DNA of 32,638 nucleotides from Hadesarchaea archaeon. Lineage in GTDB: Archaea; Hadarchaeota; Hadarchaeia; Hadarchaeales; Hadarchaeaceae. Each line of letters begins with the position of its first letter. Positions within the stretch are counted from its first letter, which is position 1. Positions 1 to 32,638 of this stretch are shown one piece after another. The notes under the pieces were generated by a model, which saw only the letters and a list, made by a program, of their open reading frames with translations, was not told the DNA's origin and made no database searches. The DNA lies in contig JAUWXQ010000004.1 in NCBI GenBank assembly GCA_030616305.1, forward strand, positions 1 through 32,638, given 5' to 3'. The position numbers and the translations under genes were made by a program.

Positions 1-364
<364 letters not shown>

Positions 365-680
365 TAACTTCAACCACAAAGCATAGAAATTGGCTTGGGT
401 ACCGAACCTATCTCAGACCCGAGCTCTTCCAGTAGCCTGGTTTGTTCGGATCCACATTTTTGAATCCACACCAAGAGTACGATCTCTCATTGCGGGACTC
501 GCGTGGTCCCATACTCCGATCGACGCCGTTCACACCGCGGTGTGGACCATTAGTTACTTTGGTATTTTTCCTACTTAAGACTTACTTAAAAAACAAAACG
601 ACACGAACATTAGAAAAGCCGCGAGTTTTTTCCTATCGAAAGAACTAAAAAGCCGACACACAAATTAATGGAGAGGTGAC
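365..680. other. 16S rRNA leader and divergent promoter region
   Basis: This 316-base stretch has no convincing gene. Reading leftwards it is the transcribed leader of the 16S rRNA; a GC-rich inverted repeat with CCACACCGCGGTGTG (centred near 538) could form a leader hairpin. The AT-rich segment around 583-655 should hold the promoters for the rRNA (leftwards) and for the PRC-barrel gene (rightwards). Short open frames at 390-578 and 442-648 have rRNA-leader composition and no ribosome site, so they are not called. Confidence 0.6.
585..595 (-). promoter_or_regulatory. Candidate TATA box for the 16S rRNA operon
   Basis: On the minus strand the run TTTTTTAAG lies in the most AT-rich part of the leader, about 220 nt upstream of the mature 16S 5' end, a usual distance for archaeal rRNA promoters with a processed leader. 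Transcription would start near 560. The element is inferred from composition and position only. Confidence 0.35.
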
Positions 681-911
681 ATGATGAAGAAATTATCAGA
701 ACTTAATGGTATGCGGATCTACAGCGACCGAGCGCGTTATGTGGGTTCTGTCATGGACACCATAATAGACGACAAAGAGGGAACGGTACTCGGGCTCGTC
801 TTCGGACAGAGGGAAGGCAAGTCTTTGTCAGTTCCCTACAACAGCATTATGGCCATTAACGACATCGTGCTTGTCTACAGCAAGAAGACAGAGGCAGGCA
901 CTCCGGCATGA
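681..911 (+). CDS. PRC-barrel domain protein
   Basis: The 76-residue product is almost entirely one PRC-barrel domain: an N-terminal LSELNGMRIYSD strand pair, the G-x-V-x-D turn (YVGSVMDTIID, about residues 20-31), a GLVFG strand and a VPYNSIMAINDIVLV C-terminal strand. Small PRC-barrel proteins are common in archaea; some bind RNA-processing or cell-division partners, but the role of this one is unknown. The site GAGAGGTGAC directly precedes two in-frame ATG codons (681 and 684); 684 has the more usual spacing. The stop overlaps the ATG of the next gene (ATGA), so the two are probably co-translated. It is divergent from the 16S rRNA. Confidence 0.85.
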   Translation: MMKKLSELNGMRIYSDRARYVGSVMDTIIDDKEGTVLGLVFGQREGKSLSVPYNSIMAINDIVLVYSKKTEAGTPA

Positions 912-1435
912 TTGAGGCATTTCGAGGAAAGAAACCCCGCATCCACAAAACAGCTTTCGTGCACCCATCCGCTACTATAATTGGGGATGTGGTGATTGGG
1001 GAACACTCAAGCGTTTGGCCTGGAGCCGTCGTTCGTGGGGATTTTGGGAGCATTCGTATCGGCCGTTATACCTGCATTCAAGATAACGCAGTAGTGCATG
1101 CTGGCGACCTCTACCGCGGAAAAAAGCCCAACTATTATCCGGCCCGAATAGGCAACTATGTGATCGTCGGACATCACGCGCTCGTCCACGGCTGCACGGT
1201 CGAGGACGAATGTATCATTGGAGGGGGTTCAATCGTCTTTAACGGTGCAAGAGTCAGAAAGGGCTCGCTGGTTGGGTTAGGTGCAGTAGTGTTGCGGGAT
1301 ATGAAGGTACCGCCTCGTACAGTCATGGTGGGTATCCCGGCTAGGCCACTACGAACACTCACCGATAAAGAGTTCAAACGTATCCGAGTACAGGCAAAGA
1401 ACTACGCTGAACTCGCGAAAGAATATCGCGTGTGA
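908..1435 (+). CDS. Gamma-carbonic anhydrase-like hexapeptide-repeat protein
   Basis: The 175-residue product is a left-handed parallel beta-helix protein with hexapeptide repeats such as IGDVVI, IGRYTC, IGNYVI and VEDECI, followed by a C-terminal helix (about 145-175). His64 (VVHAGD), His89 and His94 (VGHHALVHGC) match the three zinc/iron ligands of gamma-class carbonic anhydrases, and Arg43, Asp45 and Gln58 match conserved trimer-interface or active-site positions. Like CamH/YrdA proteins it lacks the acidic loop of Cam, so carbonic anhydrase activity is plausible but not certain; related proteins include acyltransferase-like members. It starts inside the stop codon of the PRC-barrel gene and is convergent with the radical SAM gene one base away. 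Confidence 0.9.
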   Translation: MIEAFRGKKPRIHKTAFVHPSATIIGDVVIGEHSSVWPGAVVRGDFGSIRIGRYTCIQDNAVVHAGDLYRGKKPNYYPARIGNYVIVGHHALVHGCTVEDECIIGGGSIVFNGARVRKGSLVGLGAVVLRDMKVPPRTVMVGIPARPLRTLTDKEFKRIRVQAKNYAELAKEYRV

Positions 1436-1436
1436 G

Positions 1437-2528
1437 CTATCGTGAGAGCGGTATCAGTGTTGTTTCAAGTCGGTCGTAAGTTGGATATTCTTCTACCAAC
1501 GCAAATTTTAGTTCGGGTTCAAGCTTAGCTAATTTTTCCGCGACAAACCAGTGGAGCTCTATCCTGCGTTTTTGTCTGTCAATGACGATGAACTCAGCCG
1601 GAATCCCATGCTTGAGCATGAGGCGTCTGCGGACGAGGACGAGTTTCTCTGGTGGCAAGTCCTGAACCACCCCCTTGACCAAAAGCCCCTCCTCTGTGAT
1701 AACCTCGTGGGGGCTCACGACGTTTTTGGCCCTGCGTTTCAGTCGGTTGCGGAGCTGAACGGCATCCTTGAGTGCACTGGGACAGTAGTGGATGTTAAGC
1801 GCGGTGTTCGCGGCGGCCCACTTAAGAGCCCTAACAGCGGTTTCCTCGCTTCCTTTGACTGCCATTGACTCGTCCGACTTGATCTCGAAACCGTGGGCCT
1901 TGAGCTGCGACAGGTTCGTGTCCGAAAATTCCAGCTCATTCAAGTTGATGAAACTGCAGTTGATCCGGTTTAGGTCTCGAAAAAGCGATATGATTCTCGT
2001 GTATCCGTTTGGAATTGCCGGAATTTCCACGCCCGCTTGAAGCCCGGCCCGCAAAGCCCGCTCGACTGGATTCACTGACCAAGTATGAAACCTGACCTCA
2101 TCGAGTCCCGCCTGTTTCAATTTGCGCAGCTGTTCTCGCGAAAGCTCACCGCCGCAATACATATGGATGTGGTGTCGTCTACCAAACTTACGCTTGAGCA
2201 GCCGTATGTAACGCAAAGTGCGCCTGAAGCGTAGTGATGGGTCACCCCCGGTTATGCCCGTGCCCAGGGCGTCCATGAGCTTGGCTTCCTCGACGATATC
2301 CTGCGTAGACTTCACGGGACGTTCGTTCGCATATACCACATCGCGGCCCCTCCGTTTCTCAGAGAGAGGGCAATAGTAGCACGCCTGCGCACACAATCCC
2401 GTAAGAAACAGCACAAGCTTGGTCCCTCTAATGCAGAGCTTGCAGCCGCGGGGCATCTCGCCGAGCAACAAGGAGTTCGCCGGTGTTCTGACTATTTTAC
2501 GGCGGTTGTTTTTCTTAATGGATCTCAT
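1437..2528 (-). CDS. COG2108-like radical SAM protein
   Basis: This 363-residue protein has a radical SAM cluster motif at Cys46, Cys50 and Cys53 (CAQACYYC, the CX3CX2C spacing with an aromatic before the third Cys). A further CxxC (Cys29, Cys32) precedes it and could bind metal or a second cluster. A glycine-rich GITGGDP stretch near residue 92 fits the SAM-binding motif. The layout resembles the archaeal family COG2108, related to pyruvate-formate-lyase activating enzymes and of unknown reaction. The start ATG at 2528 lies inside the 3' end of the MoaE gene (14-base overlap), which implies translational coupling and suggests, without proof, a link to molybdenum or tungsten cofactor metabolism. 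Confidence 0.88.
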   Translation of the reverse strand: MRSIKKNNRRKIVRTPANSLLLGEMPRGCKLCIRGTKLVLFLTGLCAQACYYCPLSEKRRGRDVVYANERPVKSTQDIVEEAKLMDALGTGITGGDPSLRFRRTLRYIRLLKRKFGRRHHIHMYCGGELSREQLRKLKQAGLDEVRFHTWSVNPVERALRAGLQAGVEIPAIPNGYTRIISLFRDLNRINCSFINLNELEFSDTNLSQLKAHGFEIKSDESMAVKGSEETAVRALKWAAANTALNIHYCPSALKDAVQLRNRLKRRAKNVVSPHEVITEEGLLVKGVVQDLPPEKLVLVRRRLMLKHGIPAEFIVIDRQKRRIELHWFVAEKLAKLEPELKFALVEEYPTYDRLETTLIPLSR

Positions 2529-2943
2529 GGACCCAGTACTCTCTATTCTCAGTTACTTCCTTCTTCCAGATCGGGATTTCTGTCTTAACCCTGTCCATGA
2601 TTTCCGGGAGGGCCTTGAAAACATCCTCCCGTTTTTTACCCGCCACCAAGACGTAGACGACATCCTCCCCTGGCGCAAGTTGGTCAACGATGTGGTGTAT
2701 CATCACTCGTTTTATATTGGGCTTCCGCTCGATTTCAGATGCAATTTCTTGGAGTTTTTTTGCCGCATCCTCAGCTGCCTCATACGATAAGAGCTTGACC
2801 TTCTCCCCTTCACTCGAAACGGCCCTCACGACGCCTATGAAACAACCAATGGCCCCGACTTCTTCACCAAGGCCTCCTCTTAGCCGTCTCAGCAGGTCTG
2901 GCAGGTCCACTTCACCCTTCAAATGAACGCCGACATCTGGCAT
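2515..2943 (-). CDS. moaE: Molybdopterin synthase catalytic subunit MoaE-like
   Basis: The 142-residue product matches MoaE, which with the thiocarboxylated small subunit MoaD adds the dithiolene sulfurs to precursor Z to give molybdopterin. The core shows GCFIGVVR, LSYEAAEDAA, the HHIVDQLAPGE segment corresponding to the HRxG.l..gE signature, and the active-site segment VKTEIPIWKKE (about residues 121-131) with both expected lysines. Length fits the family (140-150). The ribosome site GAGGTGA lies 5 bases before ATG 2943. It is first in a two-gene operon with the radical SAM gene. MoaD and the other Moa genes are not in the window. Confidence 0.9.
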   Translation of the reverse strand: MPDVGVHLKGEVDLPDLLRRLRGGLGEEVGAIGCFIGVVRAVSSEGEKVKLLSYEAAEDAAKKLQEIASEIERKPNIKRVMIHHIVDQLAPGEDVVYVLVAGKKREDVFKALPEIMDRVKTEIPIWKKEVTENREYWVHEIH

Positions 2944-2990
2944 TATATCACCTCAATGTACTAGAATGTCAAGAGAAGTTTTCCCTCCAA

Positions 2991-2998
2991 CTTAAAAG
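2991..2998 (-). promoter_or_regulatory. TATA box of the moaE-radical SAM operon
   Basis: CTTTTAAG on the minus strand lies about 50 bases before the moaE start. It faces the tbp TATA box across a perfect 10-bp palindrome, TGAGGCCTCA, at 3001-3010. Inferred from sequence and position. Confidence 0.5.
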
Positions 2999-3012
2999 AG
3001 TGAGGCCTCAAC

Positions 3013-3020
3013 CTTTTTAT
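3013..3020 (+). promoter_or_regulatory. TATA box of tbp
   Basis: CTTTTTAT lies about 26 bases before a predicted transcription start near 3042, followed by a GAGGCGG ribosome site and the TTG start at 3051. The palindrome TGAGGCCTCA directly upstream sits where TFB would contact the BRE, so it may be a control site. Inferred. Confidence 0.5.
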
Positions 3021-3050
3021 GTGGATGTGTAAAGGTAGCTTGAGGCGGAT

Positions 3051-3593
3051 TTGGTGGTCGGTGTAAAAACTCAGGTCCAGAATATCGTCTTATCTGTTAC
3101 ATACGAAGATGTCAAGTTCAATCTGGAGCGGCTGGCCAGATCTCTGGATGAGGCGCGCTACGACCCAGAGGTCTTCCCAGGGATTGCTTACAAATCAATG
3201 GATCCCAAGGCCTCCTTTCTTATCTTCTCCTCTGGCAAGATGAACTGCGTCGGCGCGAAGAGCATGAACGATGCAAAACTGGCGATCAAGAAGTTGACGA
3301 GAAAGCTCAAAAAGGTCGGGGTGAAGATAAAATCAGAACCCCAAGTCAAAGTCCAGAACATCGTCGCGTCGTTCGATTTTGGGCGCGAGTTCGACCTAGA
3401 GCGAATCGCACGAACTTTCGACAACACAGAGTACGAGCCTGAGGTGTTCCCTGGTCTCGTGTTCAGATTAGAGGAACCAAAAGTAGTCGTGCTGCTTTTC
3501 GTTTCGGGTAAGGGAGTCTGCGCGGGCGCGAAGAGCATGGCTGATATCAAGAGAGCGGGCGCCAAGATAATAAAACTATTGAAACGACACTGA
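3051..3593 (+). CDS. tbp: TATA-box-binding protein (TBP)
   Basis: The 180-residue product is the archaeal general transcription factor that binds TATA boxes and recruits TFB and RNA polymerase. It shows the two direct repeats of the TBP saddle: repeat 1 at about residues 5-92 (VQNIVLSV, DPEVFPGIAY, FSSGKMNCVGAKS) and repeat 2 at about 98-180 (VQNIVASF, EPEVFPGLVF, FVSGKGVCAGAKS). Length is normal for archaea and there is no acidic tail. The proposed start is TTG 3051 with GAGGCGG upstream; GTG 3054 is the alternative. It is monocistronic, divergent from moaE. Confidence 0.97.
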   Translation: MVVGVKTQVQNIVLSVTYEDVKFNLERLARSLDEARYDPEVFPGIAYKSMDPKASFLIFSSGKMNCVGAKSMNDAKLAIKKLTRKLKKVGVKIKSEPQVKVQNIVASFDFGREFDLERIARTFDNTEYEPEVFPGLVFRLEEPKVVVLLFVSGKGVCAGAKSMADIKRAGAKIIKLLKRH

Positions 3594-3612
3594 ACGCCAA
3601 ATCCGCTTGTAA

Positions 3613-3620
3613 TTTTTAAC
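3613..3620 (+). promoter_or_regulatory. TATA box of the thiI-like/aroA-like pair
   Basis: TTTTTAAC lies about 30 bases before ATG 3649, giving a predicted transcript with almost no leader. No ribosome site is seen before this ATG, consistent with leaderless initiation. Confidence 0.5.
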
Positions 3621-3648
3621 CTATGCTACGATAAAACTAGTCGATGCC

Positions 3649-4782
3649 ATGGCGAAAACCGTTATTGTTCGCTACGGTGAGTTGGCCCTGAAAAGCGAGC
3701 CCGTGCGCAGGCGTTTCGAGTGGCGCCTTATCTCTGCCATAAATTTGGCGCTGAAGGGTTTGGAATACGCAATCGAGAGAGAGCGCGGCAGGATCTTTGT
3801 CTATACAGAATCCCCGACCTCGGTGACCAAACGCCTATCGCGGGTTCCCGGAATAGTATCGGTCAGCTCGGCCACCAAAGTCGAAGCGAACATGAATGAA
3901 ATCCGCAAGTCCGCGTTAAGAGTAGCTAAAAAAGTCCTCGGCCCGGGTAGGAGTTTTGCTGTCCGTACCTCGAGAGTCGGAAAACACCCGTTCTCCAGCA
4001 CGGACGTGAACGTTGAAGTTGGCTCAGCTATTCTATCTAAAGTCAAAGGCGTTCACGTGAATTTGTCCTCTCCTGATCGCAAGATTTTCATAGAAGTGCG
4101 CGGAAAAAACGCCTACGTGTTCACAGAAACTGCGGAGGGAGTTGGGGGGCTCCCTGTGGGTACCCAAGGTAGTGTTGTGGCTCTTTTCTCTGGAAGCCGA
4201 AACGATACCGCTGCTGCATATTTGATGATGAAACGAGGTAGCACCGTTTTTCTGGTGTCCCCGGACCTGCGCACCCATAATAACGGTAAGGCGCAGAGGA
4301 TTGTGACAGCCCCAGCGAAGAAACTCTCCGATTTTGACTCCAAACTCGAATTGCGGGTATTCTCCTTCGGCAAAGTGCTAAACGGATTGAGGACGGTAGC
4401 TATGGGCAGGTATGCCTACTACATTTGTAAACGAAGCGCCCTGCGGGCGGCCGATGCCATAGCCGAGCAGGTGGGGGCGGGAGCCATCGTAGTGAGTGAT
4501 GATGCCAAACAAATTGCCGCCCAGAAACTGGCTAATCTCAGCGTGATAGATGAAGCTTGTAAGCTGCCGGTCCTGAGGCCCCTTGCGGGGATTAGCAGCG
4601 CCGAGATAGAGCGACTTAAATTTAAAGTAAAGCTGCCTCCGCGAGCCAAAGAGGTATGTCCTTTTCCACCCCCCCGAGATGTCATGAGTTTAGAGAAAAT
4701 ACATGAGTTGGAGGAGGGCATGAAAATCGGCGCCCTCGTCGAAGAATCCCTTTCAAAGGTCAGAGCCATCAAACTGAGGTGA
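3649..4782 (+). CDS. ThiI-like protein with degenerate PP-loop
   Basis: The 377-residue product aligns throughout with archaeal tRNA 4-thiouridine synthase ThiI: an N-terminal ferredoxin-like part, a THUMP domain (about 55-165, including FAVRTSRVGKHPFSS) and the adenylation domain with conserved AYLMMKRG and VIDEACKLPVLRPL segments. Key catalytic parts are altered. The ATP-binding PP-loop, normally SGGxDS, reads SGSRND at 181-186; the conserved CxxCKR thiol motif reads YYICKR, keeping only Cys260; and the usual GESLGQVASQ reads DDAKQIAAQ. The frame is intact, so this looks like a repurposed or inactive paralogue rather than a pseudogene. Its stop overlaps the GTG of the aroA-like gene (GTGA). 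Confidence 0.85.
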   Translation: MAKTVIVRYGELALKSEPVRRRFEWRLISAINLALKGLEYAIERERGRIFVYTESPTSVTKRLSRVPGIVSVSSATKVEANMNEIRKSALRVAKKVLGPGRSFAVRTSRVGKHPFSSTDVNVEVGSAILSKVKGVHVNLSSPDRKIFIEVRGKNAYVFTETAEGVGGLPVGTQGSVVALFSGSRNDTAAAYLMMKRGSTVFLVSPDLRTHNNGKAQRIVTAPAKKLSDFDSKLELRVFSFGKVLNGLRTVAMGRYAYYICKRSALRAADAIAEQVGAGAIVVSDDAKQIAAQKLANLSVIDEACKLPVLRPLAGISSAEIERLKFKVKLPPRAKEVCPFPPPRDVMSLEKIHELEEGMKIGALVEESLSKVRAIKLR

Positions 4783-6065
4783 AGTCAGTGAATTTGGTCG
4801 TCCAGCCAGCTACCTCTCTTTCGGGAGAAATCGAGCTACCTCCATCGAAACTTCACACACAGATCGCTTGTGCACTAGCCATACTGGCCGAGGGCAAGAG
4901 CACGATCGAGTTCCCGCTCCGGGTGAAGGACACCAACGTGATGCTGAAGGCTGCGGAGATCATAGGGGCCACGGTGAAGCGGACACAGGAAAGATGGTCC
5001 ATATGGGGGGTCGGGAGGGATTTGAAACCCGCCCAAAATGTCATCGATGCAAAGAACTCTGGCACGGCTCTAAGTCTGCTCACGTCAATCGCGACCCTCG
5101 CACCAACTTCAACCATACTAAACGGAGACATCCAACTGCGCTCGCGCCCCATGCCTACCTTGTTGCGGGCGCTCCGTCGTCTAGGTGCTGATGTCCACTC
5201 CACGAAACCCGATGACAGCCCGCCATTTGTCGTTTTTGGCGGGGGGCTTAACGGGGGAAAAGTACGACTCAACGATGCTGAGGCGCGATATCTACCTGCC
5301 GTGTTTCTGTCTGCCCCCTACGCAAAAAAGAAAGTCGAGTTCTCGATCCACCCGAGCGAAAAAAAGTTCCAACTTGAATCAACACTCGGACTGATGAAAA
5401 TTGCGCGCGCGAAAATAACTGAGCACAGCGGCGGGGTTTCAATTCTAAACCACCCATATCGTGCATTTAATTACAGGGTACGGCGGGAAGTGGTGGGAGC
5501 GGCACCGTTTATCGTGGCGGCCGGCTTGACGAAATCAGAGCTCAAACTTCGTGGATCAAGGGAAATTTCTTTCCGGGATACCGCGTTCCTCCAAGCCCTC
5601 AAATCCTTTGGGCTGAGGGTGCACTTCTCGAGGAAGAGCATCGAGATTGGAGGGCGACATAGACTTCGAGCAGCGCGGTTGGACCTCTCTTGTGTGCCAG
5701 AACTCCTGCCGTTGATGGCGGTACTCGCGTGCGGGGTTCGGGGCAAGACACTCATCCGAAACGCAGAGGAGGCTAGGACGATGAAGTCTGACCGCATCTC
5801 TGCTATCGCACAGGAGCTACGCAGGATGCAGGCAAGGGTACTAGAGCAGAACGACGGGCTGATCGTTCAGGGGGCAGCCAAGCTCAGGGGATGCGAGGTA
5901 GATGGTCACGACGATTACGCGGTTGTGTCTGCCCTAGCCGTGGCTGGCCTAGTGGCGGAGGGAAAAACCGTGATAAAAAACGGCGCCGATGCGCTTGGGA
6001 CATCTTATTCTCGCTTTGTCTCCACTTTCCAAAGCTTGGGGGCCGATGTGAGCTACTCTTCTTAG
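4779..6065 (+). CDS. AroA-like (EPSP synthase family) protein lacking active-site residues
   Basis: The 428-residue product has the full length and two-domain layout of 5-enolpyruvylshikimate-3-phosphate synthase, with landmarks PPSK (21-24), NSGTA (93-97), RSRPMPTLLRALRRLGAD (121-138) and KSDRISA. Almost every substrate-binding or catalytic residue is replaced: PPSKS-R becomes PPSKL-I, the Arg after NSGT is Ser99, the SSQ motif is EAR (168-170), DxSSA is EVVGA (237-241), IPD is VPE (306-308), KESDR is MKSDR (335-339), DHR is DDY (378-380), and the C-terminal Lys is Thr408. Shikimate-pathway activity is therefore unlikely. The gene is co-translated with the ThiI-like gene; the frame is undamaged, so selection for another role is inferred. 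Confidence 0.85.
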   Translation: MKSVNLVVQPATSLSGEIELPPSKLHTQIACALAILAEGKSTIEFPLRVKDTNVMLKAAEIIGATVKRTQERWSIWGVGRDLKPAQNVIDAKNSGTALSLLTSIATLAPTSTILNGDIQLRSRPMPTLLRALRRLGADVHSTKPDDSPPFVVFGGGLNGGKVRLNDAEARYLPAVFLSAPYAKKKVEFSIHPSEKKFQLESTLGLMKIARAKITEHSGGVSILNHPYRAFNYRVRREVVGAAPFIVAAGLTKSELKLRGSREISFRDTAFLQALKSFGLRVHFSRKSIEIGGRHRLRAARLDLSCVPELLPLMAVLACGVRGKTLIRNAEEARTMKSDRISAIAQELRRMQARVLEQNDGLIVQGAAKLRGCEVDGHDDYAVVSALAVAGLVAEGKTVIKNGADALGTSYSRFVSTFQSLGADVSYSS

Positions 6066-6074
6066 CAGCACAAG

Positions 6075-6082
6075 ATTTTAAC
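6075..6082 (+). promoter_or_regulatory. Candidate TATA box of the pilin operon
   Basis: ATTTTAAC starts 10 bases after the aroA-like stop and lies about 37 bases before the proposed TTG start at 6116, the expected geometry for an archaeal promoter with a short leader. Inferred. Confidence 0.4.
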
Positions 6083-6115
6083 TTCTGCATTCAGTGCTTA
6101 GTATGGTGTGGTAGG

Positions 6116-6574
6116 TTGAGGGGCCAGCTGAGTATTGAGTTCCTGATCGTGTTAACCGGCATGCTCCTAATCCTAGCCGCAGTTACGATGCCCCTTTCTG
6201 ACCAAGCTCGCGCGGACGCTGAGAAGATAACCAAGCTTGCTGACGCTCGTGAGGCTGCGAACACGATAGCGAATGCCCTCAACACAGTTTACGCTGGCGG
6301 CGTTGGGTCGAAGCAGACGGTTGAGTACTGGCTCCCTGCAGATATCCTTTCGATCTCTTTTGACAATGGAGCGGAGAATCGTTTGGATGTTAAAATAGAA
6401 TTGAACCTCGAAAGCGATAACGTGGTACGGGTTAGCACAATTCTATCGAGTAGGGAGGATGAAAATCGCGTAATTGTTGGTAACGAAAACTTCGAAGTTA
6501 GCTCTGGTCTCCATCGAATGACTTTCACATACGAGTACACCTATAATAGGCGTATTGAAATCAAGGTGGCTTGA
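6116..6574 (+). CDS. Class III signal-peptide pilin-like protein (1)
   Basis: The product (152 residues) begins MRGQLSIEFLIVL, a class III archaeal prepilin signal: basic residue, cleavage after Gly3, then Q-x-S-x-E with the conserved Glu at +5 and a hydrophobic helix to about residue 25. Processing would be by the prepilin peptidase at 11803-12570. After the helix comes ALNTVYAGG (about 49-57), a signature shared with the next two genes, then a beta-rich domain. TTG 6116 is chosen because it yields this short signal peptide; the same frame extends upstream into aroA only by a long unrelated tail. The stop is two bases from the ATG of the next gene. Confidence 0.85.
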   Translation: MRGQLSIEFLIVLTGMLLILAAVTMPLSDQARADAEKITKLADAREAANTIANALNTVYAGGVGSKQTVEYWLPADILSISFDNGAENRLDVKIELNLESDNVVRVSTILSSREDENRVIVGNENFEVSSGLHRMTFTYEYTYNRRIEIKVA

Positions 6575-6575
6575 G

Positions 6576-7055
6576 ATGCGGGGACAATCAGCCATCGAAT
6601 ATCTGCTGATCTTCTCGACCGTGCTTGTGTTGTTTGCAACGGTTACCCTCGGACAGATGATAAATCCCGGGCAGGAGGCCGCTAAGGACGCCCTCTACCT
6701 TTCCCAAGCTAGGTCAGCTGTGGATGCCATCGGTGGAGCGATAAACACCGTCTACAGCGATGGGCAGGGAGCGGTGAAGAGCGTCAGCTTCCAGATTGAT
6801 CAGAGCTGGGGCCTGCAGCTCGATAATGCAGAAAATAAACTCAGGATACAAATCCAAACCTCTCAGAGAAGCGAGAACGTGGAAGACAACCTACGGTACG
6901 AAATCGATAATTACCACTCGCTTTTGAACATCTCCTCCGGCACCTACACGGTAATTGTGGAATGGCCAGAGGACGGCAGCATATCGGAAAGCATAGACAG
7001 CGGCGCCCTCACCGACAAGAAAATCTACATCTATATCAGGCCGCGCGGGAGGTAG
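6576..7055 (+). CDS. Class III signal-peptide pilin-like protein (2)
   Basis: The product (159 residues from ATG 6576) starts MRGQSAIEYLLIFSTVLVLFA, a textbook class III prepilin leader with cleavage after Gly3 and Glu at +5. The AINTVYSDG motif follows the hydrophobic helix, and the rest is a predicted extracellular beta domain with no cysteine. AAGGTGG, six bases upstream, supports ATG 6576; the longer TTG start would add seven residues and break the leader pattern. It is tightly packed in the pilin operon. Role inferred: pilus subunit or minor pilin. Confidence 0.87.
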   Translation: MRGQSAIEYLLIFSTVLVLFATVTLGQMINPGQEAAKDALYLSQARSAVDAIGGAINTVYSDGQGAVKSVSFQIDQSWGLQLDNAENKLRIQIQTSQRSENVEDNLRYEIDNYHSLLNISSGTYTVIVEWPEDGSISESIDSGALTDKKIYIYIRPRGR

Positions 7056-7056
7056 G

Positions 7057-7485
7057 ATGATGAGGAACGAAAAAAGAGGATTTTTCTCAATCGATGCGCT
7101 GTTTGCGGTCACCCTCCTCCTGATCATCTCGACATCATTCTTGAACATTTACGAAGGACGAAAGGTCGGGGCCGAGCTGATGGGCGCTAGGTTGGAGGCA
7201 AAGCTCGTCGGTGAAAAGCTCGCGGCAGCCATAAACACCGTCTACGCAAACGGGTCGAACTTCGAGCTCTACGTAGACCTACATGAGGGCATAGGGAGCT
7301 ATTTCTACCAAATTACTTTCGATAACACCACACGACAAATCTCAGTTGAAAACTTGGCTTGGGGAGCTGTTAGTGTAGGGGTTGTCTGCAAAAATGTCCA
7401 GAATTTCGTGCTTGGATTGGATAACTTGGAGAACACGATTCGAGTGTACTGGGTGGGGAACCAGATAAGGGTCGTGAACGCATGA
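7057..7485 (+). CDS. Pilin-like minor subunit with FFSIDA leader
   Basis: The 142-residue product begins MMRNEKRGFFSIDALFAVTLLLIIS: a basic start, Gly8, then F-F-S-I-D with Asp at the +5 position usually held by Glu, and a hydrophobic helix. This resembles minor or pseudopilins of archaeal type IV pili. AAINTVYANG (about 57-66) repeats the motif of the two preceding pilins, so the three are probably distant paralogues. ATG 7057 and ATG 7060 are both possible. The stop overlaps the next start (ATGA). Two non-adjacent regions of beta structure follow; function beyond pilus assembly is not known. Confidence 0.8.
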   Translation: MMRNEKRGFFSIDALFAVTLLLIISTSFLNIYEGRKVGAELMGARLEAKLVGEKLAAAINTVYANGSNFELYVDLHEGIGSYFYQITFDNTTRQISVENLAWGAVSVGVVCKNVQNFVLGLDNLENTIRVYWVGNQIRVVNA

Positions 7486-7889
7486 GGGGCCAGTCCAGCG
7501 CTGAGATGTTGATCTTGATCTCGGCAATCCTGATAGCAGTCGCATCGATGCTCTACTTGGGCATAGGAGGCAACGAGTCGGCGGTCGTCATGCGGGCCGC
7601 GCGAGATGGGGCCGAGAACGCGATCGCAGCATTGGACGCCGAATATGGGTGTTCAATCAACATCGAGGAAGTCGGGTTCGATGCGGGCATGATTACAATA
7701 ACCGTTTCAGTCCGTGATATCCCAACGGTAGACAATTTTGACAACATGATAAAGGAAAACATTAGGGAGGGAGCTCTTAAGCACATCCAGAATGCTGTGG
7801 GTGGTTCCTTCCCCTTGACCGCAGGGCCTGTCAAGACCTCATACTACACCTACGATGTGACAGTCGAAGTGAGGAGGGTGACAAAATGA
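7482..7889 (+). CDS. Class III signal-peptide pilin-like protein (3)
   Basis: The 135-residue product starts MRGQSSAEMLILISAILIAVASMLYLG: cleavage is predicted after Gly3 with Glu at +5 and a single hydrophobic helix forming the pilus core. After the helix come an amphipathic region (AENAIAALDAEYG) and a mixed alpha/beta domain with one cysteine. It overlaps the upstream gene by ATGA and the downstream gene by four bases (ATGA), so translation of the operon is strongly coupled. No family was recognised for the C-terminal domain. Confidence 0.83.
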   Translation: MRGQSSAEMLILISAILIAVASMLYLGIGGNESAVVMRAARDGAENAIAALDAEYGCSINIEEVGFDAGMITITVSVRDIPTVDNFDNMIKENIREGALKHIQNAVGGSFPLTAGPVKTSYYTYDVTVEVRRVTK

Positions 7890-8842
7890 ACGAGCGAGGG
7901 CAAGTCTTCACGCTAGACATGTTTTTCGCGCTGGCACTGACCGCGCTGATCGTGAGCTACTCTGGGCTAGCTCTAGAGCAGGCGCGCAGGCAGGCTGAAA
8001 GCTACGCACTGCGGTATTCCCTCGAGCGTACCGCAAACGATGCCGCAGATGTGCTCGTGAAGACGGCCGGCGACCCCCAAAACTGGTCGCAAAATTTTGA
8101 AACTCTCGAAACGCTGGGGCTGGCTGAAAACGATTCCGCAGGTAACCCCATCCCAAACAGCCTTTCGGTGGGGAAGTTCGAAAATCTCAGACAGCTGTGC
8201 GCGAGTGCAAACTGGGACGCTAACCCAGACGCGGCACAGGCGGTGAGGGCTCTTTTTGGCGACTCCGAAAACTTTGAGATACGATTGATTGACGAAAACA
8301 CCGGCGAAAACTTGTGGCCCCCCATTTACCCACGGTGGGATGTCAAAGCTACCTCTGGAGTTGAAAACTCTCTCGAAGTGGTGATCGTAAAACGCTTAAT
8401 CTCTACACAGGTGGAGGTCGAAAACAAAATAGAAAACATACGGCACATCAAACAACCCGAGCTACTCCAGATGTACTTCACGGTGGGGACAAATGAACTT
8501 AACACCCGCGACTGGTACATAGTTGTAAAACGGTACCTCGCACCCCTGAGCCAACCTGTAGTTTGGATTACGGTAAATCGCGATATGGATACTGGTAACC
8601 CCGACTGGAAATTCCCTCCTGACGATCCTCCATTTAAAATGTGGTGGCATGGTAACCCTCAAGACCCCCCCAGCAATGACTTGCAGGAGGGCCAGAACTA
8701 CATATGGGTTCGGGTCGCTGGTAGGGGGAAAAGTAAGGGTAATCCGGTTGATGTATCTATCGTTTCGATGCCGTTTTGTTCATCGTCCAGATTTGTGGAG
8801 CTTCCCCCAGTTGCCACGCTCGAGGTGAGGGTATGGAGGTAA
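7886..8842 (+). CDS. Large pilin-like protein, 318 residues
   Basis: The protein begins MNERGQVFTLDMFFALALTALIVSYSG, a class III-like leader (RGQ, acidic residue at +6 instead of +5) followed by one hydrophobic segment. The remaining roughly 285 residues are predicted extracellular and rich in Asn, Trp, Pro and acidic residues, including a WKFPPDDPPFKMWWHGNPQDPP stretch near 243-264. This domain was not recognised; its size and beta-rich, Ig-like flavour fit a minor pilin or tip-proximal subunit. It is located between the small pilins and the LamG proteins in the same operon. Confidence 0.8.
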   Translation: MNERGQVFTLDMFFALALTALIVSYSGLALEQARRQAESYALRYSLERTANDAADVLVKTAGDPQNWSQNFETLETLGLAENDSAGNPIPNSLSVGKFENLRQLCASANWDANPDAAQAVRALFGDSENFEIRLIDENTGENLWPPIYPRWDVKATSGVENSLEVVIVKRLISTQVEVENKIENIRHIKQPELLQMYFTVGTNELNTRDWYIVVKRYLAPLSQPVVWITVNRDMDTGNPDWKFPPDDPPFKMWWHGNPQDPPSNDLQEGQNYIWVRVAGRGKSKGNPVDVSIVSMPFCSSSRFVELPPVATLEVRVWR

Positions 8843-8846
8843 GGCA

Positions 8847-9977
8847 ATGAGATTTCAAAGGGACCAAAGAGGATTCATCTTCAGCCTCGACGCGACGCTG
8901 GCGATGCTAGTTGTACTGATAGTGATGGCGGGGGTAGCGCGTGTGACAGGGGGCGAGCTGGTCTATGGGCAGCACGGCTACTTGCGTTTAGAGCGATACG
9001 CAAATGACACGCTGGAGGTATTACAGCTCACAGGCACGATGGATATCATCATAAGTTTAGTTGAGTACGGAGCGAACGAGAATGCCGAAAATATGGCAAG
9101 GGAGGAGCTCCGAAAGATGCTGCCGGCGGAGATACAGTTCAAGCTCATGATTAGAGATAATAGGCTGACGGTTTATCCGAGCGATGCTGCCGGCTGGGAC
9201 ACGGCGTTTGCAAATGCAGAGGAAATAGCTACAGCAACCCGTATATCGATCTTTGAGGGAGTCGGTGATACCACAGTCGCATTGTGGCACTTCGATGAGG
9301 GTATAGATAATAAAGTTTATGACGAAACTCAAAACAACAACGATGGCACGATTTACGGAAACGTGAGCTGGACCACCGGCAAGTACGGCTATGCGCTGGA
9401 CTTCCCAGGTACCTCCGGCAACTACGTTTCCGTCCCACATTCCGAGAGTTTGGCACCATCGGGGGGTCTGCCTAATCTGAGTGTCGAGGGTTGGGCATAT
9501 GTGGACGGATCTCAGATATCAACTTTCGCTCAAAAGGATTATGTTTGGGTAACACGCGGGTGGTTGATGAAAATTGAGCCTGCGAGTGATCCGAGCATGT
9601 TCAAGTACACAGTACTCTTGTACGCCGGCGGCCAGTATGGAGTTGCCATCAACGATGCTGCTCCACTTAACACGTGGGTGCATCTCGCTTTCACCTACGA
9701 GGGTTCGAGTGGTACTATTAAGGTTTATGTGAACGGGACTGACCGGACGGCCGATGATAGCTGGAACTGGAGGGGCGTCGGCGGTAACGTGGCAACTGGT
9801 ACGGATAATTTGTTCATCGGTTGGGGTGATGCAGGATACTTCAAGGGAAAAATTGACGAGATTCGAATCGAGAACCAGGCTTTGACTGCGGAGGAAATAG
9901 CAACCGATGTAGTGAGTGCTATGCGGGAGTTCGGGCCGGTAACCCTCTACCTTTGGCGAGGGGCATCAGTGGGGTGA
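8847..9977 (+). CDS. Pilin-like protein with LamG/concanavalin-like domain (1)
   Basis: The 376-residue product starts with a pilin-like leader, RDQRGFIFSLDATLAMLVVLIVMAG (Gly near residue 9, acidic residue at +6, one hydrophobic helix). After a linker of about 110 residues, residues 145-355 form a LamG-like jelly-roll (Laminin_G_3 type): VALWHFDEG, DGTIYG, YALDFPG, NYVSVPHSESL, LSVEGWAYV, WVHLAFTYEG, GTIKVYVNG, NLFIGWG, FKGKIDEIRIENQALT. Such domains bind carbohydrates or other surface ligands. A membrane or pilus-anchored adhesin or minor pilin is inferred. The next gene is a paralogue with the same architecture. Confidence 0.88.
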   Translation: MRFQRDQRGFIFSLDATLAMLVVLIVMAGVARVTGGELVYGQHGYLRLERYANDTLEVLQLTGTMDIIISLVEYGANENAENMAREELRKMLPAEIQFKLMIRDNRLTVYPSDAAGWDTAFANAEEIATATRISIFEGVGDTTVALWHFDEGIDNKVYDETQNNNDGTIYGNVSWTTGKYGYALDFPGTSGNYVSVPHSESLAPSGGLPNLSVEGWAYVDGSQISTFAQKDYVWVTRGWLMKIEPASDPSMFKYTVLLYAGGQYGVAINDAAPLNTWVHLAFTYEGSSGTIKVYVNGTDRTADDSWNWRGVGGNVATGTDNLFIGWGDAGYFKGKIDEIRIENQALTAEEIATDVVSAMREFGPVTLYLWRGASVG

Positions 9978-10993
9978 TGACATTGAAATTACGTAACGAT
10001 CAACGTGGGTTTGTTATGAGCGGGATCGCACTCCTGCTCGTGTTGCCGGCGATGTTGTTAGCATCTTCATGCCTTAGGATTATCGAAACAGGGGGGGAAA
10101 CCACCTCACTTCAAGCCCTCTCGGATAAGGTGAGCTATACTGGGCACGACATCGAGCGCATGATCGAATACATGTCAAACAATAGGCTGCCAATCAATGA
10201 CAATACCCTTAATGAACTCGCTGAAAATTACCGGGCCGTTACGGGATTACTTGTAAACCTTAGCTTAAAGCTACCTGAACTCAGCGTCGACGATAACACG
10301 ATTGCGCTGTATCACTTCAACGAGGGGTCAGGAAACACGGCTCATGACAGTACGGGAAGAAACGATGGCACAATCATCGGCGCGACTTGGGTTACTGGAA
10401 AATTTGGTACCTGGCTTCACTTTAGCGATAGTCAATACGTTACGGTCCCTGACTCTCCAAGTTTGAGCCCTTCAGGGGGGCTGGAGGAGCTAACCGTGGA
10501 GTACTGGATCTATCCAATCCAGTTGCCGGTTGAAAGTTTGGGAAATTACCCCAAACCAACGAATAAAGCAGTGGCATCTCCAGAGTCGTGGTTTACCGCG
10601 ATTTGTAGGAACAATGAGGATGACGACTTTGATTATTGCGCGTGGGTGGGATCTGAGGGGGGGGTTTCTTTGGGTTGGCTCAGGAACGCAGCACCGATAG
10701 GTCAGTGGACCCATCTTGCTATGACCTATGATGGGCACGCTCTCACTTGGTATGTCAACGGGGAAAACAGGAAGAGCGTTGTCAATGATTTTGGAAACAT
10801 AGTGAATAACACAGGGAGTCTTTATATTGGGTGTTATTGGGCTAATGGCGAATTCAGGATGGACGAACTCCGAATCGAGAACCGCGCCCTGACCGCCAGC
10901 GAGATTCAAACGGATTATCATAACGACGTGAGTGTCGATGTCAAGGATCCTAGGGATGTGGCACGTTTCTCTGAAAACATCGTGCTGACCTAA
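9977..10993 (+). CDS. Pilin-like protein with LamG/concanavalin-like domain (2)
   Basis: The product (338 residues from ATG 9977) has a leader RNDQRGFVMSGIALLLVLPAMLLASS: RGF and a hydrophobic helix, but without the acidic +5/+6 residue. Residues about 105-315 form a second LamG jelly-roll with IALYHFNEG, DGTIIG, YVTVPDSPSLSPSGG, LTVEYWIYP, WTHLAMTYDG, LTWYVNGE, LYIGCYW and FRMDELRIENRALT, clearly homologous to the preceding gene. ATG 9977 overlaps the previous stop by one base (TGATG) and gives a short leader; GTG/ATG codons further upstream would be less pilin-like. Role inferred: paired surface adhesin or pilus-tip protein. Confidence 0.87.
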   Translation: MTLKLRNDQRGFVMSGIALLLVLPAMLLASSCLRIIETGGETTSLQALSDKVSYTGHDIERMIEYMSNNRLPINDNTLNELAENYRAVTGLLVNLSLKLPELSVDDNTIALYHFNEGSGNTAHDSTGRNDGTIIGATWVTGKFGTWLHFSDSQYVTVPDSPSLSPSGGLEELTVEYWIYPIQLPVESLGNYPKPTNKAVASPESWFTAICRNNEDDDFDYCAWVGSEGGVSLGWLRNAAPIGQWTHLAMTYDGHALTWYVNGENRKSVVNDFGNIVNNTGSLYIGCYWANGEFRMDELRIENRALTASEIQTDYHNDVSVDVKDPRDVARFSENIVLT

Positions 10994-11039
10994 GCGTTTA
11001 TCCAAACTGGAGAACTACTTCATTGTGCGAGGCAAGATA

Positions 11040-11801
11040 ATGGCGCGAAAAAGTTCCAAAACGACCGATTTCTTCCGCAGGGTCGGCGATGCGGTCCTAG
11101 GTGTGGGAAAGCTCCCGAACAAAATCAAACGAAGGGCACGAAAACCAAAAGTGAAACCACACCGAACGCCAAAACGGGAGATCCCCCGAAAACTGCAAGA
11201 CTTCTTCGAGCGGCGCCACGCAGGATGGCCCGAATATGTCATGCTTAAGGTGCAACTGGCGATTCTCGCGCTGTTCGTAACAGCGGTAGTTTATATGGTG
11301 TTCCTTCCCGCGGAAACCCTCATCTTCATCCCCCTGTTGCTCGCCTTCAGCACCTATCTGGTCTACCTCGCGGCGACCCAGCTCAGACACGCCTTCGAGC
11401 GAGACTATCCTGCCTACCGGAGCTTCGTGGGCATGTGCATAGCGATCGCATGGGTCTTTGTGCTCGCGCTCCGACACTCGCCCATCGAGTTCTCGCTTGA
11501 GTCGATCTACCTCTCCCTCATCCCCCCGTTGGCAGCGATCGGGTTCGTGTTCATCGCCTTCTTGACATTCAGGCTCAAGTACGGACGGAACTTCACATAT
11601 GGCAGGGTCGAGCAGGTCCAAGGACGCCGGGCAGCAGTCCGCGTGGGCTATGATATCTGCAGCAACGTGAAGGCGGGCCTTTACACGGTCGAAAGTTTCG
11701 TCAAGGTCAAGCAAGGAGACCAAGTGAGGCTGAGCGTGGAGCGCCCCCTGCTGGGTTTACGGGGAGCCAAGGTTAGCGCAGTTTTGGGCAAGGCTAAGTA
11801 G
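11040..11801 (+). CDS. Multi-pass membrane protein, DUF2101/COG3356-like
   Basis: The product (253 residues from ATG 11040; GTG 11025 would add five) has a very basic cytoplasmic N-terminus (first 55 residues), four or so hydrophobic segments between about residues 70 and 180, and a C-terminal cytoplasmic beta domain (YGRVEQVQGRRAAVRVGYD onwards). It resembles archaeal membrane proteins of the DUF2101/COG3356 type, found near pilus or secretion genes; function unknown. GAGG at about 11030 supports ATG 11040. Its N-terminal FFRRVGDAVLGVG resembles FFSRVGGGVVKTG at the N-terminus of the TadC-like protein at 15333-16436, hinting that both act in the same complex. Confidence 0.75.
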   Translation: MARKSSKTTDFFRRVGDAVLGVGKLPNKIKRRARKPKVKPHRTPKREIPRKLQDFFERRHAGWPEYVMLKVQLAILALFVTAVVYMVFLPAETLIFIPLLLAFSTYLVYLAATQLRHAFERDYPAYRSFVGMCIAIAWVFVLALRHSPIEFSLESIYLSLIPPLAAIGFVFIAFLTFRLKYGRNFTYGRVEQVQGRRAAVRVGYDICSNVKAGLYTVESFVKVKQGDQVRLSVERPLLGLRGAKVSAVLGKAK

Positions 11802-11802
11802 T

Positions 11803-12570
11803 CTATCCACCTTGTAGCGCCAACACGAACCGCCAATACAAGTCCCCATACAACACCGCTATGAAGACACCGGCGCCGAGGGCTGGAGCAAAAGGAATCC
11901 CCTTCTTGATCTTTATCTCGTTTTTGAGTTTCCGCTCGCGGACAAGACGTTTGAGCACTCCCACCTGATATCGTGTGAGGCCCGCGGCCCTGCGGGGGTT
12001 CGTGAAGGTGCGGTCCCATTGGGGTTTTCGTCCAAACCTCGCGCTCCACCGCCCGACCTCCCCACCCTTTTCGTAAATCGTCTCCGCCGGGATCATGCCC
12101 TCCTTTAACCCGGTGATTTTTACGTGCTCGTAAAGCGCACCACGACCCCTGATGCGACAGATTACTGCGTACACGAGAAGTATCGGTATGGCTACGAGGA
12201 CGCTGTTGAGCAGAATTGTGAGTGGAAAAAGCGGATAAGTGCTTGAGTACGGTGCTGGAGAATAAGCAGGAACAAAAACCGGGAGCAATGCACCGAGCGC
12301 TGTAAAGAGTTTGACGTCGCCGCCAGCCCAGCCGCCCGTCAGCCACATCGCGTAGCCAATGGCGAAGGCTATCGCGGCCCCCAGCGCTCCAGATGCCACC
12401 ATTAAGAGGTTCCCTCGGAAGAGCCCCAACAAGAAGTAGAAGAGGATGCCCCCCGCGATGAGCGGAAAATTCAACTTGTTCGGGATTATGCGCCACCGGA
12501 GGTCGGTATAAACAGCTATGCACACCGCTCCAAGGGCGATTGCGGCGGGTATGTGCTCGGGTTCGAACAA
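11803..12570 (-). CDS. Archaeal prepilin peptidase (A24 family)
   Basis: The 255-residue integral membrane protein is an aspartic prepilin peptidase of the PibD/EppA/FlaK type, which removes class III leaders at the cytoplasmic face of the membrane. Catalytic aspartates are Asp23 (YTDLRWRIIPN) and Asp85 (AGGDVKL). About six hydrophobic segments are visible, with a cytosolic insert (about 145-225) rich in basic residues and a final pair of helices after KIKKGIPFAPALGAG, typical of archaeal members. The start is TTG 12570, with TTAAACTT about 30 bases upstream suggesting leaderless initiation. Substrates are presumably the pilins encoded on both sides. Confidence 0.9.
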   Translation of the reverse strand: MFEPEHIPAAIALGAVCIAVYTDLRWRIIPNKLNFPLIAGGILFYFLLGLFRGNLLMVASGALGAAIAFAIGYAMWLTGGWAGGDVKLFTALGALLPVFVPAYSPAPYSSTYPLFPLTILLNSVLVAIPILLVYAVICRIRGRGALYEHVKITGLKEGMIPAETIYEKGGEVGRWSARFGRKPQWDRTFTNPRRAAGLTRYQVGVLKRLVRERKLKNEIKIKKGIPFAPALGAGVFIAVLYGDLYWRFVLALQGG

Positions 12571-12622
12571 GCGATCACGCGTATTACTTTGATTCGAAGT
12601 TTAAGAGCTCTTGGCACGCAGC

Positions 12623-12811
12623 TCAGACCAGAAGCATTCCAACCAAGCCAGGGATGATGATGTTGTCCATCACGTTATCGATTTCGCCCCCAACGCTTGA
12701 GCCGAGACCTGTGGAAGCTACATAAATTGATAAAACTATGGCCCCCACGATCACCATCACTGCTGCCAACAGCATCAGATACTCAGTAGCTCCTTGGGAG
12801 CGTCTTTCCAT
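12623..12811 (-). CDS. Small class III pilin, 62 residues
   Basis: The protein MERRSQGATEYLMLLAAVMVIVG... has a class III leader (SQG, then A-T-E-Y with Glu at +3 or, counted from the usual Q+1 register Q-G-A-T-E-Y, the standard QGATEYL signature of archaeal pilins). Nearly all of it is the hydrophobic helix plus a short hydrophobic C-terminus (IIIPGLVGMLLV), so it is shorter than the neighbouring pilins. A TATA-like TTTTTATT about 40 bases upstream (12846-12860) suggests its own promoter. Role inferred: minor pilin or structural pilin of a thin pilus. Confidence 0.82.
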   Translation of the reverse strand: MERRSQGATEYLMLLAAVMVIVGAIVLSIYVASTGLGSSVGGEIDNVMDNIIIPGLVGMLLV

Positions 12812-12870
12812 GTGGGCACCGACCCCATCAACATATGTTGTGGGGAGGAATAAAAACTGCTATTCCACAG

Positions 12871-13245
12871 TCACCGCTTGTCGAAGTACTCGTGCCCACT
12901 TGCTTTGTGCCTCAAACTCACGTACCATGTGCCCGATGTTGTAGCTTTGTTTTCTAGATTAACATTTGGCATAGCTAACGCTACATCCCCAGTCACCCAA
13001 GTGCCGGTGCCTTGGGTCTGGGTTAAGCTGTACTCCCACTCATTTGCCGGAACCGAGCCAGAGTAGACCTCAATTATAATAATATCTCCAGTAGAATCGA
13101 CTGCAGCTTTTGCAGACATGGGTGGAGATGCTGGGGCCCTGTGCAAGTAATAAACAGTTAAAGCAGCGACTATTAGCACCGCCGTCAGTGTCAACAAATA
13201 CTCGGCTGAACCTTGTGAATGTTTGTTTATGTTCCCATCCATCAC
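12871..13245 (-). CDS. Class III pilin (124 residues)
   Basis: The product carries a QGSAEYLLTLTAVLIVAALTVYYL class III pilin helix after a nine-residue basic leader, followed by an exported beta-rich domain of about 85 residues (SGDIIIIEVYSGSV-like strands, WEYSLTQTQGTGTW, TWYVSLRHKASGHEYF). It is a clear paralogue of the next gene: both end in YVSLxHKxxGHxYF. GTG 13245 and ATG 13242 are both possible starts. It follows the hairpin terminator at 13267-13305, so its expression probably depends on read-through or a weak own promoter in the T-rich tract. No cysteines. Confidence 0.85.
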   Translation of the reverse strand: MMDGNINKHSQGSAEYLLTLTAVLIVAALTVYYLHRAPASPPMSAKAAVDSTGDIIIIEVYSGSVPANEWEYSLTQTQGTGTWVTGDVALAMPNVNLENKATTSGTWYVSLRHKASGHEYFDKR

Positions 13246-13266
13246 TGTTTAATGTTATAAAAAAGA

Positions 13267-13305
13267 AAAAATAAAAATTGTGGTCAGCCCCACTCGGCTG
13301 ACCAC
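13267..13305 (-). terminator. Stem-loop plus poly-T terminator behind the main pilin gene
   Basis: GTGGTCAGCC at 13280-13289 pairs perfectly with GGCTGACCAC at 13296-13305 across a six-base loop. On the minus strand the hairpin is followed immediately by a long T-rich tract, about 25 bases with only a few non-T. It lies 19 bases beyond the stop of the pilin at 13324-13719 and before the next pilin gene. It fits an intrinsic terminator or a partial one that also protects the mRNA 3' end. Confidence 0.7.
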
Positions 13306-13323
13306 CGCACTTATCCAGAGCGC

Positions 13324-13719
13324 TTAACTGCCTAATGTTACTACTTGGTCAGAGAAGTATATGTGGCCAGTAGATTTGTGTTTGAGGCTCACGTAGTATG
13401 TGCCAGAACTGACCGTATACGTTGCTCCGCTCTCAGTTGGGTCCAAGACCACATACGGTGCTTTCAATTCACTGTCGCTGTCTACCCAAGAGGAGGAACC
13501 TGTGGAAGTTTGTACCGAATACTGCCACTGCCCTGATGCAATCGATCCGGAGCTGACTTCGAGTCTGATGTGAGAATCGTTCTCAGCGGTAGTCACAGCT
13601 ACTGCAGGATACCCTCCAGTACTCGTCACATAATACACAGCAATCGCAACGATGACTAATACTGCGGCCAACATCAACAGGTACTCGGTAGCGCCTTGAC
13701 CCTTCTTAAACAAATTCAT
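13324..13719 (-). CDS. Class III pilin, probable major subunit
   Basis: The 131-residue product begins MNLFKKGQGATEYLLMLAAVLVIVAIAVYYV: the QGATEYL signature with basic leader, then a helix and an exported domain of about 90 residues rich in Ser and Thr (IRLEVSSGSIASGQWQYSV, TYYVSLKHKSTGHIYF). It has the strongest expression signals of the pilin genes: TATA box CTTTATAACC (13758-13767), GGAGGT about nine bases before ATG 13719, and its own hairpin terminator. High expression as the main filament subunit is inferred. It is divergent from the HTH gene at 13850. Confidence 0.88.
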   Translation of the reverse strand: MNLFKKGQGATEYLLMLAAVLVIVAIAVYYVTSTGGYPAVAVTTAENDSHIRLEVSSGSIASGQWQYSVQTSTGSSSWVDSDSELKAPYVVLDPTESGATYTVSSGTYYVSLKHKSTGHIYFSDQVVTLGS

Positions 13720-13757
13720 TTATTTTCTACCTCCATTAGACCCCTCTCAAATACGGA

Positions 13758-13767
13758 GGTTATAAAG
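13758..13767 (-). promoter_or_regulatory. TATA box of the probable major pilin gene
   Basis: CTTTATAACC on the minus strand lies about 25 bases before a predicted start near 13738. The leader contains GGAGGT with good spacing to ATG 13719. It is the clearest promoter in the pilus locus. Confidence 0.6.
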
Positions 13768-13812
13768 GTGTCCCCGCATCCCTGCGCAAAAGTCGACATT
13801 TTTGTAGGCAGG

Positions 13813-13820
13813 CTTAAATT
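13813..13820 (+). promoter_or_regulatory. TATA box of the HTH gene
   Basis: CTTAAATT lies about 26 bases before 13842, which is only a few bases before the TTG start at 13850, so a leaderless or near-leaderless transcript is predicted. It is divergent from the pilin promoter about 50 bases away. Confidence 0.45.
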
Positions 13821-13849
13821 GTCCCTGTTTGATTGTCTTTGGGTGAAAT

Positions 13850-14404
13850 TTGCAGGTTTTGAGTTGCGTCCGGCACGGGAGAAGTGTGCGGAAAGCCCTT
13901 GGACGAGTTGCTACCGAGCTTAATGAGATGCTTGCAAGCACGCAGGGGTGCATAACAAAGCTGGACGCAAACATCGACTCGGGTATATCGGGAGCAACCG
14001 CACGCATAGTTGCCGTCGTGGACGAAAGTGACCTCAGACCTAAATGTATTCTCTGGGCGAACGAGGCCGGCGGCAACGATAGAACAGCACTTCGCCGCGC
14101 TCAAGAGAAGATAAACGTCCAGCTAGCAAAGTTGCGGGGGGAGATTGCCGGGTTTTACCTAAAGTTTATCACACCTCCGCTGCCCAAGCGCACCTACGCT
14201 ACACTTATCGTGGCGGTGAATGAGGAAATGCCTAAAAAAGTTGGTAAGCTTAGCTTGGAAGAACGTCGAGAGCGCCTAGCAGCGATGCTTCGATTGCTTG
14301 GTAATGATCCGAGGGCTATCAACCTCGCACAGGTGGCCAAAATCTTCGGTGTCTCGCGCGATACTATTTACAAGGATCTACAGGACCTCGGCACCAAGCG
14401 CTAA
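13850..14404 (+). CDS. Predicted HTH regulator within the pilus locus
   Basis: The 184-residue product ends in a helix-turn-helix (about residues 150-182: LAQVAKIFGVSRDTIYKDLQDLG), like the HTH of DeoR/LacI-type or RNA polymerase sigma-like regulators. The N-terminal roughly 120 residues (helix RVATELNEMLASTQGC, then TARIVAVVDESDLRPKCILW) were not recognised and could sense a ligand. TTG 13850 is used because GGGTGA and a TATA box lie just upstream; the next ATG at about 13928 would remove 26 residues. It is divergent from the major pilin gene and convergent with the platform gene, so control of pilus expression is an inference from position. Confidence 0.7.
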   Translation: MQVLSCVRHGRSVRKALGRVATELNEMLASTQGCITKLDANIDSGISGATARIVAVVDESDLRPKCILWANEAGGNDRTALRRAQEKINVQLAKLRGEIAGFYLKFITPPLPKRTYATLIVAVNEEMPKKVGKLSLEERRERLAAMLRLLGNDPRAINLAQVAKIFGVSRDTIYKDLQDLGTKR

Positions 14405-15336
14405 GCGGGTGCCATGCCCCCGATAATCACTTGAGCAATGGAAAAGACGATGAGTGATGCTATCATAAACGGGATCGAGTAACCTATCCCTTTTGACATT
14501 TGGCCGTAGCGGATTACACCCACCGCCAACCCACAGATGAAGGCTTGAATCGCGATGTAAGCCATGGCGATCGTGCCCATCTCTGGTGGCAGCCCACCGC
14601 CCGTTACCGGCCCGGCGCCGATGGTGACCCCACCGACCCCCACGGTGAGGCCGATTATAAATGGGGCCGCGAAGAGCGCCACAGCGAACAGAAACATCAC
14701 CTGCTGTGTCGTTGACGACCGTCGCTCGCGCTGGATTGCATGGATCTCTTTGATATCTCCGGCGACCGCGTCGAGCACGCTGGCGAGGGCAGCACCGCGT
14801 TCGATCCCCTCAACGATCAGACGAAAGGCCCGCTCGTAGAGGGGCGAGCTCGACCTCCGCGCTAGAGCCAGCAGGGCGCTTTCAAGCGTTCTCCCTCGCT
14901 TCACCTCAGTCATGACCTGAGCAAACTCTTTCGAGAGCTCGCCGTATTTAGATTTCACGATGTCGTCGAGTGTCGCGTCTATCCCCACCCCTGCCCTTAG
15001 GGTGCTCGCCATTTGACGGAGAGCATCGGGCAGCACGCGCTCCAGCTCGGCCGCTCTGCGCTGGGCCAAGTACTTGGGTACCCACAGCGTCAACGCCGGA
15101 AATGCGATAACCGCCGCGAGGGGCGCTAACAGGAAGGGGGGGAGCGGAAGCCTGAAAAGCACGCCAATGAAACCCACCACGATACACAAAACTATCGTCG
15201 CAAGCAGGGTTATGCCGACATATTCCTCCGCGGCGAGCGCAATCTTGGTGGACTCAAGCCTCCGGTCAAGGTTATGCAGAAACTTTTCCGGGAACACGCG
15301 CTTAGCGAAAGCTGCCATACGAGAAACCATGCTCAC
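14401..15336 (-). CDS. TadC/GspF-like pilus platform membrane protein (2)
   Basis: The 311-residue product is a type II secretion F-domain protein of the archaeal pilus (TadC, FlaJ, PilC) group. It has two hydrophobic helices at about 40-95, a cytoplasmic F domain (about 105-200: LPDALRQMASTLRAGVGIDATL, ALLALARRSSSPLYERAF, VEGIERGAALASVLDAVA) and a C-terminal membrane part with three helices, including a Gly-rich loop. It forms the inner-membrane platform with the ATPase. The GTG start overlaps the stop of the upstream platform gene (GTGA). Its stop overlaps by four bases, tail to tail, the 3' end of the HTH gene. Confidence 0.9.
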   Translation of the reverse strand: MSMVSRMAAFAKRVFPEKFLHNLDRRLESTKIALAAEEYVGITLLATIVLCIVVGFIGVLFRLPLPPFLLAPLAAVIAFPALTLWVPKYLAQRRAAELERVLPDALRQMASTLRAGVGIDATLDDIVKSKYGELSKEFAQVMTEVKRGRTLESALLALARRSSSPLYERAFRLIVEGIERGAALASVLDAVAGDIKEIHAIQRERRSSTTQQVMFLFAVALFAAPFIIGLTVGVGGVTIGAGPVTGGGLPPEMGTIAMAYIAIQAFICGLAVGVIRYGQMSKGIGYSIPFMIASLIVFSIAQVIIGGMAPA

Positions 15337-16436
15337 AACCTCGGCTCGAACCTCTTTATCATCATCACGAAGTACATCAGCATGAACGGGATGAGGATGA
15401 GGTAAAGGACAGCTGCAGTCTGCGATGTAATTCCCCCGCCCCCTCTCCCAGCCGATATCATTATCACCACCATGAGCATCGCCGGGATGACAGCGGAGGC
15501 GAACATGTAAATCATCGTGAGAAGGTTGAGCGACTGGGTGTAGTCTCGGAGTTTCATGCGCATCTCGAAAGCCGTTTCGTCGGCCAGGCTGCTCAGCGTG
15601 CGGGAGAGGTCACCCCCTGTCCGCAGAGTGCGCTGGATTTGGCGAGTAGCGCGGCGGAGGGGCTCGGAGTCCACCCGTTCGTTCATTGACGTTAAGGCCT
15701 CCTCCGTGCTCATGCCCGCATGCATATCTCTGATCACTCTCCCGAACTCCTCCGACATGGTGCCATAATCCGCTTGGCTGACCGAGGTCATCGTTTCGGG
15801 GAGGCCTATCCCTGAGGAAAGCTGCGTGGCCATGTGCCGCAAGGCATATGGAATTAGCTGATTTACCTCACCAGCGCGCGCCTTGGCCCTGCGCTTTGGC
15901 TGTGTCCTAATAAACATGAGTGAAAACAAGAACGCGACAATACCCCCCACCGGGACAAAGAGAAGCGGCATTCGCAACAAAACCATCACTACTACAGCAA
16001 ATACGGCCACGATGATGCTGACGCCTATCATCATTGCAGCGTAGCGTTCTGGGGTGGTTTTCAAATTGGCCTTGTACAGATCCTTATCCATGCCCTTGAA
16101 GAACCTTGCCAAACGTGCAGCTGGCCGCTTAAGCGGACCGTAGAATATTCCCGCGAGGCGCTCGGAAAGGGGCCTCCTAAGCTCGGCCCTTTCCTCAAAC
16201 TTTTTTTCCTCAAGTAACTTTCTCTCTTCCTTTAACTCCTTCTCGCGAACCGCCTCGAGGCGCTTTATTTCCTGTAATCTCTGCGAAACCTCATCGCCTT
16301 TTTTGGGTGGCGGTCTCGAGATTTTGATAGACGCTCCCACCCGCTGTGCTGCTTCGCCAGTTTTAACCACGCCTCCGCCAACTCTGGAAAAAAATCGTTT
16401 CAGAGTGCCCCGTTTTCGAGCTCTCGTTTTAGGCAT
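15333..16436 (-). CDS. TadC/GspF-like pilus platform membrane protein (1)
   Basis: The 367-residue protein has a basic N-terminus, a charged predicted coiled coil (about residues 48-85: QEIKRLEAVREKELKEERK), paired membrane helices (about 133-170), a GspF/TadC F domain (about 190-300: LIPYALRHMATQLSSGIGLPETM, TEEALTSMNERVDSEPLRRATRQI, TGGDLSRTLSSLADETAFEM) and three C-terminal helices. It works with the ATPase encoded seven bases upstream and the second platform protein downstream. Two consecutive F-domain proteins are usual in archaeal Tad-like systems. The N-terminal FFSRVGGGVVKTG motif is shared with the membrane protein at 11040. Confidence 0.9.
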   Translation of the reverse strand: MPKTRARKRGTLKRFFSRVGGGVVKTGEAAQRVGASIKISRPPPKKGDEVSQRLQEIKRLEAVREKELKEERKLLEEKKFEERAELRRPLSERLAGIFYGPLKRPAARLARFFKGMDKDLYKANLKTTPERYAAMMIGVSIIVAVFAVVVMVLLRMPLLFVPVGGIVAFLFSLMFIRTQPKRRAKARAGEVNQLIPYALRHMATQLSSGIGLPETMTSVSQADYGTMSEEFGRVIRDMHAGMSTEEALTSMNERVDSEPLRRATRQIQRTLRTGGDLSRTLSSLADETAFEMRMKLRDYTQSLNLLTMIYMFASAVIPAMLMVVIMISAGRGGGGITSQTAAVLYLILIPFMLMYFVMMIKRFEPRL

Positions 16437-16443
16437 GAAATCA

Positions 16444-18144
16444 CTAATGATGTTTCGTGCCCTTATCCGCGCGCACTCGTTTCATGGTTGCCTCTGGGTC
16501 ACGGTAGTATTCTTGAATTACCCGCCCGACTTCGAAGATATTTCTGACTTCACGTTTCCTCATCCAATCGAGCACCGCCGCGCGCTTCTCAAGCTCTATC
16601 TCAATGTCGGTGCCGCGCAACCCGCTGAATTCAGCTATCTTGCGTTTAATCCTGCTCGGCACTCCCGTAGGCTCGACCACATCGGTGCGGGGGTTCCACT
16701 TGAAGATGCGGCTGAGCTGGGGCTTGCCACCCTCCAAACCCGTTACCTCTGCCACCTCCGTTACCCTCCGGATTTGTCCCTTTTGGCGGTGATAGATGCG
16801 CTGCTGCATCACGATCACATCGAGCGCCGGTATCATCATGTCCGGGACAGACATGGGGGCCTCTGTCAAACGGGTGATGGTCTCAGCCGCGCTGTTTGAG
16901 TGAACGGTGCCCGCGCATCCCTCATGACCTGTATTCATGGCCGTGAACATCGTGCGAGCTTCTGGACCTCGAACTTCACCAACGATCAAACGGTCGGGCC
17001 TCATCCTAAGGGCGTTCTTGACTAAGTCATCCATGGTGATCTCTCCGCGTCCCTCCACGTTTGGCGGTCTCGTCTCAAGTCTAATCCAGTGCTTGTGGGG
17101 GAGCTGGAGTTCGGCCGTGTCCTCGATCGAAATGATACGCTCCCGCGCGGGGACAAAGGTCGTAGCTGCGTTGAGGGAGGTCGTTTTTCCGCAGCCGGTC
17201 CCCCCTGCGAAAAGTATGTTGGCGGGCTTGATGCCGAGACCGTCCACGATCAACCACAGGAAGGCCGCGACATCCGTAGGTAGGGTGTCGTAGTTTAGGA
17301 TATCGATTATCGTGAGCGGGTCCTTTCGGAATTTTCGTATGGAGATCGTCGGCCCTTCCAGGGAGACCGGAGGGATGGTAGCGTTCACCCTGCTCCCATC
17401 TGGCAACCGCGCGTCTAGCAGAGGCGTCTGCTGGTCGATTCGCCTGCCCACCACACGGGCCATTTTGTCTATGAGGTACTTGATCGAATCCTCGCTCTCA
17501 AATACCACGTTTGTGGAGCACATTCCGTGATTTCGATGGTAGACGTAAACGGGCTTGCCCACAGCCGTCACCATTATGTCCTCGAGATTGTCGTCAGCTA
17601 TCATGGGATCGAGCGGGCCGAACCCCAACATGTCCCGCACCGCCGACTCACCGAGCTCCTTTATGCGCCCAGGGGGGAGGCGGGTGCCCTTGCTCTCCTT
17701 TTCGATTATCTTGAGAATCTCGTGCATGAAAACGCGTTTACGTTCGGCTAGGTCCGGGATTCGGTCCGGGTCGATTTTTATCTCCTCTGCGGCCTTTTCC
17801 TTCGTTGCGGTGAGGAGTTTTTGCTCCTCTTCGGTCAGCTTGGACATTTTCAGCTTGTAAAACGGGATGACCTCGCCCTCGACCGACAGGATCTCAACTT
17901 GGCCGTATTTGTCCAGCACCTTTCCAGTTGTGGGGATTATCTCCACCTTTGGACCGGGGGGCAACGCCATCTCGGGCGTCGGCTTGGGTGCCTCCTTGGT
18001 TGGTATTGGTATCTCAGGGAGAACCTTTGAGATGATTTCGGATAAATCTACTCCACCACCTCTAGACCTACGCCCGGCCGGTTTGGGGGCCCTAACAGCC
18101 CTTTTTCTCGATCGAACGGCTGATTTTTTCCGTTTCTTTGACAC
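16444..18144 (-). CDS. Type II/IV secretion system ATPase (TadA/VirB11-like)
   Basis: The 566-residue product is the pilus assembly motor. The ATPase domain shows Walker A GGTGCGKT (314-321), an Asp box (SIEDTAELQLPH, 339-350), Walker B LIVGEVRG (386-393) and a His box (TGHEGCAGTVHSNSA, 406-419). Upstream is the archaeal N-terminal domain (about 120-270: FGPLDPMIADDNLEDIMV, RIDQQTPLLDARLPDGSRVN). The first 30 residues are strongly basic and precede a Pro-rich linker (about 45-66), an extension longer than in minimal VirB11 proteins. Start GTG 18144. It heads an operon with two platform proteins; it powers polymerisation of the pilins in the adjacent operons. Confidence 0.95.
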   Translation of the reverse strand: MSKKRKKSAVRSRKRAVRAPKPAGRRSRGGGVDLSEIISKVLPEIPIPTKEAPKPTPEMALPPGPKVEIIPTTGKVLDKYGQVEILSVEGEVIPFYKLKMSKLTEEEQKLLTATKEKAAEEIKIDPDRIPDLAERKRVFMHEILKIIEKESKGTRLPPGRIKELGESAVRDMLGFGPLDPMIADDNLEDIMVTAVGKPVYVYHRNHGMCSTNVVFESEDSIKYLIDKMARVVGRRIDQQTPLLDARLPDGSRVNATIPPVSLEGPTISIRKFRKDPLTIIDILNYDTLPTDVAAFLWLIVDGLGIKPANILFAGGTGCGKTTSLNAATTFVPARERIISIEDTAELQLPHKHWIRLETRPPNVEGRGEITMDDLVKNALRMRPDRLIVGEVRGPEARTMFTAMNTGHEGCAGTVHSNSAAETITRLTEAPMSVPDMMIPALDVIVMQQRIYHRQKGQIRRVTEVAEVTGLEGGKPQLSRIFKWNPRTDVVEPTGVPSRIKRKIAEFSGLRGTDIEIELEKRAAVLDWMRKREVRNIFEVGRVIQEYYRDPEATMKRVRADKGTKHH

Positions 18145-18259
18145 GGGGCTACCAAGATTATGTATCTTTTGAATGGTAAAAAGATTGGTGACCTACTCCA
18201 CCACGAACGGCAGAACTTCCTTCCCTGTTTCTTATCAAACCCCCCGCCCGCCACAAGAG

Positions 18260-18267
18260 TTAAATAT
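18260..18267 (+). promoter_or_regulatory. TATA box of the thermosome gene
   Basis: TTAAATAT lies about 26 bases before a predicted start near 18290. The leader holds GATGAGGAG just before ATG 18306. The element is well placed for a strongly expressed chaperonin gene. Confidence 0.55.
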
Positions 18268-18305
18268 CGAATCGGTGCTATTTCCATAACTGATGAGGAG
18301 TCAGA

Positions 18306-19952
18306 ATGAGCGCGTTAACTGGTAAACAAGTACTTGTGTTGCCCGAAGGCACCCGAAGGATGATCGGCCGGGATGCCCAGCGGATGAATATTCTAGCGGG
18401 CCGCGTCATCAGCGAGGCCGTCCGCACGACCCTCGGGCCGCGCGGCATGGATAAAATGCTAGTCGATAGTTTGGGTGATGTCGTCATAACAAACGATGGG
18501 GTAACAATCCTCAAGGAGATGGAAGTCGAGCACCCTGCGGCTAAGATGTTGGTCGAGGTAGCGAAAACGCAGGACGACGAAGTCGGGGATGGCACGACCA
18601 CCGCGGTGGTGATCGCCGGAGCTTTGCTGCACGAGGCCGAACGCCTTCTAGATCAGACTATCCATCCGACCGTGATTGCCAGCGGTTACAGGATGGCTGC
18701 TGAAAAAACACAAGAGTTCCTGAACAAGATTGCGGAACCAATAAAGATAGACGATGAAGCGCTCCTGAAGAAGCTAGCGATAACTGCGATGACTGGAAAG
18801 AAAGCTGAAAGCTCGAGAGAAAAACTGGCCGACCTTGCCGTGGAGGCTGTTAAACTAATAGTGGACAAGACTGAGGGTGGGTACATTGTGGACATCGATT
18901 ATATAGGAATAGAGAAAAAGCCCGGCGAGAGCACCGATGACTCTCAGCTGATTAGAGGAGTGATATTGGACAAAGAGCGTGTTCACCCCGGAATGCCGAA
19001 ACACGTGAAAAATGCGAAGATCGTCCTCCTTGACTGCGCCCTTGAGATCAAGAAAACTGAAACCGATGCGGAAATCCGAGTCACGAGTCCCGACCAGCTA
19101 CGCGCATTTCTGGATGAAGAAGAGAGCATGCTGAAAAAGATGGTCGATCAGGTGGTCGCAACTGGCGCGAACGTGGTCATCTGCCAGAAGGGCATAGACG
19201 ACATGGCCCAGCACTACTTCGCCAAAGCTGGGATCTACGCTGTCCGACGCGCGAAGAAATCCGACATGGAGAAGCTCGCGCGCGCCACGGGTGGGAAAGT
19301 GGTCACGAACCTAGAGGACATCTCTCCTAAAGATCTCGGGAATGCAGGTCTAGTCGAGGAGCAGAAGATAGGCGAGGACAAGCTGACGTTTGTCAAAGAG
19401 TGCAAGAATCCGAAGGCTGTGAGTATACTGATACGAGGCGGCACCGAGCACGTGATAGATGAGGTCGAGCGAGCGGTTCATGATGCTCTGTCCGTTGTTG
19501 GTGCTGCGATCGAGGACGGGAAAATCATCGTTGGTGGCGGTGCACCTGATATTGAACTTGCGAAGCAAATACGTGAGTATGCGGGGACGGTGGGTGGGCG
19601 TGAGGCGCTTGCCGTGAACGCATTTGCAAACGCGATTGAATCGATCCCGCGAACCCTGGCTGAGAACGCGGGTTTGGATACCATAGACATCCTCGTGGAC
19701 CTCCGAGCCAAGCATGAAAAACCTGGCGGGAAGGATTTCGGAGTCAATGTTTACAATGGAAAAACCTCCGACATGGCGAAGGAAGGCGTCATAGAACCGC
19801 TGCGCATCAAGGCCCAGGCCATCAAGTCCGCAAGCGCAGCAGCGATAATGATATTGCGGATCGATGACGTAATAGCTTCTTCCAAGGGGGGAATCACTCC
19901 ACCAGGAGGGCCGGGTGGACCTGGTGGATACGGTGGAATGGAAGAGGAATAA
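18306..19952 (+). CDS. thsA: Thermosome (group II chaperonin) subunit
   Basis: The 548-residue product is a group II chaperonin subunit, forming a two-ring ATP-dependent folding machine in the cytosol. Family signatures: [11 protein letters not shown] (about 46-56), TNDGVTIL (about 64-71), [12 protein letters not shown] (about 97-108), the apical-domain segment [16 protein letters not shown] (about 218-233), and [10 protein letters not shown] near 413. The C-terminus has a Gly-rich tail ([11 protein letters not shown]) ending in acidic residues, as in many archaeal subunits. The assignment to alpha or beta type is not certain from sequence alone; only one subunit is encoded here. No terminator is clear downstream. 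Confidence 0.97.
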
Positions 19953-19988
19953 TCTAGCAGCCGAAAGCAAATCCACTCAATCAAAAAA

Positions 19989-19996
19989 TTTTTAAC
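19989..19996 (+). promoter_or_regulatory. TATA box of pdaD
   Basis: TTTTTAAC is about 35 bases before ATG 20027, predicting transcription from about 20018. The leader is too short for a full ribosome site, although AAGGCGG is close to the start codon. Confidence 0.45.
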
Positions 19997-20026
19997 GCAA
20001 CATTAAGAAAAGAAAAAGGCGGCAAA

Positions 20027-20572
20027 ATGAATCTCATCCCAAGATACATGTTCCTTACACGTGGAGTCGGACATCACCGGGAAAAGTTAAGGTCATTCGA
20101 ATATGCTCTGGAAGACGCGGGAGTTGCAAAATTTAACTTAGTTTCGGTCTCAAGCATCATACCTCCTCAGTGCAAGCTCATACCTTGGGAAAAAGGATTG
20201 AAGCTTCTGCAGGATGGACAAATACTCTTTGGCGTGTTCGCGAAATGCGACAGCAACGAGAAGAGAAGGCTTATCACCGCAAGCATAGGTTGCGCTCTTC
20301 CCGCGGACAAGAAAACCTATGGATACATCAGCGAGCATCATACCTACGGGCAGACGGCAGAAGAAGCTGGCGACTATGCGGAAGATTTAGCGGCTTCCAT
20401 GCTTGCAAGCGCCTTGGGTTTGCGATTCGATCCAGATAAGAGTTGGAACGAGAGAAAACAAGCATGGAAAATTTCTGGGAAGATCGTGCGAACCACAAAC
20501 ATGACTCAGACGGCCCTGGTAAAGGAAGGGTTATGGTCGACTGTCTTCGCAGCTGCCATTTTCGTTTTATAG
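20027..20572 (+). CDS. pdaD: Pyruvoyl-dependent arginine decarboxylase
   Basis: The 181-residue proenzyme converts arginine to agmatine, the first step of archaeal polyamine synthesis (and agmatine for tRNA agmatidine). The self-cleavage site is VSVSSIIPP: cleavage between Ser42 and Ser43 gives a small beta chain and an alpha chain with an N-terminal pyruvoyl group. Further family motifs are GVFAKC, ASIGCALP, GYISEHHTYGQTAEEAGDYAE (about 98-118) with the conserved Glu, and a C-terminal TTNMTQ. Length is typical (about 160-180). It stands alone between the thermosome gene and the convergent AMP phosphorylase gene, with its own TATA box. Confidence 0.95.
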   Translation: MNLIPRYMFLTRGVGHHREKLRSFEYALEDAGVAKFNLVSVSSIIPPQCKLIPWEKGLKLLQDGQILFGVFAKCDSNEKRRLITASIGCALPADKKTYGYISEHHTYGQTAEEAGDYAEDLAASMLASALGLRFDPDKSWNERKQAWKISGKIVRTTNMTQTALVKEGLWSTVFAAAIFVL

Positions 20573-20597
20573 CGCCAAAATTGAACTCTTTTTAGAA

Positions 20598-22130
20598 CTA
20601 TCCGATTCGCGGACGACCGGTCATCTTCTCGAGCAACATCCCCTCAATTTTCACTGGTGGATTTTGTTTTGCCATCCTCAGGGCCTCGCCTAGCTTTGTT
20701 TCATGCTCAGCATAAATTTCAAGAAGCGGTTCTCCTTTACCAATCTTACGTCCCTCCTTCAAAAGTATTCTTAGCCCCGCACCCTTGCCACGTGGAGCAC
20801 CTGCCGCACGGACTATCGCGTTAATGCGTTTGTTGTAAATTTGGGTCACATAGCCAGAACGAGGCGCCGGTATTGTTTCCCTTTTGTCGCCGATAGGGAT
20901 ATCATCGGGCTTGATGTCTGGGTTGCCGCCTTGGGCTTCGATTATCTCGCGCATTTTCTGGTATGCCTTTCCAGATTTTAATAACTCCATTGCTGTTTGT
21001 CTGCCCAGACCAGTAGCCGATGCCCCCCCTAGCTCAAGCATTATCCCGGCCAAGCTAGTCGCCTTCTCAATCAGGCTGCCCGGCCCGTTGCCGCGCAAGG
21101 TCTCAAGCGCTTCCCTCGCCTCAAGCGCCGGACCAACGGCATATCCAACCGGTTGGCCTCCATAAGTCACAGCTGCTTCCGCCTGTATGTTCAGCTTATG
21201 CCCCAGGTCTATGAAATCGTGCGCCAAGCTACGCGCATCCTCCATGTGCTCGACCTTTGCTCCTGGTCCGGCCGGGATATCGATAAGGATGCGGTCAGCG
21301 CCGACTGCGAGTTTCTTTGCCATCACGCTGGCCAATAACTGGCAGCGCGGGTCTACGCCAAGCATTCGCTCGGTGCGGATGATGACATCGTCCGCCGGTG
21401 CGAGCCTGACCGCGCCACCCCATGCCAAGATCCCCCCGACCTTTCTGACTATTCGCTTGATCTCATCCAAACTGAACGTCACGTTTGCCAGAACCTCCAT
21501 CACGTCCGCCGTTCCCGCTCCGCTGGTTATCGCCCGACTGCTGGTTTTGGGGATTGTCAGACCTGCCGCTGCCACGGTGGGGACAACGATCAAAGCGTAC
21601 TTGTTACCTGGAACACCACCTATGCTGTGAACGTCCAAAACTGGCTTTACTTCGAGATCGAGCTTATCACCTGTTCTAACCATGTGCTGGGTTAAAGCGA
21701 CGATCTCACTCGTGGTCATCCCTTTGATATGCTCGGCCACGACGAAGGCGGTCATCTCTGTGACGGTGAGGTTCTCTGCGGCTATGTCCTTGACGATGGC
21801 GCCAATCTCATCTGAGGAGAGCTGCTGCCCATCCATCTTCTTTTTGATGGCGGCGATGGACTTCGGGCGGGGGGCCAGCGAGACTTCCACCAAATCGCCC
21901 GGCTTTAGCCCAAAACTTTCGGTAACCTCGACAAATGTACCAAGTTCGCCTTGTTGAACCATTCGCCTCGTGGCATTTGCTATGGCTACTACCTTGGTTT
22001 TGGGAGTCGATAGTTTCACTCGGTCGCCCGCGAAGTGCCCGAGTTCCTCAGCATCGTCCTCGTGCAACACGACGATGTTCCGCCCGGTTTCCATGTCCAG
22101 AGGTTTTGTCTTTAGTTTTAGAAATTTCAT
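20598..22130 (-). CDS. deoA: AMP phosphorylase (archaeal thymidine phosphorylase-like)
   Basis: The 510-residue enzyme (from ATG 22130) phosphorolyses nucleoside 5'-monophosphates to ribose 1,5-bisphosphate and base, feeding the archaeal pathway through ribose-1,5-bisphosphate isomerase and type III Rubisco. An N-terminal domain of about 85 residues, specific to the archaeal enzymes, precedes the phosphorylase core: DVHSIGGVPGNKYALIVVP, the TSSRAITSGAGTADVMEVL motif, LILIDIPAGP-like strands, and ALEAREAL. The ATG 22130 start aligns with the family; a longer frame to 22229 overlaps the Lrp gene and lacks support. TATA-like TTTAAATC (22162-22169) implies a near-leaderless mRNA. Rubisco and the isomerase are not in the window. 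Confidence 0.92.
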   Translation of the reverse strand: MKFLKLKTKPLDMETGRNIVVLHEDDAEELGHFAGDRVKLSTPKTKVVAIANATRRMVQQGELGTFVEVTESFGLKPGDLVEVSLAPRPKSIAAIKKKMDGQQLSSDEIGAIVKDIAAENLTVTEMTAFVVAEHIKGMTTSEIVALTQHMVRTGDKLDLEVKPVLDVHSIGGVPGNKYALIVVPTVAAAGLTIPKTSSRAITSGAGTADVMEVLANVTFSLDEIKRIVRKVGGILAWGGAVRLAPADDVIIRTERMLGVDPRCQLLASVMAKKLAVGADRILIDIPAGPGAKVEHMEDARSLAHDFIDLGHKLNIQAEAAVTYGGQPVGYAVGPALEAREALETLRGNGPGSLIEKATSLAGIMLELGGASATGLGRQTAMELLKSGKAYQKMREIIEAQGGNPDIKPDDIPIGDKRETIPAPRSGYVTQIYNKRINAIVRAAGAPRGKGAGLRILLKEGRKIGKGEPLLEIYAEHETKLGEALRMAKQNPPVKIEGMLLEKMTGRPRIG

Positions 22131-22161
22131 TTTATCAAGTAATTTTAATTGAAACTGATTT

Positions 22162-22169
22162 GATTTAAA
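22162..22169 (-). promoter_or_regulatory. TATA box of the AMP phosphorylase gene
   Basis: TTTAAATC on the minus strand sits about 36 bases before ATG 22130 and just past the Lrp stop codon, so the gene can be expressed separately from the Lrp gene. Inferred. Confidence 0.45.
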
Positions 22170-22185
22170 CATTCTTGGGTTCTGG

Positions 22186-22641
22186 CTAAAGTCGAACCAA
22201 ACTAGTTTCTTTCTCCGTTTTAAGCACAACCAAGGTGCGGCTGCTGTTAACCCCGGGAATCCGATCCATCTCGTGCAGTATCTCGTTAAGCTTGAGGGTA
22301 TCGTCTGTGATGATCTTCACAAATAGGTCGTGTTCTCCCGCGACCTCATTGATTTCAAGCACCTCGGGTCGTTTGTTTAGTTGAGCTATTACCTCACCGC
22401 ATGTGCCTGGCGCGGTAGAAATGCCTATGAACGCCTTTAGTTTTTTGCCCAAGAGCTGGGGATCGATAATCGCGACGAATTTTTTGATTACTCCCTCGTC
22501 GACCAATCGCTTGACGCGCTTGTGGACGCCAGAGGAGCTGATGCCAAGTCGCTTGGCGAGCTTGGCGTAGGGCACTTTCGCGTCCTCCTGTAGCAGGTTG
22601 AGAAGCTTCCGATCGATTGCATCCAGTTCCATTTTCTCCAC
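22186..22641 (-). CDS. Lrp/AsnC family transcriptional regulator
   Basis: The 151-residue protein has an N-terminal winged HTH (about residues 5-55: DAIDRKLLNLLQEDAKVPYAKLAKRLGISSSGVHKRVKRLVDEGVI) and a C-terminal RAM/ASNC effector domain (about 70-145: AFIGISTAPGTCGEVIAQL, EINEVAGEHDLFVKI, IPGVNSSRTLVVLK) that forms octamers and binds amino acids. The GTG 22641 start is used; ATG 22632 is an alternative with GTGGAG upstream. It is divergent from the histidine operon and its promoter is about 100 bases from the operator-like repeat there, so it may control that operon, itself, or the AMP phosphorylase gene. The ligand is unknown. Confidence 0.93.
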   Translation of the reverse strand: MEKMELDAIDRKLLNLLQEDAKVPYAKLAKRLGISSSGVHKRVKRLVDEGVIKKFVAIIDPQLLGKKLKAFIGISTAPGTCGEVIAQLNKRPEVLEINEVAGEHDLFVKIITDDTLKLNEILHEMDRIPGVNSSRTLVVLKTEKETSLVRL

Positions 22642-22732
22642 TTTCCGAGGGCCTTGAACCCCTCCGAACCACCATTTGTGTGTATAATTTATAAGTTTTT
22701 CGGTTTATAGTAAATAATCTCCACTTTTTCAA

Positions 22733-22770
22733 TAAATTGGTAAACTTTATATACAAAAATGACCAATTTA
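22733..22770. promoter_or_regulatory. Inverted-repeat operator candidate around the his TATA box
   Basis: TAAATTGGT (22733-22741) and ACCAATTTA (22762-22770) are perfect 9-bp inverted arms separated by 20 bases that hold the TATA box TTTATATA (22746-22753). Arm centres are 29 bp apart, close to three turns of DNA, so a dimeric or multimeric regulator bound there would cover the TATA box and probable transcription start. Repression of the histidine operon is inferred; the Lrp protein encoded alongside is the nearest candidate. Confidence 0.6.
22746..22753 (+). promoter_or_regulatory. TATA box of the histidine operon
   Basis: TTTATATA is a consensus archaeal TATA box. Transcription is predicted near 22775, with GGGTGGGA as ribosome site before ATG 22785. 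Confidence 0.6.
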
Positions 22771-22784
22771 GGGTGGGATATGCT

Positions 22785-22952
22785 ATGCGGAAGTCCCTAG
22801 AAGTGCTGGTGAAGGAATCGGGCTGTGCGTTAGTCCTGGGTATAGACGGAGAGGGTGAGGTAGTGGAAACTATACTGACCTCACGCTTCGAGCGGAATTA
22901 CAAGTGGAAGCGATATACGGGCAGCGACCGACTTTCGGAGGGTAAAAAATGA
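22785..22952 (+). CDS. Small protein at the head of the histidine operon
   Basis: This 55-residue frame begins MRKSLEVLVKESGCALVLGIDGEGEV and ends in a charged KWKRYTGSDRLSEGKK tail. GGGTGGGA lies about six bases before ATG 22785, and its stop overlaps the hisC start (ATGA), so it is translated and coupled to hisC. It contains no histidine codon, so it is not a classical attenuator leader peptide. I do not recognise a family; the first 35 residues could form an alpha-beta fold. A role in histidine synthesis or its regulation is only suggested by position. Confidence 0.6.
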   Translation: MRKSLEVLVKESGCALVLGIDGEGEVVETILTSRFERNYKWKRYTGSDRLSEGKK

Positions 22953-24019
22953 TTTCGAAACGCGTTAGGGAGATGCTTCGGTCAAGGGCTTCGTACCCGC
23001 TCGCCCGTAAGTACGATGTAAGGGGAGAGGTCATCAACCTGGCCTCTAACGAAAGTCCCTACGGCCCATCGCCACGCGTGCTTCAAGCACTCAGGCGTGA
23101 GATGGACAGAGTTGGCTTGTATCCTGACCCACGTGCCACCAAGCTCAAAACAGCGATAGCCGATTACGTGGGCGTGAGGACCGAGTGTATCACAATCGGG
23201 AACGGTTCCGACGAGCTCATGGACCTCTCCTGCAAGGCTTTTTTGGACCCAAGAGATCGGGCGCTCATCCCCTTACCGACGTTTGCGATGTACGAGCTGG
23301 CTTGCAGAAGTAACGGGGGGGTACCGAGATTTTTCAAGCTGCCGAATTTCGAGTGGCGCACGGGAGATCTCAAACGCGCCTTGGGTGGAGCGAAGTTGGC
23401 GTTTTTGGGGAGGCCTAACAACCCCACAGGTAACGGCGTAAGCCTAGAGGGGCTGCGGTATCTCCTCAAAAGCGGGAAGCTCATCATCGTGGACGAGGCA
23501 TATGTGGAGTTCGCTGGATATTCTGTCGCGAAGCTGGCACCGAAGTTCAAGAATCTGATCGTGCTTAGAACTTTTTCAAAGGCTTTCGGGCTCGCGGGTC
23601 TAAGAGTTGGCTACGCTGTTGGAAACCCCAAGTTGATCGAAGTGCTTGAGAGCATCCGCGCACCGTTCAACGTCAACCGCATAGCCCAAGTTGCGGCGGT
23701 TGTAGCTCTGAGCGACAGAGGCTATCTGCGCAAAGTCGTGGGCGCAACGCGGAAGAACCGCACGTACTTGCGCCGAGAACTCTTGAAGCTGGGCCTGCGC
23801 GTGTTGCCATCGGACGCGAATTTCTTAATGGTAAACGTGACGCCTCTCAAGACAAATGCACCAAAACTATGTGATTATCTAGCGCGAAAGGGGATCTTAA
23901 TCCGTGAGTTATCGAACTTCAGGGGCGCTGGGCCACGTTGGGTTAGAATCAGCGTCGGTAAACCCGAGCAAAACGAGAGGCTTGTAAACGCGATAAAACA
24001 ATTCAAAGGAGGTGTTTAA
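22949..24019 (+). CDS. hisC: Histidinol-phosphate aminotransferase
   Basis: The 356-residue PLP enzyme (class II aminotransferase fold) converts imidazole acetol phosphate and glutamate to histidinol phosphate. Visible motifs: NESP (34-37), GNGSDEL (84-90), PNNPTG (156-161), DEAY (182-185) and SKAFGLAGLRVGYAVG with the PLP lysine at 211. Length matches the family. It starts inside the stop codon of the small ORF and its last codons contain the ribosome site (GGAGGTG) for hisG. First recognised enzyme gene of the operon. Confidence 0.95.
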   Translation: MISKRVREMLRSRASYPLARKYDVRGEVINLASNESPYGPSPRVLQALRREMDRVGLYPDPRATKLKTAIADYVGVRTECITIGNGSDELMDLSCKAFLDPRDRALIPLPTFAMYELACRSNGGVPRFFKLPNFEWRTGDLKRALGGAKLAFLGRPNNPTGNGVSLEGLRYLLKSGKLIIVDEAYVEFAGYSVAKLAPKFKNLIVLRTFSKAFGLAGLRVGYAVGNPKLIEVLESIRAPFNVNRIAQVAAVVALSDRGYLRKVVGATRKNRTYLRRELLKLGLRVLPSDANFLMVNVTPLKTNAPKLCDYLARKGILIRELSNFRGAGPRWVRISVGKPEQNERLVNAIKQFKGGV

Positions 24020-24023
24020 AGTG

Positions 24024-24884
24024 ATGGTCAAAATTGCCGTGCCGAAAGGACACCTAGAGGAAACGACCGTCAAGTTGCTCCAAGACGCGGGGATTGGAGT
24101 AATCGGCAGAGACGGACGCCAGCTCTTCGCCAGAACGAACGACCCGGAGATAGAACTGGTATTCGTGCGGGCGGAAGACATCCCAGATTTCGTCGCCAGA
24201 GGATCGACTGACTTGGGCATCACTGGCTACGACCTGATGCGCGAAAGTGGCGATGTAGATGTTGCAGAATTGCTGGACCTAAGTTATGGTTACACTCGTC
24301 TGGTGGTGGCAGCAAGCGAGAAATCCGGCATCAAATCAGTACGCGACATAAAACCGGGCGCGAGGGTGGCGACTGAATTTCCAACGAACACCAAACGGTA
24401 TTTCGCAGAAAAGGGAATCAAGATCGAACTCGTCGACATCACGGGAGCCGCTGAGATATCGCCGCTGATAGGATTGGCGGACTTGATCGTTGATGTAACG
24501 AGCACAGGCACAACTCTGCGCGCACACGGACTGAAGATAATCGACACGATCTTGGAAAGCACATCGAGGTTGATAGCCAACCGCCGAAGTTTGAAGGAGA
24601 AGAAGGCCAAGATCGACGACATAGTTACGGCCATCAACAGCGTGGTCAAGGCGAGAGGAAAGAAGTTGGTATTGATGAACGTGCCCGAAGCAAAGCTTGA
24701 AAAAATCAAGCGGGTGATGCCGGGGATGGCAGGACCAACAGTCTCCCGTGTCGAAGGTGCAAAAGGGATGCTAGCGGTTCAAGCGGTGGTCGATGAAGCC
24801 GAGGTCTACAAAGTCGTGAAACGCGCCAAGCAGGCGGGGGCCAAGGACATCCTCGTCATACCAATCGAAAGAGTGCTACCGTGA
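24024..24884 (+). CDS. hisG: ATP phosphoribosyltransferase, long form
   Basis: The 286-residue enzyme catalyses the first, feedback-controlled step, joining ATP and PRPP to phosphoribosyl-ATP. The PRPP loop is DLIVDVTSTGTTLRAHGL (about 154-171), and the N-terminus is KIAVPKGHL. The C-terminal roughly 75 residues (GMAGPTVSRVEGA onwards) form the ACT-like regulatory domain of the long form, which works as a hexamer without HisZ and is inhibited by histidine. GGAGGTG at 24008-24014 supports ATG 24024 or GTG 24021. The stop overlaps an upstream GTG candidate for hisA. Confidence 0.95.
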   Translation: MVKIAVPKGHLEETTVKLLQDAGIGVIGRDGRQLFARTNDPEIELVFVRAEDIPDFVARGSTDLGITGYDLMRESGDVDVAELLDLSYGYTRLVVAASEKSGIKSVRDIKPGARVATEFPTNTKRYFAEKGIKIELVDITGAAEISPLIGLADLIVDVTSTGTTLRAHGLKIIDTILESTSRLIANRRSLKEKKAKIDDIVTAINSVVKARGKKLVLMNVPEAKLEKIKRVMPGMAGPTVSRVEGAKGMLAVQAVVDEAEVYKVVKRAKQAGAKDILVIPIERVLP

Positions 24885-24904
24885 AAATTCAGAGGGGTGT
24901 AGGC

Positions 24905-25633
24905 GTGTTGGTTGTTCCGAGCGTGGATATCATGCGGGGACGTTGCGTCCAGCTGGTGGGAGGAAAGCCAGATACCGAGCGGGTTTACGGTGACCCAGTT
25001 GAGCTAGCACAACGATGGGTGGCTGAAGGAGCAAAGTACCTACATGTGATTGACCTCGATGCCGCGATGGGCACGGGGGACAACTTCCAGAAGGTCGCTG
25101 ATGTCATATCGAACGTGAGGGTCGGCGTAGAGGTAGGGGGTGGAATCCGAACGCTTGAACGGGCGAACGAACTCTTGGGGATAGGGGCTGACAGGGTAAT
25201 CTTAGGTACGGCCGCGGTCAAGAACCCTAATCTCGTCGCGAAACTCGTCGAACTGGCAGGCGGTGCACGGGTCATGGTCGCGCTTGACTCTCGCGCAGGT
25301 AAGGTAACCATAGAGGGCTGGCGCTCTCAGACCGAAAAAACAGCACTCCAGTTGGCGAAAGAGTTTGAAAGGATGGGTGTGGGCTCATTGTTGTATACGA
25401 GCGTCAACGTTGAGGGGAGCATGCGTGGCGTGGCTGCACGTGAAATCCGAGAGCTCGTGAGCGCCGTCAAGATACCGGTGTTCGCTTCCGGAGGAGTGGG
25501 AACACTAGAAGACGTGCGCATAGCGCGGGAGGCGGGGGCAGCGGGGCTGGTTCTCGGGATGGCGTTATACGAGCGCAAGTTCACGTTAAGAGAGGCAATG
25601 GAGGTGGCGAGAGATGCGGGTCGGAAAGGTTGA
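24905..25633 (+). CDS. hisA: ProFAR isomerase HisA
   Basis: The 242-residue (beta/alpha)8 barrel isomerises ProFAR to PRFAR. The catalytic aspartates are Asp8 (MLVVPSVDIMRG) and Asp128 (VALDSRAG), with phosphate loops GGGIRT (78-83) and FASGGVGTLEDV. GTG 24905 is preferred because it gives the family N-terminus and has AGAGGGGTG six bases upstream; the frame also opens at GTG 24881, overlapping the hisG stop, which would add eight residues. The 3' end overlaps hisB by 20 bases. Confidence 0.94.
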   Translation: MLVVPSVDIMRGRCVQLVGGKPDTERVYGDPVELAQRWVAEGAKYLHVIDLDAAMGTGDNFQKVADVISNVRVGVEVGGGIRTLERANELLGIGADRVILGTAAVKNPNLVAKLVELAGGARVMVALDSRAGKVTIEGWRSQTEKTALQLAKEFERMGVGSLLYTSVNVEGSMRGVAAREIRELVSAVKIPVFASGGVGTLEDVRIAREAGAAGLVLGMALYERKFTLREAMEVARDAGRKG

Positions 25634-26189
25634 GCGAAAAACGAAGGAAACAAAAGTTGGGGTTAGGATCAACCTGGACGGGAGCGGCAAGGCAAGAGTT
25701 GACACCACGATCAAGTTCTTCGACCACCTACTCTCGAGCTTCGCCAAGCACGGCTGTTTCGACCTCGACCTCAAAGCTCGTGGCGACTTCGAACACCACA
25801 TCGCCGAGGACACGATGATCGCATTAGGAGAGGCAATCGAGCGGGCATTGGGTAAGAAAGTCGGAATCGAGCGCATGGGTGACGCGATAGTGCCGATGGA
25901 CGATGCACTGGTTATGGCCGCTGTGGACCTGGGTGGGAGAGCCTTCCCCGACATAGAGGCCAAGTTTGCGAAGCGGAAGTTGGACGACCTCAGCAGTGAC
26001 TTGGTAGCCCACCTGTTGCAGGCGCTGGCGACGAACGGAAGGTTCAACCTGCACGTGAAGGTCATGCGCGGCAAGAACGACCACCACAAGGCGGAAGCTA
26101 TCTTCAAGGCACTAGGGGTAGCGTTAGCCAGGGCAGTGAGCAAGACATCTCGGAGACGAGGTGTGCCGAGTACCAAGGGAGTGATCTAA
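25614..26189 (+). CDS. hisB: Imidazoleglycerol-phosphate dehydratase
   Basis: The 191-residue monofunctional enzyme dehydrates imidazole glycerol phosphate using two Mn ions. The metal-binding motifs are all present: FFDHLL (35-40), EHHIAED (60-66), MDDALV (95-100) and NDHHKAEAIFKA (155-166). Length fits the monofunctional archaeal form without a phosphatase domain; a separate histidinol phosphatase must be elsewhere. It overlaps hisA by 20 bases and its TAA stop overlaps the proposed ACG start of hisF (TAACG). Confidence 0.95.
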   Translation: MRVGKVERKTKETKVGVRINLDGSGKARVDTTIKFFDHLLSSFAKHGCFDLDLKARGDFEHHIAEDTMIALGEAIERALGKKVGIERMGDAIVPMDDALVMAAVDLGGRAFPDIEAKFAKRKLDDLSSDLVAHLLQALATNGRFNLHVKVMRGKNDHHKAEAIFKALGVALARAVSKTSRRRGVPSTKGVI

Positions 26190-26941
26190 CGTACAAGCGA
26201 ATTATTCCTTGCCTCGACACAAAATATGGGCAACTTGTCAAAGGAGTGCGCTTCAGGAACGTGAAAGAAGTCGGTGACCCAGCTGAGTTTGCCAAGCGTT
26301 ACGAGAAGGACGGGGCGGACGAGTTGGTGCTTCTCGACATCACGGCGACTCCAGAGAACAAGCCAACGTTGCTCGAAGTGGTCCGAAGAGTGTCGAGTGT
26401 GATATCGATCCCGCTAGCAGTTGGTGGAGGCATACGTAGTGTTGACGACGCCAGAGCAGTTTTGGATGCCGGGGCCAGTAAGGTCTCGGTGAATACAGCC
26501 GCTGTCAGGAGACCAGAGCTTATGAGCGAACTCTCCCGCGAATTCGGAAAGGAGAAGACGGTGTGCGCCATCGACGGGAAGAAAATCGGAGAAAACAAGT
26601 GGGAAGTCTGCATCAACGGCGGAATGAAACCCACCGGCATCGACATGATCGAGTGGGCCAAACGCGTTGAATCTCTTGGCGCGGGCGAGATTCTCTACAC
26701 GGGAGTACACACCGACGGAACGCAGGATGGATACGATATCGAAGGCACTCGCGCAATAGCTAAAGCAGTGAGTATTCCAGTAATAGCCTCGGGTGGCGCT
26801 GGCAAACTCGAGCACATTTATGATACATTGACCGCTGGCCGAGCCGATGCTGCTCTTGCTGCAAGCGTCTTCCACTTTGGTACCTACACGGTGAAACAGG
26901 TCAAAGACTATCTTCGTGAGCGAGGAGTGGAGGTGCGATAG
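26189..26941 (+). CDS. hisF: Imidazoleglycerol-phosphate synthase, cyclase subunit
   Basis: HisF is the (beta/alpha)8 cyclase that turns PRFAR plus ammonia into IGP and AICAR. The conserved N-terminus YKRIIPCLDTKYGQLVKGV is encoded from 26192, carrying the first catalytic aspartate in PCLD, but no ATG, GTG or TTG lies before it in this frame. The only conventional start, GTG 26246, would delete strand 1 and that aspartate. ACG 26189, overlapping the hisB stop as TAACG with GGAGTGA upstream, gives a normal length of 250. Later motifs are GGGIRS, AIDGKK with the second aspartate, and ASGGAGKLEH. The glutaminase partner hisH is absent here. Confidence 0.88.
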   Translation, partial: TYKRIIPCLDTKYGQLVKGVRFRNVKEVGDPAEFAKRYEKDGADELVLLDITATPENKPTLLEVVRRVSSVISIPLAVGGGIRSVDDARAVLDAGASKVSVNTAAVRRPELMSELSREFGKEKTVCAIDGKKIGENKWEVCINGGMKPTGIDMIEWAKRVESLGAGEILYTGVHTDGTQDGYDIEGTRAIAKAVSIPVIASGGAGKLEHIYDTLTAGRADAALAASVFHFGTYTVKQVKDYLRERGVEVR

Positions 26942-28243
26942 TTGGGGCCATTCAAAATAGTGAAGTTGGGCGATTATCTCCAGAGAGAGTGGGAGTTCCT
27001 GCTAAAACGCTCAGAGCTGGACGTGGATTCCGTCCTACTGCGCGTGGTGAAGATAGTTTCAGACGTTAGAAGGGATGGCGACCGGGCTCTGCTGGACTAC
27101 ACCGCGAGCCTCGATGAGGTAAAACTCAGCGTTGACGAGCTCCGGGTGAGTGAGGCAGAGTTCCGCTCGGCTTACAAGCAACTCGACGCGACGACGGTGA
27201 AGGCGATCAAGGGTGCGGCCGCGGCGATAAAGAAGTTTCACCTCAAGCAGCTACCGCGGGGATGGATGACGCAACTCGGTCCGGGTGTAAAGGCTGGGCA
27301 GCTCGTGCGGCCGCTTGAGAGCGTGGGCGTCTACGTTCCTGGAGGGCTCGCGAGATATCCATCGAGCCTGCTGATGGCGGTGGTTCCGGCGAGGGTGGCA
27401 GGCGTGGAGCGAGTCATCGTCTGCACGCCACCGGGTAAGGACGGGAAAATCGATGCCGCAGTGCTCGTGGCCGCCAAAGTAGCGGGTGTAGATGCGGTGT
27501 TCAAGGTGGGCGGGGCTCAAGCGATAGCGGCAATGGCGTACGGAACAGAGACTGTGCCCAAAGTGGACAAAATTGTTGGCCCCGGAAACGTTTACGTAGC
27601 CTCAGCGAAGCAGTTGGTAGCCCCAAACGTCAACATAGACTTCATTGCTGGTCCAAGTGAGGTTCTCATCATCGCAGACAACTCGGCAGAACCGAGGTTC
27701 GTCACGGCGGACCTCGTCTCACAAGTTGAGCACGACACTAATGCCGCGGCTGTGCTAGTGACAACTTCGGATGAGCTAGCGTCAAAGGTTCAGGGACTCG
27801 CGGAGAAGATGATGGAGGAGAACCCGCGCAGACAAGTGGTGCGCAAGGCGCTGCAGAAGTACGGTCGGATAGTTGTGGTGCGGAACTTGGACGAAGCAAT
27901 CAAATTCGCCAATGCCTATGCCCCCGAGCACCTTGAGCTTATGGTGAAACAACCAAAAGGGGTGCTGAAGCGGATAAAGAACGCGGGAAGCATCTTCGTC
28001 GGTGCTTACTCCCCTGTGGCTGCAGGAGATTTCGCAGTAGGGCCAAACCACATCCTGCCCACCGGTGGCGCGGCCAAGAGGCGTTCCGGCCTTTCAGTGC
28101 TCGATTTTGTCAAGCTCCCAACCGTACAGGAACTCTCCAAACAGGGACTGAAGCGGGTGGCCAAGGTAGCGGAGCGACTGGCGGAGATAGAAGGCCTGCC
28201 GGGGCACGCCCGGAGCATCAAGGAAAGGATGAAGGAGGCGTGA
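26942..28243 (+). CDS. hisD: Histidinol dehydrogenase
   Basis: The 433-residue Zn enzyme oxidises histidinol to histidine in two NAD-dependent steps, the last in the pathway. Motifs in order: VYVPGGLARYPSSLLM (about 129-144), IVGPGNVYVASAK, GPSEVLIIAD, the Zn ligands in SQVEHD, the catalytic Glu-His in YAPEHLE, the Asp of GDFAVGPNHILPTGGAA, and the last Zn-ligand His in EGLPGHARSI. Length is standard. The start is TTG 26942 directly after the hisF stop with GGAGGTGCG upstream. The stop overlaps the hisE start (GTGA). Confidence 0.95.
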   Translation: MGPFKIVKLGDYLQREWEFLLKRSELDVDSVLLRVVKIVSDVRRDGDRALLDYTASLDEVKLSVDELRVSEAEFRSAYKQLDATTVKAIKGAAAAIKKFHLKQLPRGWMTQLGPGVKAGQLVRPLESVGVYVPGGLARYPSSLLMAVVPARVAGVERVIVCTPPGKDGKIDAAVLVAAKVAGVDAVFKVGGAQAIAAMAYGTETVPKVDKIVGPGNVYVASAKQLVAPNVNIDFIAGPSEVLIIADNSAEPRFVTADLVSQVEHDTNAAAVLVTTSDELASKVQGLAEKMMEENPRRQVVRKALQKYGRIVVVRNLDEAIKFANAYAPEHLELMVKQPKGVLKRIKNAGSIFVGAYSPVAAGDFAVGPNHILPTGGAAKRRSGLSVLDFVKLPTVQELSKQGLKRVAKVAERLAEIEGLPGHARSIKERMKEA

Positions 28244-28524
28244 AAATGGGAACGGAGATACTTGACGAAGTGTTTGCCGTCATCGAGGACCGACGCGATA
28301 GACCAAAAGAAGGCTCCTACGTTTCCGGCCTACTCGCGAGCGGCAAGGTGCCGGAGAAGATCGAGGAAGAGGCTGGAGAGCTCATCGAGGCCGGGAAAGG
28401 CGGGAACAGGCAAGCGATAGCGCACGAGGCGGCCGACTTGATCTTCCACGCGATGGTTCTGCTCGCGGCGAAAGGAGTAAAGCTGGAGGAAGTTATGGAG
28501 GAGCTCAGACGGAGACGAGGGTGA
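28240..28524 (+). CDS. hisE: Phosphoribosyl-ATP pyrophosphatase
   Basis: This 94-residue all-alpha MazG-like protein hydrolyses phosphoribosyl-ATP to phosphoribosyl-AMP, step two of the pathway. Motifs are SYVSGLLASGKVPEKIEEEAGELIEA (about 26-51) with the metal-binding Glu cluster and HEAADLIFHAMVLL (about 62-75). GTG 28240 overlaps the hisD stop; ATG 28246 is an alternative. In many bacteria hisE is fused to hisI; here they are separate neighbours, as in many archaea. Confidence 0.93.
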   Translation: MKMGTEILDEVFAVIEDRRDRPKEGSYVSGLLASGKVPEKIEEEAGELIEAGKGGNRQAIAHEAADLIFHAMVLLAAKGVKLEEVMEELRRRRG

Positions 28525-28528
28525 TTGG

Positions 28529-28927
28529 TTGAAACTGGCCCAAGCTAAAGCTCAAGCGATCGTGAAGGCGCTGAAGTTCAAAGATGGTTTTGTCACAGCT
28601 GTGGCTCGTGACTTCAAGACGAAGGAAGTGCTGATGGTAGCGTTGCAAAACGAGCAGGCAGTGCTTAAAACTCTGACCACCGGCCTGATGCACTACTGGA
28701 GCCGATCTCGCCAAAAGCTATGGTTGAAAGGTGAGCAGTCGAGGCACTATCAACGCGTGAAAAGAGTCTGGGTAGATTGCGACGGGGATGCCTTACTGTT
28801 CGATGTCGAGCAGGTGGGCGCCGCTTGTCACGAGGGATACCGCTCATGTTTCTACCGCAAGGTCAAGAGGGGGAAGCTGGTCCGTATTCTAAAGCAGAAG
28901 TTCAGACCAAAAGACGTCTATGGATAG
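28529..28927 (+). CDS. hisI: Phosphoribosyl-AMP cyclohydrolase
   Basis: The 132-residue Zn/Mg-dependent enzyme opens the adenine ring of phosphoribosyl-AMP. The core motif MHYWSRSRQKLWLKGEQSRH (about 54-73) is clear, followed by VDCDGDALLFDVEQVGAACHEGYRSCFYR with the metal-binding Asp and Cys residues (DCDGD, ACH and SCF). The usual GETSG reads GEQSR, a small variation. TTG 28529 is the start, preceded by GGGTGAT. The 3' end overlaps the SpoIIM-like gene by eight bases. Confidence 0.94.
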   Translation: MKLAQAKAQAIVKALKFKDGFVTAVARDFKTKEVLMVALQNEQAVLKTLTTGLMHYWSRSRQKLWLKGEQSRHYQRVKRVWVDCDGDALLFDVEQVGAACHEGYRSCFYRKVKRGKLVRILKQKFRPKDVYG

Positions 28928-29828
28928 TGTAGGCGTGGTGAATCTCAGAACGACGGTTTCAGGTGCCTTCAGGCGGAGTTCATCAGCGATCGGCATAGTG
29001 ATCGTGGTGGCCTTCACGGTAATGATACTAAGCACAGCATACCATATGCTGGCGTTCTCTCCAACCGAGTTCGTTGAAAAGCCCGATGTCCAGGAGTACG
29101 AAAACGCGCTAGAAAATATCTCAGTAATGGACGACTGGACGAGAACCCAGTACTATTGGTCACACAACCTAAGAGTCGCTGGAATCTGTGCGGTTGGGAC
29201 ACCTGCGTACTTCGGGTTCAACTCAGTGGTGGCAACTAACTACATGATCGGCATGTCCCTCACTTACTACTACCACCTCTATGGGTCAACGAGCATGTTG
29301 GCGGTCTCGGCCATGTTTTTCATGCACGGCCTGCTTGAGCTTACGGGAATTTACATCATCGCGGCAGTTTCGCTGCGCGTGGCTTGGAACTTATGGAAAG
29401 GCTTGGGGGGCCTGGTGGCAATCACGGGCAAGGAGGGAAAACACTGGTCATGGAAGTTGACAAAATGGGAAAAGCGAGAAATTTGCAAGCACAAGGGCAC
29501 GATAAAACTGTTGTTGAGCGATTTCATCACGCTTTTCGCAATCGGGGCGTTTTTCATATTCCTCGCGGCACCGATAGAGGCATACATCTCCCCAGAGATG
29601 GGGGCCATTTTCTTTGCAACACCGGTACTTGCTGTGGCCTTCCTAGCGGTTGTTGGGCTCATATATGCATACATTGCAGCGCGGGGTTTCAACGCGATGC
29701 GTAGGGATCTGAAGTTTGTCTGGAAGGAGATGAGATTAGCATTCAAGGGGAAATGGCGGCCAGCTCAGCTCTCGTTTTTGATATTCATGATATTCTTTGT
29801 GATGATGTTGCTCCGCATCATGCTTTGA
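28920..29828 (+). CDS. SpoIIM-family membrane protein
   Basis: The 302-residue integral membrane protein has about six hydrophobic segments (roughly residues 22-44, 93-110, 125-160, 205-225, 232-255 and 278-300) and the SpoIIM/DUF95 signature HGLLELTGIYIIAA (about 139-152). The region between helices two and three is long and charged (KEGKHWSWKLTKWEKREICKHK). Archaeal members have unknown function. It overlaps hisI by eight bases and is therefore probably translated from the histidine mRNA, although nothing in its sequence suggests a histidine role. It is convergent and overlapping (11 bases) with rtcA. Confidence 0.82.
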   Translation: MDSVGVVNLRTTVSGAFRRSSSAIGIVIVVAFTVMILSTAYHMLAFSPTEFVEKPDVQEYENALENISVMDDWTRTQYYWSHNLRVAGICAVGTPAYFGFNSVVATNYMIGMSLTYYYHLYGSTSMLAVSAMFFMHGLLELTGIYIIAAVSLRVAWNLWKGLGGLVAITGKEGKHWSWKLTKWEKREICKHKGTIKLLLSDFITLFAIGAFFIFLAAPIEAYISPEMGAIFFATPVLAVAFLAVVGLIYAYIAARGFNAMRRDLKFVWKEMRLAFKGKWRPAQLSFLIFMIFFVMMLLRIML

Positions 29829-30897
29829 CTGGGCGCTCAGGGTGGAGTCCTAGCCCTTTCACTCGTATCCGCCCAGGCTGTCCCTGCTGACCCTGAACCT
29901 CGAACTTGACACCTAGAATCTGCTCGACCAGCGCGATATTAGTCAGTGTGTGCGAGGTGAGTTCCGCGCTCGTTATTTCGGAGACGCCTTCGGCCAGCGC
30001 GAGGTAGGGTACGAGCTGGTCGGTGAGGTGGCGGTCGACCGCGCAGCCTGTTTTTAATTGCGCAATCAGACTCTCTGCCGCTTCGCGCCCGACCTGTTCG
30101 GCTGGCTTTCCCAGTTTACCAAGCGAACTCGAACCTAAAATTGCACCGCCCTCTGTTTCGGCCCAGAGTGTTATCCCTGCCCCGGGGCCGAGGTGCGGAT
30201 CTTGGGTCGGTGGGTAGGATTCGGTCTTGATGTGAACCTTGGAATACCCTGCCTTGACCAACGCCATGCTTGCAACGTGCGCCATCCGGGTTGCAATATG
30301 GTCTGGAAGGCGGACGCAGTGGGCCAAGCCAGAGATGCGGACCACCTTTCCGGGTTCGGTGAGCGTGAGCGCATGTAGTTTTTCTATGGGCTCGATGTGG
30401 GCGCGCACAACTCCCCCGCCCTTAGGATAGTGGCCTCTCTGAACACATTCGACCTCCCCTCGGTAGCCCATCTTGCGGAGCGTGGGTAGCGTGACGTTTT
30501 TGAGGAAGTCGATGGGGGGGGCCATTGGATTGTCGGTGCCTCCACGGATTTCGACCTCAACAGGCTTGCGCGCGAAGGCCGCTGCAGGCATCAGAATTTG
30601 TAGGACGAGAGTGGTGCTACCCGCAGTGCCTATGTCGATGTGGTACCTACCCCCCTCTATTATCGTGGGCTCGAATGTCAGCTCGGTTGAGTTGAGCTTT
30701 GCTCCCTCAACTCTGGCGTTCGTGAGTTTTGCAAGCCCCTCGACCCCTCGGAGATGTTGGGGTTGTAAGCCGGGTCTTGCCCTCTTTGCTCGGATGTTAT
30801 AGATATGGATAGGACGCTGGCTGACCGCACCTAGTGCTAGCGCTGTTCGTAATACAGCACCGCCACCTTCACCAACCGCGCCATCTATTTCTATCAT
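29818..30897 (-). CDS. rtcA: RNA 3'-terminal phosphate cyclase
   Basis: The 359-residue enzyme converts RNA 3'-phosphate to 2',3'-cyclic phosphate through an adenylylated-histidine intermediate. Recognisable parts: DGAVGEGGGAVLRTALAL (about 5-22), RAKRARPGLQPQHLRG (about 36-51), GTAGSTTLVLQILMPAAAF, GGTDNPMAPPIDFL, the YPKGGG loop, and SAELTSHTLTNIALVE with the catalytic His. The usual GEGGGQ motif reads GEGGGA, a change next to the active site. Its fold is related to EPSP synthase, which is also represented at 4779. ATG 30897 (or GTG 30900) is expected to be leaderless. Confidence 0.94.
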   Translation of the reverse strand: MIEIDGAVGEGGGAVLRTALALGAVSQRPIHIYNIRAKRARPGLQPQHLRGVEGLAKLTNARVEGAKLNSTELTFEPTIIEGGRYHIDIGTAGSTTLVLQILMPAAAFARKPVEVEIRGGTDNPMAPPIDFLKNVTLPTLRKMGYRGEVECVQRGHYPKGGGVVRAHIEPIEKLHALTLTEPGKVVRISGLAHCVRLPDHIATRMAHVASMALVKAGYSKVHIKTESYPPTQDPHLGPGAGITLWAETEGGAILGSSSLGKLGKPAEQVGREAAESLIAQLKTGCAVDRHLTDQLVPYLALAEGVSEITSAELTSHTLTNIALVEQILGVKFEVQGQQGQPGRIRVKGLGLHPERPVKA

Positions 30898-30915
30898 CAC
30901 TGAAGGTTTGACTCC

Positions 30916-30927
30916 AAGATTAATAAG
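30916..30927. promoter_or_regulatory. Shared divergent TATA element of rtcA and ogt
   Basis: AAGATTAATAAG is nearly symmetrical, with TTAATAAG facing the ogt gene and TTAATCTT facing rtcA. It lies about 25-30 bases from both start codons (30897 minus and 30954 plus), which suggests one AT-rich element directs both almost leaderless transcripts. Inferred from spacing only. Confidence 0.4.
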
Positions 30928-30953
30928 AATTGGAATGATTATCGTTCGGTACT

Positions 30954-31253
30954 ATGACCGAGTTTCAGTCCCGCGTCCTGAAGCTTGTCTCGACAATTCC
31001 AGTGGGCAATGTTACAACTTACAAAGAGCTTGCCCGAGCTTTGGGCAGACCGCGTGCTCATAGGGCGGTTGCGAACGCTCTGGCCAAAAATCCTCACCTT
31101 GTAAAAATACCCTGCCATCGCGTTGTACGGTCGGACGGTAGGATCGGAGGTTACAAGCTAGGTATCCTGCAGAAGGCAAGACTGCTGGCTGCGGAGAGCG
31201 TCGAGGTCAGAAATAAAAAAGTTGATCTAGCAAGATACATGTTTCACTTCTAA
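30954..31253 (+). CDS. ogt: O6-alkylguanine-DNA alkyltransferase (short form)
   Basis: The 99-residue product is the catalytic C-terminal domain of O6-methylguanine-DNA methyltransferase. It has the helix-turn-helix RAHRAVANALAKNP (about 34-47) with the Arg finger and the PCHRVV motif (about 53-58) that holds the alkyl-acceptor cysteine, followed by GGYKLG (about 65-70). The acceptor Cys is present, so it is not an alkyltransferase-like (ATL) protein, which would have Trp there. The N-terminal domain of full-size enzymes is missing, as in other compact archaeal proteins. Probably leaderless from the shared element upstream. Confidence 0.92.
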   Translation: MTEFQSRVLKLVSTIPVGNVTTYKELARALGRPRAHRAVANALAKNPHLVKIPCHRVVRSDGRIGGYKLGILQKARLLAAESVEVRNKKVDLARYMFHF

Positions 31254-31262
31254 AAGAGTAAA

Positions 31263-31778
31263 TCATTTGTTTTTTGATAAATTCTTCAACCGCTCAACTG
31301 CCTTGATTTCTCGCATGACCTCAAGCACCACCTTCGGCACTAGATCCTCCCATCTCTCACCTTTGAGCATCCGATTTCGAATTTCCTCCCCCTGGTACTC
31401 TTTGCGTTTGTACGGCGGGGGGGTTCGGACCTCGTACCCTGCTTCCTTGAACAGCCGTTGAACCCAAGGGTTACGCGAATAGACCACTGAAAATTGTGGC
31501 GTTAACGAGACCGCATGAGAAACCCAGGTCGCGTCGTTGTGAACGTCCGGAATCTTCACTATGTGCGTGTGTGAACGGTCTATTCCTACTTCCTCTAATG
31601 CCTTCTCGATCATGAGCACGCGCTCGGCTGCGGTGAAAAGGTTCTCAAGCGTGTGGCCCTCTTGGGAGCTTCCTATCCCTATGATCAGCTCATCGACTTC
31701 TTGGAGGACTTGCTTGATAACCTCGATGTGACCTTTATGAATGGGCTGAAAACGACCAATCATTATCGCCCGCGCCAC
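31263..31778 (-). CDS. nadM: Nicotinamide-nucleotide adenylyltransferase (NadM)
   Basis: The 171-residue nucleotidyltransferase makes NAD+ from NMN and ATP. It shows GRFQPIHKGH (about residues 8-17) with the HxGH-type motif, EGHTLENLFTAAERVLMI (about 41-58), YSRNPWVQRLFKEAGYEV (about 107-124) and EEIRNRMLKGERW, the archaeal NadM version of the ISSTxIR loop. GTG 31778 is the start because it gives the family N-terminus and GGAAGTGAT lies just upstream; the frame is open to 31928 but that part lies over the ATP-cone gene. A TATA-like TTATTTTAAA is at 31812-31822. Confidence 0.93.
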   Translation of the reverse strand: MARAIMIGRFQPIHKGHIEVIKQVLQEVDELIIGIGSSQEGHTLENLFTAAERVLMIEKALEEVGIDRSHTHIVKIPDVHNDATWVSHAVSLTPQFSVVYSRNPWVQRLFKEAGYEVRTPPPYKRKEYQGEEIRNRMLKGERWEDLVPKVVLEVMREIKAVERLKNLSKNK

Positions 31779-31811
31779 CAAATCACTTCCAAATTGAGAT
31801 GCCTGTTTCAA

Positions 31812-31822
31812 CTTTAAAATAA
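31812..31822 (-). promoter_or_regulatory. TATA box of nadM
   Basis: TTATTTTAAAG on the minus strand lies about 35 bases before GTG 31778. It sits in the 98-base gap between the ATP-cone gene and nadM, so nadM can be transcribed on its own. Confidence 0.45.
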
Positions 31823-31876
31823 CTCTAGGGTCTATCTTATCCCATCGCCGTCTAAGTTTTCGTCCTGCGCAGGAGG

Positions 31877-32131
31877 CTACTTTTTCTGTCCCTTGCTCTG
31901 TTCGTATTTCTCCCAGCTCTGTCTCCACTCGGGCCTTACCCTACCGAGACGGTCCAAAACCAGCACTCGGATTTCACTCGTAGGCATTTGGTCGCGCGCG
32001 GATTTTTCGATATCGTCAGCGATGCTTGCGGCGACATCGGCGGGCGCTCCAGCTTTTGTGCAGGAGTCAACTATCTTTTGGCGCTGGAAAGGTTCAGCCT
32101 TCCCACTTTTTTTAACGACTTGAATTGCCAC
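31877..32131 (-). CDS. Stand-alone ATP-cone domain protein
   Basis: The 84-residue product is almost wholly one ATP-cone domain: IQVVKKSGKAEPFQRQKIVDSCTKAGAP (about 3-30), VAASIADDIEKSA and SEIRVLVLDRLGRVRPEW. ATP-cones sense ATP and dATP as N-terminal regulatory modules of class I and III ribonucleotide reductases and of NrdR; here the domain stands alone with only a short charged tail (EQSKGQKK). It lacks the Zn ribbon of NrdR. A regulator of nucleotide metabolism is inferred. The ATG is at 32131; divergent from thiC. Confidence 0.82.
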   Translation of the reverse strand: MAIQVVKKSGKAEPFQRQKIVDSCTKAGAPADVAASIADDIEKSARDQMPTSEIRVLVLDRLGRVRPEWRQSWEKYEQSKGQKK

Positions 32132-32160
32132 TCAACTCCCCAATATCTTAAACTTTCGAA

Positions 32161-32170
32161 CTTAAAAATG
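32161..32170 (+). promoter_or_regulatory. Candidate TATA box of thiC
   Basis: CTTAAAAATG lies about 50 bases before ATG 32215; GGGTGGGTG at 32201-32209 is a good ribosome site six bases before the start. No riboswitch-like THI-box pattern is apparent in the 83-base intergenic region. Confidence 0.4.
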
Positions 32171-32214
32171 AAAACTTTTTCAGCGGAGGCAGTATAGTAG
32201 GGTGGGTGCGTAGC

Positions 32215-32638
32215 ATGCAGATGTCAGATGCCAGACGGGGGAAGGCAACGCCGGAAATGAAAGCTGTTGCGAAAGCTGAGAAAAAGCCAATTAAATTCAT
32301 TTTAAACAGCGTCTTGGCGGGCAGGCTGATCATCCCGCGGAATGTCAAACGAAAAAACGTTGAGGTCAGGGGGATAGGCGAGGGTCTATCCACAAAGGTC
32401 AATGCTAACGTTGGAACATCCCCTGATTACGTGAACTTGAAGGAGGAACTCAAGAAGGCAAAAATTGCCGTGGAGTATGGTGCGGATGCGGTGATGGACC
32501 TCAGCGTTGGGGGTGATATCAACGAGATAAGGCGCCGGATTCTCCGTGCTGTAAGGGTTCCGGTTGGTACAGTGCCGATTTATCAAGCTGGAATCAAAGC
32601 CACGAAACGCGGCAGTGTGGTGGACATGACAACCGACG
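32215..32638 (+). CDS. thiC: Phosphomethylpyrimidine synthase ThiC, 5' part
   Basis: The visible 141 codons (open to the right edge) match the N-terminal part of ThiC, the radical SAM enzyme that rearranges aminoimidazole ribotide to the HMP phosphate moiety of thiamine. Matching segments include AGRLIIPRN (about 35-43), IGEGLSTKVNANVGTSPDYVNLKEELKKA (about 54-82), ADAVMDLSVGGDINEIRRRIL (about 89-109) and VPVGTVPIYQA (about 113-123). The iron-sulfur Cys motif lies near the C-terminus, beyond the window. GGGTGGGTG is six bases before ATG 32215. It is first in its transcript, divergent from the ATP-cone gene. Confidence 0.93.
   Translation, partial: MQMSDARRGKATPEMKAVAKAEKKPIKFILNSVLAGRLIIPRNVKRKNVEVRGIGEGLSTKVNANVGTSPDYVNLKEELKKAKIAVEYGADAVMDLSVGGDINEIRRRILRAVRVPVGTVPIYQAGIKATKRGSVVDMTTD

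Follow-up and report, generated by a model that had tools for sequence, protein, structure and literature searches.

The window analysed here, a stretch of 32,638 nucleotides from a Hadesarchaea archaeon, encodes a degenerate full-length homologue of ThiI/TtuI (W), and the same genome encodes a stand-alone PP-loop protein (S). Together, these proteins probably form a split heteromeric 4-thiouridine-8 (s4U8) synthetase in which W is the catalytically dead, tRNA-presenting subunit; that W and S associate, and that the pair produces s4U8, are both inferred. In such an enzyme, the ferredoxin-like and THUMP domains of W would hold the tRNA at its acceptor stem and at the CCA end, while the dead PP-loop domain of W would act as a dimerisation platform that pairs with S. 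S would bind ATP, adenylate U8, and supply it with sulfur through an Fe-S cluster coordinated by the three cysteines of S. This role for the cluster is suggested because the ThiI of M. maripaludis needs all three cysteines, the loss of any one of which abolishes activity (PMC5372739). Since homodimeric ThiI grips tRNA with one subunit and modifies it with the other, a split pair would retain one complete tRNA site. No paper describing a split ThiI pair was found in the open-access literature searched; s4U itself is present in the tRNA of P. furiosus (PMC7668247).

W retains the RNA-binding modules of ThiI and has lost the signatures of its active site. Both the ThiI_fer domain (65.1 bits against a Pfam cut-off of 25; E, 8e-18) and the THUMP domain (62.1 bits against 20.6; E, 7e-17) are intact, and they point to the RNA-binding adaptor role proposed in the first-pass annotation. 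The ThiI PP-loop domain is likewise recognised above its Pfam cut-off (residues 171-323; E, 8e-31), and the ThiI equivalog model TIGR00342 scores 243.6 bits, under its cut-off of 264.5. The first-pass annotation had quoted the three altered motifs exactly, and its proposal that W may not thiolate tRNA holds up: the changes in the PP-loop and the DI-loop (dimer-interface loop) all fall on positions that contact ATP in the T. maritima enzyme, and U8 adenylation and thiolation by W alone would not be expected. W lacks the SGGxDS loop of a ThiI/TtuI enzyme, and also the CxxC plus third cysteine of the archaeal Fe-S type, the first cysteine of the CxxC being missing; cysteine remains at two of the three active-site positions (C260 and C337). 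In the AlphaFold model of W, a single-chain prediction (pLDDT, 86.9; TM, 0.87 to T. maritima ThiI 4kr7), the whole ThiI fold is kept, the dead PP-loop domain included. The closest solved structures are those of B. anthracis ThiI, T. maritima ThiI, and P. horikoshii PH1313.

Table. Coordinates of W, its motifs, neighbouring and other genes of the window, and the proposed partner S. Tm, T. maritima numbering.
Feature	Position	Strand	Remarks
W, degenerate full-length ThiI/TtuI homologue	3649..4782	+	377 aa, ATG start; putative tRNA-binding subunit of the proposed split synthetase
W N-terminal ferredoxin-like domain, residues 5-73	3661..3867	+	Pfam PF22025; includes invariant loop YGELALKSEPVRRR, which in T. 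maritima extends to the active site of the partner subunit
W THUMP domain, residues 79-159	3883..4125	+	Pfam PF02926; predicted to bind the tRNA 3'-CCA end
W linker GVGGLPVGTQG, residues 164-174	4138..4170	+	Gly167 corresponds to Tm G168
W degenerate PP-loop SGSRND, residues 181-186	4189..4206	+	Canonical SGGxDS
W degenerate CxxC, YYIC ahead of KR, residues 257-260	4417..4428	+
W degenerate DI-loop DDAKQIAAQ, residues 284-292	4498..4524	+	Canonical GE-LGQVASQ
W residual Cys337	4657..4659	+	Aligns with third/catalytic Cys (Tm C344); present in only 5/15 proteins of the class
TATA-binding protein gene (TBP)	3051..3593	+	Directly upstream of W; Pfam PF00352; marks the conserved locus
EPSP synthase gene (AroA)	4779..6065	+	4-nt overlap with the W stop codon
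Prepilin peptidase	11803-12570	-
T2SSF-type membrane protein	14401-15336	-
T2SSE ATPase	16444-18144	-
S, stand-alone PP-loop protein	G000:C50, about 8713-9382	-	Outside the window; same genome as W

Elsewhere in the window, the prepilin peptidase, T2SSF-type, and T2SSE genes belong to an archaeal type IV pilus locus (11803-18144), and many short open reading frames with pilin-like N termini lie between about 6200 and 13700. One protein (8847-9977) combines a pilin-like hydrophobic N terminus with a concanavalin A-like (Laminin_G_3) domain, and the next open reading frame (9953-10993) is similar by eye. A run of open reading frames at 22949-28927 resembles histidine biosynthesis genes, by eye only.

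S is the one other clear ThiI-domain protein in the genome of W, and it carries SGGIDS, CLLC, GESLGQ, and the third cysteine. Its single-chain model (pLDDT, 91.5) gave a TM of 0.86 to the PP-loop domain of T. maritima ThiI 4kr6. A second, full-length canonical thiI, for which the first-pass annotation had proposed a search, was not found in this genome (about 90% complete); the search returned S instead. The further suggestion that thiolation had been lost or replaced by another reaction fits poorly with a stand-alone catalytic PP-loop domain retaining all motifs in the same genome, and a better reading is that thiolation is kept and divided between two subunits. S has the same stand-alone ThiI PP-loop architecture as the NCBIfam family NF006222/PRK08349, named 'hypothetical protein'; however, S of the window genome scores 154.9 bits, under the curated cut-off of 251, and falls in a separate clade of the PP-domain tree from the Thermococcales S proteins, which pass the cut-off (255-348 bits). 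The genes for W and S are unlinked in the window genome.

The residues kept by W-type and S proteins divide along the lines of the ThiI dimer. In T. maritima ThiI, dimerisation relies mainly on the PP-loop domains; one subunit grips the RNA with its ferredoxin-like and THUMP domains and offers U8 to the PP-loop domain of its partner. Lys17 is directed at the partner's active site, and in the crystal Gly168 in the linker of one subunit makes a bond with Asp319 in the other (PMC4041423). In T. maritima numbering, the residues that act on the partner or on RNA (K17, R21, R46, G126, and G168) were kept in 37/37 degenerate proteins. Their counterparts in W include K15 and R20, both invariant also in all 15 proteins of the class, the invariant Gly125 of the THUMP domain, and Gly167. 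In contrast, the ATP-site residues G184, D186, Q291, and Q295 and the partner-contacting D319 (Asp144 in S) were kept in 47/47 S proteins, while the degenerate proteins mostly or wholly lacked them (D319 remained in 2/15 of the class and 0/11 of the Thermococcales). These residue sets were picked from the published structure description, and the degenerate class was defined by loss of the PP-loop and CxxC, so that loss at PP-loop positions is built into the comparison; what carries information is the loss of Q291, Q295, and D319 and the retention of the N-terminal and linker residues. The THUMP contacts Y119, S123, and R141 are unconserved even among intact archaeal proteins and are therefore uninformative on W. 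Taken with the crystal contact between G168 and D319, the retention pattern indicates that only the half running from the W linker to Asp319 of S has been kept, which is what would be expected if the linker of W meets S while S offers W no linker.

The two genes also tend to occur together. Among 27 genomes surveyed from the window's class, 15 encoded a degenerate full-length ThiI and 5 an intact one; S was present in 11 of the former, including 10/10 of those at least 85% complete, and in 2 of the latter (G003 and G026). Three genomes of the class carried S without a full-length copy (G007, G016, and G018), and G016 and G018 (92% complete) count against the pairing. When named genomes beyond the class were scanned, degenerate copies of full-length ThiI turned up in Thermococcus, in several lineages of DPANN, and in a Thermoplasmata, a Methanocellales, and a Methanomicrobia bin. 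S accompanied it in 11/11 Thermococcales genomes with a degenerate copy and in 10/13 other archaeal genomes, the three lacking it being two genomes with sizes of 0.6-0.7 Mb and one chimeric bin; among intact-only genomes outside the Thermococcales and the window's class, S occurred in 0/16. A bin labelled Mollicutes (G034), with archaeal-type degenerate and bacterial-type intact ThiI (loci L101 and L159), is probably chimeric. The association of degenerate ThiI with S gave a Fisher P value of 2.7e-8 with relatedness ignored; the tree-aware paired test, with 4 independent pairs on starred branches, had no power (average in the same direction, 1.1; opposite, 0.0). In the genus of P. horikoshii, 8/9 genomes encoded a degenerate copy plus S, six of them without a detected intact ThiI. 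One genome (G082) contains an exact fragment of PH1313 and is therefore P. horikoshii itself; no intact ThiI was detected there, the genome having degenerate PH1313 and S. In three Thermococcus genomes, the TGA of the degenerate gene overlaps the GTG start of S by 4 nt (GTGA).

The same survey shows that S does not require a dead partner, since most Thermococcales carry it with an intact copy and not a degenerate one. Wherever a Thermococcales contig carried both S and an intact full-length copy (44/44 genomes), S lay at most 3.5 kb downstream on the same strand. In these species, as in G003 and G026, the role of S may thus be independent of any dead partner. In the window genome, S lies beside tRNA-Cys and Thi4, with HcyBio and SepCysS within 6 kb (L213, G000:C50, 2773-9507). 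Across the class, its neighbours include tRNA-Cys and Thi4 (11/15 loci each), SepCysS (6/15), and SufBD (4-5/15; L213, L214, L215, L217, and L226), a neighbourhood that could mean another sulfur role. On this evidence, S might act alone on another substrate, such as one connected with its Thi4, SepCysS, and Fe-S neighbours, with W an unrelated tRNA-binding chaperone or regulator. We consider this unlikely. The neighbouring genes differ by lineage, yet the pairing of W-type proteins with S recurs with independently derived S, and neither the 4-nt gene overlap nor the way in which the retained residues complement each other across the dimer interface would be expected of proteins acting apart.

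The gene order TBP-ThiI-AroA is common to the degenerate copies and the intact copy of G014, so W is the degenerate orthologue of the latter; a paralogous relationship between the degenerate and intact copies was rejected for G014, where the intact copy occupies the same TBP-aroA locus. In the window, the start of AroA overlaps the stop codon of W as GTGA (4779-4782), and translation of the two may be coupled in this lineage. The motif loss described by the first-pass annotation recurs in kind in 15 genomes of the class, which makes a sequencing error unlikely, while five others encode full-length proteins with SGGIDS, CxLCKR, and GE-LGQ. Between close relatives inside the degenerate group, dN/dS was 0.15-0.34 in both halves of the protein, showing that W is maintained under purifying selection. 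This selection on the PP-loop half, together with the modelled retention of its fold, would suit a W that keeps its own catalysis through the altered PP-loop and C260 and C337, as weak thiolation or a different RNA modification; among its relatives, CLLC persists in some and SGG in one. That W is itself catalytic is nevertheless very improbable. The PP-loop, DI-loop, and cysteine positions vary among its relatives (SGSRND, SGNRND, SGSLNS, SGKKRD, and DGSGRD), the third cysteine is present in a minority of the class, the C-terminal half is further reduced in Thermococcales and DPANN, and M. maripaludis ThiI does not tolerate the loss of even one of its three cysteines.

Alternatively, W could dimerise with an undetected intact ThiI rather than with S, a reading left some room by the incompleteness of the window genome. 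Moreover, an intact copy, a degenerate copy or degenerate-like fragment, and S do occur together in G003 and three Thermococcales. In G003, the intact copy is on contig C38; of a second ThiI-like gene, the first 24-25 residues lie at the end of contig C15 (L219, 1-76), and over this stretch the identity to W is 92%. However, the other degenerate-type genomes of the class yielded no intact copy, and neither did five genomes of Thermococcales that are each one near-complete contig (G063, G064, G070, G082, and G111); a hidden intact partner is highly improbable. Finally, that W is a decaying, functionless relic of ThiI, as loss of the active-site motifs might imply, is scarcely credible given an open frame in 15 genomes, the purifying selection described above, 62-66% identity to the proteins of G002 and G019, and invariant RNA-side residues.

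The split into W-type and S proteins appears to have arisen more than once. The starred branches require at least 4 changes of the degenerate state on the N-terminal tree (by a quick method) and at least 4 for S on the PP-domain tree; a single origin of either is therefore not favoured. S of G028, G029, and G098 groups with the PP domains of Thermococcales full-length proteins, apart from the other Thermococcales S. In a Thermococcus paralvinellae bin (L085, 1905-3053), a ThiI with S adjacent keeps SGGIDS and has a damaged CxxC and interface loop, a possible intermediate of the split. We lean, with some reserve, towards a history in which the homodimeric s4U8 synthetase of archaea was repeatedly (at least 4 times) divided into two proteins that obligately form one enzyme, a free-standing copy of the catalytic domain arising first and the full-length parent then losing its active site and surviving as a tRNA-presenting pseudoenzyme.

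The proposed W-S enzyme can be set against known systems. W shares with ThiI/TtuI (PDB 2c5s, 4kr6/4kr7; TIGR00342; archaeal [4Fe-4S] TtuI type) the NFLD-THUMP-PP-loop domain order, the fold (TM, 0.82-0.87), the RNA-side residues, and the interdomain linker, and S keeps the three-cysteine pattern of the archaeal Fe-S type. In contrast to ThiI/TtuI, W is without the PP-loop, CxxC, and DI-loop motifs and below the TIGR00342 cut-off, and catalysis is proposed to reside in a separate protein. PH1313 (PDB 1vbk) also combines NFLD-THUMP with a dead PP-loop domain, the W model matching it with a TM of 0.84 by target length, and both genomes have the stand-alone gene S; however, the C-terminal half is truncated in PH1313, and the two degenerations are independent by tree. 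The structure of this 'ThiI-like' protein was solved in 2005, and its activity was still unconfirmed according to a 2023 review (PMC9957541). A precedent is Ctu1/Ctu2 (Ncs6/Ncs2), the eukaryotic U34 thiolase, whose paralogous PP-loop subunits derive from a homodimeric ancestor and one of which is without the cluster cysteines (PMC10067955). W and S likewise comprise one dead and one live paralogous PP-loop subunit, although the tRNA position and the PP-loop subclass differ, and the live subunit, S, is also without RNA-binding domains.

If the split synthetase is real, it would provide a function for PH1313-type proteins and for the 'hypothetical protein' family PRK08349, and annotation would be corrected, since genomes of this kind would make s4U8 even though a complete ThiI is not detected in them. 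It would also be a clear case in which a pseudoenzyme and an enzyme repeatedly evolved as a pair from a homodimer whose subunits act in trans, testable in the genetically tractable Thermococcales. Repeated splitting, if true, would explain both PH1313 and the degenerate ThiI of DPANN archaea.
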